Assembly (NCBI RefSeq): GCF_024451105.1
Contig: NZ_JANGEY010000003.1
Span: 62,001 to 126,000 of the forward strand
DNA from: Stutzerimonas stutzeri
GTDB lineage: Bacteria; Pseudomonadota; Gammaproteobacteria; Pseudomonadales; Pseudomonadaceae
Direction of reading: 5' to 3'
DNA: 64,000 nucleotides
This document shows positions 1 to 64,000 of this stretch, piece by piece. The notes beneath the pieces are model-generated. The model was not told the origin of the DNA. It made no database searches and saw nothing but the letters and a program-made list of their open reading frames with translations. Position numbers and translations under genes: made by a program. How positions within the stretch are numbered: position 1 is the first letter of the stretch; each line of letters begins with the position of its first letter.

Positions 1-948
1 ATGAGCGACGCCGCGCTGGGCAGCGCGGCGCGCGAACTCGGCGTGCCGCTGCGCTTCGCCGCGCGCGCGGCGGGCGAGACGCCGGCCGACTGGCTGCGCC
101 GTTTGCTGCCGCTGGAGGAACTGCTGGGCGGCGACGGCCTGTGCATCGGCCGCGCCGCGCAGCCGGTCGAGATGGCCCGCCTGGGCCGGGCCCGCGGGCG
201 GCTCAGCGTGGTCGGCCTCGGCCCCGGCGCCGCCGGGCTGATGGTGCCGGCGGTGCGCCGCGCGCTGGACGAGGCCGAGGACATCCTCGGCTACGCCACC
301 TACGTCGACATGGCCGGCCCGCTGCGCGCCGAGCAGGTGCGCCACTGCAGCGACAACCGCGAGGAGCTGCAGCGCGCCCGCCACGCCTTCGCGCTGGCGG
401 CCAGCGGGCGCCGCGCGGTGGTGGTGTCCTCCGGCGATCCGGGGGTGTTCGCCATGGCCGCGGCGGTGCTGGAGGCGTTGGAGCAGAGCATTGACCCGCT
501 CTGGCATGCGGTGGAGCTGGAAATCCTCCCCGGCGTGTCCGCCGCGCTGGCCACCGCCGCGCTGGCCGGCGCGCCGCTGGGCCACGACTTCTGCCTGCTG
601 TCGCTGTCGGACAACCTCAAGCCCTGGGAAGTGATCGAACGGCGCCTGGAGCATGCCGGCGCCGCCGATCTGGTGATGGCCTTCTACAACCCGATCTCCC
701 GCGCCCGCCCCTGGCAGCTCGGCCGCGCCCTGGAGATCGTCAGGAACCATCGCAGCCCCGCGACCCGCGTGCTGCTCGGTCGCGACGTCGGCCGCCCCGG
801 CGAGCGCCTGACCAGCCTGACCCTCGGCGAGCTGACCCCGGCGATGGTCGACATGCGCACCCTGGTGATCGTCGGCTCCTCGACCACCCGCAGCTTCCCG
901 CGCGCCGGCGGCGGCGACTGGGTGTATACGCCGCGCTGGTATCCGTGA
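1..948 (+). CDS. cobJ: Precorrin-3B C17-methyltransferase (CobJ), probably 5'-truncated CbiG-CobJ fusion
   Basis: This enzyme methylates precorrin-3B at C17 with S-adenosylmethionine and contracts the corrin ring in cobalamin synthesis. From about residue 68 the protein is a tetrapyrrole methylase: the glycine-rich start VVGLGPGAAG, then SSGDPGVFAMA and LPGVSAALA, are family motifs. Residues 1 to about 65 (including ELGVPLRF) resemble the tail of the CbiG domain, which is fused in front of CobJ in Pseudomonas. The window starts exactly at an ATG, so the true start may lie upstream; 315 residues is short for the fusion and long for CobJ alone. It is functionally unrelated to the steroid genes that follow and marks the left edge of that region. 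Confidence 0.85.
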   Translation: MSDAALGSAARELGVPLRFAARAAGETPADWLRRLLPLEELLGGDGLCIGRAAQPVEMARLGRARGRLSVVGLGPGAAGLMVPAVRRALDEAEDILGYATYVDMAGPLRAEQVRHCSDNREELQRARHAFALAASGRRAVVVSSGDPGVFAMAAAVLEALEQSIDPLWHAVELEILPGVSAALATAALAGAPLGHDFCLLSLSDNLKPWEVIERRLEHAGAADLVMAFYNPISRARPWQLGRALEIVRNHRSPATRVLLGRDVGRPGERLTSLTLGELTPAMVDMRTLVIVGSSTTRSFPRAGGGDWVYTPRWYP

Positions 949-982
949 CGCCGATACCCGGGATCAGGGGAGGTCCCGCTCC

Positions 983-998
983 CCGTCCGTTTTGACGA
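983..998. promoter_or_regulatory. Weak match to the steroid-regulon palindrome, upstream of ipdF
   Basis: CCGTCCG-TT-TTGACGA keeps the left half-site GTCCG and the right GACGA of the palindrome found in front of other steroid genes. It lies about 70 bases before the ipdF start, the same distance as the perfect site before hsdA. Confidence 0.35.
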
Positions 999-1060
999 TG
1001 CAACGCCCTCGGGTGCCGCTTATACCTGTCGCAGACCGTTTCCCCCATGAGGTTTCTGCC

Positions 1061-1846
1061 ATGCGACAAGCTCCCCCCTACGTGCCCGGCCACCAGCTGC
1101 TGGCCGGCAAGTCCGTCCTGATCACCGCCGCCGCCGGCGCCGGCATCGGCTTCGCCGCCGCCAGGCGCTGCGCGGAGGAGGGCTGCCGGGCGCTGATGAT
1201 CTCCGACATCCACCCGCGCCGCCTGGAAGAGGCGGTCGAGCGCCTCAAGGCGGAGACCGGCCTCGAAGCCGTCTACGGCCAGCTGTGCAACGTCGCCGTG
1301 GAAGAGGAGGTGCAGGCGCTGGTCGCCGCCGCCGAGGACTGCCTGGGCGGCGTCGACGTACTGATCAACAACGCCGGGCTCGGCGGGCAGAAGCGCGTCA
1401 CCGAGATGAGCGACGAGGAGTGGAGCCGGGTGCTCGACATCACCCTGACCGGCACCTTCCGCATGACCCGCGCCATGCTGCCGCACATGCAGGGCCGCGG
1501 CCGCGGCGTGATCGTCAACAACGCCTCGGTGCTCGGCTGGCGCGCGCAGAAGGAGCAGGCCCACTACGCCGCGGCCAAGGCCGGGGTGATGGCGCTGACC
1601 CGCTGCAGCGCCCTGGAGGCCGCCGAGTTCGGCGTGCGCATCAATGCGGTGTCGCCGTCGATCGCCCTGCACGACTTCCTCAAGAAGGCCTCCAGCGAGG
1701 AGCTGCTCGCCCAGCTGGCCAGCCGCGAGGCCTTCGGGCGCGCCGCCGAGGTCTGGGAAGTGGCCAACGTGATGGTCTTCCTGGCCAGCGACTACGCCTC
1801 CTACATGACCGGCGAAGTGCTGTCGGTCAGCTCCCAGCAGGCCTGA
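1061..1846 (+). CDS. ipdF: IpdF-like short-chain dehydrogenase of steroid C/D-ring degradation
   Basis: An NAD(P)-dependent SDR of 261 residues. It closely resembles my recollection of mycobacterial IpdF (Rv3559c), sharing long blocks such as VNNASVLGWRAQ, HYAAAKAGVMALTRCSA and GVRINAVSPSIA. IpdF acts on a hydroxylated hydroindanone-type CoA intermediate left after rings A and B are removed. The cofactor motif is TAAAGAGIG (residues 22-30) and the catalytic set is S156, Y169, K173. The ATG at 1061 follows GAGG at good spacing; a longer in-frame start (992) would overlap the candidate operator and lacks a ribosome site. It is followed by MaoC (10 bp gap) and a thiolase, a coherent beta-oxidation unit. 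Confidence 0.85.
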   Translation: MRQAPPYVPGHQLLAGKSVLITAAAGAGIGFAAARRCAEEGCRALMISDIHPRRLEEAVERLKAETGLEAVYGQLCNVAVEEEVQALVAAAEDCLGGVDVLINNAGLGGQKRVTEMSDEEWSRVLDITLTGTFRMTRAMLPHMQGRGRGVIVNNASVLGWRAQKEQAHYAAAKAGVMALTRCSALEAAEFGVRINAVSPSIALHDFLKKASSEELLAQLASREAFGRAAEVWEVANVMVFLASDYASYMTGEVLSVSSQQA

Positions 1847-1856
1847 GGGGCGCGCC

Positions 1857-2315
1857 ATGACCATCATCTATTCCAGTGCCGAACAGCTGCTCGCCGCCGA
1901 GGGCCAGGATCTGGGCGCCACCGACTGGCTGGAGATCGACCAGGCGCGGGTCAACCTGTTCGCCGAGGCCACCGGCGATCACCAGTGGATCCACGTCGAC
2001 CCCGAGCGCGCCGCCAGCGGCCCGTTCGGCGGCTGCATCGCCCACGGCTACCTGACCCTCTCCCTGGTCAACCTGTTCCTGCCGCAGCTGATCGAGGTCG
2101 ACAACCTGCGCATGGGCGTCAACTACGGCTGCGACCGCGTGCGCTTCCCGGCGCCGGTCAGGGTCGGCGCGCGCATCCGCGGGCGCGGCGAGGTGGTGCG
2201 CGTCGAGCAGGTCGGCGCAGCGGTGCAGGCCACCGTGCGCGTCAGCGTCGAGATCGAGGGCGGCGAGCGCCCGGGCTGCGTGGTCGACACCATCAGCCGC
2301 TACACCTTCAACTGA
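1857..2315 (+). CDS. MaoC-family (R)-specific enoyl-CoA hydratase
   Basis: A 152-residue single hot-dog domain. The hydratase signature [11 protein letters not shown] (about residues 37-47), followed by [13 protein letters not shown], carries the Asp and His that activate water in MaoC/PhaJ enzymes. It would hydrate an enoyl-CoA intermediate. It sits between the IpdF-like dehydrogenase and the thiolase, so a role in steroid side-chain or C/D-ring beta-oxidation is likely; the exact substrate cannot be read from the sequence. Confidence 0.8.
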
Positions 2316-2328
2316 GCGAGAGATTCCC

Positions 2329-3543
2329 ATGCAAGCCAATCCGAACGATGCGGTGATCGTATCCACCGCGCGCACCGCGCTGACCAAGTCCTTCCGCGGC
2401 TCCTTCAACGATACCGAGGCGCCGGTGCTCGGCGGCCACGTGGTGCGCGCGGTGGTCGAGCGCGCCGGCATCGAGCCGGGCGCGGTCGAGGACGTGATCA
2501 TGGGCGCGGCGGTGCAGCAGGGCACCCAGGCCTACAACATCGGCCGCCTGTGCGCCTACACCGGCGGCCTGCCGGACAGCGTGCCGGGCATGGCCCTGGA
2601 CCGCATGTGCGCCTCCGGGCTGATGACCATCGGCGTCGCCGCCAAGGGCATCATCACCGGCGAGCTGAGCGTGGCGGTGGCCGGCGGCGTCGAGTCGCTG
2701 TCGCTGACCCAGACCAAACACAAGAACAGCTACCGCGCGCAGTCGCTGGCGGTGCAGGAAGTGGTGCCGGCGGCCTACATCCCGATGCTGGAGACCGCCG
2801 AGATCGTCTCCCGGCGCTATGGCATCTCGCGCGCCGCCCAGGACGAATACGCCCTGCAGAGCCAGCAGCGCACCGCCGTGGCGCAGGGCGCCGGGCTGTT
2901 CAATGAGGAGATCGTGCCGCTCGCCGCGCGCAAGCTGTGCTTCGACAAGGAGGGCAACCCGACCGGCCACGAGGAGGTGCTCGCCGACCGCGACGAGTGC
3001 AACCGCCCGTCGACCAGGCTGGAGGATCTCGCCGCGCTCAAGCCGGTGTGGAAGGACGGCAAGTGGGTGCAGCAGGGCGAGTTCATCACCGCCGGCAACG
3101 CCTCGCAGTTCTCCGACGGTGCCGCGGCGACCCTCTTGATGAGCCGCGCCGAGGCCACCCGCCGTGGCCTGGCGCCGCTCGGCGTGTACCGCGGCATCGC
3201 CGTGGCCGGCTGCGCGCCGGAGGAGATGGGCATCGGCCCGGTCTTCGCGGTGCCCAAGCTGCTCAACCGCTTCGGCCTGACCGTGGCCGACATCGGCCTG
3301 TGGGAGATCAACGAGGCCTTCGCCTGCCAGGTGATCCACTGCCGCGACGTGCTGGGCATCCCCAACGACCGGCTCAACGTCAACGGCGGCGCCATCGCCA
3401 TCGGCCACCCGTTCGGCATGTCCGGTGCGCGCATGGTCGGCCATGCCCTGCTGGAAGGCCGTCGCCGCGGCGTGCGCTACGTGGTGGTGGCCATGTGCAT
3501 CGGCGGCGGCATGGGCGCCGCCGGGCTGTTCGAGATCGCCTGA
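2329..3543 (+). CDS. Acetyl-CoA acetyltransferase / thiolase, FadA6-like
   Basis: A 404-residue thiolase, full length for the family. The acylated cysteine lies in DRMCASGLM (C94). The C-terminal motifs [23 protein letters not shown] and the second catalytic Cys in [12 protein letters not shown] are all present, so it should be active. It would cleave a 3-oxoacyl-CoA, releasing acetyl-CoA or a shortened product. It is the last gene of the ipdF-maoC-thiolase unit. FadA6 is the thiolase encoded near ipdF in actinobacterial steroid degraders, which suggests the role, but FadA6 and other degradative thiolases cannot be told apart here. An inverted repeat follows 30 bp downstream. Confidence 0.85.
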
Positions 3544-3572
3544 GTTCCGCCCATCCCCCCTCCGGGGCTGGC

Positions 3573-3666
3573 GTAGGGGCGAATTCATTCGCCGAGCAGG
3601 CCAACGGCCTGCGCTTGGTGGTTCGGGGGGCGCTTCGCGCCCCCTGGCGAATGAATTCGCCCCTAC
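3573..3666. repeat. Inverted-repeat element A (long-loop version)
   Basis: Two perfectly complementary 21-base arms, the left beginning GTAGGGGCGAATTC and the right ending GAATTCGCCCCTAC. They are separated by 52 bases that contain a further hairpin (GGGGGGCGC-TTC-GCGCCCCC-like). It lies just after the thiolase gene. This is the only copy with a long loop. Confidence 0.9.
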
Positions 3667-3720
3667 AGCGGGCTCATCCGCCAGCCCTGTACATCCCCAT
3701 TCCCACGCTCTGCGCCGGCG

Positions 3721-3736
3721 TACTCCTTATGGACGA
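3721..3736. promoter_or_regulatory. Candidate steroid-regulon operator before YCF48/MMPL module 1
   Basis: TACTCCT-TA-TGGACGA is an imperfect dyad matching TAGTCCG-N2-CGGACGA at most half-site positions. It stands about 150 bp before the YCF48-like gene. Confidence 0.5.
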
Positions 3737-3839
3737 TGCCAGCGCAAGCCCCCCCTGCGGACCATCGGCTCATGCAAGAGCCTGCGTCGAACGGCCTCCG
3801 CACGGCGGCCTGTCACAACAAGAACAAGGGATAGACAGC

Positions 3840-3896
3840 ATGAAAGCACTCGTTTGCCCATCGAAACACGCCCGGAGGTCGCCATGCGCCAGCTGA
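3840..3896 (+). CDS. Possible 18-residue leader peptide overlapping the next gene start
   Basis: An ATG with an upstream AAGGGA (14 bp before) opens an 18-codon frame that ends in TGA at 3894-3896, just inside the YCF48-like gene in another frame. The layout could give translational coupling, or the frame could be a decayed gene start. Nothing supports a function for the peptide itself. Confidence 0.25.
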   Translation: MKALVCPSKHARRSPCAS

Positions 3897-4858
3897 TCGC
3901 CTACGCCATCTCCGCGGCGGTCGCGGCGACCGCCGTGTACGCCTTCTCGCACCGCACCCCGCCGCCGCTGCCGGCCACCGAACTGCGCACCGACCGCCTG
4001 CTGATCAACGACATGACCGTCGACGGCCGCCGGGTGGTCGCGGTCGGCGAGCAGGGCATCGTCCTGACCAGCGACGACCTCGGCCAGAGCTGGCAGCAGG
4101 CCGGCGTCGAGCCGCGCCGCGGCAGCGCGCTGACCGGCGTGGCGCGGCTGTCGGCCGAGCGCCTGGTGGCGGTCGGTCACGACGGCTGGATCCTGCGCTC
4201 CGTGGACGGCGGGCGCAGCTGGCAGGAGAGCCGCATCGACGACGAGCTGGCCGAGCCGCTGCTCGGCGTGTGGGCCGCCGGCGAGCAGGCCGTGGCGGCC
4301 TTCGGCAGCTACGGCAAGTACTTCGTCTCCAGCGACGGCGGGCGCAACTGGCAGGCCCGCGAGCTGCCGGTCGACGGCTATCACCTCAACGGCATGGACG
4401 GCGGCGCCGACGGCCGGCTGATGCTGGTCGGCGAGCAGGGCACCGCGCTGCGTTCGCTCGACGGCGGGCAGAACTGGGAGCGCCTGCCGGCCTTCTACAA
4501 CGGCTCGCTGTTCGGCGTGGTGCGCCTGTCCGCCGAGCGCTGGCTGGCCTACGGCATGCGCGGCCACGTGTTCGTCAGCGCCGACTTCGGCCAGAGCTGG
4601 AGCCAGGTGCCGCTCGGTCACAGCGCGCCGCTCTACGGCCACACCCGGCTGCCGGGCGGCGACGGCGTGCTGGTGGTCGGCGCCGGCGGCTCGGTGATCC
4701 GCTTCGACCGCGACGGCCGGCTGGTCGGCAGCCTGCGCCTCGAAGGCCTGGGCACCCTGACCGCGGTGTCGGCGCCGGACGACCAGGTGCTGGTGGTCGG
4801 CGGCGAGCACGGCCTGTTCAAGAGCTTGCGCGGCGGCCTGGCCGCGGTGAAGGAATGA
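3884..4858 (+). CDS. YCF48/BNR-repeat protein, membrane-anchored, module 1
   Basis: A 324-residue protein with an N-terminal signal or anchor (about residues 4-22) and then a beta-propeller made of repeated units such as SDDLGQSW, SVDGGRSW, SSDGGRNW and SLDGGQNW. These are Asp-box/BNR motifs of the YCF48-like family (photosystem II assembly factor Hcf136-like). It would lie on the periplasmic face. It is followed 10 bp later by an MMPL transporter, and the same pair recurs at 18297-21781, so the two proteins probably work together. The ATG follows GGAGG at 5 bp. The role in steroid handling is inferred from context only. Confidence 0.8.
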   Translation: MRQLIAYAISAAVAATAVYAFSHRTPPPLPATELRTDRLLINDMTVDGRRVVAVGEQGIVLTSDDLGQSWQQAGVEPRRGSALTGVARLSAERLVAVGHDGWILRSVDGGRSWQESRIDDELAEPLLGVWAAGEQAVAAFGSYGKYFVSSDGGRNWQARELPVDGYHLNGMDGGADGRLMLVGEQGTALRSLDGGQNWERLPAFYNGSLFGVVRLSAERWLAYGMRGHVFVSADFGQSWSQVPLGHSAPLYGHTRLPGGDGVLVVGAGGSVIRFDRDGRLVGSLRLEGLGTLTAVSAPDDQVLVVGGEHGLFKSLRGGLAAVKE

Positions 4859-4868
4859 GGGTGACGAG

Positions 4869-7295
4869 ATGAAAGAGCAAACTTCCCGGGTGGATCGCTG
4901 GGTCGCGGTCTGCGCCGACCTGCTGATGGCCCGCCGCCGTTCGCTGCTGGCGCTGTTCGTCGCCATCACTATCGGCCTGGGCTATAGCGCCCTGCAGACC
5001 CGCCTGGACCCCGGCTTCAACAAGCTGATCCCGCTGCGCCACGAATACATGGTGAACTTCCTCGAATACAGCAAGATCTTCACCGGCGCCAACCGCTTCC
5101 TGGTCAACGTGCGCTGGAAGGGCGAGGGCGACATCTACAACCCGGTGTTCCTCGATACCCTGCGCAAGGTCACCGACGACGTGTTCTTCACCTCCGGGGT
5201 CAGCCGCTCCAGCGTGACCTCGCTGTTCACCCCCAACGTGCAGTACGTCGAGGTGACCGAGGAGGGCTTCTTCGGCGACGTGGTGGTGCCGCCGCGCTTC
5301 GCCGGCACCCTCGAGGACCTCGAACAGGTGCGCAACAACACCGCGCGCTCCGGGCAGATCGGCCGCCTGGTGGCCAACGACCTGAAATCGGCGCTGGTGC
5401 GTGCCGACCTGCAGGACATCGATCCGAAGACCGGCGAGAAGGTCGACTACGTCGAGGTGGCCAAGCGCCTGGAGGAGATCCGCAGCAAGTACAACAGCGA
5501 CCAGGTCGAGATCAACGTGGTCGGCTTCGCCAAGCTGGTCGGCGACGTGGTCGAGGGCCTCGGCGCGGTGATGGGCTTCTTCGTGGTGGCCTTCCTGATC
5601 ACCGCGGCGCTGCTGTGGGGCTACTCGCGCTCGCTCAAGCTGACCGTGGTGGCGCTGCTGGTGGCGCTGCTGCCGGTGGTCTGGCTGCTCGGCCTGCTGC
5701 CGCTGCTGGGCCTGGGCATCGACCCGATGTCGATCCTGGTGCCGTTCCTGATCTTCTCCATCGGCGTGTCCCACGCGGTGCAGATGACCAACGCCTGGAA
5801 GCAGGACGTGCTGGCCGGCGCCAGTTCGCAGGCCGCGGCCCACGCGGCCTTCTGCAAGATCTTCATCCCCGGCGCGCTGGCGCTGCTGATGAACGCCCTG
5901 GGCTTCGCGGTGATCATGCTGATCGACATTCCCATCGTCCACGAGCTGGGGGTGACCGCCTGCCTCGGCGTGCTGCTGATGATCGTCACCAACAAGATGA
6001 TGCTGCCGATCATCATCTCCCACCTGCGCCTGGAGCGTTCGGCGCAGTCGCGCAACCAGCCGGACCCGCAGCGCAAGCACACCCTGTGGTGGCTGATCTC
6101 CGGCCTGGCCAAGCCCGGCCCGGCGCTGGTGGTGTTCGGCCTCAGCCTGGTGCTGCTCGCCGTCGGCACCCTGAAGGCCCGCGACCTGCAGACCGGCGAC
6201 ATCGGCGATGGCGCGCCGGAGCTGCGCAGCGACTCGCGCTACAACCGCGACAACGCGCGGATCGTCGGCAGCTACGCCATCGGTCTCGACGTGCTGACGG
6301 TGTTCGTCGAGGTCAAGGACCAGCCCGAGGCCTGCCTGACCCCGCAGGTGATGCGTGCGGTGGATCGCTTCGACTTCGCCGTGCGCCACGTCGCCGGGGT
6401 GCAGTCGGTATCCAGCGTCACCGGCGCCGGCAAGGTGGTGATCGCCGGCAATAACGAGGGCAACCCGCGCTGGTCGGCGATCCCCAATTCCGAGGGCGGC
6501 CTGCAGCAGGGTTCGCGCGCCTACTCCTCGGAGCTGGGCATGGTCAGCGACGGCTGCCAGCAGATGCAGATCCTGGTGTTCCTCACCGACCACGAGGGGG
6601 CGACCGTCGCCCACGTGGTCAAGGAGGTCAAGCGCATCATCGCCGCCGACGTCACCCCGGGGGTCAACTTCCGCCTGGCCGGCGGCAACGTCGGCATCAT
6701 GGCCGCTTCCAACGAGGCGGTGGACCGCGCCGAGGTACTGATGCTCGCCGCGCTGTTCGGCTCGGTGGCGCTGTTCTGCTGGCTGACCTTCCGCTCGCTG
6801 CGTGCGGTGCTGTGCATCCTGGTGCCGCTGGCCATCGTGGCGATCCTCTGCAACGCGCTGATGGCGCTGCTCGGCATCGGCCTCAAGGTCGCCACCCTGC
6901 CGGTGGTCGCGCTGGGGGTCGGGGTCGGCGTCGATTATGGTATCTACCTCTACGAGCGCATCCAGCACGAGATGGAGGAGGGCCGCGACCTGCGCCACGC
7001 CTTCTACGAAGCGATGCGCCAGCGCGGCACGGCGGCGGTGTTCACCGCGCTGACCATGTCCATCGGCGTGTGCACCTGGGCCTTCGCGCCGCTGAAGTTC
7101 CAGGCCGACATGGGCGTGCTGCTGGCCTTCATGTTCCTGGTCAACGTGTTCGGCGCGATCTTCCTGTTGCCGGCGCTGGCCGCCTGGTTCAACGAGGGCC
7201 GGCCGCTGGTGCGGGTGCGCGAGGGCGCCGCCGATGCCGCCGTCAGCCAGCGCCGGTCGCAGGCCTGCGTGCAGGAAGCGACGGCCAGCGTGTAA
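4869..7295 (+). CDS. RND/MMPL-family transporter, module 1
   Basis: An 808-residue inner-membrane protein of the MMPL branch of the RND superfamily. A first membrane helix (about 24-42) is followed by a large periplasmic loop, a helix bundle (about 230-390), a second periplasmic loop, and a second bundle (about 620-780). The GIDPMSILVPF and GVGVGVDYGIYLYE stretches are typical of the internally duplicated cores. It is strongly similar to the product of 19373-21781, for instance almost identical across the LLPLLG-GIDPMSILVPFLIF region. The partner is the YCF48-like protein immediately upstream. Direction and substrate are not readable; a lipid-like or steroid substrate is inferred from context. 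Confidence 0.85.
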   Translation: MKEQTSRVDRWVAVCADLLMARRRSLLALFVAITIGLGYSALQTRLDPGFNKLIPLRHEYMVNFLEYSKIFTGANRFLVNVRWKGEGDIYNPVFLDTLRKVTDDVFFTSGVSRSSVTSLFTPNVQYVEVTEEGFFGDVVVPPRFAGTLEDLEQVRNNTARSGQIGRLVANDLKSALVRADLQDIDPKTGEKVDYVEVAKRLEEIRSKYNSDQVEINVVGFAKLVGDVVEGLGAVMGFFVVAFLITAALLWGYSRSLKLTVVALLVALLPVVWLLGLLPLLGLGIDPMSILVPFLIFSIGVSHAVQMTNAWKQDVLAGASSQAAAHAAFCKIFIPGALALLMNALGFAVIMLIDIPIVHELGVTACLGVLLMIVTNKMMLPIIISHLRLERSAQSRNQPDPQRKHTLWWLISGLAKPGPALVVFGLSLVLLAVGTLKARDLQTGDIGDGAPELRSDSRYNRDNARIVGSYAIGLDVLTVFVEVKDQPEACLTPQVMRAVDRFDFAVRHVAGVQSVSSVTGAGKVVIAGNNEGNPRWSAIPNSEGGLQQGSRAYSSELGMVSDGCQQMQILVFLTDHEGATVAHVVKEVKRIIAADVTPGVNFRLAGGNVGIMAASNEAVDRAEVLMLAALFGSVALFCWLTFRSLRAVLCILVPLAIVAILCNALMALLGIGLKVATLPVVALGVGVGVDYGIYLYERIQHEMEEGRDLRHAFYEAMRQRGTAAVFTALTMSIGVCTWAFAPLKFQADMGVLLAFMFLVNVFGAIFLLPALAAWFNEGRPLVRVREGAADAAVSQRRSQACVQEATASV

Positions 7296-7311
7296 CAGTC
7301 GGAAACAGAAG

Positions 7312-7357
7312 TCCGGGAGGCCTCAAGAACGCGGCTCTTGAACTGCCTCCCGGATTT
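7312..7357 (+). terminator. Terminator-like hairpin after MMPL 1
   Basis: TCCGGGAGGC pairs perfectly with GCCTCCCGGA (7345-7354), with a smaller inner hairpin in the loop and TTT after the stem. The rest of the 7296-7539 gap holds the LuxR leader and nothing else I recognise. Confidence 0.55.
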
Positions 7358-7539
7358 GGCGGTATTCTGACGACAGGAAAATGACGAAGGTGTCCGCCGT
7401 TTCGACGGCGACCGCACCGGCGCAGGAGGCGCACCGGGCAGGGGCTTGCGCTGCCGGCCCGGAGGATGCCCGGGGAAACCTGATCGACAAGAACAATAAG
7501 GAGCCGGCCCATGAGCCGTCTCCGCCAAGAGGTGATAGG

Positions 7540-8733
7540 GTGGAAACGACTACTGCAGGCCTCCATGCCCTGGCGGGCGTGGATCTGGCCGAATACGACC
7601 GCCTGGTCGCGGCCCTGTACGACGCGGCGCTGGACAGCCGTCTGTGGCACATTCCCATGGAGCAGCTGCGCGACCTGTTCGCCGCCAACTACGTGACCCT
7701 GATCCTGCGCATTCCCGACCAGTCGGACGCCGGCCTGATGATCGTCGCCGGCGATGTCGAGGGCGAGGGCAAGGTCACCTACCTGACCTATCCGCACACC
7801 AGCACCCCGTTCATCAACCAGCCGGTCGACAAGGTGTTCACCGTCGACGACCTGATGAGCGAGAAGGACTGGCGCGAGTCCTCCTACTACCAGCACTGGT
7901 GCGGGCCCAAGGGCGTCTTTCACGTCATGGGCGTGGACATCGCCACTCCGGACTCCGGCAAGCTGCGCTTTCGCATCACCCGCCCGGAGTCTTCGCCGAA
8001 GTTCTCGGCGCGCGACCGCGCGCTGTGCGAACTGATCCTCCCGCACCTGCGCCGCGCGCTGAACATGCACAACCAGCTCGACCGCAGCCAGTCGATGGGC
8101 GCCCTGTACTCCCAGGCGATCAGCCGCCTGTCGGTGGCGACCATCGTCCTCGACGAGAGCGGCCGGGTGCTGCAGCAGAACGCCGTCGCCCAGGAGATCC
8201 TCGCCGGCGCCGACGGCCTCAAGCTGGTCGGCGGCCGCCTGGAGGCCTCCTATCCCAGCGACAACCGCGAGCTGCAGCGCCTGGTGCGCAACGCCTTCGC
8301 CCGCCAGGGCAAGGAGAGTCCGGCGATTGCCGAGGCGGTGTCGATCGCCCGGCCGTCCGGCCAGGTCAGCCTGGTGGTGGTGGTGGAGTCGGTGCCTTCG
8401 CTGGAGTGGGCGGAAAGCAAGGGCCAGCCGGCGGTGGTGGTGTACATCCGCGATGCGGTCGGCAAGTCGCTGACCAGCACCACGGTGGCCAAGCAGCTGT
8501 TCAACCTGACCCCGGCGGAGACCGCGCTGTGCCTCGAGCTGGCCAACGGCCTGTCGCTGGAGGAGGCCGCCGAGGCGCTGAACATCCGCCGCAACACCGC
8601 GCGCGCCCACCTGCGCGCGATCTTCTCCAAGACCGGCGTGCGCCGGCAGACCGAGCTGGTGCGCATCATGCTCAACAGCGTGATGGCGGTCGGCCAGGCC
8701 GACGGCCAGGCGCAGCGGCTGCGCGCCGGCTGA
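7540..8733 (+). CDS. LuxR-type transcriptional regulator, TeiR-like (regulator 1)
   Basis: A 397-residue regulator with an N-terminal sensory region, a middle PAS-like segment and a C-terminal LuxR helix-turn-helix (from LTPAETALCLELANG to the end, about residues 325-385). Length and layout match TeiR, the steroid-inducible activator of Comamonas testosteroni. The GTG at 7540 is chosen because AAGAGG lies 7 bp upstream; an in-frame ATG at 7381 has no ribosome site and adds 53 residues of atypical sequence. The neighbour hsdA begins 80 bp downstream behind a perfect palindrome. It is a good candidate to bind the TAGTCCG-N2-CGGACTA sites, but the second LuxR protein (57137) is an alternative. 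Confidence 0.8.
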   Translation: METTTAGLHALAGVDLAEYDRLVAALYDAALDSRLWHIPMEQLRDLFAANYVTLILRIPDQSDAGLMIVAGDVEGEGKVTYLTYPHTSTPFINQPVDKVFTVDDLMSEKDWRESSYYQHWCGPKGVFHVMGVDIATPDSGKLRFRITRPESSPKFSARDRALCELILPHLRRALNMHNQLDRSQSMGALYSQAISRLSVATIVLDESGRVLQQNAVAQEILAGADGLKLVGGRLEASYPSDNRELQRLVRNAFARQGKESPAIAEAVSIARPSGQVSLVVVVESVPSLEWAESKGQPAVVVYIRDAVGKSLTSTTVAKQLFNLTPAETALCLELANGLSLEEAAEALNIRRNTARAHLRAIFSKTGVRRQTELVRIMLNSVMAVGQADGQAQRLRAG

Positions 8734-8734
8734 T

Positions 8735-8752
8735 ATCGTCCGCACGGACGAT
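8735..8752. promoter_or_regulatory. Perfect operator palindrome before hsdA
   Basis: ATCGTCCG-CA-CGGACGAT is a perfect 8+8 dyad centred about 70 bp before the hsdA start. It is one of the two best copies of the shared palindrome. Confidence 0.75.
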
Positions 8753-8813
8753 TCGCCGCGCGCCGCGCCGCGCCTAGAGTGCGGACAGACCCAGCCATCG
8801 AGGAGAGTTCAGC

Positions 8814-9575
8814 ATGCCAGTCACAGCTGTCAGCGGTTCCGCGTCGGGCATCGGCGCCGCCGTGTGCGCCGCCCTGCGCGCCGCCGGCCACCAGATCATC
8901 GGTATCGACCGCGCCAACGCCGAGGTGATCGCCGACCTGTCCACCGCCGAAGGCCGCCAGGCGGCGGTCGAGGGCGTGCTCGCCCGTTGCGACGGCGTGC
9001 TCGACGGCCTGGTGTGCTGCGCCGGCGTCGGCGTCACCGCGCCGTCTGCCGTGATAGTCGCGGTCAACCACTTCGGCGTCAGCGCGCTGCTCGAGGGCCT
9101 GGCCGCTGCGCTGGCGCGCGGCGAGCGGGGGACGGCGCTGGTGGTCGGCTCGGTGGCCGCGACCCATGCAGACGACAGCCAGCCGATGGTCGAGGCCATG
9201 CTGGCCGGCGACGAGGCGCGCGCCATCGCCCTGGCCAGCGAACTCGACCAGCCGCACGTCGCCTACGCCTGTTCCAAATACGCGGTGACCCGCTACGCCC
9301 GCCAGCAGGCGGTGGCGTGGGGCGGCCGCGGCCTGCGTCTCAACGTGGTGGCGCCCGGCGCGGTGGAGACCCCGCTGCACCAGGCCTCCAAGGAAGACCC
9401 GCGCTTCGGCGAGGCGGTGCGCAACTTCGTCGCCCCGCTGGGCCGCGCCGGCCAGCCGGCGGAGATCGCCGCGCTGGTGGCCTTCCTGCAGTCTCCGCAG
9501 GCCAGCTTCGTCCACGGCAGCGTGGTGTTCGTCGACGGCGGCATGGATGCCATGGTGCGTCCGACGAAGTTCTGA
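8814..9575 (+). CDS. hsdA: 3-alpha-hydroxysteroid dehydrogenase/carbonyl reductase
   Basis: This SDR interconverts 3-alpha-hydroxy- and 3-oxosteroids, an entry step for androsterone or bile-acid-type substrates. It aligns with Comamonas testosteroni HsdA through short shared blocks: AEVIADLSTAEGR, YACSK versus YAGSK, LN-(V/T)-(V/I)-APGA-ETPL, and the ending MRPTKF versus MRPTQF. Residues S113, Y151 and K155 form the catalytic set and SGSASGIG is the cofactor loop. Like HsdA (about 257 residues), it is short at 253 and lacks the usual NAG-type motif arrangement (CCAGVG instead). It has its own palindromic operator and sits beside LuxR regulator 1. Confidence 0.9.
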   Translation: MPVTAVSGSASGIGAAVCAALRAAGHQIIGIDRANAEVIADLSTAEGRQAAVEGVLARCDGVLDGLVCCAGVGVTAPSAVIVAVNHFGVSALLEGLAAALARGERGTALVVGSVAATHADDSQPMVEAMLAGDEARAIALASELDQPHVAYACSKYAVTRYARQQAVAWGGRGLRLNVVAPGAVETPLHQASKEDPRFGEAVRNFVAPLGRAGQPAEIAALVAFLQSPQASFVHGSVVFVDGGMDAMVRPTKF

Positions 9576-9622
9576 CTGTTCATCGCCAGCGACGAGGCCA
9601 CCTGCGGGTGGCCTCGTCGCAT

Positions 9623-9640
9623 CTGGTCCGTATCGACGAT
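9623..9640. promoter_or_regulatory. Candidate operator before SDR 9769
   Basis: CTGGTCCG-TA-TCGACGAT matches the shared palindrome with two changes in the right half. It lies about 130 bp before the SDR start, with inverted repeat B between. Confidence 0.45.
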
Positions 9641-9674
9641 GCCGGGCGGCAGGTCCGGCGCCGAGACTGCCGCT

Positions 9675-9730
9675 GTAGGGGCGAATTCATTCGCCCTGGC
9701 GGGGTGATTGGCGAATGAATTCGCCCCTAC
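9675..9730. repeat. Inverted-repeat element B
   Basis: Two 21-base complementary arms (GTAGGGGCGAATTC... / ...GAATTCGCCCCTAC) around the 14-base loop CTGGCGGGGTGATT. The loop is in the forward orientation. Confidence 0.9.
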
Positions 9731-9768
9731 AGGGGGGGATTCGGGGATTTCACACAAGGGAGTCTGCA

Positions 9769-10617
9769 ATGAACAAGGTGGCATTCATCACCGGCGCCAG
9801 CCGGGGCATCGGCCGGGCCACGGCGCTGGCCTTCGCCCGCGCCGGCTTCGACGTGGCGATCAGCGCGCGCACGCTGGAGGAGGGCGAGGCCCACCAGCAC
9901 GCGCTGCGCAAACCGGACGGCACGCCGCTGCCCGGCAGCCTGGCCTCGACCGCCGCGGCCATCCGCGAACTGGGCCGCGAGGCCTTCGTGGTGCGTATGG
10001 ACCTGCTCGACGCGGAGTCGGTGTGCGCCGCCTGCGCGGCGGTGCTCGAGCGCTTCGGGCGCATCGACGTGCTGGTCAACAACGCCATCTACCAGGGCAG
10101 CGACCTCAACCTGCCGTTCCTCGAGCTGGAGGCGGAGACCCTGCTGCGCGTCTACCAGGGCTACCTGCTGGCGCCGTTCCTGGCCACCCGCGCGGTGCTG
10201 CCGCAGATGCTCGAGCGTGGCGACGGGGTGATCATCAACGTCACCTCCGGCGCCGGCGAGAGCGATCCGCCGGTGGCGGCCGGGCGTGGCGGCTGGGGCT
10301 ACGCCTACGGCGCCGGCAAGGCCACGGTGTCGCGCCTGTCCGGCGTGCTCACCACCGAGCTGGGCGAGCGCGGCATCCGCGCCTTCACCGTCAACCCCGG
10401 CGTGGTCACCACCGAGGCGCTGATGGCCACCATCGGCGACAAGGGCGTCATCGCCCTGCGCGGCGGCATGGCGCCGCCCGAGGTGCCGGCGCAGGTGATG
10501 CTCTGGCTGGCCACCGCCGCCGAGGCCTCGGCGTTCCAGAAGCGCACCATCGCCGCCCAGCCGTTCGCCCTGGAGCAGGGCATCGTCGCCGACTGGCGGG
10601 CGCCAGTCAGTGCCTGA
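9769..10617 (+). CDS. SDR-family oxidoreductase
   Basis: A 282-residue short-chain dehydrogenase: cofactor loop TGASRGIG (residues 9-16), NNA motif in VLVNNAIYQG, and catalytic Tyr/Lys in YGAGK. An insertion after the first beta-alpha unit (HALRKPDGTPLPG) is seen in DHRS1-like SDRs. The substrate is unknown; placement between hsdA and the KshA-like oxygenase, with an operator-like site upstream, suggests oxidation or reduction of a steroid hydroxyl or of a CoA intermediate. The ATG follows AAGGGAG. Confidence 0.75.
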   Translation: MNKVAFITGASRGIGRATALAFARAGFDVAISARTLEEGEAHQHALRKPDGTPLPGSLASTAAAIRELGREAFVVRMDLLDAESVCAACAAVLERFGRIDVLVNNAIYQGSDLNLPFLELEAETLLRVYQGYLLAPFLATRAVLPQMLERGDGVIINVTSGAGESDPPVAAGRGGWGYAYGAGKATVSRLSGVLTTELGERGIRAFTVNPGVVTTEALMATIGDKGVIALRGGMAPPEVPAQVMLWLATAAEASAFQKRTIAAQPFALEQGIVADWRAPVSA

Positions 10618-10629
10618 AATCGTGCTTTC

Positions 10630-10645
10630 TAGTCCATGCGGATGA
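10630..10645. promoter_or_regulatory. Candidate operator before kshA
   Basis: TAGTCCA-TG-CGGATGA differs from the consensus at one position in each half. It lies 110 bp before the Rieske oxygenase gene. Confidence 0.55.
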
Positions 10646-10754
10646 TGAGCGTGCGGCGGCCGTCGGTGAAGATCGTCGGACGCCGCCGTCCGTCCCGCCT
10701 GGAGGCGCGGCCGGAGGGCGTCCCGCCTTGCCTGTGCTCAACGGAGAAAGCCTG

Positions 10755-11783
10755 ATGACCAATAACAACAGCAACAATGCGCTGCCGCACCGTTTCGCGC
10801 GCGGCTGGCACTGCCTGGGTGTCGCCGACGACTACCGCGATGGCAAGCTGCATACCCTGAACATCTTCGGCAGCCGCCTGCTGGCCTTTGCCGACGACAG
10901 CGGCAAGCTCAGCGTCCTCGATGCCCACTGCCCGCACATGGGGGCGGACCTGTCGCAGGGCACCCTGGAAGGCAACCGCGTGGTCTGCCCGTTCCACCAC
11001 TGGCAGTTCGAGGGCAGCGGCCGCTGCGTCGAGATTCCCTACTGCGAGCGCATCCCGCCCAAGGCCAAGACCCGCTCCTGGCTGACCTGCGAGGAGAACG
11101 GCCTGCTGTTCGTCTGGAACAATCCTGAAGGCAAGGCACCGGCTGCCGATGTGGTGATTCCGCACCTGCCGGAGATGGACAGCGACGACTGGTCCCACGA
11201 CTGGCACCTCGACACCCTGATCATCGAGACCAACCCGCGCGAGCTGGTCGACAACCTGGTCGACGCCCAGCACTTCGGTCCGGTACACGGCACGCCGACC
11301 AAGTACTTCGCCAACGTGTTCGAGGGCCACATCGCCCAGCAGATCTTCCACGGCGACTCGGTCCGCCTGGGCGGCGACCTGGTCGCCGAGTCGGCCTACT
11401 TCGGCCCGGCCACCCACTTCACCCGCATGCGTGCGCTGTTCGAGGGCCTGGAAGTGCACTCGATCCTGCTCAACTGCCACGTGCCGATCGGCCCCGACAG
11501 CTTCGAGCTGCGCTTCGGCTGCCTGGTGAAGAAGATCCCGGGCTGGAGCGCGGAGCAGAACGAGGCGCTGGCCAGGGAGTACGTGCAGCAGAACCGCACC
11601 TCCTTCTACCAGGACGTGGACATCTGGAAGCACAAGGTGCGCGTCAACAACCCGGTGCTGGCCGAGGGCGACGGCCCGGTCTACCAGCTGCGCGAGTGGT
11701 ACCAGCAGTTCTTCACCGACGAGGCCGAGGTGCCTGCAGCGATGTTCGAGCGCCGCGAGATCGTCACCGTCGACAAGCGCTGA
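10755..11783 (+). CDS. kshA: 3-ketosteroid 9-alpha-hydroxylase oxygenase component (KshA-like Rieske protein)
   Basis: KshA hydroxylates C9 of androstadienedione-type steroids, triggering opening of ring B. The 342-residue protein has a Rieske [2Fe-2S] site (C59-P-H61 and C78-P-F-H81) and a mononuclear iron site with N167, D170, H173 and H178. It shares with actinobacterial KshA the blocks [34 protein letters not shown]-like [15 protein letters not shown] and [11 protein letters not shown]. The reductase partner KshB is not in this window. The ATG lies behind GGAGAAAGCCTG, and a hairpin terminator follows the gene. Confidence 0.85.
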
Positions 11784-11800
11784 TTCGCCCGCTCCATGCA

Positions 11801-11831
11801 AACCGCCCGGTCTTCGCCGGGCGGTTCCGTT
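11801..11831 (+). terminator. Rho-independent-type terminator after kshA
   Basis: AACCGCCCGG pairs with CCGGGCGGTT around TCTTCG, followed by CCGTTT. Confidence 0.7.
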
Positions 11832-11849
11832 TCCGGCAGATGAGCGCAA

Positions 11850-11865
11850 TAGTTCAAATGAACGA
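11850..11865. promoter_or_regulatory. Variant palindrome before etfBA
   Basis: TAGTTCA-AA-TGAACGA keeps the outer TAGT/ACGA of the shared operator but changes both inner triplets in a compensating way, so it remains a dyad. It lies 60 bp before etfB. Confidence 0.4.
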
Positions 11866-11925
11866 GGCATATCGCTGCGCATTGCCGTAGTTTTTCCGCA
11901 ACTACCCGTCGAATCCGGAGGTTGC

Positions 11926-12675
11926 ATGAAAATTCTGGTCCCCGTGAAACGTGTGGTCGATTACAACGTGAAGGTCCGCGTCAAGGCGGACAACAGCGGC
12001 GTCGACCTCGCCAACGTGAAGATGGCGCTCAATCCCTTCTGCGAGATCGCCGTGGAAGAGGCGGTGCGCCTGAAGGAGCAGGGCATCGCCAGCGAGGTGG
12101 TGGTGGTCTCGGTCGGCCCGGCTGCTGCCCAGGAACAGCTGCGCACCGCCCTGGCCCTGGGTGCCGACCGCGCCGTGCTGGTCGAGAGCGACGCCGAGCT
12201 GGGCTCGCTGGCGGTGGCCAAGCTGCTCAAGGCCGTGGTCGACAAGGAGCAGCCGCAGCTGGTGATCCTCGGCAAGCAGGCCATCGACAGCGACAACAAC
12301 CAGACCGGGCAGATGCTCGCCGCCCTGAGCGGCTTCGCCCAGGGCACCTTCGCCTCCAAGGTCGAAATTGCCGGTGACAAGGTCAACGTCACCCGCGAGA
12401 TCGACGGCGGCCTGCAGACCGTCGCGCTGACGCTGCCGGCCATCGTCACCACCGACCTGCGCCTCAACGAGCCGCGCTACGCCTCGCTGCCGAACATCAT
12501 GAAGGCCAAGAAGAAGCCGCTGGAGACCGTCACTCCGGACGCCCTCGGCGTGTCCACCGCCTCCAGCGTGAAGACCCTCAAGGTCGAGGCCCCGGCTGCG
12601 CGCAGCGCCGGCATCAAGGTCAAGTCGGTGGCCGAACTGGTCGAGAAACTCAAGAACGAAGCGAAGGTGATCTGA
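11926..12675 (+). CDS. etfB: Electron transfer flavoprotein beta subunit
   Basis: EtfB forms the AMP-binding half of the ETF heterodimer, which takes electrons from acyl-CoA dehydrogenases to the quinone pool through ETF-QO. The 249-residue protein has the family start [14 protein letters not shown], the [13 protein letters not shown] block, and the [18 protein letters not shown] signature. The stop overlaps the etfA start by one base (TGATG). Placement in a steroid locus suggests the ETF serves steroid acyl-CoA dehydrogenases, but it may also be the general copy. Confidence 0.95.
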
Positions 12676-13604
12676 TGGCCATTCTCGTCATTGCCGAACA
12701 CGACAACGCCGTCCTGGCCGGCGCCACCCTGAACACCGTGGCCGCTGCCGCACAGATCGGTGGCGACATCCACGTGCTGGTCGCAGGCCAGGGTTGCGCC
12801 GCGGTGGCCGAAGCGGCGGCGAAGGTCGCCGGCGTCGCCAAGGTGCTGCTTGCCGACGCCCCGGCCTACGCTCACCAGCTGCCGGAAAACCTCGCCGCGC
12901 TGATCGTCGGGCTGGCGGATGGTTACAGCCACGTGCTGGCGCCGGCCACCAGCAACGGCAAGAACTACCTGCCGCGCGTCGCCGCCCTGCTCGACGTCGA
13001 GCAGATTTCCGAGATCGTCAAGGTGATCGACGCCGACACCTTCCAGCGGCCGATCTACGCCGGCAACGCCATCGCCACCGTGCAGTCCGCGGCTGCGGTC
13101 AAGGTCATCACCGTACGCGCTACCGGCTTCGATGCGGTAGCGGGCGAGGGCGGCAGCGCCGTCATCGAAGCGGTGAGTGGCGGCAGCGATGCCGGCATCT
13201 CCGCCTTCGTCGGCGAGGAGCTGGCCAAGTCCGAGCGCCCCGAACTGACCGGCGCGAAGATCGTCGTCTCCGGCGGCCGCGGCCTGCAGAACGGCGACAA
13301 CTTCCAGCTGCTGTATGGCGTGGCCGACAAGCTCGGCGCCGCCGTCGGGGCATCGCGCGCTGCGGTGGACGCCGGTTTCGTGCCCAACGACATGCAGGTC
13401 GGCCAGACCGGCAAGATCGTCGCGCCGCAGCTGTACGTCGCGGTGGGCATCAGCGGCGCCATCCAGCACCTGGCCGGCATGAAGGACTCCAAGGTGATCG
13501 TGGCGATCAACAAGGACGAGGAGGCACCGATCTTCCAGGTCGCCGACTACGGCCTGGTCGCCGACCTGTTCGAGGCGGTGCCCGAGCTGGAACGCGCCCT
13601 GTAA
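12675..13604 (+). CDS. etfA: Electron transfer flavoprotein alpha subunit
   Basis: EtfA binds FAD in its C-terminal domain. The 309-residue protein has the family start [12 protein letters not shown] and the C-terminal FAD signature (about residues 245-275), including [19 protein letters not shown] and QHLAGMK, then [20 protein letters not shown]. All are intact. Its start overlaps etfB by one base, giving coupled translation. Inverted repeat C follows 15 bp after the stop. Confidence 0.95.
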
Positions 13605-13619
13605 CACACCTGGCCTTCT

Positions 13620-13675
13620 GTAGGGGCGAATTCATTCGCCAAAACACTCCGCAAGGCGAATGAATTCGCCCCTAC
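13620..13675. repeat. Inverted-repeat element C
   Basis: Standard 21-base arms with the 14-base loop AAAACACTCCGCAA, in the reverse orientation relative to element B. It lies between etfA and the hydratase gene. Confidence 0.9.
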
Positions 13676-13719
13676 AGGCCGGGCACGCGATTGCCCTGCA
13701 CCCATCCCGGGAGACTGCC

Positions 13720-14487
13720 ATGACCGATTCACCTCTGCTCGTCGAGCGCAGCGGGGCCGTCGCCCATCTGCGCTTCAACCGTCCGGACGTGCTCAACGCC
13801 CTGAGTGTCGATCTGGCCCATGCGTTGCTGGAGGCCTGCCAGTCGCTGGCCAGCGACAGCGTCGTGCGCGTCGTCGTGCTCAGTGGCAACGGCCGCGCCT
13901 TCATGGCCGGCGGCGACCTGGCGGCGATGCGCGCAGCGCCCGTGGAAGCCGCCGACGCGCTGATCCGCCCGCTGCACCAGGCGGTGCAGCTGCTCGCCGA
14001 GATGCCCCAGCCGGTGCTGGCCAGCGTGCATGGCGCCGCCGCCGGCGCCGGCATGAGCCTGGTGCTGGGTGCCGATCTGGCCATCGCCGCCGAGGGCACG
14101 CGCTTCAGCTTCGCCTACACCGACATCGCCGCGAGCTGCGACGGCGGCGCCTCCTGGGCGCTGCCGCGCCTGCTCGGCCTGCGCCAGGCGCTGGAAATCG
14201 TCCTGCTGGCCGAGCCGTTCGATGCCGCCGCGGCGCTGCGCCTCGGGCTGCTCAACCGCGTGGTGGCGGCCGAGCAGCTGGCCGAAGCGACCCACGAGAT
14301 GGCCGAACGTCTGGCCGGACGGGCGCCGCACGCGCTGGCCAGCCTCAAGCGCCTGCTGCGCCAGTCCCTGCAGCAGCCGCTGGTCGAGCAGCTCGCCGCC
14401 GAGCACCGGGGCTTCCTCGACTGCGCCGGCCGTCCCGAGTTCGTCGCCGCCATCGACGCCTTCTACGCCCGGCGCAAGCGCGGCTGA
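13720..14487 (+). CDS. Enoyl-CoA hydratase/isomerase (crotonase family)
   Basis: A 255-residue crotonase-fold protein. The oxyanion-hole segments AFMAGGDLAAM (about residue 59-69) and GAAAGAGMSL are present. The usual second catalytic Glu position lies in the DIAASCDGGASW stretch, where Asp replaces the common Gly-Glu pattern, as in isomerase-type or other divergent members. It probably acts in beta-oxidation of a steroid-derived CoA ester. It is flanked on both sides by inverted repeats (C and D), so it may be its own transcription unit. Confidence 0.8.
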   Translation: MTDSPLLVERSGAVAHLRFNRPDVLNALSVDLAHALLEACQSLASDSVVRVVVLSGNGRAFMAGGDLAAMRAAPVEAADALIRPLHQAVQLLAEMPQPVLASVHGAAAGAGMSLVLGADLAIAAEGTRFSFAYTDIAASCDGGASWALPRLLGLRQALEIVLLAEPFDAAAALRLGLLNRVVAAEQLAEATHEMAERLAGRAPHALASLKRLLRQSLQQPLVEQLAAEHRGFLDCAGRPEFVAAIDAFYARRKRG

Positions 14488-14504
14488 GCGACACATCAAT
14501 CCGT

Positions 14505-14561
14505 GTAGGGGCGAATTCATTCGCCCGGATACCCCGCCAGGGCGAATGAATTCGCCCCTAC
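14505..14561. repeat. Inverted-repeat element D
   Basis: Standard 21-base arms with the 15-base loop CGGATACCCCGCCAG, reverse orientation. It lies between the hydratase and pntAA. Confidence 0.9.
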
Positions 14562-14608
14562 AGGTCGGGAAACGCCCCCTTTCACGCCCAGAAATCAAGG
14601 AGAGTGGA

Positions 14609-15772
14609 ATGCGCATAGGTATTCCCCGCGAAACCCACCCCGGCGAGACCCGCGTGGCCGCCACGCCGGAAACGGTCAAGAAACTCGTCGCCCAGGGCCA
14701 CCAGGTGCTCGTCCAGGCCGGCGCCGGCCGGCGCGCCAGCCTGAGCGACGACGCCTACCTCGCCGCCGGTGCGAGCATCGGTTCGGCCAGCGACGCCTTC
14801 GCCGCCGGCCTGGTGCTCAAGGTCGCCGCGCCCGACGCCGCCGAGCTGCAGCTGATGCAGCCCGGCGCCGTGCTGGTCGGCATGCTCAACCCGTTCGACG
14901 ACGCCAACCTGGCGCGCATGACCGAGCGCGGCATCACCGCCTTCGCCCTCGAGGCCGCGCCGCGCACCTCGCGCGCGCAGAGCCTCGACGTGCTGTCGTC
15001 GCAGGCCAACATCGCCGGCTACAAGGCGGTGCTGCTCGCCGCCGAGCACTACCCGCGCTTCATGCCGATGCTGATGACCGCCGCCGGCACGGTGAAGGCC
15101 GCCCGCGTGCTGGTGCTCGGCGCCGGCGTCGCCGGCCTGCAGGCGATCGCCACCGCCAAGCGCCTCGGTGCGGTACTGGAGGCTTCGGACGTGCGCCCGG
15201 CGGTCAAGGAGCAGGTGGAATCGCTGGGTGCCAAGTTCGTCGACGTGCCCTGCGAGACCGACGAGGAGCGCGAGTGCGCCGAGGGCGTCGGCGGCTACGC
15301 CAGGCCGATGCCGAAATCCTGGATGGAGCGCCAGGCCAGGGCCGTGCACGAGCGCGCCAGGCAGGCCGACATCGTCATCACTACCGCGCTGATCCCCGGC
15401 CGGCCGGCGCCGACCCTGCTGCACGAGGCCACGGTGGCGGCGATGAAGCCCGGCTCGGTGGTCGTCGACCTGGCCGCCGCCCAGGGCGGCAACTGCCCGC
15501 TGACCGTGCCCGGCGAGGTGGTGGTCAAGCACGGCGTGACCCTGGTCGGCCATACCAACCTGCCGGCGCTGGTGCCGGCCGATGCCTCGGCCCTGTACGC
15601 GCGCAACCTGCTGGACTTCCTCAAGCTGGTCCTCGACAAGGACGGCAACTTCCAGCTCGACCGCGGAGACGACATCGTCGCCGCCTGCCTGATGTGCAGC
15701 GACGGGCAACTGGTGCGGACCAATGGCAACGCACCCGCCGCCACCGCTCCGGCCTCCCAAGCAACCGCATAA
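14609..15772 (+). CDS. pntAA: NAD(P) transhydrogenase subunit alpha part 1
   Basis: The NAD(H)-binding domain (dI) of proton-translocating transhydrogenase, which makes NADPH from NADH using the proton gradient. The 387-residue protein starts MRIGIPRETHPGETRVAATP, has the RQD-loop region (ISS-like LDVLSSQANIAGYKAV), and the NAD fold VLVLGAGVAGLQAIATAKRLGA. The alpha subunit is split into pntAA and pntAB, as in pseudomonads and Rhodospirillum. NADPH demand of oxygenase reductases may explain its place here. Confidence 0.95.
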   Translation: MRIGIPRETHPGETRVAATPETVKKLVAQGHQVLVQAGAGRRASLSDDAYLAAGASIGSASDAFAAGLVLKVAAPDAAELQLMQPGAVLVGMLNPFDDANLARMTERGITAFALEAAPRTSRAQSLDVLSSQANIAGYKAVLLAAEHYPRFMPMLMTAAGTVKAARVLVLGAGVAGLQAIATAKRLGAVLEASDVRPAVKEQVESLGAKFVDVPCETDEERECAEGVGGYARPMPKSWMERQARAVHERARQADIVITTALIPGRPAPTLLHEATVAAMKPGSVVVDLAAAQGGNCPLTVPGEVVVKHGVTLVGHTNLPALVPADASALYARNLLDFLKLVLDKDGNFQLDRGDDIVAACLMCSDGQLVRTNGNAPAATAPASQATA

Positions 15773-15783
15773 GGACCACCGCC

Positions 15784-16098
15784 ATGGACCCGATCTCCGA
15801 CGGTCTCTACAACCTGATCATCTTCGTGCTGGCGATCTACGTCGGCTACCACGTGGTGTGGAACGTCACCCCCGCGCTGCACACCCCGCTGATGGCGGTG
15901 ACCAACGCCATTTCCGCCATCGTCATCGTCGGCGCCATGCTGGCCGCCGCGCTGACCGAAACCGGCCTGGGCAAGACCATGGGCACCCTGGCCGTGGCAC
16001 TGGCCGCGGTCAACGTGTTCGGCGGCTTCCTGGTTACCCGGCGCATGCTGGAAATGTTCAAGAAGAAAGACAAGCCGGCCAAGGCGGAGGCGCACTGA
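15784..16098 (+). CDS. pntAB: NAD(P) transhydrogenase subunit alpha part 2
   Basis: A 104-residue membrane protein with three to four helices and a lysine-rich tail (FKKKDKPAKAEAH). It supplies the N-terminal part of the proton channel (domain dII). The HTPLMAVTNAISAIVIVGA stretch is the family signature. It lies 11 bp after pntAA and 1 bp before pntB. Confidence 0.93.
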   Translation: MDPISDGLYNLIIFVLAIYVGYHVVWNVTPALHTPLMAVTNAISAIVIVGAMLAAALTETGLGKTMGTLAVALAAVNVFGGFLVTRRMLEMFKKKDKPAKAEAH

Positions 16099-16099
16099 G

Positions 16100-17536
16100 A
16101 TGAGCATGAACCTGATCACCGCCCTCTACCTCGTGGCGTCCGTGTGCTTCATCCAGGCGCTCAAGGGCCTCTCGCACCCGACCAGCTCGCGCCGCGGCAA
16201 CCTGTTCGGCATGGCCGGCATGGCCATCGCCGTGCTCACCACCGTCGGCCTGATCTACAAGCTCGGCGCGCAGATGGGCGAAGGCGCCGGCATCGGCTAC
16301 GTGCTCCTCGGCCTGCTGCTCGGCGGCACGGCCGGCACCATCATGGCCAAGCGCGTCGAGATGACCAAGATGCCCGAGCTGGTCGCCTTCATGCACAGCA
16401 TGATCGGCCTGGCCGCGGTATTCATCGCCGTCGCCGCGGTGGTGGAGCCGCAGTCGCTGGGCATCGTCGCCGCCGCCAGCGAGCCGATCCCGGCCGGCAA
16501 CCGCCTGGAGCTGTTCCTCGGCGCGGCCATCGGCGCCATCACCTTCTCCGGTTCGGTGATCGCCTTCGGCAAGCTGTCCGGCAAGTACAAGTTCCGCCTG
16601 TTCCAGGGCGCCCCGGTGACCTTCGCCGGCCAGCACTGGCTGAACCTGGCCATGGGCCTGGCCATCCTCGGCCTCGGTCTGGCCTTCACCTTCAGCGGCG
16701 ACCTGACCGCCTTCGCCGTGCTGGTGGCGCTGGCCTTCGTCATCGGCGTGCTGATCATCATCCCGATCGGCGGCGCCGACATGCCGGTGGTGGTGTCGAT
16801 GCTCAACAGCTACTCGGGCTGGGCGGCGGCCGGCATCGGCTTCTCGCTGAACAACTCGATGCTGATCGTCGCCGGCAGCCTGGTCGGCTCCTCGGGCGCG
16901 ATCCTCTCCTACATCATGTGCAAGGCGATGAACCGCTCGTTCTTCAACGTGATCCTCGGTGGCTTCGGCGCCGAAGCCGGCGCCACGGTGGCCGGCAGCC
17001 AGGAGCAGCGCCCGGTGAAGTCCGGCTCGGCCGACGACGCCGCGTTCCTGCTCGGCAACGCCGACAGCGTGATCATCGTCCCCGGCTACGGCCTGGCGGT
17101 GGCGCGCGCCCAGCACGCGCTGATGGAGCTGACCGAGAAGCTGAACCACCGCGGGGTGACCGTGAAGTACGCCATCCACCCGGTGGCCGGGCGGATGCCG
17201 GGGCACATGAACGTGCTGCTGGCCGAGGCCGAGGTGCCCTACGAGCAGGTGCACGAGATGGAGGACATCAACCCCGAGTTCGGCCAGGCCGACGTGGTAC
17301 TGGTGCTCGGCGCCAACGACGTGGTCAACCCGGCGGCGAAGACCGATCCGCACTCGCCGATCGCCGGCATGCCGATCCTCGACGCGTACAAGGCGCGCAC
17401 CGTGATCGTCAACAAGCGCTCGATGGCCAGCGGCTACGCCGGCCTGGACAACGAGCTGTTCTACATGGACAAGACCATGATGGTGTTCGGCGACGCCAAG
17501 AAGGTGGTCGAGGACATGGTCAAGGCGGTGGACTGA
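16100..17536 (+). CDS. pntB: NAD(P) transhydrogenase subunit beta
   Basis: A 478-residue protein. The first 260 residues form the rest of the membrane channel (about nine helices), and the C-terminal 180 form the NADP(H)-binding dIII domain. Family motifs are present: GGADMPVVVSMLNSYSGWAA in the channel, VIIVPGYGLAVARAQH, and the NADP loop INKRSMASGYAGLDN. The three genes form one operon, closed by a hairpin. Confidence 0.95.
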   Translation: MSMNLITALYLVASVCFIQALKGLSHPTSSRRGNLFGMAGMAIAVLTTVGLIYKLGAQMGEGAGIGYVLLGLLLGGTAGTIMAKRVEMTKMPELVAFMHSMIGLAAVFIAVAAVVEPQSLGIVAAASEPIPAGNRLELFLGAAIGAITFSGSVIAFGKLSGKYKFRLFQGAPVTFAGQHWLNLAMGLAILGLGLAFTFSGDLTAFAVLVALAFVIGVLIIIPIGGADMPVVVSMLNSYSGWAAAGIGFSLNNSMLIVAGSLVGSSGAILSYIMCKAMNRSFFNVILGGFGAEAGATVAGSQEQRPVKSGSADDAAFLLGNADSVIIVPGYGLAVARAQHALMELTEKLNHRGVTVKYAIHPVAGRMPGHMNVLLAEAEVPYEQVHEMEDINPEFGQADVVLVLGANDVVNPAAKTDPHSPIAGMPILDAYKARTVIVNKRSMASGYAGLDNELFYMDKTMMVFGDAKKVVEDMVKAVD

Positions 17537-17553
17537 CTCCGGCCATGCAGGCA

Positions 17554-17586
17554 GCCGGCAGCGCCCTCGGGCACTGCCGGCTTCTT
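17554..17586 (+). terminator. Terminator after pntB
   Basis: GCCGGCAG pairs with CTGCCGGC (17574-17581), followed by TTCTT. Confidence 0.6.
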
Positions 17587-17640
17587 GCCGTGCGGCGAGC
17601 TGGCTGGCGACTGGACTTCGGAGTCGGGGCAGTCCGCCGT

Positions 17641-17692
17641 CGGGACGCACTCATTCGCCCTGACGGAGAGCTGACCGATGAGTTCGCCCCAA
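17641..17692. repeat. Degenerate inverted-repeat element E
   Basis: A decayed copy: CACTCATTCGCC on the left and GATGAGTTCGCCCC on the right preserve the core of the arms (CATTCGCC / GATGARTTCGCCCC) around about 16 bases. The arms no longer pair perfectly. Confidence 0.5.
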
Positions 17693-17733
17693 CGGACGGG
17701 AAACCGGCTGCGTGCGGAGCGTTGGCTGGCGAA

Positions 17734-17904
17734 CCTAGAAGTTCAGCTGGCCGAGCGCGATGGTGGGCGCGATCAGCTGCATCGGGCAATGCGCACAGGC
17801 GTCCGCCGCGGCCAGTCGGGGTTGCTGGCCGCCGGGGAGCAGGTGGGGGGTGAGGGTGGCGCTGACGGAGAAAATGGCCAGGCAGAGCAGCTTTCTTGTT
17901 TTCA
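17734..17904 (-). CDS. Small predicted secreted protein with a CAHC motif
   Basis: A 56-codon frame on the minus strand: MKTRKLLCLAIFSVSA start (basic n-region, hydrophobic core), a likely signal-peptidase site near AAADA, then CAHCPMQLIAPTIALGQLNF. Third codon positions are almost all G or C except near the start, as in neighbouring genes. The ribosome site is weak (GCGAGAT). It lies divergent from YCF48 module 2, and the perfect palindrome at 17999 lies about 95 bp upstream of its start. I do not recognise the family; the CxxC could bind a metal or heme, or form a disulfide. Confidence 0.4.
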
Positions 17905-17998
17905 TTGTCGTGATCTCGCTATCGAACTGCAGAGCAGCGAATCGGACGGCTTGCCGTCGTGTTGCCCGCTCAACATAGGAAGCGAATCCGGAATTGTC

Positions 17999-18016
17999 CT
18001 AGTCCGAACGGACTAG
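17999..18016. promoter_or_regulatory. Perfect operator palindrome, divergent region
   Basis: CTAGTCCG-AA-CGGACTAG is a perfect 8+8 dyad between the small minus-strand gene and YCF48 module 2. Confidence 0.75.
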
Positions 18017-18022
18017 ATACGA

Positions 18023-18082
18023 CGAATGGCCGGGCCGCGAATGGCCGGGCCGCGAACGGCCGGGCCACGAACGGCCGGGCCG
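18023..18082. repeat. Four tandem 15-bp repeats
   Basis: The unit CGAATGGCCGGGCCG occurs four times without gaps; the third and fourth copies carry C for T and the third ends in A. The array begins 7 bp after the perfect palindrome. Confidence 0.9.
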
Positions 18083-18159
18083 CTGCGTGTCGCCAGCCCA
18101 CCGCAACCGGCTGGCCCGGCGCCGAGTCGAGAGCTTCCACGCGTCCCGCGCCGCAGGCA

Positions 18160-18175
18160 TCGTCCGAACGGATGA
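18160..18175. promoter_or_regulatory. Operator-like dyad 1 before YCF48 module 2
   Basis: TCGTCCG-AA-CGGATGA, one change from a perfect dyad, 122 bp before the gene start. Confidence 0.6.
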
Positions 18176-18187
18176 GCCAAGACCCCC

Positions 18188-18203
18188 TTGTCTGATCGGA
18201 CGA
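18188..18203. promoter_or_regulatory. Operator-like dyad 2 before YCF48 module 2
   Basis: TTGTCTG-AT-CGGACGA, centred 28 bp after the previous site and 100 bp before the gene. Two closely spaced sites could bind a regulator cooperatively. Confidence 0.55.
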
Positions 18204-18296
18204 TGTGGGCGCCCCTGCGCGCCGCCACAGTCTGGCCATCTCCCAGCGCCGCAGTCTGCCTTGGGCTGGCCGGGGCTGGGTCGACGAGGAGGAGTC

Positions 18297-19355
18297 ATGC
18301 AGCCAGTCACAACAATCAACAACGAATCGGCCTTGCGCGCGCTACCGCCTGCGGAGGTCGGCGCGCGGCAGGCCCCCGGCCGTTCGCGCATCTGGATCGG
18401 CCTCGGCATCGTCGGTCTGGTGGCCGCCGGTACGGTCGCTTCGTTCCTGCCCCGTCCCGCGCCGGCGTTCCCGCCCAGCGATGCCCGCCCGGAGCTGATG
18501 CTGATCAACGGCGCGGCGCAGGCCGCCGGCGCGCAGCTGGTCGCCGCCGGCGAGCTGGGCCACCTGTTCCACAGCCCGGGCGTCGGCCAGCCGTGGAGCG
18601 AGGCAACGGTCGCTCCCCAGCGCGGCTCGACCCTGACCCAGGTGTTGTTCGCCGATCCCTCGCTGGGCCTGGCGGTCGGCCATGACAACTGGATCCTGCG
18701 CAGCGAGGACGGCGGGCTGAGCTGGCAGGAGGCGCACTTCGACGGCGAAGCCGCCGAGGCGCTGATGGGCGTGTGGGGCACCCCCCGCGGGCCGCTGTTC
18801 GCCGTCGGTAGCTTCGGCCGCCTGCTGGTCTCGGACGATCGCGGCAGGACCTGGCAGCCGCGCGACACCGGCCTCGGCGACCGCCACTTCTACGGTATCG
18901 CCGGCGCCGGCGGCCAGCACCTGATGCTGGTCGGCGAGAGCGGCCTGGTCGCGCGCTCGACCGATGGCGGGCAGCGCTGGGAGCGCCTGCCGGACTTCTA
19001 CAACGGCAGCTTCTTCGGCCTGCTCGCCCTGTCGGCCAGCGACTGGCTGGTCTACGGCATGCGCGGCAAGGTGTTCCGCACCGCCGACTTTGGCGCGAGC
19101 TGGCAGGAGATCGACGCCGATACCGGTCTTTCGCTCTACGGCGGCACCCGTACCGGCGACGGCCGGGTGGTGCTGGTCGGCGAGGGCGGCGTGGTCACCC
19201 AGTCCGCCGACGGCGGGCGGACCTTCAGGCGCCTCAACGACGGCGGCGCCGGCAGCCTGTCCGGCGTCGCCGAGCTGGCCGATGGCCGGCTGATCTTCAC
19301 CGGGCAGGCCGGCATCGCCGTGGCCGGCGCACCGGCCCAATCCCCGACCCCCTGA
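18297..19355 (+). CDS. YCF48/BNR-repeat protein, membrane-anchored, module 2
   Basis: A 352-residue paralogue of the module 1 protein. A cytoplasmic stretch of about 30 residues precedes one membrane helix (IWIGLGIVGLVAAGTVASFL, about 32-51), then a beta-propeller with Asp-box units SEDGGLSW, SDDRGRTW, STDGGQRW and SADGGRTF. Shared blocks with module 1 include LVYGMRGKVFRTADFGASW and LPDFYNGSFFG. The ATG follows GAGGAGGAG. Three candidate operators stand upstream, the densest cluster in the window. The MMPL partner starts 17 bp downstream. Confidence 0.8.
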   Translation: MQPVTTINNESALRALPPAEVGARQAPGRSRIWIGLGIVGLVAAGTVASFLPRPAPAFPPSDARPELMLINGAAQAAGAQLVAAGELGHLFHSPGVGQPWSEATVAPQRGSTLTQVLFADPSLGLAVGHDNWILRSEDGGLSWQEAHFDGEAAEALMGVWGTPRGPLFAVGSFGRLLVSDDRGRTWQPRDTGLGDRHFYGIAGAGGQHLMLVGESGLVARSTDGGQRWERLPDFYNGSFFGLLALSASDWLVYGMRGKVFRTADFGASWQEIDADTGLSLYGGTRTGDGRVVLVGEGGVVTQSADGGRTFRRLNDGGAGSLSGVAELADGRLIFTGQAGIAVAGAPAQSPTP

Positions 19356-19372
19356 CCCGAGCGGACTTTCCC

Positions 19373-21781
19373 ATGGACAACCACAAGAATGCCCAGTGGG
19401 TCGACCGCTGCGCCGACCTGCTCCTGGCCAACCGCCGCTGGCTGCTGGCCCTGTTCATCCTGCTGACCCTGGTGTTCGCCGCCACGGCCACGCGCATCCG
19501 GCTCGACCCCGGCTTCTACAAGATGATCCCGCTGCAGCATCCGTACATGCAGACCTTCACCGAGTACCAGAAGGCCTTCCCGGGAGCCAACCGCGTGCTG
19601 GTCAACCTGCGCTGGAAAGGCGAGGGCGACATCTACAACGTGCAGTTCCTCAAGGCCCTGCGCGAGGCGACCGACGAGGTGTTCTTCATTCCCGGCGTCG
19701 ACCGCACCCGGGTGTCCTCGCTGTTCACCCCCGACACCCGCTACATCGAGGTCACCGAACAGGGCTTCTACGGCGACGTGGTGGTGCCGGCGAAGTTCGG
19801 CGGCAGCGAAGAGGACCTGGCGACCGTGCGCCGCAACGTCGCGCGCGCCGGGGTGATCGGCCGCCTGGTGCAGGGCGACCTGCGCGGCGCGCTGATCCGC
19901 GCCGACCTGCAGGAAATCAACCCGGAAACCGGCGCCAAGGTCGACTACGTCGAGGTCGCCAGGGCGCTCGATGCGGTGCGCGCGAGGTTCGCCAGCGAAC
20001 GGATCGAGGTCGACATCATCGGCTTCCCGGTGCTGATCGGCGACGTCGTCAGCGGCCTGAACGGGGTGTTCGTGTTCTTCCTGCTGGCCTTCGTCATCAC
20101 CGCGGTGCTGCTGCTGGCCTACTGCCGCTCGCTGCGCATGACCCTGCTGGCCCTGGTGGTGGCGCTGCTGCCGGTGATCTGGCTGCTCGGCCTGCTGCCG
20201 CTGCTGGGCTACGGTATCGACCCGATGTCGATCCTGGTGCCGTTCCTGATCTTCTCCATCGGTGTGTCCCACGCGGTGCAGATGACCAACGCCTGGAAGC
20301 TGGAGGTGCTGGCCGGGGCCAGTTCGCTGGCCGCGGCGCACAGCTCGTTCCGCCGCCTGTTCGTGCCGGGCGCCCTGGCGCTGCTGGCCAACGCGCTGGG
20401 TTTCGCGGTGATCATGCGCATCCAGATCGACAGCGTGCGCGAGCTGGGCATCACCGCCTGCCTCGGCGTGCTGCTGATGATCGTCACCAACAAGATGATG
20501 CTGCCGATCCTGCTCTCCTCGATGCGCCTGGAGGACTCCGCGCGGCGCAGCGCCACGGCCGGCGGCCAGCGCCATCCGTTCTGGTGGACGCTGTCGGCGG
20601 TGACCAGACCCGGCATCGCCCTGCTGGTCGCCGTCGTCTGCCTGGGCCTGCTCGGCGCAGGCATCGCCGAATCGCGCAAGCTGGTGATCGGCGACATCGG
20701 CAGCGGCGCCCCGGAGTTCCGCGAGGACTCGCGCTACAACCGCGACAACGCCAGCATCGTCGGCAGCTACGCGATCGGCGTCGACGTGCTCAGCGTGGTG
20801 GTCGAGGCCAAGGGCTTCGAGGGCGACGCCTGCCTGCACTACTCGGTGATGAGCGCGGTCGACCGCTTCGCCACCTTCATGCGCGGCGTGCACGGCGTGC
20901 AGTCGGTGGTCAGCGTGCCGGACATGGCCAAGGTCGGCATCGCCGCCAACAACGAGGGCAACCCGCGCTGGGCGGCGCTGCCACGCAGCAGCCAAGCGCT
21001 GCAGCAGGGCGCCGAGGCCTACAACCCCGACCTGGGCATGAACACCCAGGGCTGCACGGCGATGCAGGTGCTGATCTACACCCGCGATCACGAGGGCGCG
21101 ACCCTCCATCACCTCACCGGCGAGATCAAGCGCTTCATCGCCGAGCAGCCGCAGACCGACGCGGCCGGCCGCGCCGTCGCGTTCCGCGTGGCCGACGCTT
21201 TCCGCCTGGCCGGCGGCAACGCCGGGGTGATGGCGGCGACCAACGAGGCGGTGGAGCAGGCCGAGGTGGAGATGCTGGTGGCCATCTTCGGCGCCATCAC
21301 CCTGATGTGCCTGCTGATGTTCCGCTCCTGGAAGGCGGTGCTGTGCATCATCGCGCCGCTGGCGGTGGTGTCGGTGCTGTGCAACGCGCTGATGGCCACG
21401 CTGGGCATCGGCCTCAAGGTCGCCACCCTGCCGGTGGTGGCCCTCGGCGTCGGGGTGGGCGTCGACTACGGCATCTACCTGTTCGAGCGGGTCAAGCACC
21501 AGATCGAGGCGGAGGGCCAGGACCTGCGCAGCGCCTTCTACGAGGCCATGCGCCAGCGCGGCACGGCGGCGATTTTCACCGCGGTGACCATGTCGGTCGG
21601 CGTCGCCACCTGGGCCTTCTCGCCGCTCAAGTTCCAGGCCGACATGGGCATCCTGCTGGCCTTCATGTTCCTGGTGAACGTGTTCGGCGCGGTGCTGCTG
21701 CTGCCGGCGCTGGCCTGCTGGCTGAACGTCGGCGGCGAGCGCCGCGCGAGCGGGTTGCCCGCGTCGCAACCTGCCGCCTGA
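19373..21781 (+). CDS. RND/MMPL-family transporter, module 2
   Basis: An 802-residue MMPL transporter of the same architecture as module 1: first helix about 24-42, a periplasmic loop, a helix bundle near 225-385, a second loop, and a second bundle near 610-770. GIDPMSILVPFLIFSIGVSH and GVGVGVDYGIYLFERVK mark the two cores. It follows its YCF48-like partner and precedes the DUF1302/DUF1329 pair, together a plausible trans-envelope transport set. Differences from module 1 are concentrated in the periplasmic loops, which would fit different substrates. Confidence 0.85.
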   Translation: MDNHKNAQWVDRCADLLLANRRWLLALFILLTLVFAATATRIRLDPGFYKMIPLQHPYMQTFTEYQKAFPGANRVLVNLRWKGEGDIYNVQFLKALREATDEVFFIPGVDRTRVSSLFTPDTRYIEVTEQGFYGDVVVPAKFGGSEEDLATVRRNVARAGVIGRLVQGDLRGALIRADLQEINPETGAKVDYVEVARALDAVRARFASERIEVDIIGFPVLIGDVVSGLNGVFVFFLLAFVITAVLLLAYCRSLRMTLLALVVALLPVIWLLGLLPLLGYGIDPMSILVPFLIFSIGVSHAVQMTNAWKLEVLAGASSLAAAHSSFRRLFVPGALALLANALGFAVIMRIQIDSVRELGITACLGVLLMIVTNKMMLPILLSSMRLEDSARRSATAGGQRHPFWWTLSAVTRPGIALLVAVVCLGLLGAGIAESRKLVIGDIGSGAPEFREDSRYNRDNASIVGSYAIGVDVLSVVVEAKGFEGDACLHYSVMSAVDRFATFMRGVHGVQSVVSVPDMAKVGIAANNEGNPRWAALPRSSQALQQGAEAYNPDLGMNTQGCTAMQVLIYTRDHEGATLHHLTGEIKRFIAEQPQTDAAGRAVAFRVADAFRLAGGNAGVMAATNEAVEQAEVEMLVAIFGAITLMCLLMFRSWKAVLCIIAPLAVVSVLCNALMATLGIGLKVATLPVVALGVGVGVDYGIYLFERVKHQIEAEGQDLRSAFYEAMRQRGTAAIFTAVTMSVGVATWAFSPLKFQADMGILLAFMFLVNVFGAVLLLPALACWLNVGGERRASGLPASQPAA

Positions 21782-21788
21782 TCGATAG

Positions 21789-21819
21789 CCGGGGGCTGTC
21801 CGTGACGGGCAGCCCCCGG
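21789..21819 (+). terminator. GC-rich hairpin after MMPL 2
   Basis: CCGGGGGCT pairs perfectly with AGCCCCCGG. No T-run follows, so it may be a weak terminator or an mRNA 3' end stabiliser. The rest of the 21782-22098 gap contains only the operator half-site below and the DUF1302 leader. Confidence 0.5.
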
Positions 21820-21918
21820 TAATTCCGCTGATTTCGAATGCGCGCCGGAGTGCCGCGCAGGGGCGTTCGCGCGCCCGCGAAAAGGGCTGGCCGGAAGCCG
21901 AAAAAGCGCCGATCCGCC

Positions 21919-21934
21919 TAGTCCGAACCAAGTA
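21919..21934. promoter_or_regulatory. Operator half-site before the DUF1302 gene
   Basis: TAGTCCG-AA-CCAAGTA has a perfect left half and a poor right half of the shared palindrome, 165 bp before the DUF1302 start. Confidence 0.4.
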
Positions 21935-22098
21935 TGTGAGCGCTTTTTTCGCGGGTAATCATGAACTCGCTCGACGATCAGCCTGCGGTTGTCGAGGCAG
22001 CAGCCAACTGCCGTGCGCCTTGCAAGTGACGGGTCTGCCGAGATTCAGGGGCGTATCAGGAAAACCATAACCAAGGTCCTCCGAGAGGAGCTGAACTG

Positions 22099-23676
22099 AT
22101 GAATTACAAATACAAGAAACGTGGCGTGTCCCGCCTGCCGCAGCATTTCAGACTCAGCCTGCTCGGCTGCGCCGTGAGCGTGCTGGCGCTGCCGACCGCG
22201 CAGGCCGGCTCCTTCGAGTTCGGCGACGGCATCGAAGTCGACTATCTGGCCACCTTCAACTACGGCCTGAACATGCGTGCCGAAAAACAGGCGCATGCGC
22301 TGCTGAACAACATCAACGGCGACGACGGCAACCGCAACTTCGATCGCGGCAGCTTCTTCAACAACCGCGTCAGCCTGCTCGCCGAGATGGACATCCACAA
22401 GGGCGACTACGGCCTGATGCTGCGCGGCTCGTCGTTCTACGACTTCGCCTACATGCGCGACAACGACAACCGCTCGGCCAACACCATCAACAAGCTCGGC
22501 GACACCGACGAGTTCAGCTCCGAGGCCGAGGACCGCGTCGGCACCCGCACCCGCCTGCTGGATGCCTACCTGTACGGCGGCACCACCGTCGGCGACAGCG
22601 GCTTCCTCGACGTGCGTGTCGGCAACCAGGTCGTCGCCTGGGGCGAGAGCCTGTTCATCTCCGGCATTTCCGGGGTGCAGGGGCCGGTCGATGCCACCAA
22701 GGCCAACATCCCCGGCACCGAGATCAAGGAAGTCCTCCTCCCCGAACTGCAGGCCTCCGCGCGCTTCTCGTTCAACGACTGGACCCTGCTCGGCTACTAC
22801 CAGTTCAAGAACCATCCCTACGAACTGTCGCCGGCCGGCGAGTACTTCTCCTACGCCGACATGATCGGTCCGGGTGGCCAGTACATCCGCTTCATGCCGG
22901 GCGACCTGGCGACCCTGCTGAATTTCGGGGCGGCCATTCCGCGTACCGCAAGCGACAACGCCCGCGACGGCGGCGAGTGGGGCATGGGCGTGCGCTACAA
23001 GCTCACCCCCTACACCGAGGTGGGCGCCTACCGCCTGCGCTACCACGAGCGCACGCCGAGCCTGCTGCTCAACATCGACCCCGTCACCTTCTTCCCGACC
23101 TCCTACACCCTCAAGTACTTCGAGGACGTCGACCTGACCGGCGCCAGCCTCTCCACCCGCGTCGGCGACTGGCAGGTGTCCGGCGAGGTCAGCTACAAGG
23201 ACGGCCTGTCGCTGCTGACCAGGAACGGCGTGTCGCGCGGCGAGGCGACCCAGGCGCAGGTGTCGCTGCTGAAGACCTGGGGCAAAAGCTGGATCGCGCC
23301 GCAGGCCTCGTTCGCCGGCGAATTCGGCGCGGTGCACATCAACGACGTCGACGACGGCGGCGTGAGCAACCTCGCCAACGACCGCAACGCCCAGTTCGGC
23401 CAGTTCATGGTCACCCTGACCTACCCGAACGTGTTCAACGGCTGGGATCTGGACGTGCCGTTCAGCTACGGCCACGCCTTCAACCAGTCCTCGGTGAGCA
23501 CCTTCGGCTTCGGTGGCGACGGCGACGCGCGCGCCAGCCTCGGCGCCAGGTTCAAGTACCTGAACAACCTCGAGATGGGCCTGACCTACAACGCCTACCT
23601 GGGCTCGGCCGACCCGCTCGAGCGTCCGCTGGCCGACAGGGACTTCGTGGCCTTCAACCTCAAGTACAACCTGTAA
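22099..23676 (+). CDS. DUF1302 outer-membrane beta-barrel protein (copy 1)
   Basis: A 525-residue protein with a signal peptide ending near PTAQA-GSF (about residue 35) and the DUF1302 pattern: GNRNFDRGSFFNNR, a long run of amphipathic beta-strands, VVAWGESLFISGISG and ending in FNLKYNL (aromatic/hydrophobic C-terminus typical of barrels). It is likely an outer-membrane porin for hydrophobic substrates. It is followed 17 bp later by DUF1329, its usual partner. Copy 2 at 62792 shares FFNNR-like, WGESLF and FSYADMIGPG blocks. Substrate inferred from the steroid context only. Confidence 0.8.
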   Translation: MNYKYKKRGVSRLPQHFRLSLLGCAVSVLALPTAQAGSFEFGDGIEVDYLATFNYGLNMRAEKQAHALLNNINGDDGNRNFDRGSFFNNRVSLLAEMDIHKGDYGLMLRGSSFYDFAYMRDNDNRSANTINKLGDTDEFSSEAEDRVGTRTRLLDAYLYGGTTVGDSGFLDVRVGNQVVAWGESLFISGISGVQGPVDATKANIPGTEIKEVLLPELQASARFSFNDWTLLGYYQFKNHPYELSPAGEYFSYADMIGPGGQYIRFMPGDLATLLNFGAAIPRTASDNARDGGEWGMGVRYKLTPYTEVGAYRLRYHERTPSLLLNIDPVTFFPTSYTLKYFEDVDLTGASLSTRVGDWQVSGEVSYKDGLSLLTRNGVSRGEATQAQVSLLKTWGKSWIAPQASFAGEFGAVHINDVDDGGVSNLANDRNAQFGQFMVTLTYPNVFNGWDLDVPFSYGHAFNQSSVSTFGFGGDGDARASLGARFKYLNNLEMGLTYNAYLGSADPLERPLADRDFVAFNLKYNL

Positions 23677-23693
23677 CAGCAGGAGACACAGCG

Positions 23694-25094
23694 ATGAAGA
23701 CGACTCTTTTCCGGGCCAGCCTGCTGAGTGCAGGCATCCTCTGCGCATTCAGCCAGACCGCCGCGGCCAAGGTTTCCCCCGAAGAGGCCGCGCGCCTGGG
23801 CAAGGACCTGACCTGCTCCGGCGCCGAGAAGGCCGGCAACGCCGACGGCAGCATTCCGGCGTTCTCCGGCAAGTGGCTGGGCGCCCCCGACCACATCAAG
23901 CACGAGGGGACCGGCAAGTTCTGGGAAAACCCCTACGCCAACGAAAAGCCGCTGTTCACCATCACCGCACAGAACATGGAGCAGCACGCCGACAAGCTCT
24001 CCGACGGCCTCAAGGCGCTGTTCAGGAAGTACCCGGAGACCTTCAAGATCCCGGTGTATACCAGCCACCGCGACTTCCGCTTCCCCGACTGGGTCTGCGA
24101 CGCCTTCAGGAAGAACGCCACCACCGCCGAACTGGTCGACGACGGCCTCGGCCTCAAGGCGGTGACCGGCTCCCAGCCGTTCCCGATCCCGCAGACCGGC
24201 CTCGAGCTGCTCTGGAACATCAACAACACCGGCCCGCAGCCGCACAAGACCGAGCTGACCACCCAGGACGTGGTGGTCTACCCGGATGGCAACCTGGCCT
24301 GGGGCAAGATGGAGAACAAGTTCCTCGGCGTGCGCTCCGAGCCGGGCGTGATGCGCGACACCACCGACTTCACCCCGCCCTACGGCGGCATCCAGTCGCT
24401 GACCATCCAGAAGACCCACCTGCCGCTGCGCGACAAGGGCACGGTGTATTCGACGCGGGAGACCTTCAACTACAAGACCCTGCCGCGCGACGTGTACATC
24501 TACAACCCGGGTACCCGCCGCGTGCGCCAGGCGCCGTCGTTCGGCTTCGACATGCCGCAGGGCGCCGGTGGCTTCCGCACCGTCGACGAACACCACATGT
24601 TCAACGGCTCGCCGGAGCGCTACGACTGGAAGATCGTCGGCAAACGCGAGATGTACATCCCCTGGAACGCCTTCAGCACCAACCAGGCCGAGGTGAAGAT
24701 CGCCGACCTGATCAAGCACAAGGGCCACGTCAACACCGAGCCCATGCGCTTCGAGCTGCAACGCGTCTGGGTGCTGGAAGCGACCCTCAAGCCCGGCTTC
24801 CGCCACCAGTACGCCAAGCGCGTGTTCTACATCCAGGAAGACACCTGGGGCGCGGCGCTGTCCGACCAGTACGACGGCCGCGGCCAGCTGTGGCGTACCG
24901 TGCTGGGCAACTGGATGTGGGCCTACGAGTCGCAGACGCCCTACTGGGGCATCGCCGCGCACCATGACCTGATCTCCGGCGCCTACCTGGTGGACAACAT
25001 CGCCAACGAGACCGGCGCGCCGATCCTGGAAACCAAGGAAAACTGGACGCCGGCCATGTTCAGCGCCGAAGCGGCGGCCCGCTGGGGGCGTTGA
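23694..25094 (+). CDS. DUF1329 envelope protein (copy 1)
   Basis: A 466-residue secreted protein (signal peptide ending near QTAAA-KVS). Typical DUF1329 features are the N-terminal AGNADGSIPAFSGKW block, RRVRQAPSFGFDMP and NGSPERYDWK. The fold is expected to resemble LolA/LolB-like lipid carriers, but that is inference. It is paired with the DUF1302 barrel upstream, and a terminator follows. A paralogue is at 61307 with the same motifs. Confidence 0.8.
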   Translation: MKTTLFRASLLSAGILCAFSQTAAAKVSPEEAARLGKDLTCSGAEKAGNADGSIPAFSGKWLGAPDHIKHEGTGKFWENPYANEKPLFTITAQNMEQHADKLSDGLKALFRKYPETFKIPVYTSHRDFRFPDWVCDAFRKNATTAELVDDGLGLKAVTGSQPFPIPQTGLELLWNINNTGPQPHKTELTTQDVVVYPDGNLAWGKMENKFLGVRSEPGVMRDTTDFTPPYGGIQSLTIQKTHLPLRDKGTVYSTRETFNYKTLPRDVYIYNPGTRRVRQAPSFGFDMPQGAGGFRTVDEHHMFNGSPERYDWKIVGKREMYIPWNAFSTNQAEVKIADLIKHKGHVNTEPMRFELQRVWVLEATLKPGFRHQYAKRVFYIQEDTWGAALSDQYDGRGQLWRTVLGNWMWAYESQTPYWGIAAHHDLISGAYLVDNIANETGAPILETKENWTPAMFSAEAAARWGR

Positions 25095-25125
25095 TCCGCT
25101 AGCAGCCCGCGCGCGAGAAAAAACG

Positions 25126-25160
25126 GCGCCCTCCCCACGCGAGTGGGGAGGGCGCTTTGT
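25126..25160 (+). terminator. Strong hairpin terminator after DUF1329
   Basis: GCGCCCTCCCCAC-GCGA-GTGGGGAGGGCGC is a perfect 13-bp stem followed by TTTGTGTT. It separates the steroid transport genes from the MerR-controlled operon. Confidence 0.8.
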
Positions 25161-25225
25161 GTTCTGGGTCGGGCTGCCGACTTCCTGCACGGCCTTCCGG
25201 CCGTCTGCCACCAGCTTCTGCGCGG

Positions 25226-25255
25226 TTGACTCTGCCCCTAGGGAGAGAGTTTAGA
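25226..25255 (+). promoter_or_regulatory. MerR-type promoter of the biosynthetic operon
   Basis: TTGACT (25226-25231), an 18-base spacer (19 if the -10 is read as TTAGAG), then TTTAG (from 25250). The spacer holds an approximate dyad, CTCTGCCC-CTA-GGGAGAGAG. A spacer longer than 17 with a centred dyad is the hallmark of promoters untwisted by MerR-family activators. The same sequence plan occurs at 40650. Confidence 0.75.
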
Positions 25256-25337
25256 GTGCGCGCGCCCTGGTTGGGGCAGGTCATTCACCGTGACGTAACT
25301 ATCGGGTTACGGCTATGGACAGACAAGGAGCAGGACT

Positions 25338-25907
25338 TTGAACAACCCCCTGGAACTGGAATCCGTCATCGCGAGCACGCGGGAGATCCTTGCCCAGTTG
25401 CTGGTTCTCGACATCGAGGATATCGAGGCCGACAGCAGCATCGTCGAGGATCTCTCCGCCGATTCCCTGGACATCGTCGATCTGAGCTTTCAGCTCGGCA
25501 GACGCTACGGCTGCGTCCTGCCCAAGACCAGCGTACTGGACCACGCCGCTGCGGTATGCGGCGATCTGCAGGCATTCGTCGACGCCGGCGGCCTGACCCC
25601 GGCCGGCAAGGCGCTGCTCGAGGGGAGCCTGAACGCCTATGCCGATGGCCAGTTGCGCCCGGGCATGAAGCCGGCCGATGTGTTCGCCGCCACGACGGTC
25701 CGCAACTGGGCTGCCCAGTGTCGCAACCTCTTCGATCACCTGCCGGAATCCTGCCCCCAGTGCGGCGGCAAGCATGCCAGCCTCAGCCCGCAGAACCTGG
25801 TGGTATGCAGCGCCTGCAGCGCACGCCTGAGTCCTGCCGACGGCGATCAGGTTTCCCGGCTGCTGGTCGAGAGATTCGTCGCGGCCAACCTGCAAGAACG
25901 CGTCTAG
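25338..25907 (+). CDS. Acyl carrier protein with C-terminal zinc ribbon
   Basis: A 189-residue carrier. The N-terminal 85 residues form an acyl carrier domain with the phosphopantetheine serine in ADSLDIVD (S43). After a linker of about 50 residues come four cysteines, C139-x2-C142 and C157-x2-C160, a zinc-ribbon pattern. Ordinary carriers are 75-90 residues. The start is TTG at 25338, supported by AAGGAG exactly 7 bp upstream, and there is no in-frame alternative with a ribosome site. It is the first gene of the MerR-controlled operon and most likely carries the growing chain for the downstream ketosynthases. The zinc ribbon could dock a partner enzyme; that is inference. Confidence 0.8.
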   Translation: MNNPLELESVIASTREILAQLLVLDIEDIEADSSIVEDLSADSLDIVDLSFQLGRRYGCVLPKTSVLDHAAAVCGDLQAFVDAGGLTPAGKALLEGSLNAYADGQLRPGMKPADVFAATTVRNWAAQCRNLFDHLPESCPQCGGKHASLSPQNLVVCSACSARLSPADGDQVSRLLVERFVAANLQERV

Positions 25908-25915
25908 GGGCCGCC

Positions 25916-27190
25916 ATGCGGGCGCGCGAAGTCTGCGTCACCGGCTACGGTCTGGTGGCTCCCACGGTGCTGGACGGCGACAGTCTGTTTCGGCGGATCT
26001 GCGAGAATCGCTCCTGCGTTCGCAGCCACCCATTGTTCGAGGAGCTCGGTTTTCCGAACACGGCGGCCGGCTATCTCGATGACGAGCAGTGGCTGCACAT
26101 GTTCGACGCCTATGACGGCGGTCCGGTCGTACCCCCGCGGCAGTGCGTGCTGGCGACCTATGTCGCCAGACAGGCCCTGGGCCACGCCGGGCTGACGGCG
26201 AATGCGTTCGGGGGGAGCCGCAGCGGCCTTTTCCTCGGCGCCAACAAGTACTGCGCCAACGTCCAGGATCTCGACCGCCTCGGCATGTGCCTGAACGATG
26301 ACAGCCTGGACCTCGACCGTCTCCTCGGGCAGCAGCCGGACACCGAGCCGGTGTTCTCGCGGCGGGTCGACCAGCAGACCTTCCAGCTGGCCGCAGAGCT
26401 GGGGATCAGCGACCACATCTCCACCCATTCCGACGCCTGCGCAGCCGGAACGGTGGCCATCGGCAGCGCCTATCGGGCGATCGAGCGTGGCGAGATCGAC
26501 CTTGCACTGTGCGGCGCCGTCGAGCTGATGGCCAACGAGCTGCCCTATTACATGTTCGGCAGCCTCGGCGCGCTGTGCCAGCAGAGCGAGCTGCCACCCG
26601 AGCGGCAGAGTCGACCGTTCATGCGCGACCGCAGCGGTTTCGTGCTCAGCGAGGGGGCTGCCTTTCTGGTCCTGGAGTCGCGCGAGCACGCCGAACGCCG
26701 CGGGGCGCACGTGCTCGGCCGGGTGCTGGGTTATGCCAACCACTGCGAGGCGGAGAAGATGACGGCCAGCAGCAAGGATGGCAGCAAGTACGCGCGCTGC
26801 ATGGAGGAGGCGATAGAGGATGCCGGTCTGCTGCCGCATGCCGTGCAGCACGTGAATACCCATGGCACCTCGACTCAGGTCAATGACAGCTGCGAGGCCC
26901 TGGCTCTCAAGCGGGTCTTTGGCGAGCAGCTGGATGCCATCACCCTCACCGCCAACAAGTCGGCCGTCGGCCACTCGCTGGCCGGCAGCGGCGCCATCGA
27001 GGCGGTGCTTTCGCTGATCAGCCTGCGCGATGGCGTGCTCCTGCCGACGCTGAACTACTGCCCGGATGGAGCCCAGTTTCCCGAGCTGAAATTCCTGACC
27101 GAGCCCAGGCGCCAGTCGGTGCATGTGGTGCTGTCCAACTCCTTCGGCTTCGGCGGCATCAACAGTTCCATCGTGCTGGGGAGGGCTTGA
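25916..27190 (+). CDS. Beta-ketoacyl synthase, catalytically intact (KS1)
   Basis: A 424-residue FabF-type condensing enzyme. All catalytic residues are in place: Cys in SDACAAG (C175), His in VNTHGTST (H316), Lys and His in NKSAVGH (K348, H353). The C-terminal SNSFGFGGINSS signature is intact. It would elongate an acyl chain on the carrier protein with malonyl-ACP. An unusual N-terminal insertion (about residues 45-75 and 120-155) sets it apart from housekeeping FabF. It lies 8 bp after the carrier gene and 2 bp before its degenerate partner KS2. Confidence 0.9.
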   Translation: MRAREVCVTGYGLVAPTVLDGDSLFRRICENRSCVRSHPLFEELGFPNTAAGYLDDEQWLHMFDAYDGGPVVPPRQCVLATYVARQALGHAGLTANAFGGSRSGLFLGANKYCANVQDLDRLGMCLNDDSLDLDRLLGQQPDTEPVFSRRVDQQTFQLAAELGISDHISTHSDACAAGTVAIGSAYRAIERGEIDLALCGAVELMANELPYYMFGSLGALCQQSELPPERQSRPFMRDRSGFVLSEGAAFLVLESREHAERRGAHVLGRVLGYANHCEAEKMTASSKDGSKYARCMEEAIEDAGLLPHAVQHVNTHGTSTQVNDSCEALALKRVFGEQLDAITLTANKSAVGHSLAGSGAIEAVLSLISLRDGVLLPTLNYCPDGAQFPELKFLTEPRRQSVHVVLSNSFGFGGINSSIVLGRA

Positions 27191-27192
27191 GC

Positions 27193-28254
27193 ATGACCCT
27201 GTTGCAGGGAAGGCCGGTGTACCTGGTGGCGGCCTCCGTACTCAATGCCGCCGGCAGCGAGGCCGGCGATCTCCACGGCGCGGTGCCACAGCCGCTGCCT
27301 CTGCCGTTCGCCGCGGAGCGAACGGCGCATGCCGTGGCGGCTCCGCGGCTGCCGGCGGATCTGTTCGACCGCAAGATCCAGCGCAGCGTCGAGCCGCAGG
27401 GGCTGCGCCTGCTGCACTGCGCCGCGCGACTGGCGCCGGCTCTGCGCGAGTTGCGACTGCCGGCGCAGCGGGTAGGGCTGACGGCGGCGATACCCGAGGT
27501 TGACGCGCCCAGTCCCTGCTGGGATGCGGTCGAAGCCATCGAGCGCGAGCCGGACAGGCTTCTCGCGCAGCTGCTGGCCAACACCCCGCCGCTACACGCG
27601 CTGACCCTGCTCAACAGCTCGGTCATGGCCTATGTCGCCGAGGCGCTGGACTGCCGGGGCGTCATGGCGGGCTATTGCGCGCAGGTCGGTGCCGGCTTCG
27701 ATGCGCTGATCGAGGCGGTTGCGGAAGTCGCCGAGGGGCGGGCCGATGCGGCGCTGTCGGTCAGTTGCAGCCCGAACCTGACGCCGGCCCTGTTCCTGCG
27801 CGACGAGCCGGGCCAGGACGTGCTGTACGGGGAGGGGGCCGCGGCGCTGCTGCTGGCTGCCCAGCCACCGCTCGAAGGCCTCGTGGTGCGGGTGGCCGGT
27901 TACGGCCGTGGCTTCAGTGCCGACCCGCAGCGCCGCCCGGCAGTGCTGCAGCAGGCCGTGCGCCAGGCGCTGCAGGCGGAGCGCCTGACGCCGCGCGACA
28001 TCGACTGGCTGGGCGGCAGCGTCCCCGATCTTGCCGCCAGCGAGCCGTTCGCTGCCTGTGCCGTCCTGCGCGATACCCGGGAGGTAACCGGCGAACTGGG
28101 CGCCAGCGGCCTTGCTACCGAGATCGCTGCCCTGATCGTCGACCCGCGTCATGAGCGCGAGCCCCGCCTGCGCCATGTGCTGCTGCCGAGTGTCAGCCGG
28201 GCAGGGCACTGCGACGCCATGCTGCTGGCAATCACCTGGAAGGAGAAGGCATGA
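27193..28254 (+). CDS. Degenerate ketosynthase-like protein, chain-length-factor-like (KS2)
   Basis: A 353-residue protein with the thiolase/ketosynthase fold but without working catalytic residues. The region around the expected nucleophile reads GYCAQVGAG (C162), offset from the normal ACAAG pattern, and neither the THGTxT nor the NKxxxGH motif exists. It is shorter than KS1 by about 70 residues, mostly in the C-terminal half. By analogy with the KS/CLF pairs of type II polyketide synthases it may be the inactive half of a heterodimer with KS1. The ATG follows GGAGGG at 7 bp, and the end overlaps KS3 by 4 bp. Confidence 0.7.
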   Translation: MTLLQGRPVYLVAASVLNAAGSEAGDLHGAVPQPLPLPFAAERTAHAVAAPRLPADLFDRKIQRSVEPQGLRLLHCAARLAPALRELRLPAQRVGLTAAIPEVDAPSPCWDAVEAIEREPDRLLAQLLANTPPLHALTLLNSSVMAYVAEALDCRGVMAGYCAQVGAGFDALIEAVAEVAEGRADAALSVSCSPNLTPALFLRDEPGQDVLYGEGAAALLLAAQPPLEGLVVRVAGYGRGFSADPQRRPAVLQQAVRQALQAERLTPRDIDWLGGSVPDLAASEPFAACAVLRDTREVTGELGASGLATEIAALIVDPRHEREPRLRHVLLPSVSRAGHCDAMLLAITWKEKA

Positions 28255-29549
28255 ACGGAGCAAGGGTGGTGATCACCGGGATGGGGGCGGTGACCGGCTT
28301 CGGTTTCCAATGGCAGGACATGTGGCAGCAGATGCTGCTCGGCAGGCACTGCGTAGCGCCCTGGCAACCGGAGGAAATCGAGGACGGCGGCTTTCCGGTG
28401 CGGTTCGCCGCGGCCGTCGACGTCACGCGCCTGTCGTCCGGACTGCAGGGGCATCCGGCGTGGGACATGCCGATGGAGAAACGCAGTCGCCTTGGCTGGA
28501 TCGCCGCCACCCAGGCGGTCGCCGACAGCGGCCTGGCCGTCAGCGAGCTCAGCCGTGCCGCGGTGCTGACGGCATCCGGCGCGCCCCAGCACATGCTCGC
28601 CGACATGCGTCTGGCGCTGCCCGCCGATGGCGGCCAGGGGGCGGACTGGTGCCACCTGATGCAGCGTTCTGCGCAGGTCCACACGGATGGCTCGCTGCGA
28701 CAGGCCAACGACCGGCTGTCGCGGCTGATCGCCGCGGACTTCTCCTGCGAAGGCCCGGTGCTCAACGTCAGCAGCGCCTGCGCGGGCGCTGCGCAGGCGA
28801 TCGGCAATGCCTTCCGGATGATCCGGCGCGGCGAGGTGGATGTCGCCGTGGCCGGCGGGGCCGATTCGGTACTCAATCTCGACACCATGAGCGCGCTCTA
28901 CCTGCTGGGTGCCGTCAGCAGCGAGCAGCGCTGGGGCAGCGAGCTGTGTCGGCCGTTCGATCGCGACCGCAGCGGCCTGGTCGCCGGCGAAGGCGGTGGC
29001 TTCGTGGTCCTCGAGCGGCTGGAGCGGGCGCTGGCCCGTGGCGCCACGCCCTATGCCGAGGTGCTCGGCTATGGCAGCAGTCTGGATGGCTACAAGGTCA
29101 CCGCTCCGGATCCGCAGGGGCGCGGCGCCGCCCTGGCCATGCGCGCGGCTCTGGAGGATGCCGGTGTGCGGCCGCGGCAGGTCGATCTGGTCAATGCCCA
29201 CGGGACGTCCACGCCGCTCAACGATGTGGCGGAAACCCTGGCGATCAAGAGCGTGTTCGCCGAGGAGGAGCATTACCGCCAGCTGGCTGTTTGCGCCAAC
29301 AAGTCGCAGTTCGGCCATCTGATCGCCGCGGCGGGGGCACCCGAGTTCATCGTCACGGCGCTTTCCTGCCGCGACGATCGCATTCCGCCGACCCTCAACC
29401 TGCAGCACCCGGACCCCGACTGCGATCTGGACTACTGCGCGCAGCGGGCAGTCAGCCGCCCGGTGCAGGTGGCGCTCAGCAACTCGTTCGGTTTCGGCGG
29501 CCTCAACGCGTCGCTGGTGCTGGGCAAATACCGGGAGAGCCGAGTATGA
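28251..29549 (+). CDS. Beta-ketoacyl synthase, catalytically intact (KS3)
   Basis: A 432-residue FabF-type condensing enzyme with C177 (SSACAGA), H317 (NAHGTST), K351 and H356 (NKSQFGH) and the C-terminal SNSFGFGGLNAS signature. It is clearly divergent from KS1, so it is not a recent duplicate. ATGA overlaps at both ends (with KS2 and KS4) imply coupled translation and fixed stoichiometry. It probably performs a second set of elongations, or initiation, with KS4 as inactive partner. Confidence 0.9.
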   Translation: MNGARVVITGMGAVTGFGFQWQDMWQQMLLGRHCVAPWQPEEIEDGGFPVRFAAAVDVTRLSSGLQGHPAWDMPMEKRSRLGWIAATQAVADSGLAVSELSRAAVLTASGAPQHMLADMRLALPADGGQGADWCHLMQRSAQVHTDGSLRQANDRLSRLIAADFSCEGPVLNVSSACAGAAQAIGNAFRMIRRGEVDVAVAGGADSVLNLDTMSALYLLGAVSSEQRWGSELCRPFDRDRSGLVAGEGGGFVVLERLERALARGATPYAEVLGYGSSLDGYKVTAPDPQGRGAALAMRAALEDAGVRPRQVDLVNAHGTSTPLNDVAETLAIKSVFAEEEHYRQLAVCANKSQFGHLIAAAGAPEFIVTALSCRDDRIPPTLNLQHPDPDCDLDYCAQRAVSRPVQVALSNSFGFGGLNASLVLGKYRESRV

Positions 29550-30748
29550 AGCACGTCGATCAGCGGATCGCCATCAGCGGTGCCGGTTGCGTGCTGGCCA
29601 CCGGCTGGGGCGTCGAACCCTTCTGGGCGGCCGCGCGGGCCGGGCGCAGCGGCATCGGACCACTGCGTGCCAGGCACTTCCACAGTCGGCGGGTGGTCGC
29701 CTTCGGCCACGTCGCCGAGGACGTCCAGCAGCGCTGCCGTCAGGAGGTGCCGCGCAACCTGCACCGCTACTGCACGCCGGCGCTGGCCTGGGGCGTCAGT
29801 GCGGTCGGCCAGGCGCTCGCGGAGGCCGGGATCGATCCGCAGCAGGGGCGGCTGCGCCTGGGACTCTATGGCTGCCAGGGGGGCTACACCCATCCCTCGC
29901 TCGATGCCTACGCCGAGTTGCTGCGCGATTGCTCCAGCGAGCTCGGCCTGGACAAGACCGGGCTCAGCCGGCGGGTGCTGCAGGAGCGCGCCCTGGACCC
30001 CTTCCTGGTGCTGAAGAGCCTCAGCAACGGTCTGCTCGGGGTGGTCAGCCTGACCCACCGTCTGGAGTGCGAGGGCAGCGCCTTCATGCAGGGTGTCGCC
30101 GGCAACCAGGCGGCCTTGCGCGAGGCCTGCGCCGCGCTGCGCAGCGGCCGTATCGATGCCGCCATCGTGGTCGGCTCGGGCAGCGAACTCGACGCGCTGG
30201 CGCTCGCCGCGCTGGTTCGCGCCGGAGTCATTTCCGCCAATGGCACCGAGGCCTTCCTGGCGTTCGACGAACGCGGCCGGGGCGGCATTGCCGGTGAAGG
30301 CGCCGCGGCACTGGTGCTGCAGCGCTGCGCGGATCTGCCGACCGCGGCGCACGTGTGCCTGGTCGGTCAGACGGCGCACGCCAACCTCGACGCCCTGCAG
30401 CTGCCGGCCGAGTCGACCGACCTGCTGGTCTGCACTGCCAGCGGCGAGCCGGAGCAGGACCGGCGGCTGAGTGTCCGCCTGGGCCGGATCCCGGCCGCGC
30501 ATGTCGGCGCAGCGCAGCCGCTTACCGGAATCCTCAGCGCAGCACCCAGCCTGGTCGATCTGATTCTGGCTCGCAGCGCCATGCAGGCCGGCTACGCGCC
30601 CCCGCTCGCCGGGCTGAGGCATCCGGTCGACGACCGGCTGCCCTTCGTCGTCGGCAGCGGACGCGAGGTGCCGATCCGCCGGGCCACAGTGGTCGGCCGC
30701 GACGACAACGGCTTCAGCGCCTGCTACCGGCTCGAGCTGGCCAGCTAG
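29546..30748 (+). CDS. Degenerate ketosynthase-like protein, chain-length-factor-like (KS4)
   Basis: A 400-residue ketosynthase-fold protein. The nucleophile region reads SAFMQGVAGNQAAL, so the cysteine is lost, and the THGTxT and NKxxxGH histidines are absent. The N-terminal half (ISGAGCVLATGWGVEPFW) and the central GEGAAALVLQR loop still align with ketosynthases. It follows intact KS3 with a 4-bp overlap, repeating the intact-plus-degenerate order of KS1/KS2. A hairpin occupies the 68-bp gap after it. Confidence 0.75.
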   Translation: MKHVDQRIAISGAGCVLATGWGVEPFWAAARAGRSGIGPLRARHFHSRRVVAFGHVAEDVQQRCRQEVPRNLHRYCTPALAWGVSAVGQALAEAGIDPQQGRLRLGLYGCQGGYTHPSLDAYAELLRDCSSELGLDKTGLSRRVLQERALDPFLVLKSLSNGLLGVVSLTHRLECEGSAFMQGVAGNQAALREACAALRSGRIDAAIVVGSGSELDALALAALVRAGVISANGTEAFLAFDERGRGGIAGEGAAALVLQRCADLPTAAHVCLVGQTAHANLDALQLPAESTDLLVCTASGEPEQDRRLSVRLGRIPAAHVGAAQPLTGILSAAPSLVDLILARSAMQAGYAPPLAGLRHPVDDRLPFVVGSGREVPIRRATVVGRDDNGFSACYRLELAS

Positions 30749-30758
30749 TACCCGCACG

Positions 30759-30788
30759 CAGCGCGCGGCCACTGCCGGCTGCGCGCTG
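30759..30788 (+). promoter_or_regulatory. Intra-operon hairpin
   Basis: CAGCGCGC (30759-30766) pairs with GCGCGCTG (30781-30788), then TCTCTT. This is one of two gaps longer than 20 bp in the operon (the other is 36472-36540). It could attenuate transcription or protect the 3' end of the ketosynthase message. Confidence 0.45.
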
Positions 30789-30816
30789 TCTCTTCAGTGA
30801 AAGGATGTGAGTCCCA

Positions 30817-33687
30817 ATGGATTACCGCGACTATGTAAGGCCCCGCTACGTCGAACTGATGCAGGCGCTGGGTCTGGAGTGCCAGTTCCACCGTGCCAGT
30901 GGCAGCAAGCTGTTCCGCCGTGACGCCGCGGGAGCCGAGGTGGCCGTGACCGACTTCCTGGGCGGCTATGGTGCCGCGCTGTTCGGCCATAACGACCCCG
31001 AACTGGTCGAGCTGCTCTGCGCTCTGCTGCGCGAGCAGGCGCCCTTCAACGCACAGATGTCGGTGCGCAGGGCCGCCGGCGAGCTGGGGCGGCGGCTGAG
31101 CGAGGCGCTCGGCCAGGAGCTGGGCTGCGCCGAGCACTTCGTGTCGACCTTCTCCAACAGCGGCGCCGAAGCGGTGGAGATCGCCATCAAGCACGCCGAG
31201 TTCAGCCGCCAGAAGCGTTTGCAGGCCGCCTTCGACCAGCGGGACTTCGTCCTGGCCGGTCTTTCCGGCGGCCAGCAGGCGTACGTCGAGTTCGATGTGG
31301 GCGAACTCGAGCTGCCGGCCGGCCTGCTGCCGGCGCACCTGACCACGGTGACCCTGCGCCAGCTGGCCGAGGCCGTGCGCCAGCACAACCTGGCCCAGCT
31401 GCATGCCGCTCCGGTGTTCGTCGCCATGCGGCGCAGCTTCCACGGCAAGCTGGTCAGCAGTGTGCAGCTCACCTACGGGCGGCAATACCGCCAGCCTTTC
31501 GCCCGCTTCGGGCTGAATGTCGATTTCGTCGACCCCGAGCAGCCCCAGCAGCTCGAGGAGCTGCGCCAGCGGCACCGCCGCGACTGGCTGAGTCTGGAGC
31601 TCGCCGGCGCGCGCCCGGTGCTGCGGCGGGAGCCGTGCAGCAGCATCGCCGCGATACTGCTCGAGCCGATCCAGGGCGAGGGCGGCATCCACGAAATTCC
31701 CGCAGAAGCCTGTCTGGCGCTGCGCCGGCTGTGCAACGAACTGGGTTGTCCGCTGATCGTCGACGAGGTGCAGTCGGGCTTCGGCCGCACCGGCACGCTG
31801 CTGGCCAGCAGCCAGCTGCGCCTGCTCGGCGACTACTACTGCCTGTCCAAGGCGCTGGGTGGTGGCCTGACCAAGATCGCCGCCACGCTGATCCGTGCCA
31901 GCCACTACGAGGCCGACTTCAGCTACATCCACAGCTCGACCTTCGCCGAGGACGACCTGTCCTGTCGCGTGGCTCTGCAGTCCCTGCAGCGCCTGCAGGC
32001 GGACGGCGGGGCGATGCTCGAGGACATCCGCAGCAAGGGCGAGTATCTCAAGGCTTCGCTGTGCGAGCTCAAGGACTACTACCCGGACGTGATCGCCGAC
32101 GTGCGCGGCCGCGGCCTGCTGCTCGGCATCGAGCTGCACGACCTGAGCGACAGCAGCTCGCTGGTGCAGGCCTCGGCGCAGTACAACGATGCGCTCGGCT
32201 ATCTGATCGCCGGCTACCTGCTGCAGCACGAGCACCTGCGCGTGGCCCCGTCGGGCAGCAACGCCAACGTGATCCGCCTGGAGCCGCCGGCGTGCATCAG
32301 TCATGCCGAGATCGACGGCCTGCTCGCGGCGCTGCAGCGGGTCTGCGAGATGCTCCGCCGGCGCGATGCACTGCCGCTGGCCGCGGCGGTGTGCGCCGAC
32401 CTGCTGCCCGAAGTGCCGCCACGCGAGGAGAGCTTCGCCGGGGAGAGCCCGCGCCCAAAGCCTGAGCAGGGCACCCCGGTGGTAGCCAGGGTGGCCTTCA
32501 TCAACCATCTGATCGACACCGGCATGCTCGGCGACGTCGACCCATCGCTCGCCGTGCTCGACGCGGAGCAGAAGCGCGCCTTCGTCGAACGCACGGCTCC
32601 CGAGCGCAGGGCCGCGCCCATAGGCCCGGTGACCATTCGCTCGCGGCTGGGCACGGCGGTGGAGTTCACCCTCTATCCGCTGTGCATGGACTCCAGCGCA
32701 ATGGCCGGATACATGGCCAGCGGCGACCTGCAGCCGATCCGCGAGGAGATCGCCGCACGCATCCGCGATGCCCGCGCCGACGGCTGCCGCATCGCCGGAC
32801 TGGGGATGTACACCTCGATCGTCACCAACAACTGCCAGTCCCTGCAGATCCCGGATGTCGCGCTGACCTCCGGCAACGCCCTGACCATCGGCATGGGGCT
32901 GGAGGCCATCGAGCAGGGCTGCGCCCGCCAGGGCATCGACCTGGCCAGGGAGACCGCCGCAGTGGTCGGCGCGGCCGGCAACATCGCCTCGACCTACGCC
33001 TCGCTGCTGTCGATGCAGGTCGATCGTCTGCTGCTGATCGGCAGCGGCCGCGAGGGCTCGCTGCGCCGCCTGGAGAAGACTGCCGAGCTGATCTACATGG
33101 ATGCCGCACGCTCGATTCGTGCCGGCACGAGCGAGCACGACCGGCTGGCCAGGCGCCTGCTGCAGCTGGAGGGGGTCGAGGCGTTGCTGCAGCTGTATGG
33201 CGATGCTCCGGATCTCGGCCGCCGGCTGTTCCGTTTCGTGGCCGAGCGCCTCGGGGACGAGGCGTTCATCGTCGTCGGCAACGATCTCGACAGCCTGCGC
33301 CAGGCGCGCATCGTGCTCTGCGCAGCCAATGCGCCGCAGGCCTTCCTGCAGGCCGGGCATTTCGCCGAGAACGGCGTGGTCTGCGATATCGCCGTGCCGC
33401 TCAACGTCGACCAGGCGGTGGCGGCGCAGCGTCCCGACCTGCTCTACATGCACGGCGGCATCGTGCAGACCCCGTTCGGCGACGGCCTGGCGGAAAACGT
33501 GCGCGCCTATCTCGGCGAGGGACAGCTCTACGCCTGCATGGCCGAGTCGGTGCTGATGGGGCTGGCGGGGATGAGCCGGCACTACTCCTACGGCGATATC
33601 AGCCGCGAGCAGGTACAGCAGATCCGCGCCATCGCCGCGACCCACGGCTTCGGGCTGGCCCGGATCAAGACGGACAACTCCCTGTAA
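30817..33687 (+). CDS. Class III aminotransferase fused to an acyl-ACP-reductase-like domain
   Basis: A 956-residue two-domain protein. Residues 1 to about 480 are a PLP-dependent class III (omega) aminotransferase: QGEGGIHEIPAE, the PLP-binding Asp in VDEVQSGFGRTG (D316) and the Schiff-base Lys in LSKALGGG (K345). Residues about 555-956 match cyanobacterial long-chain acyl-ACP reductase (AAR): GLGMYTSIV, the NADPH loop GAAGNIA (718-724), LYMHGGIVQTP, and QLYACMAE, whose C907 aligns with the thioester-forming cysteine of AAR. Predicted activity: reductive release of acyl-ACP as an aldehyde, then transamination to a primary amine. PigE of prodigiosin synthesis uses the same logic; as I recall, its domains run in the opposite order. 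Nine bases separate it from the fabG-like gene. Confidence 0.85.
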   Translation: MDYRDYVRPRYVELMQALGLECQFHRASGSKLFRRDAAGAEVAVTDFLGGYGAALFGHNDPELVELLCALLREQAPFNAQMSVRRAAGELGRRLSEALGQELGCAEHFVSTFSNSGAEAVEIAIKHAEFSRQKRLQAAFDQRDFVLAGLSGGQQAYVEFDVGELELPAGLLPAHLTTVTLRQLAEAVRQHNLAQLHAAPVFVAMRRSFHGKLVSSVQLTYGRQYRQPFARFGLNVDFVDPEQPQQLEELRQRHRRDWLSLELAGARPVLRREPCSSIAAILLEPIQGEGGIHEIPAEACLALRRLCNELGCPLIVDEVQSGFGRTGTLLASSQLRLLGDYYCLSKALGGGLTKIAATLIRASHYEADFSYIHSSTFAEDDLSCRVALQSLQRLQADGGAMLEDIRSKGEYLKASLCELKDYYPDVIADVRGRGLLLGIELHDLSDSSSLVQASAQYNDALGYLIAGYLLQHEHLRVAPSGSNANVIRLEPPACISHAEIDGLLAALQRVCEMLRRRDALPLAAAVCADLLPEVPPREESFAGESPRPKPEQGTPVVARVAFINHLIDTGMLGDVDPSLAVLDAEQKRAFVERTAPERRAAPIGPVTIRSRLGTAVEFTLYPLCMDSSAMAGYMASGDLQPIREEIAARIRDARADGCRIAGLGMYTSIVTNNCQSLQIPDVALTSGNALTIGMGLEAIEQGCARQGIDLARETAAVVGAAGNIASTYASLLSMQVDRLLLIGSGREGSLRRLEKTAELIYMDAARSIRAGTSEHDRLARRLLQLEGVEALLQLYGDAPDLGRRLFRFVAERLGDEAFIVVGNDLDSLRQARIVLCAANAPQAFLQAGHFAENGVVCDIAVPLNVDQAVAAQRPDLLYMHGGIVQTPFGDGLAENVRAYLGEGQLYACMAESVLMGLAGMSRHYSYGDISREQVQQIRAIAATHGFGLARIKTDNSL

Positions 33688-33696
33688 GGAGACGAC

Positions 33697-34434
33697 ATGC
33701 ACAACAAGACTGCGGTGGTCACCGGCGGCAGCCGGGGCATCGGCAGGGCGATCGTCCGGGTGCTGGCAGGAGCCGGCTACCGGATTGCCTTCAGCTACGT
33801 GCGCGACGAGGCAGCGGCGATGGCCCTGCGCGAAGAGATCGAGGCGATGGGGCGACCGTGCCTGGCCTTGCGCTGCGACGTCGGCGAGAGCGACAGCATC
33901 GCCGCCTTCTTCGCGCGAGTGGAGGAGGAATACCAGCGCATCGACCTGCTGGTGAACAACGCCGGCATCACCCGCGACGGCCTGCTGGCGGTGCTGCCCG
34001 AAGAGGACATCGTCGGTGTCATCCAGACCAACCTGGTCGGCACGCTGCTGTGCTGCCAGCAGGCGCTGCCGGGAATGCTGCGCCGGCGCAGCGGCAGCAT
34101 CGTCAACCTCAGTTCGGTGGCCGCCCAGCGCCCGGGCAAGGGACAGAGCAACTATGCCGCCGCCAAGGGCGGCGTCGAGGCGCTGACCCGCGCCCTGGCC
34201 GTCGAGCTGGCGCCGCGCAACATCCGCGTCAACGCCATCGCTCCCGGCATCGTGCGCACCGAGATGAGCGAGGCGCTGATCGGCAGCATGGCGGAAGCAA
34301 TCCGCGAGCGCCTGCTGATCAAGCGCTACGCCGAGCCCGAGGAAATCGCCGAGGCGGTGCTGTTCGTGGCCGAGCGCGCACTCTACATGACCGGGGAGGT
34401 CCTGCCGGTCAACGGCGGGCTGAAAATGCCATGA
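33697..34434 (+). CDS. 3-oxoacyl-ACP reductase, FabG-like
   Basis: A 245-residue SDR of FabG type: TGGSRGIGRA cofactor loop, NNAGIT, catalytic Ser in LSSVAA, Tyr/Lys in YAAAKGG, and the closing LPVNGGLKMP. It would reduce the beta-keto group after each condensation. No dehydratase or enoyl reductase of FabZ/FabA/FabI type is in the operon, so either the product keeps hydroxyls or the housekeeping enzymes complete the cycle. Overlaps the next gene by 4 bp. Confidence 0.88.
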   Translation: MHNKTAVVTGGSRGIGRAIVRVLAGAGYRIAFSYVRDEAAAMALREEIEAMGRPCLALRCDVGESDSIAAFFARVEEEYQRIDLLVNNAGITRDGLLAVLPEEDIVGVIQTNLVGTLLCCQQALPGMLRRRSGSIVNLSSVAAQRPGKGQSNYAAAKGGVEALTRALAVELAPRNIRVNAIAPGIVRTEMSEALIGSMAEAIRERLLIKRYAEPEEIAEAVLFVAERALYMTGEVLPVNGGLKMP

Positions 34435-35195
34435 GCAAGACTCGTACGATTCTCGTCACCGGCGCGGCGAAAGGCATCGGCAGGGCCGTCGCGGAGTCCT
34501 TTGCAGGGGCGGGCGGCCATCGCCTGATCCTGCTCGATCGCGACCTGAGCGAACTGGAGGGCTGGACGGCCGGCCATCCGGCACGGGAGAGCATCGAGTC
34601 CCACTTCGCCGACATCGCCGATCTGCCCGGTCTGCAGCGGCTGTTCGAGGACCTGGCCCGTCGCCACGGGCAGATCGACGTGCTGGTGAACAGCGCCGGC
34701 ATCTGCGACGAGAACGAGCCCGAGGACCTGGACACCTGGCACAGGGTGATCGCAGTGAACCTCAGCGGCACCTTCTACGTGACCGCGCTGTGCCTGCCGC
34801 TGATCCCCCGGCATGGGCGGATCGTCAACATGGCCTCGATCCTCGGCCGCGCCGGCAAGGTGCGCAACACCGCCTATTGCGCCTCGAAGCACGGCATCGT
34901 CGGGATGACCAAGGCGCTGGCGCTCGATCTGGCCGCGCAGCAGATCACGGTGAACGCGATCCTGCCGGCCTGGGTCGACACGCCGATGCTGCGCCACGAA
35001 CTGGCGGTGCAGGCCGGCATGGCCGGCCTGACTCCCGAGCAGATCCAGCGCAATGCCAGGCGCAAGCTGCCCTTGCGCCGCTTCATCCAGAGCGAGGAGG
35101 TGGCTGCGCTGGTGCGTTATCTGGCCAGCCCCGAGGCGGCGGGTGTCACCGCCCAGAGCCTGGTGGTCGATGGCGGCGCCGGATTGGGGATGTAG
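34431..35195 (+). CDS. SDR-family reductase
   Basis: A 254-residue short-chain dehydrogenase with TGAAKGIG, VNSAGI, MASILG and the YCASK catalytic pair. It is distinct from the FabG-like protein: an extended segment (HELAVQAGMAGLTPEQIQ) forms a lid typical of hydroxyacid or small-alcohol SDRs such as 3-hydroxybutyrate dehydrogenase-like enzymes. It probably tailors the chain or intermediate. Translation is coupled to fabG-like by ATGA, and the next gene starts 1 bp after its stop. Confidence 0.8.
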   Translation: MSKTRTILVTGAAKGIGRAVAESFAGAGGHRLILLDRDLSELEGWTAGHPARESIESHFADIADLPGLQRLFEDLARRHGQIDVLVNSAGICDENEPEDLDTWHRVIAVNLSGTFYVTALCLPLIPRHGRIVNMASILGRAGKVRNTAYCASKHGIVGMTKALALDLAAQQITVNAILPAWVDTPMLRHELAVQAGMAGLTPEQIQRNARRKLPLRRFIQSEEVAALVRYLASPEAAGVTAQSLVVDGGAGLGM

Positions 35196-35196
35196 C

Positions 35197-36471
35197 GTGT
35201 CGAGAGCCAATTACTGCCGCGGTCTGCTGGCCGTGCTGGCCGCATTGTCGTGCCAGGCCACCGCGGATTCGCTCTACCGGGAGGCCGAAGTGGGCCTGGC
35301 CAGCGCGTTGCGCCTGCATGGCGACGACCGGGTCACGCAGAAGGAGGTCTACTTCAAGGCCAGCCTCGAGGACAGCTGGGACAGCGGCTACTACAAGGCC
35401 AAGGGGCGGATTCGCTACGACGCCCGCTACGACGGCAACAATCCCTATTCGGCCCAGGCCCGCGACGAGTACCGCCTGGATGCCGACTGGCGCCACCTGT
35501 ACTGGGGGCATTACCTCGGCGCAGGCGAGCTGACCGTCGGCTGGCAGCAGGTGGTATGGGGGCGCGCCGACGAGCTGCGCGTCCTCGACCAGGTCAACCC
35601 GCTGGACTACCGCGAGGGGGTGACCGCGCTGCTCGAGGAAAGTCGCATCGCGCTGCCCATGGTGCGTTACATCCGGCCGCTCGGCGACTGGGAGCTGGAG
35701 GCGCTGTGGATCACCGGCTTCGAGAAGAACCGGCCTCCCGCGGCTGGCAGCGAATTCGATTCGCCGCTGTTCGCCAAACCGCCTGCCGATACCTTCCTGG
35801 TCGACTCGACGCCCGACTACGACGGTGCCGACGGCTTCGCCTACGGGCTGAGCGGCAACGGCCGGCTCGGCGACGTGGACGTCAGCGCGGTGCTGCTCAA
35901 TGCCCGCCAGCAGGACCCGGTGTACGCCGTCGAGGGCCTGGCGGCGGATGGGCGGATACGCCTGGAGCGGCAGTTTCCCCGCTACACCATGGTCGGTACC
36001 GGGCTCGCGCTCGATGCCGGGCACAGCATCGTGGTACGCAGCGAGGTCGCCTACTTCGACAACTGGCGCCTGACCAACCCGACGCGCGCCTTCGGCAGCG
36101 ACGAAAGCCCGCTGCTCAAGGCACTGCTCGGCGTCGACTACCTGGTCCGCGACTGGATGATCTCCGCGCAGTGGCAGGAACAGCAGGTTCTCGACTGGCG
36201 CGCGGGCATGCTGCTGGAGCGCCGCGAGCACCTGTTCACCCTCTCGGCGGAGGGCTCGCATGCCCAGGACCGTCTGAAGAGCCGGCTGGTGGCCGCCTTC
36301 AGTCCACCCGCCGGGGACGATGCGCTGCTCCAGGCGATTCTCACCTACAAGCCGGTCGACTGGCTGAAGCTCGGTCTCGAGGTCGACCTGTTCTTCGGTC
36401 GCCAGGGCGGCACGTTCGGCAGCTACGACCAGCGCGACCAGTTGCGCTTCTCGGCCGGATACCTGTTCTGA
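35197..36471 (+). CDS. DUF1302-like outer-membrane barrel of the biosynthetic operon
   Basis: A 424-residue secreted protein (GTG start behind GGGGA; signal peptide ending near QATA-DS). Beta-strand-rich sequence, the VGWQQVVWGRADELRVLDQVNPLDYRE-type region (WGRAD-(E)-LRVLD) and the C-terminal FSAGYLF match the DUF1302 family, though it is 100 residues shorter than the steroid-arm copies. Likely an outer-membrane channel or acceptor for the operon product. The following gap of 69 bp holds a ribosome site for the LolA-like gene and no clear promoter. Confidence 0.7.
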   Translation: MSRANYCRGLLAVLAALSCQATADSLYREAEVGLASALRLHGDDRVTQKEVYFKASLEDSWDSGYYKAKGRIRYDARYDGNNPYSAQARDEYRLDADWRHLYWGHYLGAGELTVGWQQVVWGRADELRVLDQVNPLDYREGVTALLEESRIALPMVRYIRPLGDWELEALWITGFEKNRPPAAGSEFDSPLFAKPPADTFLVDSTPDYDGADGFAYGLSGNGRLGDVDVSAVLLNARQQDPVYAVEGLAADGRIRLERQFPRYTMVGTGLALDAGHSIVVRSEVAYFDNWRLTNPTRAFGSDESPLLKALLGVDYLVRDWMISAQWQEQQVLDWRAGMLLERREHLFTLSAEGSHAQDRLKSRLVAAFSPPAGDDALLQAILTYKPVDWLKLGLEVDLFFGRQGGTFGSYDQRDQLRFSAGYLF

Positions 36472-36540
36472 CCCACCCCTGCTGCCCGCCGCCTGCGGGG
36501 CACGGCGGTGCGGCATTTCATGAATTTCGAGGAGTTACCC

Positions 36541-37374
36541 ATGTTGCCGATACTCAAGAGACTCACCCTGGCCGCTCTCGTCACCGCCAGCGCGGTTGCT
36601 CAGGCCGAGCCGCCCAGCGCCGACGAGATCGTCCGTCAGGCCCGCGAGCGGGACGACGGCCACAGCTTCATGTCGGAGGTGTCGCTGATCCTGCACGACA
36701 AGAAGGGCAATACCCGGGTGCGGACCTTCACCTACCTGCAGAAGGACTACCCCGAAGGCGACAGGTTCTCCATGTTCTTCACCTCGCCCAACGACGTGCG
36801 CGATGTCGCCTTCCATATCGAGAACCCGCAGGAGGTGCTCGGCAAGGAGGACAGCCAGTGGATGTACCTGCCCGTCAGTCGCCAGACCCGGCGGATATCC
36901 ACCACCGACAAGCGCGGTTCGTTCATGGGCAGCGAGTACTCCTACGCCGACCTGGACAAGATCCGGGTGAACGACTATCGCCAGACCCTGCTCGGCGAGG
37001 AGCAGATCCTGGGGCGCGACTGCCATGTGATCGAGCGCGAGCCGGCTTCCCCGCAGGTGCTCACCAAGACCGGCTACAACAAGCTCAGGGTGTGGATCGA
37101 CAAGCAGAACCACCTGGTGATGCGCCAGGACTTCTTCGACGTGAAGGGCGTGCTGATCAAGCAGATGCGCACCCTCGAGGTGGCCAAGGTCGATGGCATC
37201 GACAGCATCATGCTCAGCGAGACCGAGCACTTCATCGACGGAACCCGCTCGGAGATGCGCTTCGACCGGCTGCAGTACAACGTCGAACTGGATGATCGGC
37301 TGTTCACCCAGGGTGCGATCCGTCGCGGGCTGAAGTCCGGGGACCTGCCCGGGTTCGTCTCTCCCTCCCAGTAA
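36541..37374 (+). CDS. LolA-like outer-membrane lipoprotein-sorting family protein
   Basis: A 277-residue periplasmic protein (signal peptide ending AVAQA-EPP). It matches the LolA_like family: DEIVRQARERDDG start, SLILHDKKGNTRVR, QWMYLPVSRQTRRIS, and GSEYSYADLD. Family members have a half-barrel that holds a lipid and often stand next to MMPL transporters, as here. It probably ferries the operon product, or a lipid carrying it, across the periplasm. The ATG follows GAGGAG. Confidence 0.82.
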   Translation: MLPILKRLTLAALVTASAVAQAEPPSADEIVRQARERDDGHSFMSEVSLILHDKKGNTRVRTFTYLQKDYPEGDRFSMFFTSPNDVRDVAFHIENPQEVLGKEDSQWMYLPVSRQTRRISTTDKRGSFMGSEYSYADLDKIRVNDYRQTLLGEEQILGRDCHVIEREPASPQVLTKTGYNKLRVWIDKQNHLVMRQDFFDVKGVLIKQMRTLEVAKVDGIDSIMLSETEHFIDGTRSEMRFDRLQYNVELDDRLFTQGAIRRGLKSGDLPGFVSPSQ

Positions 37375-37392
37375 GCGGCGGTTCGGATAATC

Positions 37393-40002
37393 ATGGAAAG
37401 ATACCTGGACTTCGTCGAACGCCATGCGAAGGGGATCATCGTCCTGCTGCTGGCGATCACGGCCTACTTCACCTACGTGCTCGGCGCGCTGACCTCGGAC
37501 ACCAACCCCTACCTGCTCAAGGAGTCGCATCCGGCGCGCAAGACGATCATCGACCTGCAGGGCGAGTTCACCGGTACCTTCGACTCGGTGATGCTGGCGC
37601 TGCACAATCCCGACGGGGTGTTCAACCGGGACACCCTCAACGCCCTGCATTCGCTGTCCCAGACGGCGCGCAGGGTGGTGCTCAGCAACGAGGAGGACGC
37701 CCTCGAGCTGCAGCGCATAGCCCAGTTGCATGCCGAGGATGCGCGGGCCCGCGAGCTGGTCGACGCCATGCTGATCGACGGCCTGGCGCAGAACGACTAC
37801 CAGACGGCCAAGGCTCTGCGTGAGCACGCCCGCAGCCAGAACTGGAAGCCACGGGAGCAGCATTTCATCGACTTCCTGGCCGAGCGGGTCAACCCGATCC
37901 GCGAGATGGCCTCGATGGGCGACTTCGAGAATATCCTGCTGACCGACGACGGCGAGCTGCTGATCCACAAGACCCTCAGGGCGTTCGACATGGATCCCTC
38001 CCGGGTCGAGTCGGAGATCATGGGCAACGAGCTGATGGTCGATGGCGTGGTTTCGCGCGACAAGACCGTGGCCCTGCTGGTAGCCGAACTCGGAACCCGC
38101 CAGGACGACGCCGAGGCCCAGTTGCGGGCCTACCGGATCTTCCGCGACATGGTCGCCGACTATCAGGCGCAGCACCCGGAGTTCAAGGACGAGGTGTTCA
38201 TCGCCGGCATGCCGATCTTCATCGCCGCCCAGCAGGAGATCATCGACCATGATCTGGCATTGCTCTTTCCGATCGTGTTCGTGCTGATCAGCACCCTGCT
38301 GGTGTTGTTCTTCAGGAAGCCGCTGGGGCTGCTGCTGCCGTTGCTGAACATCCTTTTCTGCACCATCTGGACGCTCGGGCTGATGGCCCTGCTCGAGGTG
38401 CCGGTCGACCTGCTGACCAGCGTTCTGCCGGTGTTCCTGTTCACCATCTGCTGTTCCGATGCCATCCACGTGATGGCCGAGTACTACGAGCAGAAGTACG
38501 CCGGGCAGAGCAACCGCGAGGCCAACCGGGCCACCATGCGCCTGATGATGATGCCGGTTGTGCTGACCACGGTGACGACCATCGCCGCCTTCCTGATCTC
38601 CACCGCCACCAACATCGTCAGCATCCGCAACTTCGGCATCTTCATGTCGGTCGGCCTGACGGCGGCCCTGGTCATATCGCTGCTGCTGATTCCGGCCTGG
38701 ATCGCCGTGTGGGGCAAGGACGGCATGCCGGAGCGGCGGGGCGGTCAGGACTCGTTGCTGTCGCGACTGCTGGTCGCCGGCTGTGCCTGGATGATCGAGC
38801 GGCGCAGGGCCATGCTCTGCGCGGTCCTGCCCCTGCTGGCCACGATGGCGGTGCTGACCTTCTCGGTCGCCATCGAGGACTCCGGCATCGCCTACTTCAA
38901 GGAGGGCAGTCCGGTACGCGTTTCCGACGAGTTCATCAACCGCAGCCATGTCGCCGGTACCGCGCCGGGGTGGATCGCCATCGACAGCAAGACCCCCAGG
39001 GGCGTGCTCGATACCGAGGTGGTGCAGTTCATCGACCGCCTCGATCGTTTCCTGCGCGAGCAGCCGGAGGTGAGTTACGGCTATTCGCTGGCGACCTACA
39101 TCAAGCGAATGAACCTGGTGCTCAACGACATGGACCCCGCCTATCTGCGGGTGCCCGAGGCGCGCGAGACGGTCAGCGTGGTGGACGAGGAGGGGCGTCG
39201 CGAGACCTTCGAGGTCGATGGCAATGCGCTGATCGACCAGCACGTGATGCTGTTCGAGAATGGCGGCGGTTCGGACCTGACCAATGTTCTCAACGCGGAC
39301 TATTCCAAGGCGGTCACTCTGTACACCATGACCTCCTCGGTGGCCAGCGACTACCGCAGCCTGCTGGCGCGTCTGGACGCCTGGCTGGCGGTGAACAAGC
39401 CGGCCCATCTGGAGATCACCCATGCCGGCACACCGACGATCTGGACCGGGGTGCTGGATGAGATCACCCGGGGGCAGTTGCTCAGCTTCACCCTGGCGGC
39501 GCTGGTGGTGACCCTGATGATGATGTTCTCGCTGCGCTCGCTGCGCCTGGGGCTGCTCGGCCTGCTCACCCTGCTGGCCACCTCGGCGAGCCTGTACGGC
39601 GCCATGTTCCTGCTGGACATCGAACTGAACATCGGCACCGCACTGGTCACCTACCTGGTGGTCGGGGTCGTGGATTATGCAGTGCACCTGCTGTCGCGTA
39701 TCCGGCTGTTCGTGCAGCAGGGCGTCGATATCGATAGCGCCATCCTGCGTTCCATGCACAGTGTCGGGCGTTCCACGGTGGTCAACGTGGTGATTTTCTC
39801 GGTCGGCTTCCTGGCTCTGCTGTTTTCCGACTTCAAGCCGGTTGTCGATCTGGGCGCCCTGGTGGCGCTGGCGCTGCTCGTCAGTGGCGTGATGACCATT
39901 CTGGTCATCACGCTGACTGCCCCGTGGTTCTTCGCACCGATCGCCGGGGGTGCGGCGTCGGGTTCCATGGCGCATGAGCCGGGTGGCGTGGTGCCCGCCT
40001 AG
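37393..40002 (+). CDS. RND/MMPL-family exporter of the biosynthetic operon
   Basis: An 869-residue MMPL transporter with two duplicated halves: first helix about 13-32, a periplasmic loop to about 285, a helix bundle 290-440, a second loop, and a second bundle about 700-855. The VLPVFLFTICCSDAIHVMAEYYE core and the second-half VVGVVDYAVHLLSR core carry the intramembrane charged residues expected for proton coupling. It belongs to a different branch from the two YCF48-linked MMPL proteins, being closer to hopanoid/lipid exporters. It is the last gene of the 14.7-kb operon and converges on the MerR gene, whose stop is 68 bp away. Confidence 0.85.
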   Translation: MERYLDFVERHAKGIIVLLLAITAYFTYVLGALTSDTNPYLLKESHPARKTIIDLQGEFTGTFDSVMLALHNPDGVFNRDTLNALHSLSQTARRVVLSNEEDALELQRIAQLHAEDARARELVDAMLIDGLAQNDYQTAKALREHARSQNWKPREQHFIDFLAERVNPIREMASMGDFENILLTDDGELLIHKTLRAFDMDPSRVESEIMGNELMVDGVVSRDKTVALLVAELGTRQDDAEAQLRAYRIFRDMVADYQAQHPEFKDEVFIAGMPIFIAAQQEIIDHDLALLFPIVFVLISTLLVLFFRKPLGLLLPLLNILFCTIWTLGLMALLEVPVDLLTSVLPVFLFTICCSDAIHVMAEYYEQKYAGQSNREANRATMRLMMMPVVLTTVTTIAAFLISTATNIVSIRNFGIFMSVGLTAALVISLLLIPAWIAVWGKDGMPERRGGQDSLLSRLLVAGCAWMIERRRAMLCAVLPLLATMAVLTFSVAIEDSGIAYFKEGSPVRVSDEFINRSHVAGTAPGWIAIDSKTPRGVLDTEVVQFIDRLDRFLREQPEVSYGYSLATYIKRMNLVLNDMDPAYLRVPEARETVSVVDEEGRRETFEVDGNALIDQHVMLFENGGGSDLTNVLNADYSKAVTLYTMTSSVASDYRSLLARLDAWLAVNKPAHLEITHAGTPTIWTGVLDEITRGQLLSFTLAALVVTLMMMFSLRSLRLGLLGLLTLLATSASLYGAMFLLDIELNIGTALVTYLVVGVVDYAVHLLSRIRLFVQQGVDIDSAILRSMHSVGRSTVVNVVIFSVGFLALLFSDFKPVVDLGALVALALLVSGVMTILVITLTAPWFFAPIAGGAASGSMAHEPGGVVPA

Positions 40003-40069
40003 CGGCCGGGAGGCTTGCTCCCCCGGAGCTCGGGGTGGGCAGGCCTCCGCTGTCCGACGATTCGCCTCA

Positions 40070-40489
40070 TCAGGCTCCCAAGCTCTGTGGATGCGCCGGT
40101 TTTTTTTCCGCCGGGCGCGAGGCACGCAGGAGGTGGCATTCCTCCCGGGCGTCCTGCAGATCCTTTTCGAAAGCCTGCAACCCGGCGTGCAACTGCTGGA
40201 GCATGTCTATCTGGGTCGTCAGTTCCTGTTTCTTCCGGGCGATCTCCTGCTGTGCCCGCTCCCAGGGAAAGTCGCGGCCGCCGTAGTCGGCGAGAATGCC
40301 CTGCAGCTCCTTGAGCTTGAATCCCAGCTGTTGGGCGCACTTGATGAAACGCAGGACCTCGACGTTTTCCTGATCGTAGACCCGATATTTCCCCTCGCGC
40401 GGCGCTTGGGGAAGCAGGCCTATCTTCTCGTAGTGGCGAATGCTCTTGACGGTCGTTCCCGATAGCTTGGCTGCTTTTCCTATGTACAT
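40070..40489 (-). CDS. MerR-family transcriptional regulator
   Basis: A 139-residue MerR regulator: winged helix-turn-helix at the N-terminus (YIGKAAKLSGTTVKSIRHYE, IGLLPQAPREGKYRVY), then a long coiled coil (about residues 78-120) and a short tail. The start at 40489 is chosen because GGAAG lies 8 bp upstream. Only C60 (IKCAQQLGF) and the cysteine in REECHLL are present, so it does not show the CueR- or SoxR-type metal/iron-sulfur ligand pattern and may sense a small molecule. It is divergent from the quinone reductase gene with a MerR-type promoter between them. The similar promoter at 25226 suggests it also switches the biosynthetic operon. Confidence 0.88.
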   Translation of the reverse strand: MYIGKAAKLSGTTVKSIRHYEKIGLLPQAPREGKYRVYDQENVEVLRFIKCAQQLGFKLKELQGILADYGGRDFPWERAQQEIARKKQELTTQIDMLQQLHAGLQAFEKDLQDAREECHLLRASRPAEKKPAHPQSLGA

Positions 40490-40649
40490 CCTGACAACTT
40501 CCATTTGTGTTGCGAACGCTGGGCGGTTGCCCGTGCAGGCGGGCATCTTCCGGGAATCGCAGGCGAGCTGTCGCGGGGCGATGGCAGTTCCGTCGAGCAG
40601 ATCACAGCCGGGAAGTCATGGGGAAGGGAGCCGGCGTCCCTGGCGGGGC

Positions 40650-40679
40650 TTGACTCTACCGTCCGGGGGAGACTTTAGC
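40650..40679 (+). promoter_or_regulatory. MerR-type promoter before the quinone reductase
   Basis: TTGACT (40650-40655), an 18-base spacer (19 if the -10 is read as TTAGCC), TTTAG (from 40674). The spacer dyad is CTCTACC-GTCC-GGGGGAGA. It shares TTGACTCT, the central CG-rich core, GAGA and TTTAG with the 25226 promoter. Confidence 0.78.
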
Positions 40680-40717
40680 CTTGGGGCTTTCCACCGCCAA
40701 GTAACGAGCCGTACTCC

Positions 40718-41302
40718 GTGAGCAAGAAAATTCTGCTGATCCTCGGCCACCCCTCTTCCGACAGTTTCTGCGGACACCTGGCCGATTCCTATCTGGCCGG
40801 GGCGACCCAGGCCGGTTGCCAGGTGCGCCAGCTGCGCCTGGGCGAACTGGACTTCGACCCGATACTTCACGAGGGCTATCGGAAGGTGCAGGAGCTGGAG
40901 CCCGATCTGAGCAAGGCGCAGCAGGACATCCTCTGGGCCGAGCACCTGGTGTTCGTCTATCCGACCTGGTGGGGGGCCATGCCGGCGCTGCTCAAGGGCT
41001 TCATCGATCGCATCTTTCTGCCCGGCTTCGCTTTCCGCTATCGGGACAACTCGAAGTTCTGGGACCGGCTGCTGGTCGGGCGCTCCGCCCAGTTGCTGGT
41101 CACCATGGATACCCCACCCTGGTACTACCGCTGGGTGTTCCGCATGCCCGGTCACCAGCAGATGAAGCGCACGATCCTCGAGTTCAGCGGACTCAAGCCG
41201 GTCAAGGTGGCCAGTTTCGGTCCCATCATTCACGCCACGCCGCGGCAGAAGGCCCGCTGGGTGCGCGAGGTCCGCGAGCTGGGGCTGCGCGGCGGGCTCT
41301 GA
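40718..41302 (+). CDS. FMN-dependent NAD(P)H:quinone oxidoreductase (flavodoxin-like)
   Basis: A 194-residue flavodoxin-fold reductase of the KefF/MdaB/NQO type: LGHPSSDSF phosphate loop, YPTWWGAMPALLKGFIDR (family signature), and GRSAQLLVTMDTP. It would reduce quinones or similar electrophiles by two electrons. It starts with GTG and has a weak ribosome site. Its MerR-type promoter implies co-regulation with the biosynthetic operon, so it may handle a quinone-like inducer or protect against the product. Confidence 0.85.
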   Translation: MSKKILLILGHPSSDSFCGHLADSYLAGATQAGCQVRQLRLGELDFDPILHEGYRKVQELEPDLSKAQQDILWAEHLVFVYPTWWGAMPALLKGFIDRIFLPGFAFRYRDNSKFWDRLLVGRSAQLLVTMDTPPWYYRWVFRMPGHQQMKRTILEFSGLKPVKVASFGPIIHATPRQKARWVREVRELGLRGGL

Positions 41303-41350
41303 TTGCGCTCCGAGGGCGCTCCAGCGGGCGCGGCGCGGGGCTATGGCCAA

Positions 41351-41379
41351 GGGCGTCCGGCCTTGACGGCCGAACGCCC
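41351..41379 (+). terminator. Hairpin after the quinone reductase
   Basis: GGGCGTCCGGCC pairs with GGCCGAACGCCC with one mismatch around TTGA. It could act in both directions between the reductase and the truncated monooxygenase copy. Confidence 0.5.
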
Positions 41380-41389
41380 CTCGGCACTC

Positions 41390-41806
41390 AGCGCAGCACG
41401 AATGCCTCCAGCTTCGGCGCGGCCATCTCATCCCTGAAGCGCTGCTGCGACCACGGCCAGGTGTTGGGGACGCCCTCGGCATCCAGGTACCAGCTGTTGC
41501 AGCCGGAGCCGAACACCGTCTTGCGCGCGGCGTCCTTGCGGGCCACGTCGTAGGCGTCCAGCACGTTCTGCGAGGCACTGACTTCCCGGCACCGACCGCT
41601 GCGCACCAGCTCGATCAGCTGGGCGATGTAGCCCCACTGCAGCTCGGCGATGTCGATCAGCGAGAAGTTGCCGGCCGGGCCGGTGGTGCCGTTGAGCATG
41701 AAGAAGTTGGGGAATTCGGGGATCGAGATCGCCAGGTAGGCGGTCGGCCCCTGGGCCCAGGCCTGCGCCAGGGTGTGGCCGTCGCGGCCGGTGATCTGCA
41801 TCGGGC
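41390..41806 (-). pseudogene. 3' fragment of a Baeyer-Villiger monooxygenase gene (partial duplicate)
   Basis: About 136 codons on the minus strand correspond almost residue for residue to the C-terminus of the intact monooxygenase at 44027-45496 (for example ITGRDGHTL, FSLIDIAELQWGY, SGCNSWYLDA). Homology begins at the stop codon and ends abruptly near 41806 after GTGATCTGCATCGGGC; the N-terminal two thirds, including both Rossmann motifs, are missing. The copies differ at scattered positions, so the duplication is not recent. It cannot be functional. Confidence 0.85.
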
Positions 41807-41881
41807 CTGGATGAGCGCACGCTCCTGATGAGGGCTCAGGAATGCACAATGACTGCCTGGGACTGCACAGCCACGCTCGGG

Positions 41882-42361
41882 TTACCCCTTCAGCGCCGCC
41901 TCGATCGCCGCGATATCGATCTTGCGCATGGTCATCATCGCGTCGAAGGCGCGCTTGGCCGCCGCACGGTCCGGACTGGCAATCGCGGCCGTCAAAACGC
42001 GGGGCGTGATCTGCCACGACAGCCCCCACTTGTCCTTGCACCAGCCGCACTCGCTTTCCTGGCCACCGTTGCCGACAATCGCGTTCCACAAGCGGTCCGT
42101 CTCGGCCTGATCGTCGGTCGCCACCTGGAACGAGAACGCCTCGCTGTGCCTGAACGCAGGCCCGCCGTTGAGCCCGAGGCAAGGGATGCCCATCACCGTG
42201 AACTCGACGGTCAGCACATCGCCTTGCTTGCCCGCCGGATAGTCGCCCGGAGCGCGCAGGACAGTCCCCACAGCACTGTCCGAGAAGGTCGCGGCGTAGA
42301 AGGTCGCAGCGTCCAGCGCAGAGCCGTCATACCAGAGACATATCGTGTTCTTGCTGGTCAT
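41882..42361 (-). CDS. VOC-family (PhnB-like) protein
   Basis: A 159-residue vicinal-oxygen-chelate fold protein of the PhnB/3-demethylubiquinone-methyltransferase-like group: LWYDGSALDAATFYAATF start, GGPAFRHSEAFSF, and CGWCKDKWGLSWQITP. Members of this group are common in bacteria and of unknown function. The ATG is preceded by GGAG at 7 bp. It lies between the truncated and the intact monooxygenase copies. Confidence 0.85.
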   Translation of the reverse strand: MTSKNTICLWYDGSALDAATFYAATFSDSAVGTVLRAPGDYPAGKQGDVLTVEFTVMGIPCLGLNGGPAFRHSEAFSFQVATDDQAETDRLWNAIVGNGGQESECGWCKDKWGLSWQITPRVLTAAIASPDRAAAKRAFDAMMTMRKIDIAAIEAALKG

Positions 42362-42476
42362 CGTGGTGCTCCGCGATTGGGGCTGAGTGATGGAGTCTAG
42401 CTGCGCAACTGGTCTGGGGCGGGGTAGGGCATGTCGCTTGCTGGCCCTGGTGGGGTATCGCTGCGCATCATGGCCA

Positions 42477-42527
42477 GTGACGCTCTGCGTCACAGAAGCG
42501 GACGCGGAGCGTCCACGCAGAGCGTGG
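42477..42527. repeat. REP-like cluster of short palindromes
   Basis: Three adjoining dyads: GTGACGC-TCT-GCGTCAC, GGACGC-GGA-GCGTCC and CCACGC-AGA-GCGTGG, followed by GAGCGATCATC. The layout resembles common Pseudomonas REP sequences and is unrelated to the A-J inverted repeats. It occupies the centre of the 42362-42642 divergent gap, where I see no clear promoter. Confidence 0.7.
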
Positions 42528-42642
42528 GAGCGATCATCACGAAATCGCACGCATCTGGCCGGTGGGCGGTTGATGCGTGGAGAGGGATCGTCCCGGAGCG
42601 GCCTTCCCGGATGAGTGCGTTGGCGCCAAAGCGGAAGTCAAA

Positions 42643-43710
42643 GTGTCCAAAAACCCGATGCTTTTAGTTAGAGTTGATGGATACGACTCAAAAGCAAAAG
42701 GTAACGCCATAATGCCAGCTGAAAAATGGACTTTGCGCCTCTCCGTAAAGCTGCTTGGTGAGAAAACGGTGTCTGGACTGGAGTCTGAGCCTACTTTTCA
42801 GGTCGGGACAGTCCAGATCACAGCAAAGGAGCGTGCTGGCCACCTTGTTCTGCAAGCGAGCAACTTCGACTCTGCAGCGGCAGCTTTGGCCTATGTCCCT
42901 CACTTGAAAGCCGGACTGTGGAATCTCGCCATCGATAGAAACATCGCATTTGTCCCATACTTTGAGCAGCGTGATATTACCCGAGCTGATGAACCCGAAC
43001 AGGCGGCCATAAATCTGAATAAGGGATTTAGTCTCCCCTACACAGGGCCGGTGCATGGTTTGACTGAAGAGACGGGTGTCACCGTGTACAGGACCGGCGA
43101 GAACATCCGGTTTTTGTCGATGAGCGCCACAGGTTGTGTCTCTACACCATGGGCCATGGTGGAGAAAGCCTTGAGCGAAGGAATACAGCTCGGCAATGTC
43201 GTCTCTGACCAGTCAGACCCGGGTTTGGCCACTGCACTGGACCTATACTTGGCGCACTTGTCAGAGAGCTCCATTAGAGCCCGTTTTTTGACCCTCATGA
43301 TGGCGCTCGAAATACTCGCGCCAGTGGCGGAGAAACATACTGAGGCTGTGTTGCTGCTGAAGGAATTTTCTGCCACGGTGCAAGCGAAGCTTAATTCAAC
43401 GTCGGATAACGAGGCCTGCGACGCCTTGCAGGCCCTGCTCAGGGAAATTGAGTTTCGCAAGGAAACTTCCATCCGACGCCGAGTGCGCAAGCTTGTCTTA
43501 GATGTGGCACCGCTTCCCGAGCCAGAACTTAATGAGTTTGCTCGCAAGGTGGTGAGTGCCTACGACCTGCGTGGTTCATTGGTCCACACAGGCGCAGTAG
43601 ACGTCCAAGCATTGAGCGATGCGTATGCAGTGACCTTGGAAGCGATCAAGTTGATTCTGCAAGTGCGCTTGCGTCCTAAACCGACCGATCAGAGCAGTTG
43701 GGCGCAGTAA
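42643..43710 (+). CDS. Protein with a HEPN-like (ApeA-type) C-terminal domain
   Basis: A 355-residue protein whose base composition is visibly lower in GC than its surroundings (many A/T third positions), suggesting recent transfer. The C-terminal half has the pattern of the Apea-like HEPN family: a helical region around FLTLMMALEILAP, then YDLRGSLVH, matching the R-x4-H-type RNase signature (Arg in DLRGS, His in LVH). The N-terminal part shows no motif I know. HEPN proteins of this kind include antiphage RNases, so defence is possible. The GTG at 42643 has GGAAG 5 bp upstream; an ATG at 42658 is an alternative. Confidence 0.6.
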   Translation: MSKNPMLLVRVDGYDSKAKGNAIMPAEKWTLRLSVKLLGEKTVSGLESEPTFQVGTVQITAKERAGHLVLQASNFDSAAAALAYVPHLKAGLWNLAIDRNIAFVPYFEQRDITRADEPEQAAINLNKGFSLPYTGPVHGLTEETGVTVYRTGENIRFLSMSATGCVSTPWAMVEKALSEGIQLGNVVSDQSDPGLATALDLYLAHLSESSIRARFLTLMMALEILAPVAEKHTEAVLLLKEFSATVQAKLNSTSDNEACDALQALLREIEFRKETSIRRRVRKLVLDVAPLPEPELNEFARKVVSAYDLRGSLVHTGAVDVQALSDAYAVTLEAIKLILQVRLRPKPTDQSSWAQ

Positions 43711-43980
43711 TGGACGCTGATGGCTAGCTGTACCTCGCGGCTGTAAGAAGCGGCGGCCTCTGGCCGCTCGCTGCCGTTCGCAACAGCAGCGCGTGCACTT
43801 CGTAGTCATAACAAATGCAAATTGGCGGTCAAGAGAAGTGCACACCGCCGCATCCCGTCGACGCGGTGGGCCAGGCCTGCTGGGATTGGCGCTTCGAGGG
43901 GCGGGAGGCGGCTGGCTACTCGCTTTGATGAGCAAGGGGGCACGGCGCTGCAGCGCCCAGTCGAAAATCGACCAAACCAC

Positions 43981-44020
43981 AACGGGCGCCCCGCCAACCC
44001 AGCGGGCCGCCCGTTCTTCT
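43981..44020 (+). terminator. Hairpin between HEPN-like gene and monooxygenase
   Basis: AACGGGCG pairs with CGCCCGTT (44008-44015) and is followed by CTTCTTT on the plus strand. The convergent gap 43711-44026 contains nothing else recognisable. Confidence 0.5.
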
Positions 44021-44026
44021 TTCGTT

Positions 44027-45496
44027 TCAGCGTAGTACGAACGCCTCGATCTTCGGCCCCGCCATCTCATCCTTGAACCGCTGCTGCGACCACGGCCAGG
44101 TGTTGGGGATGCCGTCGGCGTCCAGGTACCAGCTGTTGCAGCCGGAGCCGAACACCGTCTTGCGCGCGGCGTCCTTGCGCGCCACGTCGTAGGCATCCAG
44201 CGCGGGCTGCGCGGCGCTCACCTCCCGGCACTGGCCGCTGCGCACCAGTTCGATCAGCTGGGCGATGTAGCCCCACTGCAGCTCGGCGATGTCGATCAGC
44301 GAGAAGTTGCCGACCGGGCCGGTAGGGCCGTTGAGCATGAAGAGGTTGGGGAACTCGGGGATCGAGATCGCCAGGTAGGCGGTCGGCCCCTTGGCCCAGG
44401 CTTGCTCCAGGGTATGGCCGTCGCGGCCGGTGATCTGCATCGGGCGCATGAACTGGTCGGCCTTGTAGCCGGTGGCCAGTACCAGCACGTCCAGCTCGTG
44501 CAGCTGGCCGTCGCGGGTGCGCACGCCGCCGGCTTCGACGCACTCGATACCGTCGGTGACCAGCTCGGCGTTCGGATGCTGGATCGCCTGGTAGTAGTCG
44601 GGCGAGTAGATCAGCCGCTTGCAGGCGGCGCGGTAGGTGGGGCGCAGTTTCTCGCGCAACTCGGGATCGCTGACGCTGTTCTCCAGGTTGTCGCGGGCGA
44701 TGGCCTCGATTTCGAGGATTTCCGGCGAGTTGGCATCGAGCACCGCGTTGGTGAAGCGCTCGACGTTGGCCAGGTAGGTTTCCTCGTTCTGCATGCGCTT
44801 GAGCAGCGCGCGGTCGGCGCGGAAGGCGGCCTTCTGCTCCTCGCTGTAGAACGGGTTGTCGACCGGGAAGATCCACTGCGCGGTGCGCTGGAAGTGCTTG
44901 AGCTTGCCGGCGCGCGCGGCCAGCGCGGAGACGATCTGCACGCCGGTGGAGCCGTTGCCGATGATGCCGATGCGTCGGCCGTCCAGCGGAATGCTGTGAT
45001 CCCAGCGCGCGCTGTGCAGCAGGTTGCCCCGGAAGCTGTCCAGGCCGCGGATGTTCGGGGTGCTGGGGTGGTGCAGTACGCCGGTGGCGGCGATGACGAT
45101 GTCGGCGCTGTCGGTGAGGCCGCTCTTCATCTCCAGCTGCCAGCGGCCGTCGACGAATTCGCAGCGGACGATTTCCTCGTTGAAGCGGATCAGCTCGTCG
45201 ACCCGGTACTTCTGCACCGTGCGCTCGAAATACTCCTGGATTTCCGCGCCCGGCGGCAGGAAGCGGCTCCAGTCGGGGTTGGGCTCGAAGGAGTAGGTGT
45301 AGGCGTGCGAGGGCACGTCGCAGGTCAGGCCGGGGTAGGTGTTCTCGCGCCAGGTGCCGCCGATGCGCGCGGCCTTCTCGTAGATGGTCACGTTGGCGAA
45401 GCCGGCCTCGCGCAGCTTGATGCCGCTGAGAATGCCGGCCATGCCGGCGCCGATCACCACCACGCGCAGATCGGGTCTTGCTGCTGTGTCGTTCAT
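44027..45496 (-). CDS. Baeyer-Villiger-type flavin monooxygenase
   Basis: A 489-residue NADPH- and FAD-dependent monooxygenase. FAD motif GAGMAG and GGTWRENTYPG near the N-terminus, NADPH motif GNGSTG in the middle, and the Baeyer-Villiger fingerprint FRGNLLHSARWD (F-x-G-x3-H-x3-W-D) are all present. Such enzymes insert oxygen beside a ketone; in this setting a steroid ketone or a side-chain ketone is plausible. A candidate steroid operator lies 75 bp upstream. The ATG at 45496 is behind GGGTG. Its 3' end is duplicated at 41390-41806. Confidence 0.88.
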   Translation of the reverse strand: MNDTAARPDLRVVVIGAGMAGILSGIKLREAGFANVTIYEKAARIGGTWRENTYPGLTCDVPSHAYTYSFEPNPDWSRFLPPGAEIQEYFERTVQKYRVDELIRFNEEIVRCEFVDGRWQLEMKSGLTDSADIVIAATGVLHHPSTPNIRGLDSFRGNLLHSARWDHSIPLDGRRIGIIGNGSTGVQIVSALAARAGKLKHFQRTAQWIFPVDNPFYSEEQKAAFRADRALLKRMQNEETYLANVERFTNAVLDANSPEILEIEAIARDNLENSVSDPELREKLRPTYRAACKRLIYSPDYYQAIQHPNAELVTDGIECVEAGGVRTRDGQLHELDVLVLATGYKADQFMRPMQITGRDGHTLEQAWAKGPTAYLAISIPEFPNLFMLNGPTGPVGNFSLIDIAELQWGYIAQLIELVRSGQCREVSAAQPALDAYDVARKDAARKTVFGSGCNSWYLDADGIPNTWPWSQQRFKDEMAGPKIEAFVLR

Positions 45497-45570
45497 GGTC
45501 ACACCCATTCTTGTTGTTCGGTGGGACCACTCTAGGGAGTTGCCGGCGGGCGGACCTGCCGTGTCCTTGC

Positions 45571-45586
45571 TAGTCCGATCAGACCA
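45571..45586. promoter_or_regulatory. Candidate operator before the monooxygenase
   Basis: TAGTCCG-AT-CAGACCA: perfect left half, two changes in the right, 75 bp before the minus-strand start. Confidence 0.6.
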
Positions 45587-45679
45587 TATCGCCTGCGTTT
45601 CGCTGCATCGCGGGGTGCGGATGCCCGGTTGTCCGGGCACCGCCCTCTGGGCGGCGCAGGTCGGGGCGCGCCGTTGCCT

Positions 45680-45736
45680 GTAGGGGCGAATTCATTCGCC
45701 TTGAGGAGGATCGTTGGCGAATGAATTCGCCCCTAC
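45680..45736. repeat. Inverted-repeat element F
   Basis: Standard 21-base arms with the 15-base loop TTGAGGAGGATCGTT, forward orientation. It lies directly downstream of the dehydrogenase stop. Confidence 0.9.
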
Positions 45737-45747
45737 AGGGGCAGCCG

Positions 45748-47490
45748 CTATGCGATTGCCGGGATAGCGTCCTTCTGGTGCGCTCGCTGTTGGGCGACGT
45801 GGGCGGCGGCGCGGCGGCCGGAGAAGATGCAGTCGGCGGCGGACAGGCCGGAGATGTACAGGTGCGACGGCAGGCCGATGGCGGTGCGGCCGGCGGCGTA
45901 CAGCCCGCCGATCGGCGTGTCGTCGGCGCGCAGTACCTGGCCGCTGTCCTCGTCGACGCGCAGGCCGCCGACGGTCATCGCCGACAGCGGGAACAGCCGG
46001 CTGCGGATCGACACGTCGATGGCGTAGAACGGGCCCTCGGCGATGGCGTGGATGTCCTTCTGGTCCTTGCCGAAGCGGTCGGCCTGCCAGCCGGCCGCCG
46101 CCTGGTTGTAGTCGCGCACGGTTTCTTCCAGCACCTGGGGATCGAGGCCGCACTTGCGCGCCAGTTCTTCGAGGCTGCGCGCCTTGCGCGAGGCGAACAG
46201 CAGGGCGAGGATCGCCGGCTGGCGCTGGAACGGCAGCATGTCGTCCTTGCGCACCTGGCGCCAGGCCTTGCGGTACAGGGCGCGGTCGAGGATCAGCAGG
46301 CCGGCGCCGTCCTGTTCGTCGCCCATGATCTGGCCGATGGCGGCGCCGTAGAGCATCTCGTCGCAGTAGCGCTCACCGCGCCCGTTGACCAGCATGGCCT
46401 CGGCGAAGGCCTTGGGCGGGTTGAGGAAACGCCAGCTGCTGATGCGGCCGAGCCGGTCGGCGGCGCCACCGACGCTTTGGCCGAGGCGGATGCCGCTGCC
46501 GTTGTCGCCGAGCGAGCCCAAGGGCATGGCGTCGGCGTAGGCGGGCGCGTAGTGGTTGGCCATCGCGCGGTTCTGGATGAAGCCGCCGCTGCTCAGGCAC
46601 ACGCCGTGGCGGGCGCGGATGCGCCGCTCGACGGCGTGCGCGTTCTTCAGCGCCTCGGCCTTGCGCCAGTAGCGCAGGGCGATGGCGCTGGTGAGGCCGG
46701 AGCCGGGGAAGCTGGCCGGCAGCATCAGCTGGAAGCGCGCCGCCTGCTGCATCAGCCGGGCGAACTGCGCCGCCGCCGCGCCGGGCGGCATCTGCAGTAC
46801 CTTGACCCCCAGCACCTTGCCGTCGTGGTCGACGATCAGCTGGCGCACCTCGCTGTGCGCCATGAAGCGCACGCCCAGCCGGCTGGCCCGCTCGCGCAGC
46901 GGATCGGTCATGCGCACGCCGAAGCCGACCGGGGCGGAGGTGGGCGGCGAGTAGACCTTGTGCCCGCGCGCCGCCGGCCGGGCGACCGCCACCGAGCGCG
47001 GCAGCAGGGTGTTGTCGGAGTGGTACAGGTGGTAGCCCGGCGGCGGATAGGAGGTCTTGGCCGCGTACAGGGTGCTGTCGAAGCGCACGCCGTGGCCGGT
47101 GAGCCAGTCGATCATCTGCGCGCTCTGCTCGCAGAAGCGGCGCAGGGTGCTGTCCCTGACCACGCCCTGGGTCTCCAGCCTGAGGTAGCGGAACATGTCG
47201 TCCACCGAGTCCTCGACGCCCGCCGCGCGCTGGATGGCGGTGCCGCCGCCGGCGTAGACCACGCCGCCGTTCATCGCCGTCGAGCCGCCGCCGTCGTAGG
47301 CATCCAGCGCCAGCACTTCCAGGCCCTGCTCGGCGGCCTCCAGCGCCGCGGCGATGCCGGCGCCGCCGTAGCCGACCACCAGGAAGTCGGCGGCATCGTC
47401 CCACGGCACGGCCGCGGCGTCGGCCACCCGCTCCGGCTGGCGGACGGGGGAATGCCAGTGGGGGCTACCGGGTTCGTCGCGCTGGGTCAC
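45748..47490 (-). CDS. FAD-dependent 3-ketosteroid dehydrogenase, delta4(5-alpha)-KSTD-like
   Basis: A 580-residue flavoprotein of the KstD/fumarate-reductase family: FAD loop VVGYGGAGIAAALEAA, DGGGSTAMNGGVVYAGGGT, and the C-terminal GGLYAAGRTAIGLPSHLYISGLSAADC. The spacing and the GVVYAGGGT stretch resemble 3-ketosteroid delta4(5-alpha)-dehydrogenases (TesI type) more than delta1-dehydrogenases. It would introduce the 4,5 double bond into saturated 3-oxosteroids. GTG start at 47490 behind AAGGAG (9 bp). Delta1 activity cannot be excluded. Confidence 0.78.
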   Translation of the reverse strand: MTQRDEPGSPHWHSPVRQPERVADAAAVPWDDAADFLVVGYGGAGIAAALEAAEQGLEVLALDAYDGGGSTAMNGGVVYAGGGTAIQRAAGVEDSVDDMFRYLRLETQGVVRDSTLRRFCEQSAQMIDWLTGHGVRFDSTLYAAKTSYPPPGYHLYHSDNTLLPRSVAVARPAARGHKVYSPPTSAPVGFGVRMTDPLRERASRLGVRFMAHSEVRQLIVDHDGKVLGVKVLQMPPGAAAAQFARLMQQAARFQLMLPASFPGSGLTSAIALRYWRKAEALKNAHAVERRIRARHGVCLSSGGFIQNRAMANHYAPAYADAMPLGSLGDNGSGIRLGQSVGGAADRLGRISSWRFLNPPKAFAEAMLVNGRGERYCDEMLYGAAIGQIMGDEQDGAGLLILDRALYRKAWRQVRKDDMLPFQRQPAILALLFASRKARSLEELARKCGLDPQVLEETVRDYNQAAAGWQADRFGKDQKDIHAIAEGPFYAIDVSIRSRLFPLSAMTVGGLRVDEDSGQVLRADDTPIGGLYAAGRTAIGLPSHLYISGLSAADCIFSGRRAAAHVAQQRAHQKDAIPAIA

Positions 47491-47530
47491 GGCGGGTATC
47501 TCCTTGGTTTTTGTTATGCAAACGCGGTCC

Positions 47531-47586
47531 GTGGGGCGAATTCATTCGCCTTGGCGGGATATCTGGGCGAATGAATTCGCCCCTAC
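47531..47586. repeat. Inverted-repeat element G
   Basis: Arms as in the other copies, but the left arm lacks the A of GTAGGGG (reads GTGGGGC). Loop TTGGCGGGATATCTG, forward orientation. Confidence 0.88.
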
Positions 47587-47598
47587 ATGGATCGGCGG

Positions 47599-48840
47599 TC
47601 AGGAGCGCGCTGGCTGGGCGTTGAGCTGCGCGTCGCCGGGGGTGCCCAGCACGCAGCTGGTGCCGCCCGGGGTGTACATCATGGCGACGCAGCGGTTGCA
47701 CGAGGTGCAGCCGATGGCGCCGGCGCCGCCCGCGGCCAGCTGGTTGACGAACTCGGGGTCGAAGATCAGCCCGCGGCCCAGGGCCACCGCCTCGAAGCCT
47801 TCGCCGAGCGCCTGCTGCACGTTGGCGGCGGTCTTCACCCCGCCCAGGTAGGCCAGCGGCATGTCGACCGCGGCGCGCACCTTGCGCGCATGTTCGAGCA
47901 GGTACAGCTCGCGGAACTCCACCTTGGGCTCGGTGAACTGCTGGATGGTCATCGCCGCGCGGACGATGGGGTTGCTGACGCTGACGCGGTTTTCCTTGGG
48001 GAAGGACGAGCCGAACAGGGTGGTGGTGGACTCGACGTTCATCCCCGCGCTGAGCACCAGCAGGTGGGCGCCTTCGCGCTCGAGGATGCGCGCCACTCCG
48101 GCGCCGTCCTCGGCGGTGTGGCCGCCCTTGGCGCCTTCGGTGACGCTGTACTTGCAGATCACCGCCAGCTCGCGGCCCACCGCCTCCAGCACGCGGCGCA
48201 GCACCAGGGCGGGGAAGCGCAGGCGCTTGTCGAGGCTGCCTCCCCAGTCGTCGCGGCGCTTGTTGTACAGCGGCGAGATGAACTGGCTGAGCAGGTAGCC
48301 GTGGCCCATGTGGATCTCCACGGCGTCGAAGCCGGCCTCGCGGGCGAGCAGCGCGGCCTGGGCGAACTCGCCGGCGATGCGCTGCATGTCGGCCTCGCTC
48401 ATCGCCTGCTTGAGGAAGCGCCCGCTCATGATGCCGACCTTGTTGAAGCCGCCGCTGGCCGACAGCGGCCGGGGCGTGGACAGCTCCTCGAGGAAGGTGA
48501 AGCAGCCGCCGTGGGTGATCTGCGCCGAGGCCGCGCCGCCGTGGTGGTGCACGGCGTCGGTCAGTACGCGCAGGTGGGGCACGGCGTCGCGGTCGAGGGT
48601 GATCTGGTCGGGGAAGGTGCGGCCGTCGCGGCTCACCGCGCAGTAGGCCACGGTGGTCAGCGCGGTGCCGCCGGCGGCCATCGCCTCGTGGAAGCGCACC
48701 AGTTGCTTCGACGGCGTGCCGCCGCGGGCCATGCCCTCGTTGGTGGCGGACTTGATGAAGCGGTTCTTCAGCGTCAGCGGGCCGATCTTCAGCGGGCTGA
48801 ACGGCGACGGCGAGGCGGGCAGGATCTTGTTGTTATGCAT
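47599..48840 (-). CDS. Old Yellow Enzyme-family NADH:flavin oxidoreductase
   Basis: A 413-residue TIM-barrel flavoprotein. Typical positions: FSPLKIGPLTLKNRFIKSATNEG at the start, QITHGG, the H-x2-H-like EIHMGHGYLLSQF substrate-binding segment, DDWGGSLDKRLRF, and the C-terminal RGLIFDPEF. It reduces activated double bonds with NAD(P)H through FMN. It may reduce a ring-A enone. It is divergent from the SDR at 49187 with two operator-like dyads between them. Start at 48840 behind GGGAC. Confidence 0.82.
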   Translation of the reverse strand: MHNNKILPASPSPFSPLKIGPLTLKNRFIKSATNEGMARGGTPSKQLVRFHEAMAAGGTALTTVAYCAVSRDGRTFPDQITLDRDAVPHLRVLTDAVHHHGGAASAQITHGGCFTFLEELSTPRPLSASGGFNKVGIMSGRFLKQAMSEADMQRIAGEFAQAALLAREAGFDAVEIHMGHGYLLSQFISPLYNKRRDDWGGSLDKRLRFPALVLRRVLEAVGRELAVICKYSVTEGAKGGHTAEDGAGVARILEREGAHLLVLSAGMNVESTTTLFGSSFPKENRVSVSNPIVRAAMTIQQFTEPKVEFRELYLLEHARKVRAAVDMPLAYLGGVKTAANVQQALGEGFEAVALGRGLIFDPEFVNQLAAGGAGAIGCTSCNRCVAMMYTPGGTSCVLGTPGDAQLNAQPARS

Positions 48841-48973
48841 GCTGAGTCCCAGCGATTCGACTTCAGGTGGCAAGCAGGGCGCCGGGCAGAAGGCGCTCCC
48901 GTGGCTGCCGGTGGCGGGCCCACGGGAGCCCGATGCGATGTTCCTACCATAGATAGCGGGGCAGGGGGCTACC

Positions 48974-48989
48974 TCGTCCGAACAGACTA
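48974..48989. promoter_or_regulatory. Operator in the OYE/SDR divergent region (site 1)
   Basis: TCGTCCG-AA-CAGACTA, two half-site differences from a perfect dyad. Confidence 0.6.
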
Positions 48990-49028
48990 ACTGCCGGCAG
49001 GTGCTCTGCGCATCGGCCACTGGCCGGT

Positions 49029-49044
49029 TAGTCCCATCGGACGA
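49029..49044. promoter_or_regulatory. Operator in the OYE/SDR divergent region (site 2)
   Basis: TAGTCCC-AT-CGGACGA, centred 55 bp from site 1. With the degenerate repeat H these sites account for the 48841-49186 gap. Confidence 0.6.
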
Positions 49045-49085
49045 TGCAGGGCGGCAGCGCGTTGACGACGATCCGGACGACCCTG

Positions 49086-49142
49086 CACGGGCGAACTCAT
49101 TCGCCATGGCGGGGCATCCGCGCGAATGGATTCGCTCCCACA
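49086..49142. repeat. Degenerate inverted-repeat element H
   Basis: CACGGGCGAACTCATTCGCC and CGCGAATGGATTCGCTCCCA are imperfect versions of the arms around ATGGCGGGGCATC, a loop in the forward orientation. Confidence 0.65.
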
Positions 49143-49186
49143 AGGACCGTGCGGCGCGCGGCGCACAACCACCGAGAGGATCAGAC

Positions 49187-50065
49187 ATGAGTTGCGAGAA
49201 TCGCCGGGTCGCCGTGGTCACCGGCGCCAGCCGTGGTGTCGGCAAGGGCATCGCCCTGGCCCTGGGCGCCGCCGGCATGGTCGTCTACGTCACCGGCCGC
49301 TCGACCACGGCCAGCGGCGCGCAGCTGCGCGGCCAGGTGCTGCCGGGCTCGATCCAGGAAACCGCCGAGGCGGTGACCCGCGCCGGCGGGCTGGGCATTC
49401 CGGTGGCCTGCGACCACGGCGACGATGCGCAGGTCAGGACGCTGTTCGAGCAGGTCGGCCGCGAGCAGGGGCGCCTCGACCTGCTGGTCAACAACGCCAC
49501 CTTTCTCCACGAGAACCTCATCGATCCCGGCCCGTTCTGGGAGAAGCCGCTGGAGCTGGTCGGCATCCTCGACGTCGGCCTGCGCTCGGCCTACGTCGCC
49601 AGCTACTACGCCGCGCCGCTGCTGGTGGCCGGCGGGCGCGGGCTGATCGCCTTCGTCTCCTCCTATGGCGCCGGCTGCTACATGCACGGCCCGGCCTACG
49701 GCGCGCAGAAGGCCGGCTGCGACAAGCTGGCCGCGGACATGGCGGTGGATCTGGAGGGCAGCGGCGTCGCCGCGCTGTCGCTGTGGCTCGGTCCGCAGCG
49801 CACCGAACGCACCGCCATCGCCGGCGAGGAGCGCGCCGATCAGTACGAGGCCTTCCTCGCCCAGGCGGAAACCCCCGAGTTCAACGGCCGGGTGATCCGC
49901 GCCCTGCTCGACGACCCGGCGCTGGCCAGCCTCAGCGGGCAGACCCTGGTGACCGCCGAGCTGGCGCCGGGCTACGGCATCAGCGAGGAGGGCGGCCGCC
50001 TGCCGCCGTCCTACCGCGAGCAGCTGGGCGCGCCGCGCGTGCCGCATCCGGCGCGGGTGATCTGA
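49187..50065 (+). CDS. SDR-family oxidoreductase, DHRS1-like
   Basis: A 292-residue short-chain dehydrogenase: TGASRGVGKG, VNNATF, SSYGAG and the YGAQK catalytic pair. The insert TASGAQLRGQVLPGSIQETAE-type region (RSTTASG... IQETA) after the second strand is characteristic of DHRS1-like SDRs, shared with the SDR at 9769. Substrate unknown. ATG at 49187 behind GAGAGGA. It is preceded by two operator-like sites, so it likely belongs to the steroid regulon. Confidence 0.78.
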   Translation: MSCENRRVAVVTGASRGVGKGIALALGAAGMVVYVTGRSTTASGAQLRGQVLPGSIQETAEAVTRAGGLGIPVACDHGDDAQVRTLFEQVGREQGRLDLLVNNATFLHENLIDPGPFWEKPLELVGILDVGLRSAYVASYYAAPLLVAGGRGLIAFVSSYGAGCYMHGPAYGAQKAGCDKLAADMAVDLEGSGVAALSLWLGPQRTERTAIAGEERADQYEAFLAQAETPEFNGRVIRALLDDPALASLSGQTLVTAELAPGYGISEEGGRLPPSYREQLGAPRVPHPARVI

Positions 50066-50085
50066 CAGGGCAAACTTCCCGCTCT

Positions 50086-50142
50086 GTAGGGGCGAATTCA
50101 TTCGCCCGAACACCCCGCCAAGGCGAATGAATTCGCCCCTGC
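50086..50142. repeat. Inverted-repeat element I
   Basis: 21-base arms with one mismatch at the outer end (right arm ends GCCCCTGC). Loop CGAACACCCCGCCAA, reverse orientation. Confidence 0.88.
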
Positions 50143-50207
50143 GACGGATACCCAGCGCCCGCACCGCCGGTGCGGACGCACTCCATCCCTTGAAAGGCAG
50201 CGCTTCC

Positions 50208-50927
50208 ATGGAAAAAGTCGTCTACGTCGTCTGGCGCGAGCGCCAGACCAGTCCCGAAGAATTCGCCAGCCGCCTGCGCGGCGAGGTTGCCGAACAGCTG
50301 CTGGCGCTCGGCGCCCGCGGCCTGCAGGTGAACGTCGCCGACGCCGCCGTCGAACCCGCCGCCGGCCTGCGCCAGGCCAACCTGCAGCCGCTGATGGACG
50401 GCAGCGTGTCGCTGTGGCTGGACAGCGCCATCGCCCAGTTCCGCCGCCCGTTCGACGGGGTGATCGCCGGTGCGGTGGAGCGCCTGGCCGCCTACCTGGT
50501 CACCGAGTCGGTGCCGATCCGCAACACCCGCTTCCCGGCCGTCCCCGGCGAGCGCACCCACGGCTTCGCCCAGCTGGCCTTCCTCACCCGCCCGCCGCGC
50601 CTCACCCACGAGGGCTGGCTGGACATCTGGCACAACCGCCATACCCAGGTGGCCATCGACACCCAGGACAACTTCCAGTACGTGCAGAACATGGTGGTGC
50701 GGCCGCTGACCCGCGGCGCTCCGGCCATCGACGCCATCGTCGAGGAGTGCTTCCCGCCGGCGGCGATGAGCGACCCGCAGAGCTTCTTCGACGCCCCGGG
50801 CGACGAGGAGAAGTTCCGCCGCAACCTGGCGGCGATGATGGAGAGCTGCAAGCGCTTCATCGACTACGACAAGATCGACGTGCTGCCGACCAGCCAGTAC
50901 CTGATCAGCAGACCTGCCGCGGTCTGA
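50208..50927 (+). CDS. EthD-like dimeric alpha/beta-barrel protein
   Basis: A 239-residue protein resembling EthD-domain proteins: the VVYVVWRERQTSPEEF start and the second-half LAFLTRPPRLTHEGWLDIWHNRHTQVA region suggest two ferredoxin-like barrels in tandem. EthD proteins are small accessory proteins of ether and other oxidative degradation pathways, with unclear function. It sits downstream of the SDR, separated by repeat I, and ends at a strong terminator. Confidence 0.65.
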   Translation: MEKVVYVVWRERQTSPEEFASRLRGEVAEQLLALGARGLQVNVADAAVEPAAGLRQANLQPLMDGSVSLWLDSAIAQFRRPFDGVIAGAVERLAAYLVTESVPIRNTRFPAVPGERTHGFAQLAFLTRPPRLTHEGWLDIWHNRHTQVAIDTQDNFQYVQNMVVRPLTRGAPAIDAIVEECFPPAAMSDPQSFFDAPGDEEKFRRNLAAMMESCKRFIDYDKIDVLPTSQYLISRPAAV

Positions 50928-50946
50928 CCGCGGCGCGTGCCGGCAA

Positions 50947-50991
50947 CCGGACCCGGAGTCCGCCATTGGCGGGCGCCGGGTTCGGTTTTTT
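50947..50991 (+). terminator. Rho-independent terminator after the EthD-like gene
   Basis: CCGGACCCGG pairs with CCGGGTTCGG (one G-T pair), with further pairing inside, followed by TTTTTT. Confidence 0.8.
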
Positions 50992-51040
50992 GGGTATACG
51001 AATTTTATCGTTGATGGGCGCTCTCAGCCCTTCAGCCTCT

Positions 51041-51937
51041 CTATGGGGTTGATTGGGTGGCCAGTTTGTCGGAGAGAAACTCGATCAGCACCCGGACGCG
51101 GTGAGGCATGTAGCGGTTGCTGGGCAGCACCGCGTAGATGCCGAGCTCCGGCGGCGCGAAGGCGTCCAGCAGGGGCTCCAGCTGGCCGGCCGCGAGATAG
51201 TCGGCGGCGATGAAGTCCGGTAGCACGGTGATGCCCAGTCCCTGCGCGGCGGCGGCGGCCAGCGCGTCGCCGTTGTTGGCCTGGAGGCGGTAGGGCAGGT
51301 AGAAGGACTCCAGATGGCCGTCCACCTGGAAGGTCCAGGGGCGGTTGTTCGCCTGTGGCGAGTAGCCAAGGCAGGCATGGCTGGTGAGTTCGGCGGGCTG
51401 CTGTGGGCGTCCATACTGGGCCAGGTAGTCCGGAGCAGCGACAATCAGCAGCCGGCTGCTGCCGAGCTTGCGGACGATTTCCCCCGGATCGAGTTGGCCG
51501 GTGATACGAATCGACAGATCGATGCCTTCTTCGATCAGGTTCTGTTGCCGGTCGCTGAAGTCCATCGCCAGGCTGATCTTGGGGTAGGCCTGTGAGAACT
51601 CCAGAAGCAGCGGCACCAGCCGGCGCAAGCCGAAGCTGAGCGGCAGACTGATGCGCAGTTGCCCGCTGGGGGTCCGCCGCTCCTCCATCACACCGGCTTC
51701 GGCCTCTTCGACCAGTGCGAGAATCACCCGGCACTTTTCCAGGTAGGCGCTGCCCGCCGAGGTTAGGGACAGGCTCCGGGTGCTGCGCACCATGAGCTTG
51801 ATGCCCAGGTGCTCTTCCAGTGCCGCGATCTGCCGGGTAACCACCGAGCGGGCCACGCCGAGCTGGCAGGCGGCGGCCGAGAAGCTGCCCAGTTCGGCCA
51901 CCCGCACGAACAGGTTCATCGCATCGAGACGGTTCAT
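51041..51937 (-). CDS. LysR-family transcriptional regulator
   Basis: A 298-residue LysR regulator. The N-terminal helix-turn-helix reads MNLFVRVAELGSFSAAA with LGVARSVVTRQIAALE, followed by the effector domain (SGQLRISLPLSFG, GLGITVLPDF). It faces the b561/YceI scar and the pirin gene, and may once have controlled them. LysR proteins usually act on the divergent neighbour. Confidence 0.9.
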   Translation of the reverse strand: MNRLDAMNLFVRVAELGSFSAAACQLGVARSVVTRQIAALEEHLGIKLMVRSTRSLSLTSAGSAYLEKCRVILALVEEAEAGVMEERRTPSGQLRISLPLSFGLRRLVPLLLEFSQAYPKISLAMDFSDRQQNLIEEGIDLSIRITGQLDPGEIVRKLGSSRLLIVAAPDYLAQYGRPQQPAELTSHACLGYSPQANNRPWTFQVDGHLESFYLPYRLQANNGDALAAAAAQGLGITVLPDFIAADYLAAGQLEPLLDAFAPPELGIYAVLPSNRYMPHRVRVLIEFLSDKLATQSTP

Positions 51938-52050
51938 TGTTGATTATCATGTCAACAGAGTGTTCTTGATTGTCTTCTATCTGGCATCAGTTCGCACGAG
52001 TAAAGTTCTCCCATCGCCGATGCCCACAACGCATCGCCGCACCGAGGCCG

Positions 52051-52318
52051 ATGAACGTGAGCCGCCAATACACCGGAACCGCCAAGACCCTGCACTGGGT
52101 GATCGCGATCCTGATCCTGGGGCTGCTGGGTCTGGGCTGCTACATGCAGGGTCTGCCGCTGTCGCCGAGCAAGCTGAAGCTGTACTCCTGGCAAGTCCAG
52201 CAAGGTGCGCTTCGAGGGTGACAAGCCGGTGGCCCTGGACGGCGAGCTGACCATCAAGGGGGGCACCAAGCCGGTGACCCTGACCATCAGCGTCGCCCTC
52301 GAAGCGATCAAGAACTGA
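52051..52318 (+). pseudogene. Cytochrome b561 / YceI deletion scar
   Basis: Codons from 52051 encode the N-terminus of a cytochrome b561 (TGTAKTLHWVIAILILGLLG ... LPLSPSKLKLYSW). At about 52190-52200 the sequence switches frame into the C-terminus of a YceI-like protein (SKVRFEGDKPVALDGEL, GGTKPVTLTISV) ending at the TGA at 52316. b561 and yceI are adjacent genes in many pseudomonads, so one internal deletion explains the fusion. Neither part can work. Confidence 0.8.
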
Positions 52319-52381
52319 GGTACTGCGGGGCGCTGACCCGACCGAACCCGGCGCCCCGCAGGCCGCACGCAGGAGAACGAC

Positions 52382-53101
52382 ATGCTGGAAATCAGACCTG
52401 CCGCCGAACGCGGTCTCGCCAATTTCGGCTGGCTGTACTCGCAGCACAGCTTTTCCTTTGGCAGCTACTACGACCCGCAGCACATGGGGTTTTCCGATCT
52501 GCTGGTGATCAACGACGACCAAGTGCGCCAGGGCCGCGGCTTCGACACCCACCCGCACCGCGACATGGAAATCTTCTCCTACGTGCTGGAGGGCGCCCTG
52601 GAGCACAAGGACTCGATGGGCAGCGGCTCGGTGATCCGTCCCGGCGACGTGCAGATGATGAGCGCCGGCACCGGCATCCGCCACAGTGAGTACAACGCCT
52701 CGCGCAAGGAGCCGGTGCACTTCCTGCAGATCTGGATCGTGCCGAACCGCAAGGGCGTCGAGCCGCGCTACCAGCAGCGCCACTTCAGCGCTGCCGAGAA
52801 GCGTGGAAAGCTGCGTCTGATCATTTCTCCGGACGGTGCCGACGGCTCGCTGTCGGTCTACCAGGACGCCCGCGTCTACGCCGGGCTGTTCGACGGTGCC
52901 GAGCAGCAGCGCTTCGAGCTGCCGGAAAACCGCTTCGCCTACATCCAGGTGGCGCGTGGCGCACTGACGGTGAACGGTCAGCGCCTGGTCGCAGGTGACG
53001 GCGCCCGTCTGCGCGATGTTCGCGAAATCGACTTCAGCGCCGGCGAAAATGCCGAGGTGCTGTTGTTCGACCTGCGCCCCACCGAATTGCCGCTGTATTG
53101 A
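52382..53101 (+). CDS. Pirin-family protein (YhhW-like quercetinase)
   Basis: A 239-residue bicupin of the pirin family. The metal ligands lie in [16 protein letters not shown] and the following H and E positions ([12 protein letters not shown]), all intact. Some members have quercetin 2,3-dioxygenase activity and others act in redox signalling. It probably forms an operon with the azoreductase 31 bp downstream. A broken second pirin gene lies at 54705. Confidence 0.88.
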
Positions 53102-53132
53102 ATCTTTCCACCATCACTCCGAGGAATCGACC

Positions 53133-53732
53133 ATGAAAATCCTGCAGATCAACGCCAGCGCCCGCTCCAGCGGTGCCAACTCCACCCGCCTGGCCGATGC
53201 CATCACCGCCCGCCTCAAGGCGCTGAACCCGGGCGCCGTGGTCGAGCTGCGCGACCTGGCCAGCCACCCGCATCCGGTGCTGGACGAGGCCACCCTCGGC
53301 GCGCTGTTCACCCCGGCCGAGCAGCGCAGCGCCGAGCAGGCGGCCCGCGTGGCCCTGGATGACGCGCTGATCGCTCAGGTGCAGTCGGTCGACGTCATTG
53401 TCCTCGGCGTGCCGATGTACAACTTCGGCGTACCGGTGCAGCTGAAGACCTGGCTGGACGCCATCGCCCGCGCCGGCGTGACCTTCCGCTACACCGAGAA
53501 CGGCCCGGAAGGCCTGCTCAAGGGCAAGAAGGTCTATGTGGCCCTGGCACGCGGCGGCATGTACCGCGACACCCCGGCCGACTCGCAGGTGCCCTACCTG
53601 AAGACCATCCTCGGTTTCCTCGGCCTGACCGACGTCGATTTCGTCTACGCCGAAGGGCTGGCAATGGGCGCTGAAGGCGCTGACAAGGCCTTCTCTGCCG
53701 CCGATGCCCGCATCGCCGAACTGATCGCCTGA
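53133..53732 (+). CDS. azoR: FMN-dependent NADH-azoreductase
   Basis: A 199-residue flavodoxin-like reductase: [17 protein letters not shown] phosphate loop, [20 protein letters not shown] (FMN-binding family signature) and [12 protein letters not shown]. Reduces quinones and azo compounds by two-electron transfer. The pirin/azoreductase pairing is common and suggests electrophile defence. Confidence 0.9.
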
Positions 53733-53829
53733 TGCAGGATGCCGGGAGGCATGGACAACGCCGCCTCCCGGCAAGCCGCTGTAGAGGGGCAGGTCTGCCG
53801 CTCGCTGCCTCAAGCACAGGAGCATGCTC

Positions 53830-54045
53830 ATGGCGAATCCACACCTCAAGACACCCTGCGTTGGACGGTGTTCCACCGTGTATGACAGACCTGGTCTGCC
53901 GGGTTGCAAGCGCTTCGATCACGAGGTCGTGGATTGGAGTCGCTATGACGAGCAAGCGAAGAAAGCCGTCCTGGGCTACTTGGCCCAGGCCCCCCGTCTG
54001 CGCTCACATGACCTGCGACCGATCACCTGGCAGAGACGAGAATGA
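53830..54045 (+). CDS. DUF1289-family small protein
   Basis: A 71-residue protein with the DUF1289 pattern: TPCVGRCSTVYDRPGLPGCKRF, a C-x3-C ... C-K-R motif, then the VVDW box. Start at 53830 chosen because GGAG sits 7 bp upstream; the ATG at 53824 is too close to it. Function unknown; cysteines may bind a metal. The stop overlaps the next ATG by 4 bp. Confidence 0.82.
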   Translation: MANPHLKTPCVGRCSTVYDRPGLPGCKRFDHEVVDWSRYDEQAKKAVLGYLAQAPRLRSHDLRPITWQRRE

Positions 54046-54686
54046 AGTTACGGAGTGAAAGCTGCGTCAGCGAAGGCTGCAAGTACGGGATATCCCCCAG
54101 CGACAAAGGATTTCCCCAAGGCATCGCCAGGGCATTGCTGGCAGGCCTGCTGTGCCTGCTGGGCAGCGCGGAGGGCATTGCAGCGCCCGTGCCGCTGCAG
54201 GTGCCTGGTCACCTGAAGCTGATCGACCCGTTGGATCGCCCTGCGGACGGCTACTGTCTCGACATCGTCGGCTCCGGCCAGTACATCCGCTTCGACATGC
54301 CGCTGACTGCCCACAACTGCAAGCCGGGGCTGTACCACGACGAGGCGGTCGTCCTCGAGGCGAACGGCTACATCCGCTTTCCGGCGTACAACCGCTGCTT
54401 GACCGCCGCCGGCCTCAATGGCCGCGCCTTGCCGGGCGCCGCGCTGATTCCGCGTGGCTGCGGCGAGCGCAGTCCATTCCTCGAAGCCGAGCGCCTGCAG
54501 ATCTTCCGCCTGCACGACAACGGTCAGGTCGAACTCGAAGGCTCGGGACTCTGCCTGACGGCGGGGCACAAGTCCGACTCGACCTTTGCCAGCGACCACC
54601 GCTGGCGAGCCCTGTTCCTGGAGGAGTGCGCTTCCGCCGAGCCGAGCCGATCGCGCTGGCAGTTCAGCGTTCCGCAGAACCTTTGA
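54042..54686 (+). CDS. Predicted secreted protein, possibly beta-trefoil
   Basis: A 214-residue protein that begins with a long polar stretch, a hydrophobic segment (RALLAGLLCLLGSAEGIAA, about 30-48) and a likely cleavage site before PVPL. The mature part has repeated blocks with DxxxGYCLDIV, YNRCLTAAG and GSGLCLTAG, each followed by a cysteine-containing turn, reminiscent of ricin-type beta-trefoils. I do not recognise a specific family. Translation is coupled to DUF1289 by ATGA. Confidence 0.6.
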   Translation: MKLRSESCVSEGCKYGISPSDKGFPQGIARALLAGLLCLLGSAEGIAAPVPLQVPGHLKLIDPLDRPADGYCLDIVGSGQYIRFDMPLTAHNCKPGLYHDEAVVLEANGYIRFPAYNRCLTAAGLNGRALPGAALIPRGCGERSPFLEAERLQIFRLHDNGQVELEGSGLCLTAGHKSDSTFASDHRWRALFLEECASAEPSRSRWQFSVPQNL

Positions 54687-54704
54687 CCCTGCGCCGAGGC
54701 AGGC

Positions 54705-55094
54705 ATGCTTGAAATCCGCAAGGCCGGCGAGCGGGGCACCACCAGCCTCGGCTGGCTCAAATCCCGTCACAGCTTCTCGTTCGATGCCTACCGGAATCCC
54801 GACGAGAACGGTTTTTCCGATCTGAAGGTGATCAATGACGATCGCGTGGCGGGTGGCAAAGGCTTCCCCCAGCATCCGCATCGCGACATGGAGATCCTCT
54901 CGTATGTCCTGCAAGGCGCCTTGAAGCACAGGGACACACTGGACCATGGATCACCGCTGGGCCTGAACGGCATGATCAAGATTTATAACCTGGCGGGCGA
55001 GCAGCTCCGACAGGACTCAAGGCGTTCGGCCTTCAGCAGGCTGCCGTCACAACTATCGGCAAGCGGGAAGAGGTCAGTATGGGGTTGCTCGTAG
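54705..55094 (+). pseudogene. Truncated pirin gene
   Basis: The first 85 or so codons match the N-terminus of the intact pirin at 52382 (for example [41 protein letters not shown]). After about 54960 the similarity ends and the frame runs through unrelated sequence into the next gene. The second cupin half is gone. Confidence 0.8.
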
Positions 55095-56059
55095 ACGGCC
55101 AGTGGGTCGACCAGTGGTATGACACCGAGTCCACCGGTGGCAAGTTCGTCCGTAGCACGGCGCAGTTTCGCAACTGGATCACGTTCGACGGACGCCCCGG
55201 GCCGAGCGGCGAGGGCGGTTTCGCGGCACAGCCCGGGCGCTATCACCTGTATGTATCACTGGCCTGCCCCTGGGCTCATCGCACGTTGATCTTCCGGGTA
55301 CTGAAAGGGCTCGAAAACCTGATCAGCGTGTCCATCGTCAATCCGTACATGGCCGAACACGGTTGGACCTTCATGCCGGGGCCGGGTGTCGTCGCCGATC
55401 CGGTCGGGCAGGCACGCTACCTCCATGAGGTTTACCTCCGTGCTTGCGCCGACTACAGCGGTCGGGTGACTGTCCCGGTACTGTGGGACCTGCAGCGCAA
55501 CACCATTGTCAGCAACGAATCGTCGGAAATCATCCGGATGCTGAATTCGGCCTTCGACGGGGTTGGTGCTTGTCCCGGCGATTACGCGCCGGTCGACTTG
55601 TTGCCGCAGATTGACGAGCTCAACGCCCACATCTACGACACCATCAACAATGGCGTCTACAAGGTCGGCTTCGCCACCGACCAGCAGGTGTACGAGCGGG
55701 AGGTGGTAGCGCTATTTGCGTCGCTCGATGCCCTTGAGGCACGGCTATCCGCGCAGCGCTACTTGCTGGGTGCGCGTATCACCGAGGCCGACTGGCGCCT
55801 GTTCACCACCCTGTTGCGCTTTGACGCGGTCTATCACGGTCATTTCAAGTGCAATCTGCGGCGTTTGAGCGACTATCCGAACCTATGGGCCTACACCCGC
55901 GAGCTCTATCAATGGCCCGGTGTGTCCGCTACGGTGAACTTGCAGCACATCAAGGAACACTATTACCGCAGCCACGGCACCATCAATCCGAATGGAATCG
56001 TCCCGCTGGGACCTGTCCTGGATCTGGCGCGGCCCCATGGGCGTGACTTGCTGGGCTGA
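55079..56059 (+). CDS. Glutathionyl-hydroquinone reductase (GST omega-like, YqjG family)
   Basis: A 326-residue member of the Xi-class glutathione transferases. The catalytic cysteine is in SLACPWAHR (about residue 63), the GSH-binding N-terminal domain includes VPVLWD and the SNESSEII box, and the helical C-terminal domain ends with the conserved [19 protein letters not shown]. The enzyme removes glutathione from glutathionyl-hydroquinones. The ATG follows AAGAGG. Confidence 0.92.
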
Positions 56060-56140
56060 CGCGATTGCCAGCACCTTTCTGCGAACAGATAGCTAGATCA
56101 GCGGATCCGCGCTGCGACCAGCCACTCCGCCAAATGGGAT

Positions 56141-56156
56141 TAGTCTCCCCAGACGA
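56141..56156. promoter_or_regulatory. Candidate operator before the hydroxysteroid dehydrogenase
   Basis: TAGTCTC-CC-CAGACGA is a near-dyad that keeps TAGTC and GACGA of the shared palindrome, 85 bp before the gene. Confidence 0.5.
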
Positions 56157-56240
56157 TGTAGCCCCTCCCACCCGTTGCAACAATCGAATCCAGTCGATTG
56201 CGCGCTCGATCCGCGCTGATCCAGCAACGGGAGAACAACA

Positions 56241-56999
56241 ATGAAACGAGTCGAAGGCAAGGTGTGCATCGTGACCGGCGCCGCCAGTGGCATCGGTCTG
56301 GAGGACGCCAGATTGCTGGCCCGCGAGGGGGCTAGGGTGGTGCTCACCGACCTCAACCAGGAGGCCGGCCAGCGTGCGGCCGCCGAGATCGGCGGCGACG
56401 CCCTGTTCATCCGCCACGACATCGCCAGCGAGGCCGACTGGCAGCGGGTGATCGACACCACCCTGGAAACCTTCGGCCGCCTCGACGTGCTGGTCAACAA
56501 CGCCGCCATCCTCGCCGTCGGCACCATCGAGGACACCTCGCTGGAGCTGTTCCAGAAGGTGCAAGGCATCAACAGCGCCGGCTACTTCCTCGGCTGCAAG
56601 TACGCGGTGCTGGCGATGAAGGAAACCGGCGGCGGCTCGATCGTCAACATGTCGTCGATGGCGGCGCTGGGCGGCATGCCGGCGTTCTGCGCCTACTCGG
56701 CGTCCAAGGGCGCGGTGGCGGCGATGACCCGCTCGATCGCCCTGCACTGCAAGCAGCAGGGCTACCGCATCCGCTGCAACAGCGTGCATCCGGACGGCGT
56801 CAACACGCCGATGACCAGCGCCCTGCACGGCGGCCAGCCGATTCCCCAGGCCGAGCTGGAGAAAGACCCGAAGAACCGCATGTGCGCGCCGCTGGACATC
56901 GCCAACGTGGTGCTGTTCCTCGCCTCGGACGAGTCGCGCTTCATCAACGGCGCGGAGATCCGCGTCGACAATGCCCAACTGATCGGTGGTTCCGCCTGA
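56241..56999 (+). CDS. 3beta/17beta-hydroxysteroid dehydrogenase
   Basis: A 252-residue SDR that aligns with the Comamonas testosteroni 3beta/17beta-HSD: FIRHDIASEADW versus FVRHDVSSEADW, AMKETGGGSIVNM, YSASKGAV, KQQGYRIRCNSVHPDG and FLASDES. Cofactor loop TGAASGIG, catalytic S139, Y152, K156. It would oxidise testosterone- or dehydroepiandrosterone-type alcohols. Candidate operator upstream; strong terminator downstream. Confidence 0.88.
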   Translation: MKRVEGKVCIVTGAASGIGLEDARLLAREGARVVLTDLNQEAGQRAAAEIGGDALFIRHDIASEADWQRVIDTTLETFGRLDVLVNNAAILAVGTIEDTSLELFQKVQGINSAGYFLGCKYAVLAMKETGGGSIVNMSSMAALGGMPAFCAYSASKGAVAAMTRSIALHCKQQGYRIRCNSVHPDGVNTPMTSALHGGQPIPQAELEKDPKNRMCAPLDIANVVLFLASDESRFINGAEIRVDNAQLIGGSA

Positions 57000-57060
57000 T
57001 TCGGCGCAGCGACTGCAAACCCAGTGCGTGCTGACAGGTCTGTCGCTCTGTCACCCTTTC

Positions 57061-57084
57061 CCCGGCCGCTGGCCGGGTTTTTTT
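57061..57084 (+). terminator. Strong rho-independent terminator
   Basis: CCCGGCC-GCT-GGCCGGG followed by seven T. Confidence 0.92.
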
Positions 57085-57136
57085 GCTTTCCGCCAGGCTA
57101 GCCCGGTGAGGGCGTTGCCCGCCACGAGGGAATCCC

Positions 57137-58336
57137 ATGCAGGCTGCCGCTGACTTCGAACGCCCGCTCGCGCCATCCGCGGCCACCGGCGTCGCCGAGC
57201 TGCCCGAGCTGATCGGCCTGGTCTACGAGGGCCTGAACGAAGCCCGGCCCTGGGCCGCGCTGGCCGAACGCCTGCGCCAGGTGCTGGCGGCGCGGAATGT
57301 CACGGTCACCCTGCTGCACGCCGAGGACCGGCCGACCGACATCCAGGTGATGGCGCTCGAGGAGGGCGACGACACCGACTGGCTGCAGGCGGAGCAGGTC
57401 TATCGCGAGCGTTTCGCGCATATCGAGATGGTCGACCCGAAGTCGCTGAACCCGGGCGATGTGCTCGTCTTCGGCCCGCGCGACGTGGAGCCGGAGTGCG
57501 CCGCGCACATGGTCTTCCTCAACCTCGCCAGCTGCCTGCGCACCTGCTTCGCCGAGCCCGGCGGCATGCGCTGCTGGATCGACGCGATCCGCGGAAGGAG
57601 CGAGCCGGAGCAGCCCTTTGCGGCCGGCGAGCTGGCGCTGATCCGGGCGCTGCTGCCCCATCTCACCCGCGCCCTCGGCCTCTACGCCAGGCACAAGCGC
57701 CAGGAGGCGGAACGGGCGATCTACGAGGGCTGCCTGGATCATCTGCTGCTCGGCTGCCTGCTGCTCGATGGCGATGGCCGGCTGCTCTGCGCGAACCGGG
57801 CCGCCCGGGCCATCGTCGACAGGCACCGCGGCATCGAGTTCAGCCACGGGCGGCTGCAGCTGCAGGACCGCGCGGCCCAGCAGGCGCTGGAGCGGGCGAT
57901 AGCCCAGGCCGTCGCGGCCGGCGCGCGCGAGGGCGGGCAGTGTCGCGGCGAACTGGTGCGCCTGCCGGCCCGCGACGGCGTGCTGCTGGGCATGCTGGCG
58001 ACCCCGGCGCCGCTGCTGGACTACTACTACCAGGGCCGGCACGTGCCGAGCGCGATCATCTACCTCTCGGAGCTGACCGAGAGCCTGGCCATGCGGCCGC
58101 TCGCCGGCGGCTCCGCGGCGGAGCCGATTGCCCGGCTGCTCGACCTGACCCGCCAGGAAGCCCGGCTGGCCGCGTTGCTGGCCGGCGGCCAGAGCATCAG
58201 CGAGGCGGCCGCGCAGATGGGCATCGCGGTCACCGCCGCGCGCAACTACTCGAAGAACATCTACGCCAAGCTCGGCATCAAGGGCCAGACCGACCTGGTG
58301 CGCATCCTGCTCAAGAGCTTCGCCCTGTTGCGCTGA
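57137..58336 (+). CDS. LuxR-type transcriptional regulator, TeiR-like (regulator 2)
   Basis: A 399-residue regulator with the same architecture and length as regulator 1 (7540): an N-terminal sensory region, a central segment with the DYYYQGRHVPSAIIYL stretch, and a C-terminal LuxR helix-turn-helix (LTRQEARLAALLAGGQSISEAAAQMGIAVTAARNY-type, residues about 335-385). Similarity to regulator 1 is clear only in parts, so its ligand may differ. It is followed by an FAD oxidoreductase with a perfect palindrome between, which may be its own operator. Confidence 0.82.
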   Translation: MQAAADFERPLAPSAATGVAELPELIGLVYEGLNEARPWAALAERLRQVLAARNVTVTLLHAEDRPTDIQVMALEEGDDTDWLQAEQVYRERFAHIEMVDPKSLNPGDVLVFGPRDVEPECAAHMVFLNLASCLRTCFAEPGGMRCWIDAIRGRSEPEQPFAAGELALIRALLPHLTRALGLYARHKRQEAERAIYEGCLDHLLLGCLLLDGDGRLLCANRAARAIVDRHRGIEFSHGRLQLQDRAAQQALERAIAQAVAAGAREGGQCRGELVRLPARDGVLLGMLATPAPLLDYYYQGRHVPSAIIYLSELTESLAMRPLAGGSAAEPIARLLDLTRQEARLAALLAGGQSISEAAAQMGIAVTAARNYSKNIYAKLGIKGQTDLVRILLKSFALLR

Positions 58337-58349
58337 GCCGCGCTGCCGG

Positions 58350-58367
58350 CAGTACCAGCTGGTACTG
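58350..58367. promoter_or_regulatory. Perfect 18-bp palindrome, a second operator type
   Basis: CAGTACCAG-CTGGTACTG is an exact dyad between LuxR regulator 2 and the oxidoreductase, 102 bp before the latter's start. It differs in half-site from the TAGTCCG sites. Confidence 0.65.
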
Positions 58368-58468
58368 GAGCGCCGCTTCCCCTCCTCACTAGCATCGAAA
58401 CCGCTGCGCCAGGCCGTGCCGGGCGCAGTCCGCAGCGTGTGCTGCGCAGCGAATTCGAGGAGGCGGCA

Positions 58469-59836
58469 GTGAGCTGGAGAGGGTATCGAAGTGCGGCGGT
58501 GGGGCAGGTGGCGGTGTTTCCGGCCGCGGACGCCTACGAGTCGGGGGTAGTGCCGATCCGCTTCAGCGGCTGGCTGCTGCCGGGGGAAATGCCGGCCTAT
58601 CCGGCCCTGGATCGGGACATCGAGGCCGACGTGGTGGTGGTCGGCGCCGGGCTGGCCGGCGCTGCGCTGGCCCTGCGCCTGGCCGAGCAGGGTGTCGCCG
58701 TCGTGGTGCTGGAGGCCGAGCAGCCGGGCAGCGGCGCCTCCGGGCGCAACGCCGGGCACGTGCAGCCCTATCTGGGCTCGTTCGAGCCGCTGCGCGCCCA
58801 TGCCGACGGTGGGCGGCGCTTCATCGACTACTTCATCGAGCACCGCAATGTGGTCTTCGAGCTGTGCGGCAAGCATGGGCTGCGGGCCGATGCGGCCCGG
58901 TGCGGCATGGTCGATGCGGCCAGCCGCCGGCACGCCGCGCTCGAGGCCAAGGTGAAGAAGTGGCAGGCCTTCGGTTACGAGGTGGAGACGGTCGGCGCCG
59001 CGCGCCTCAAGGAGCTGCTCGGCACCGACGCCTACAGCCATGGCATCCACTGGCGCGAAGGCGGACGGGTCAATCCGTTCCTGTTCACCAACGGCATGAT
59101 CGCCGCCGCCGTGGGCCTCGGCGCCCGGGTCTACGGCAACTCCGGCGTGGTGGGCTGCGAGCGCAGCGGCGCGGCCTGGCGGGTGCGCACCGCCGTCGGC
59201 AGCGTGCGTACCCAGCAGGTGGTGCTGTGCACCAATGGCCACGTCGGCAACGGTTTCTTCCCGGAGCTGGCGCGTACCCAGTTCCCGCTGGTGGCCTGCG
59301 GCCTGGCGACCCGGCCGCTGCCCCAGGCGGCGCTGGAGATCATCAATCCGGCGCGGGTCGCGCTCATGCAGTATCCGGCCGGCCTGTATCCCTTGGTCAT
59401 CGACGGGCGCAACCGCCTGATCACCGCGACCATCCCGGCCGCCGGCCGCGCGCAGCGGGCGGCGGAGCACTTCGCCTACTTCCTGCGCTACCTGCGGCGC
59501 ACCTACCCGCAGCTCGGCGGCACGCGCATCGAGCTGGAGTCCTACTGGACGGGGATGACCGCCAATTCGTCCTCGGTCTACGACGCCTGCTACCCGAAGC
59601 TGTACCGGGTCGCCGATGGCGTGCTGGCGCTGAACAACTTCGGCTCCTGGGGCAACGTCCTCGGCCCGCTGCTGGGCGTCAACCTGGCCGATGCACTGGT
59701 CGGCGGCTGCCTGGCCAACTGCCTGCTGCCGCTGGAAACCCCCAGGGCCGTGCAGTTTCCCGGCCTGTTCGAAACCAAGATCCGCCGCGTGCTGATCCCG
59801 GCGGCGCGCTGGGCCGACCGCTTCAACCTCGTCTGA
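58469..59836 (+). CDS. FAD-dependent oxidoreductase (DAO family)
   Basis: A 455-residue flavoprotein of the DadA/D-amino-acid-oxidase superfamily: FAD motif VVVGAGLAGAALALRLAE (about residue 55), then GSGASGRNAGHVQP, a FAD-binding segment typical of glycine/sarcosine oxidase-like enzymes, and the C-terminal LNNFGSWGNVLGPLLG. GTG start at 58469 with GAGGAGG 5 bp upstream; an earlier in-frame GTG at 58439 has no such site. Substrate unknown; amines or amino acids are usual for the family. The downstream gap holds repeat J. Confidence 0.78.
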   Translation: MSWRGYRSAAVGQVAVFPAADAYESGVVPIRFSGWLLPGEMPAYPALDRDIEADVVVVGAGLAGAALALRLAEQGVAVVVLEAEQPGSGASGRNAGHVQPYLGSFEPLRAHADGGRRFIDYFIEHRNVVFELCGKHGLRADAARCGMVDAASRRHAALEAKVKKWQAFGYEVETVGAARLKELLGTDAYSHGIHWREGGRVNPFLFTNGMIAAAVGLGARVYGNSGVVGCERSGAAWRVRTAVGSVRTQQVVLCTNGHVGNGFFPELARTQFPLVACGLATRPLPQAALEIINPARVALMQYPAGLYPLVIDGRNRLITATIPAAGRAQRAAEHFAYFLRYLRRTYPQLGGTRIELESYWTGMTANSSSVYDACYPKLYRVADGVLALNNFGSWGNVLGPLLGVNLADALVGGCLANCLLPLETPRAVQFPGLFETKIRRVLIPAARWADRFNLV

Positions 59837-59884
59837 GCCGGTGCCCGCGCAGCCAATGCCTGGCTGCAGGGCAGGTAATCCGTT

Positions 59885-59941
59885 GTAGGGGCGAATTCAT
59901 TCGCCAAAGCGCGCCGTCAAGGCGAATGAATTCGCCCCTGC
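59885..59941. repeat. Inverted-repeat element J
   Basis: 21-base arms with one outer mismatch (right arm ends GCCCCTGC). Loop AAAGCGCGCCGTCAA, reverse orientation. Confidence 0.88.
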
Positions 59942-60016
59942 GGACCGGGCAATGGGCGTCATGCAATTGCCCTGCGCCTTGCAGAAGAACAACAACCAGA
60001 GAAGAAGGAAACAAGC

Positions 60017-61207
60017 ATGAAAGTCCTGCTATTGGGCTGCGGCAACGTGGGCGCCAACGTGGCGCGCCAGCTGGTGCCGCGCCACCCCGAGCTGGAATGC
60101 GTGGTCGGCGACCTCGACCTCGCCGTCGCCGAGCAGCTCGCCGCCGAGCTGGGCCCGCGGGTGCGCGGCGTGCGCGCCGACGTGCGCGACCCCGCCCGCC
60201 TGGACGAGCTGCTCGACGGGGTGGACCTGGTGTTCAACGCCGTGGGGCCGTTCTACCGCAGCGCCGTGCCGGTCATCGAGGCCGCGTTGCGCGCGCGGGT
60301 CGACTACCTCGACATCAACGACGACCACGACGTGGCCGAGCAGCTGTTCCTCGAGCCGTCCTGGCATCTGCGCGCGCTGCAGGCCGGGATCAAGCTGGTC
60401 ATCGGCTGCGGCTCGACGCCGGGGCTGACCAACGTGATGGCCCGGCTGCTCGCCGACCGCCTGGACAGGGTGCGCGAGATCCACCTGGCCACCGCCGTGC
60501 CCTTCGTGCCGGGCCTGCTGTCGCCGGCGGTGGTCGACCACATGATGCACATCACCGCCGGCGAGGTGGTGCAGTTCGTCGACGGCGCGTACCGCAAGAT
60601 GCCGGGCTGGGGCGGCCGGCTGGAGGTGCCCTATGCCGCGCCGTTCAAGGCCTATCCGTCGTTCTTCATCGGCCACGGCGAAACCGTCACCCTGCCGCAC
60701 TTCATCAGGGGCCTGGAGCAGGTGACCAACCGCATCGCCTTCTTCCCCGAGGCCGGCGCGCAGATCTGGCGCTCGCTGATCGACCTGGGGCTGGGCAATC
60801 CCGAGGTGATCGAGGGCCTCGGCATCTCGCCGCTGAAGTTCCTCACCCGGCACCTGGCCAGCGAGGCCGGCGCCAGGAGCGTGAGCGTCGACCTCTCCGA
60901 CGAGCCCTGGGCGGTCGCCTCGCGGGTCGAGGTGGTCGGCGAGCGCGCCGGCGCCGAGGTGCGCTGCGTGCTCGAGCACCACCTGGACCTGCCCACCGAG
61001 CAGGCCGCGGACAGCACCGCCGACCCGACGCCGACCTGCGCGCGCCTGGCCATCGAGGCCTGGCTGGCCGGTGGCGTCACCGGGCAGGGCCTGCTGGCGC
61101 CCGAGGTCTGCCTGGATGCCGAGGCCTACGTGCGCGCCTTCGCCGGCGAAACCGGCGGCCGGCTGATCGAGAGCGAAACGGCGCTCAGGCGCGACCGCTA
61201 CGCCTGA
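60017..61207 (+). CDS. Saccharopine dehydrogenase-like NAD(P)-binding protein
   Basis: A 396-residue protein with an N-terminal Rossmann fold (LLGCGNVGANVARQL) and the saccharopine-dehydrogenase pattern: VRADVRDPARLDELL, VFNAVGPFYRSAVPVIEAAL, DYLDINDD and GCGSTPGLTNVMA. The lysine-pathway enzymes have the same fold, but many family members act on other substrates. The neighbours (a DAO-type oxidoreductase before, a DUF1329/DUF1302 transport pair after) do not define one. Confidence 0.8.
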   Translation: MKVLLLGCGNVGANVARQLVPRHPELECVVGDLDLAVAEQLAAELGPRVRGVRADVRDPARLDELLDGVDLVFNAVGPFYRSAVPVIEAALRARVDYLDINDDHDVAEQLFLEPSWHLRALQAGIKLVIGCGSTPGLTNVMARLLADRLDRVREIHLATAVPFVPGLLSPAVVDHMMHITAGEVVQFVDGAYRKMPGWGGRLEVPYAAPFKAYPSFFIGHGETVTLPHFIRGLEQVTNRIAFFPEAGAQIWRSLIDLGLGNPEVIEGLGISPLKFLTRHLASEAGARSVSVDLSDEPWAVASRVEVVGERAGAEVRCVLEHHLDLPTEQAADSTADPTPTCARLAIEAWLAGGVTGQGLLAPEVCLDAEAYVRAFAGETGGRLIESETALRRDRYA

Positions 61208-61252
61208 GGGACGTCCCGCCCGCCTGCGTGTCGGGCAGCGACGAATGGAAAC

Positions 61253-61277
61253 GGCCCGCTCCCCATCGGGAGCGGCC
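61253..61277 (+). terminator. Hairpin before the second DUF1329 gene
   Basis: GGCCCGCTCCC pairs with GGGAGCGGCC around CATC, with one bulge. No T-run follows; it may mark an mRNA end or a leader structure. Confidence 0.4.
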
Positions 61278-61306
61278 TGGTGCACAACAAGAACAAGAGG
61301 CAAGCC

Positions 61307-62677
61307 ATGCATATCCCGTTTCGTAGAACCCTGCCGCTGGCGGCGCTGCTGATGCTGGTCGCCCAGGGCGGCTTGGCCAAGGTCTCCGGCGAGGAGGTGC
61401 AGAAACTCGGCAAGGAACTGACCTGCTTCGGCGCCGAACAGGCCGGCAACGCCGACGGCTCCATCCCGGCCTTCGCCGGCAAATGGCTGGGCACCCCGCC
61501 CGGCATCCGGTTCGCCGGCGTGGGCGCGCGCCACCCGGACCCCTACGCCGACGAGAAGCCGCTGTTCACCATCACCGCGCAGAACATGGCGCAGTACGCC
61601 GCGCGCCTGTCCGACGGGCAGCAGGCGCTGCTGCGCAAGTATCCGCAGAGCTTCGCCATCCCCGTCTACCCCAGCCACCGCGACTTCCGCCTCGACGACC
61701 TGCGCTGCGAGATCACCCGCAAGAACGCCCTGGTTGCCGAGCTGGAGGACGGCAACATGGGCGTGAAGGCCCTCAAGGGCGGCACGCCGTTCCCGATCCC
61801 GCAGAACGGCGACGAACTGCTGCGCAACATGCTGCTGCCGGCCTACGTCCTCGAGGAGGATGCGGTGTACGACCAGGCGGTGGTCTATCCGGACGGCAAG
61901 GCGGCCTGGGGCCAGATGCGCTACGAGATCCTCGACAAGACCGGCGGTCCGGAGGATCTCGGCCAGCCGACCACGGGGGTGTTCGCCTACTCGCGGGCAA
62001 CCGTGCTCAAGCCCGAACGGCAGAAGGGCGAGGCGTCGATGACCTACACCTACTTCAACGAGCTGACCAACCCGCAGACCAGCTGGCAGTACAACCCCGG
62101 CGCCCGGCGCGTACGCCAGTCCCCCGGCTTCGGCTTCGACATGCCGCTGGGCGTCGGCGGTTTCCGCACCATCGACGACGACCGCCTGTTCAACGGCTCG
62201 CCCGAGCGCTACGACTGGAAGCTGGTCGGCAAGCGCGAGCTGTACATCCCCTACAACGGCTACCGGCTGGAAGGCGCGGACGTGAAGTACGCCGACCTGC
62301 TCAAGGCCGGCAGCATCGACCCGCGCTTCATGCGCTACGAACCGCACCGCGTCTGGGTGCTGGAGGCCACCCTCAAGGAAGGCTATCGCCACCGCTACGC
62401 CAAGCGCGTGCTGTACATCGAGGAGGACAGCTGGCAGGCGGTGATGGCCGACAACTACGACGCGCGCGGCCAGCTGTGGCGCACCAACTTCATGAACACC
62501 TTCTACGCCTACGACGCCCGGGTGTTCCACGCCGGGGTCACGGTCTACCACGACCTGATGTCCGGGGCCTACCTCGCCGACCGCCTGACCAACGAGGGCG
62601 CGGCGCCGCGGCTCAACGGCGACCGGCTGAAGCCGTTCATGTACACCACCGACATGCTGCGCCAGGCGGGCCGCTGA
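61307..62677 (+). CDS. DUF1329 envelope protein (copy 2)
   Basis: A 456-residue secreted protein (signal peptide ending near GGLA-KVSG). It shares with copy 1 at 23694 the blocks AGNADGSIPAF, ADEKPLFTITAQNM, RRVRQSPGFGFDMP, NGSPERYDWK and LEATLKEGYRHRYAKR. The order is reversed here: DUF1329 first, DUF1302 second. The ATG at 61307 follows AGAGG; an in-frame GTG at 61280 has no ribosome site. Two different transport pairs could serve different steroids or different stages. Confidence 0.8.
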   Translation: MHIPFRRTLPLAALLMLVAQGGLAKVSGEEVQKLGKELTCFGAEQAGNADGSIPAFAGKWLGTPPGIRFAGVGARHPDPYADEKPLFTITAQNMAQYAARLSDGQQALLRKYPQSFAIPVYPSHRDFRLDDLRCEITRKNALVAELEDGNMGVKALKGGTPFPIPQNGDELLRNMLLPAYVLEEDAVYDQAVVYPDGKAAWGQMRYEILDKTGGPEDLGQPTTGVFAYSRATVLKPERQKGEASMTYTYFNELTNPQTSWQYNPGARRVRQSPGFGFDMPLGVGGFRTIDDDRLFNGSPERYDWKLVGKRELYIPYNGYRLEGADVKYADLLKAGSIDPRFMRYEPHRVWVLEATLKEGYRHRYAKRVLYIEEDSWQAVMADNYDARGQLWRTNFMNTFYAYDARVFHAGVTVYHDLMSGAYLADRLTNEGAAPRLNGDRLKPFMYTTDMLRQAGR

Positions 62678-62791
62678 GCGGACGGCGAAACGGGATTTCC
62701 TCACATATGGCTCGGTGACGACGGCCTGCCGCCGTCACCGCGACCTGCCGCGCCCCGAAGATCCGCGCGGCAGGCAATCGGGAGACAGAAG

Positions 62792-64000
62792 ATGAAGCAT
62801 TTTGCAGACAGGACGATGGTGAACGGCCGGCTGGGGCCATGGCTGCTCGGCGCCTGGTTGCTGCCCCTTGGCGCGCCGGCAGCGGCCGGGTCCTTCAGCC
62901 TGGGCGACGAAGTCAGCGCCGACTACACGCTGAACCTCTCCTACGGCGCAGCCTGGCGGCAGCACGACGCGGCGCGCGCCCTGGTGGACGGGCCGATCGA
63001 CCCGCAGAGCGGCCTGCCGACCACGGTCAACGCCGACGACGGCAACCGCAACTTCAAGGGCGGGGCGCTGATCAACAACCGGGTGGCGCTGCTCGGCGAA
63101 CTCGACCTGAAGTACCGCAACTACGGCGGCTTCGTGCGCGCCAGCACCTTCTACGACGACGTGTACTATCACGCCAACGACAACGACTCGCCGGAGACCA
63201 TCAACAAGCGCGGGATGCACGACCACTTCAGCTCGCAGGCCAGGAACCGCGCCGGCAGCCGCAGCCGCATCCTCGACGCCTATCTGTACGGCAACCTGCA
63301 GACCGGCGAGCAGTCGATGCTCAACCTGCGTGCCGGTCGCCAGGTGGTGCAGTGGGGGGAGAGCCTGTTCTTCCCCAACATCGCCGGCGCCCAGTCGCCC
63401 GCCGATGCCACCAAGGCCAACGTGCCGGCCGTCGAGGTGAAGGACATCCTGCTGCCGGTCGGCCAGTTGTTCGCCCAGTGGCAGCTCAACCCGGCGTTCG
63501 GCCTGGCGGCCTACTACCAGTACGAGTACAAGGCCACCGAGCTGGACCCGGTCGGCAGCTACTTCTCCTACGCCGACATGATCGGCCCGGGCGCCCAGTT
63601 CATCCATGCGGCGCCGGGCTTCACGATTCCCAAGGGCCCGGACATTGATCCGCGCGACAGCGGCCAGTGGGGGGTGAGCGCCCGTTTCGCCCTCGGCGCC
63701 GAGAGCGAGGCGAGCCTCTACTACCTGCGCTACCACGACAAGAACCCCAACGTGGTGATGAATTTCGAGGACGGTTTCCCGACCTCGTACAGCGTGGTGA
63801 ATTTCGACGACATCAAGCTGAGCGGGGCGAGCTTCTCGACCCGCCTGGGCGACGTCAACCTGGCCGGCGAGGTCAGCTACAAGGAAGATGTCCCGGTGCT
63901 GGTCGACTCGCTGATCGGCCCGTCCGCCTCCCGCGCGAAGGCCACCCAGGCGCAGCTCTCGGCGATCTACCTGACTGGCCCGATGCCGCTGTCGGACCAG
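62792..64000 (+). CDS. DUF1302 outer-membrane beta-barrel protein (copy 2), truncated by the window end
   Basis: At least 403 residues; the frame is open at the window end. Signal peptide (MKHFADRTMVNGRLG..., hydrophobic segment ending PAAAG-SF), then the DUF1302 blocks DDGNRNFKGGALINNR, VVQWGESLFFPN, FSYADMIGPGAQF and VNLAGEVSYKED, which match copy 1 (22099). It follows DUF1329 copy 2 and probably forms a two-gene unit with it. ATG at 62792 behind GGAGACAGAAG. Confidence 0.8.
   Translation, partial: MKHFADRTMVNGRLGPWLLGAWLLPLGAPAAAGSFSLGDEVSADYTLNLSYGAAWRQHDAARALVDGPIDPQSGLPTTVNADDGNRNFKGGALINNRVALLGELDLKYRNYGGFVRASTFYDDVYYHANDNDSPETINKRGMHDHFSSQARNRAGSRSRILDAYLYGNLQTGEQSMLNLRAGRQVVQWGESLFFPNIAGAQSPADATKANVPAVEVKDILLPVGQLFAQWQLNPAFGLAAYYQYEYKATELDPVGSYFSYADMIGPGAQFIHAAPGFTIPKGPDIDPRDSGQWGVSARFALGAESEASLYYLRYHDKNPNVVMNFEDGFPTSYSVVNFDDIKLSGASFSTRLGDVNLAGEVSYKEDVPVLVDSLIGPSASRAKATQAQLSAIYLTGPMPLSDQ

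Follow-up and report, generated by a model that had tools for sequence, protein, structure and literature searches.

The koreenceine cluster, kecA-kecK, encodes an alkaloid-antibiotic pathway of Pseudomonas koreensis (PMC6498172), and in P. putida KT2440 it corresponds to PP_2777-PP_2787 (PMC10829540). The first of these genes, PP_2777, was assayed in a 2025 study under the name PpACP2, where its "unusual predicted structure" was pointed out; PpACP2 gave no activity with PpFabH2 and PpFabG4, whereas the standard acyl carrier protein (ACP) did, and the authors suggested either an incompatibility or a wrong annotation (PMC12490732). PpFabG4 is PP_2783, which corresponds to kecG by position. Both the pathway and the gene are thus already known, while the zinc-ribbon cassette, the pattern in which it is present or absent, and the split fold presented here appear to be undescribed in the main texts on the cluster. 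The word "zinc" is absent from the main texts (supplements aside) of PMC6498172 and PMC12490732. Among the papers searched, none described an ACP bearing a zinc ribbon.

Two other proteins are relevant for comparison. LysW is an amino-group carrier holding a C4 zinc ribbon; in LysW, however, the ribbon is the protein itself, with no phosphopantetheine attached, and the profile match to it is not significant (E 0.2). PhlB, of the PhlACB acyltransferase (PpATase), is a Pseudomonas protein with a zinc ribbon that acts alongside enzymes of the thiolase fold, but it is a separate subunit and, unlike KecA, no carrier.

The carrier gene and its operon

In the window (the whole stretch of 64,000 nucleotides analyzed here), a gene at 25338-25907 on the forward strand encodes a protein of 189 amino acids with a Pfam PP-binding domain, at a position orthologous to kecA/PP_2777 (27 homologues compared). 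The score against PP-binding was 33.5 bits, above the gathering cut-off of 20.8, and the DSL serine motif of ACPs is present as ADSLD, invariant in our alignment (A1). Its serine, S43 (25464-25466), is the predicted phosphopantetheine attachment site and would carry the growing chain, in agreement with the carrier motif recognized in the initial annotation.

Downstream on the same strand we found kecB (25916-27190), a ketosynthase (KS) with a Cys-His-His triad (Pfam ketoacyl-synt N and C; DACAAG, NTHGT and GHS motifs), followed by kecC (27187-28254), a divergent KS-like or chain-length-factor (CLF)-like partner that is fast-evolving, has no Pfam match and only weak KS similarity, and is devoid of the histidine motifs. 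A second pair is formed by kecD (28251-29549), again a ketosynthase with the triad (Pfam; SACAGA, NAHGT and GHL motifs), and kecE (29546-30748), CLF-like, which matches only ketoacyl-synt N in Pfam and in which MQG replaces the active-site cysteine in the alignment. They are followed by kecF (30817-33687), a class III aminotransferase fused to an acyl-ACP reductase (Pfam Aminotran_3, PigE model match; PMC10829540), the FabG-like reductase gene kecG (33697-34434; PP_2783 by position, PMC12490732), and kecH (34431-35195), a second short-chain reductase gene identified from its reading frame and homologues. The last three genes are kecI (35197-36471, DUF1302 by Pfam, with a putative start), kecJ (36508-37374, LolA-like by Pfam, start uncertain) and kecK (37393-40002), encoding an MMPL/HAE3-type transporter according to Pfam and further profile matches.

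The order is therefore ACP, KS, CLF-like, KS, CLF-like, aminotransferase-reductase, two reductases and three export genes. As gene order and content match kecA-kecK, the gene at 25338-25907 is kecA and, as judged from sequence, encodes the ACP dedicated to a koreenceine-type type II polyketide synthase (PKS). Position, downstream order and operon content are the same as for PP_2777 (PpACP2), of which the window gene is an orthologous member with no difference in kind. The description of the locus as an ACP with a zinc-ribbon motif adjoining two KS/CLF-like pairs and a reductase was thus correct. Moreover, to the question whether such carriers always neighbour paired ketosynthases the answer was yes: wherever a ribbon-bearing locus is long enough and its cluster intact, the four KS genes and kecF come after kecA.

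The start of kecA is a TTG, as previously annotated, preceded 7 nt upstream by the ribosome-binding site AAGGAG (25325-25330, forward strand; read from the sequence). In 24 of the 26 homologous loci of the genome collection the start is an ATG at the same codon, and TTG was found only in the window, Pseudomonas sp. A-1 and P. oryzagri; purine-rich GGAG or GGGAG sites lie at the same place upstream of the homologues' starts. Considering that the homologues start at the same codon, the TTG is the genuine start codon, with no particular significance.

Two further observations concern the surroundings of kecA. Directly upstream of it, the window contains a second export-like block (18087-25094: YCF48-like repeat, HAE3/MMPL, DUF1302 and DUF1329-like), which was seen within 10 kb in only one of the 26 loci, that of Pseudomonas sp. 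A-1. In P. mangiferae the kec cluster looks decayed (locus positions 10001-15136): the reading frame of KecA changes beyond the ribbon, KecD ends at two thirds of its length, only a fragment of KecE is left, neither KecF nor the two reductases are present, and part of RND2 comes next.

Conservation of the cysteines and predicted fold of KecA

The four cysteines proposed to form the ribbon are exactly where they had been placed, in a first knuckle C139-P-Q-C142 (25752-25763) and a second knuckle C157-S-A-C160 (25806-25817). The resulting C-x2-C-x14-C-x2-C pattern is invariant in 27 of 27 proteins (the window plus 26 loci from the genome collection). Absence of the cysteines from close homologues, the observation named at the outset as speaking against the ribbon, was looked for, and every close homologue retains all four. 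C59 and C128 are likewise invariant in the alignments. The ribbon segment has a dN/dS of 0.17, compared with 0.14 for the ACP core (133 pairs), so that purifying selection on the two is similar. The pattern is not due to chance.

A survey found kecA in 15 of 328 Pseudomonadaceae genomes; 14 of these matches cover 187-189 of the 189 positions, and the fifteenth (G025) spans positions 1-171. The C-terminal half had no match in 368 other Gammaproteobacteria sampled, using a profile that could miss a Photobacterium-type KecA.

We then considered the fold predicted by AlphaFold2, which is only moderately firm (of five models the best reached pLDDT 84, the others 79 down to 46). Whole ACPs of 75-85 amino acids from solved structures align by VIA-align to model residues 3 to about 136, the best example being 8xks_R (Z 9.4, 83 residues, 2.3 Å), while sequence profiles of ACPs match only to about residue 63-69. 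The model has helices at 112-117 and 121-134, and residues 112-135 (25671-25742; PADVFAATTVRNWAAQCRNLFDHL) are likely ACP helices III-IV, as suggested by these helices, by the structural alignment and by a small gain in score of the spliced ACP. The structural alignment indicates that the ACP ends with predicted helix 121-134 (in TTVRNWAAQC...) and that an insertion lies within about residues 63-111 (25524-25670; edges uncertain, placed by VIA-align of the model), apparently splitting the ACP bundle; the insertion is also found in homologues that have no ribbon. When it was spliced out, some ACP profiles gained no more than a few bits, for example from 28.5 to 33.0 for PRK05350, and a control splice with the ribbon gave 28.6. 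In addition, folding the C-terminal half by itself yielded a poor model (pLDDT 65.7, pTM 0.40), in keeping with its first helices being part of the ACP core. KecA thus appears to have a split ACP fold, a claim drawn mainly from predicted structure. Foldseek with the whole model matched mainly ACPs, none of them at E <= 0.001, an outcome that does not show the remaining parts of KecA to be without a known fold.

In comparison with canonical AcpP-type ACPs, KecA shares helices I-II, the DSL serine motif and, at the level of the whole fold, structural Z scores up to 9.4, but differs by the insertion inside the bundle, the ribbon and an extra C-terminal helix; it also does not reach the cut-offs of the NCBIfam ACP models (for TIGR00517, 31.7 bits where 70.45 are required). 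The ribbon cassette comprises 31 residues, 135-165 (25740-25832), with edges good to 1-2 residues from the alignment with ribbon-less orthologues. In the model, residues 147-149 and 155-157, between the cysteine pairs, form short strands, so that the two CxxC knuckles with a predicted hairpin between them have the layout of a zinc ribbon. The C-terminal helix is predicted at 169-184 (25842-25889), and the equivalent segment is kept in ribbon-less KecA.

Kec clusters with a ribbon-less KecA

A plasmid search with KecA and KecF revealed one kec cluster in Photobacterium sp. DA100, carried by a megaplasmid. This syntenic and unannotated cluster has the same gene order, and its KecF is 40% identical, whereas its KecA has 152 amino acids and no ribbon. 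A second ribbon-less cluster, with a KecA of 153 amino acids, was found in genome G1270 by a family-wide search started from G194; the family search started from G192 found no kec cluster. A single short 16S match, together with the genus count, suggests that the family of G1270 is Enterobacteriaceae. The G1270 cluster, outside Pseudomonadaceae, keeps the export genes kecI-K; kec-like clusters without kecI-K have been reported in Xenorhabdus and Streptomyces (PMC6498172). KecE is also shorter in both ribbon-less clusters, with 291 amino acids in Photobacterium, where it is very short, and at most about 331 in G1270, versus 400.

Alignment showed that ACP, insertion and (S/T)SV-NW helix are all retained in both ribbon-less proteins, and that the counterpart of residues 135-165 of the KecA described here is missing as a single 31-residue block. 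The ribbon segment is therefore present or absent as a unit among kec clusters. In the KecF tree, a single branch parts the 12 ribbon-bearing rows from the 2 ribbon-less ones, with full support for each side. Being sister groups, the two states do not polarise the change; gain and loss cannot be told apart because, in the stretches read, no kec-type ACP lies near the other KecF homologues.

Possible roles of the ribbon

The initial annotation proposed that the ribbon serves as a docking module for the KS pairs or the reductase. The constant company of the ribbon with KS pairs and KecF holds in intact loci of sufficient length, but two syntenic clusters with both kinds of partner have a ribbon-less KecA, so that, if these clusters are functional, the ribbon cannot be a general docking requirement.

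We tentatively favour, with a confidence just under even, a structural Zn(Cys)4 ribbon that would add a lineage-specific surface to KecA as a pathway-only carrier. The insertion would interrupt the predicted four-helix ACP bundle, which helix 121-134 would then complete. Between helix 121-134 and the C-terminal helix, KecA of the Pseudomonas-type lineage has the C-x2-C-x14-C-x2-C ribbon (residues 135-165), which most likely binds one structural zinc ion. Its likeliest job would be to provide a distinct rigid surface on a KecA that kec partners use and primary fatty-acid enzymes do not. In favour of this reading are the invariant cysteines, the purifying selection, the predicted strands between the knuckles, the operon match, the paired KSs and KecF that come after ribbon-bearing KecA in intact loci of sufficient length, the ribbon block missing on one branch and the ACP fold alignment over residues 3-136. 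Moreover, PP_2777 failed with the FAS-type enzymes tested, the kec reductase PP_2783 among them, and all of these worked with the standard ACP (PMC12490732). This failure is compatible with a lineage-specific surface, but the insertion, poor loading or misfolding may also explain it. Against our preferred reading, a kec ACP can go without the ribbon if the ribbon-less clusters work. The ribbon is probably a lineage-specific elaboration, outside the core kec machinery.

The pattern of conservation within the ribbon bears on a simpler proposal, in which the ribbon is a folding staple only, with zinc stabilising the junction between the last ACP helix and the C-terminal helix and no dedicated partner. 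In favour of a staple, loop 143-156 is fairly variable whereas the cysteines and the second knuckle account for most of the conservation, and the ribbon sits between two helices that stay adjacent when it is missing. On the other hand, ribbon-less KecA keeps both helices without any staple, and the conserved second knuckle (CSAR-L-P-DGD) exceeds bare metal ligands; we consider the staple somewhat unlikely. For the lineage-specific surface, the variable loop does not favour a conserved binding face at 143-156, although the second knuckle is conserved.

The short KecE of both ribbon-less clusters could instead mean that the ribbon docks one particular kec partner, such as this CLF-like subunit. 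Considering that both differences lie on the same single branch, they represent one event at most, and KecC differs too, making such a docking site improbable. That the cysteines hold no structural metal, being a redox switch, a sensor or incidental, is very improbable: no Pfam zinc-ribbon family matched KecA, but a predicted hairpin flanked by two CxxC knuckles is the usual layout for structural zinc, and eS27 and LysW, both zinc ribbons, are among the best PDB profile matches, although these are non-significant (E about 0.16-0.2).

When several pathways share one cell, how each ACP meets its proper partners is a question of current interest. With KecA there are an added, apparently modular piece predicted to bind metal, orthologues without this piece and one report of failure with ordinary fatty-acid enzymes; therefore, the role of the extra piece is directly testable. 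Going beyond the lineage-specific surface, the split ACP with its removable ribbon cassette might be an address tag that separates koreenceine acyl traffic from fatty-acid synthesis, a proposal that we regard as rather doubtful; if it were true, the natural ribbon-plus and ribbon-minus orthologues would constitute a ready-made swap experiment. Ribbon and split fold would also give a sequence-based reason for the "unusual predicted structure" of PP_2777 and for its possible mis-annotation.

KecF homologues were also met outside kec clusters. Those of G020, G088, G143, G251, G260 and Paraburkholderia had neither a KecA-like ACP nor a four-KS set in the stretches read. G1260 and G1142 were rejected as kec clusters, having a weak KS match only, and the Streptomyces plasmid matches lie beside large SDR/PKS genes, with no kec-type ACP annotated. 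In G143, the KecF-like aminotransferase-reductase (minus strand, near 10165-12984 of its locus) is part of a 3015-codon open frame and is perhaps fused to further domains. In Paraburkholderia phymatum pBPHY01 (9347-12325 of its locus), the KecF-like protein has its own N-terminal carrier-like domain, with a GIDSIS motif, fused to the aminotransferase-reductase.

Follow-up and report, generated by a model that had tools for sequence, protein, structure and literature searches.

A very probable, divergent KecF, fusing an aminotransferase to an acyl-ACP reductase, in a complete koreenceine-type gene cluster of a Pseudomonas lineage

The koreenceine gene cluster, kecA–kecK, was described in Pseudomonas koreensis CI12 (PMC6498172) and is catalogued as MIBiG BGC0001987 (PMC11888242). 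Deletion of kecA–K abolishes koreenceines A–D (PMC6498172). Within the cluster, KecF is reported to have an N-terminal aminotransferase (TA) and a C-terminal domain common to cyanobacterial acyl-ACP reductases (AARs), and it is proposed to act first as a reductase and then as a transaminase, before the ring closes (PMC6498172). According to the same study, kec clusters form Pseudomonas, Streptomyces and Xenorhabdus clades, the latter two without kecIJK, and P. mandelii is named as a carrier.

Several other systems resemble KecF to varying degrees. For instance, PP_2782 (PpKTFusion) of P. putida KT2440 has been purified as an active transaminase, and its C910 was mapped to C294 of AAR (PMC10829540). 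PtTamH of Pseudoalteromonas tunicata converts C12-ACP to the aldehyde and then to the C12-amine in vitro, and free C12 aldehyde was detected when the PtTamA–PtTamH cascade was run without L-Glu (PMC9594044). PigE of Serratia (4PPM) belongs to the prodigiosin pathway and carries a class III TA and an AAR-like half in reverse order (PMC8341465). AAR of Synechococcus elongatus (6JZU/6JZY) is a stand-alone enzyme of alkane synthesis whose partner is ADO. Finally, Streptomyces nigrescens HEK616 has a nine-gene cluster, stm, with which it makes both streptoaminals and 5-alkyl-tetrahydroquinolines (PMC12187902, PMC11272600).

The gene examined here lies at 30817–33687 on the forward strand of the window, i.e., the whole 64,000-nucleotide stretch of DNA that was analyzed. 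It is an uninterrupted single frame of 956 codons for amino acids, with G+C contents of 0.72, 0.45 and 0.90 at the three codon positions. This is a coding-type pattern that fits a real gene in a window of 68% G+C. Sequence, profile and model evidence divide the product into an aminotransferase (residues ~1–525), a linker and an acyl-ACP reductase (~554–953). A first-pass annotation of the DNA had recognized this arrangement and implied that the fusion was new. The arrangement is borne out below, whereas the reading of the fusion as unprecedented was rejected, as KecF (PMC6498172), PP_2782 (PMC10829540) and PtTamH (PMC9594044) are already published, and the kind of enzyme is known.

The aminotransferase half is readily identified. 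Pfam Aminotran_3 covers residues 24–509 (E 3.5e-59), and a phmmer search against solved structures matched CrmG over residues 16–518 (E 6e-94). Aminotran_3 is the sole Pfam match to the fusion, leaving the reductase half unnamed, so that a look at Pfam alone would wrongly suggest an unknown domain. A profile search of the PDB identifies this C-terminal domain as AAR-type. The profile, built from residues ~554–956 and two homologues (three sequences), matches Synechococcus AAR structures 6jzq/6jzy and 6jzu at E 5e-21 to 1e-20 and PigE (4ppm) at E 9e-29. With respect to S. elongatus AAR, the fold, cofactor loop and catalytic Cys all correspond, at about 23% identity.

PigE had been described in the first-pass annotation as a protein with the opposite domain order and a reductase of a different family. 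The domain order is indeed opposite; the second half of the statement does not hold. In the phmmer search, PigE matches through its aminotransferase and also through two stretches of its N-terminal half that correspond to residues 637–946 here, in agreement with the profile result and with the AAR-like assignment of that half (PMC8341465). A PigE with an unrelated reductase was therefore rejected, since both of its halves are homologous to those of the window protein.

The catalytic residues of both domains are present as first annotated. K345, the PLP lysine, lies within GDYYCLSK; D316 within LIVDE; the glycine-rich cofactor loop GAAGNIA spans residues 718–724; and C907 lies within QLYACMAES. 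The reductase profile pairs the latter motif with QMFACFAEA of AAR, thereby equating C907 with the catalytic C294. In an alignment of 40 TA-AAR sequences, K345, D316, G718, G721, N722 and C907 are invariant, and the domain match and invariant residues together are far beyond chance. A local difference occurs in the loop after the second strand, where the kec clade and its Pseudoalteromonas relative, about 30% identical to the window protein, differ by two residues.

An AlphaFold2 model of the fusion, built with 40 sequences, has a mean pLDDT of 90.5 and a pTM of 0.87, with lower confidence mainly near the linker (residues ~541–550) and at the C-terminus. CrmG ranked first in a Foldseek search, the ranked list of which was filled by aminotransferases; the AAR match was absent from that list and emerged only in a separate comparison with VIA-align 2. 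In the latter, CrmG aligned to residues 4–523 (Z 42.2, 506 residues, 1.9 A), and AAR with bound NADPH and stearyl group (6jzy) to residues 558–953 (Z 35.4, 325 residues, 2.7 A). The C-terminal 396 residues thus superpose on 6jzy, and C907 aligns with the catalytic Cys. The first-pass annotation had named a C907 placed away from the NADPH pocket as counting against its proposal; as far as fold and alignment show, this is not the case. The domain is accordingly predicted to have an AAR fold with its Cys at the junction of the acyl and NADPH sites. That the reductase domain is degenerate, leaving only the aminotransferase to work on an aldehyde made elsewhere, is very improbable: the cited literature holds in vitro reductase activity for the distant PtTamH only, and no such assay of a KecF was found there, but all 40 aligned homologues keep C907 and the cofactor loop unchanged, and the model shows the complete AAR fold at high confidence.

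The fusion gene sits in a complete kecA–K-type cluster at 25338–40002, all genes of which are co-directional (forward strand). It is the sixth gene in the published order of acyl carrier protein (ACP), two ketosynthase (KS)–chain length factor (CLF) pairs, TA/AAR, two short-chain dehydrogenases/reductases (SDRs) and an export trio. The kecA-like ACP gene (25338–25907, 189 aa) is supported by Pfam PP-binding (E 5e-8), alignment and collinearity in related clusters. The C-terminal extension of this ACP ends in a CPxC...CxxC zinc-ribbon-like knuckle that is kept in Pseudomonas, Cellvibrio, Zoogloea, Lysobacter and Streptomyces and absent from Xenorhabdus; the predicted structure of PP_2777 has been remarked upon as unusual (PMC12490732).

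Both ketosynthases keep the active-site Cys/His/His. The kecB-like one (25916–27190) has the N and C domains of Pfam ketoacyl-synt and the motifs SDACAAG, NTHGTST and NKSAVGH, while the kecD-like one (28251–29549) matches an NCBIfam fabF-like model (E 6e-106) and has SSACAGA, NAHGTST and NKSQFGH. Their partners are CLFs (KS-beta). In the kecC-like protein (27193–28254), which has no Pfam match at 1e-3 and was assigned by KS alignment and by its conserved position in related clusters, the active-site Cys is replaced; the kecE-like protein (29546–30748) is without this Cys and matches the ketoacyl-synt N domain only. Downstream of the fusion gene are a kecG-like FabG-type SDR, or ketoreductase (33697–34434; NCBIfam 3oxo_ACP_reduc, E 6e-76; Pfam adh_short_C2), and a kecH-like SDR (34431–35195; adh_short_C2, E 9e-52). 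The export trio follows, comprising a kecI-like DUF1302 outer-membrane-type protein (35197–36471, start approximate; E 2e-17), a kecJ-like LolA_like protein (36508–37374; E 1e-49) and a kecK-like exporter of the MMPL/RND family (37393–40002; Pfam MMPL, E 1e-28).

Beyond the 11 published kec genes, a MerR-family regulator is encoded on the reverse strand at 40070–40546 (Pfam MerR_1, E 2e-17; synteny) and adjoins most Pseudomonas kec clusters among the related loci. Together with a Flavodoxin_2 NAD(P)H oxidoreductase at 40718–41302, it recurs beside many of these clusters, and the two possibly have a regulatory role for the kec cluster. Directly upstream, a run of MMPL exporter, DUF1302 and DUF1329 genes occupies 19373–25094. 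As upstream DUF1302 and DUF1329 genes recur among the related loci only in a near-identical one, this run is probably outside of the kec cluster. Further downstream, 300 nt from the 3′ end of a flavin monooxygenase gene are directly repeated (91% identical copies at 41388–41687 and 44027–44326), and the two copies enclose ~2.3 kb with an ORF at 42577–43710 that has atypical codon G+C and no Pfam match.

When 84,980 species genomes were scanned, 75 loci emerged. About 24 of Pseudomonadaceae type, P. mandelii 6A1 among them, keep the eight-gene core in collinear order, as do Cellvibrio, Zoogloea, Lysobacter, 14 Streptomyces and 8 Xenorhabdus, although contig ends cut a few of the loci short. The DUF1302–LolA–MMPL trio is confined to Gram-negative loci and is absent from Streptomyces and Xenorhabdus, so the scan independently recovered the published pattern of clades and kecIJK (PMC6498172). 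KecF of P. koreensis CI12 (WP_077570921.1) was outside of the compared loci, and P. mandelii 6A1 served in its place. In a tree of 73 rows, the window protein forms a lineage of its own inside a 24-row Pseudomonas clade (SH-aLRT 100), with ~77% identity to the nearest row; over the AAR domain, its nearest relatives in other Pseudomonas species are about 74–80% identical. It thus shares domain order, kecA–K order, genus and proposed reaction with CI12 KecF and differs from it in representing a divergent Pseudomonas lineage. PP_2782 is likewise an orthologous TA-AAR fusion, from another strain, in the PP_2777–PP_2787 cluster.

The identity of cluster order with the published kecA–K, together with fold, residues and tree, identifies the gene as kecF of a koreenceine-type cluster with a probability of about 0.93. 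One different view is that the same KecF chemistry leads to another N-heterocycle, closer to streptoaminals or 5-alkyl-tetrahydroquinolines. It draws on the eight core genes, TA-AAR fusion included, being collinear with those of the HEK616 stm cluster at 31–55% identity. However, the window cluster is much nearer to Pseudomonas kec clusters (58–78% identical) and has an export trio of the kecIJK type, which is missing from Streptomyces. The stm cluster instead has an extra gene after the core, which appears thioesterase-like from a sequence motif, and its final rings differ; no such thioesterase is among the window cluster genes. Such a product is quite unlikely here.

The fusion might also be viewed as a tambjamine- or prodiginine-type enzyme whose amine product is condensed with a bipyrrole aldehyde. 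PtTamH does have the same order of N-terminal TA and C-terminal AAR-type thioester reductase (catalytic Cys, C887), and the PigE family profile (NF053554) matches the window protein with 285.7 bits. This score is far below the family cut-off of 850 bits, however, and the order of domains is reversed, so that the protein falls outside of the PigE family. PtTamH differs in being NADH-specific and in having an ANL-ACP fusion (TamA) as its partner in a tambjamine cluster. Genes at 25338–40002 are all assigned otherwise, to two KS/CLF pairs, SDRs, an exporter and the rest of the kec set, and include no ANL-ACP (TamA), no PigC/TamQ-type ligase and no bipyrrole gene. In addition, the window KecF is distant from Pseudoalteromonas TamH-like rows in the 73-row tree. 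Altogether, this function is extremely improbable.

TA-AAR fusions outside of kec clusters were found in ten other loci, with hosts among Spirochaetota, Desulfobacterales, Riflebacteria, a cyanobacterial MAG and other MAGs. All ten directly adjoin a ~850–870 aa PPDK_N plus PEP-utilizers protein, an architecture common to PEP synthases and the prodigiosin ligases PigC/RedH. Two of these neighbors were scanned (loci L075 and L084), and all scores were below the PEP synthase and PigC/RedH family cut-offs; the other genes around the fusion in L075 encode a PBP and a signal peptidase. The fusion and its neighbor may be a fatty-amine enzyme coupled to a ligase/kinase, a pairing that recurs across phyla. 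Two further loci, L085 (8252–15118; Pseudomonas indica) and L017 (genome G062), show another context, in which the genes after the TA-AAR fusion encode, in order, a fatty acid desaturase, a PF10118 metal-dependent hydrolase and another desaturase-like protein. Yet another AAR fusion architecture, found in several genomes of the same order (loci L008 and L010–L016), is a ~640–740 aa protein with an AAR-like C-terminal part and a different N-terminal half.

Returning to KecF, the following is the best-supported account of its reaction. The two KS/CLF pairs would extend an ACP-bound medium-chain acyl unit with malonyl units, and the SDRs would reduce keto groups. The chain would then move from the ACP onto C907 of the AAR domain, where NAD(P)H would reduce the thioester and yield an aldehyde. 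At K345 of the N-terminal PLP domain, the aldehyde would be transaminated to an amine, with L-glutamate as the probable donor. Closure of the amine on a keto group of the chain, via a spontaneous imine, would give a tetrahydropyridine alkaloid, and the DUF1302–LolA–MMPL trio would export it. Acyl transfer and reduction are demonstrated for PtTamH and AAR, and transamination for PP_2782 and PtTamH (PMC9594044, PMC10829540); domain content, catalytic residues, predicted fold and complete cluster order are observed for the window protein itself. By analogy with these relatives, the conversion of acyl-ACP to aldehyde to amine on one chain, as first suggested, is the most likely reaction. The product would be a koreenceine-type alkaloid, and the cofactor may be NADH or NADPH: PtTamH uses NADH only, while the loop after the second strand sets the kec clade apart from its Pseudoalteromonas relative by two residues.

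The first-pass annotation had further suggested that the aldehyde is handed over without release. This is undemonstrated in the cited literature, where the PtTamA–PtTamH cascade gave free aldehyde in the absence of L-Glu (PMC9594044), and such a transfer is speculation. With ~77% identity to the nearest relative, product chain length or tailoring could differ. A combination of the two, in which this divergent copy makes a koreenceine-like alkaloid that differs in chain length or in the type of ring, and hands the unreleased aldehyde from one active site to the other, is unlikely.

Coupled acyl-ACP reduction and transamination in vitro is unreported for KecF in the cited literature, and a divergent KecF is now supplied. 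The locus adds one complete koreenceine-type cluster in a Pseudomonas lineage, rather than a new kind of enzyme.
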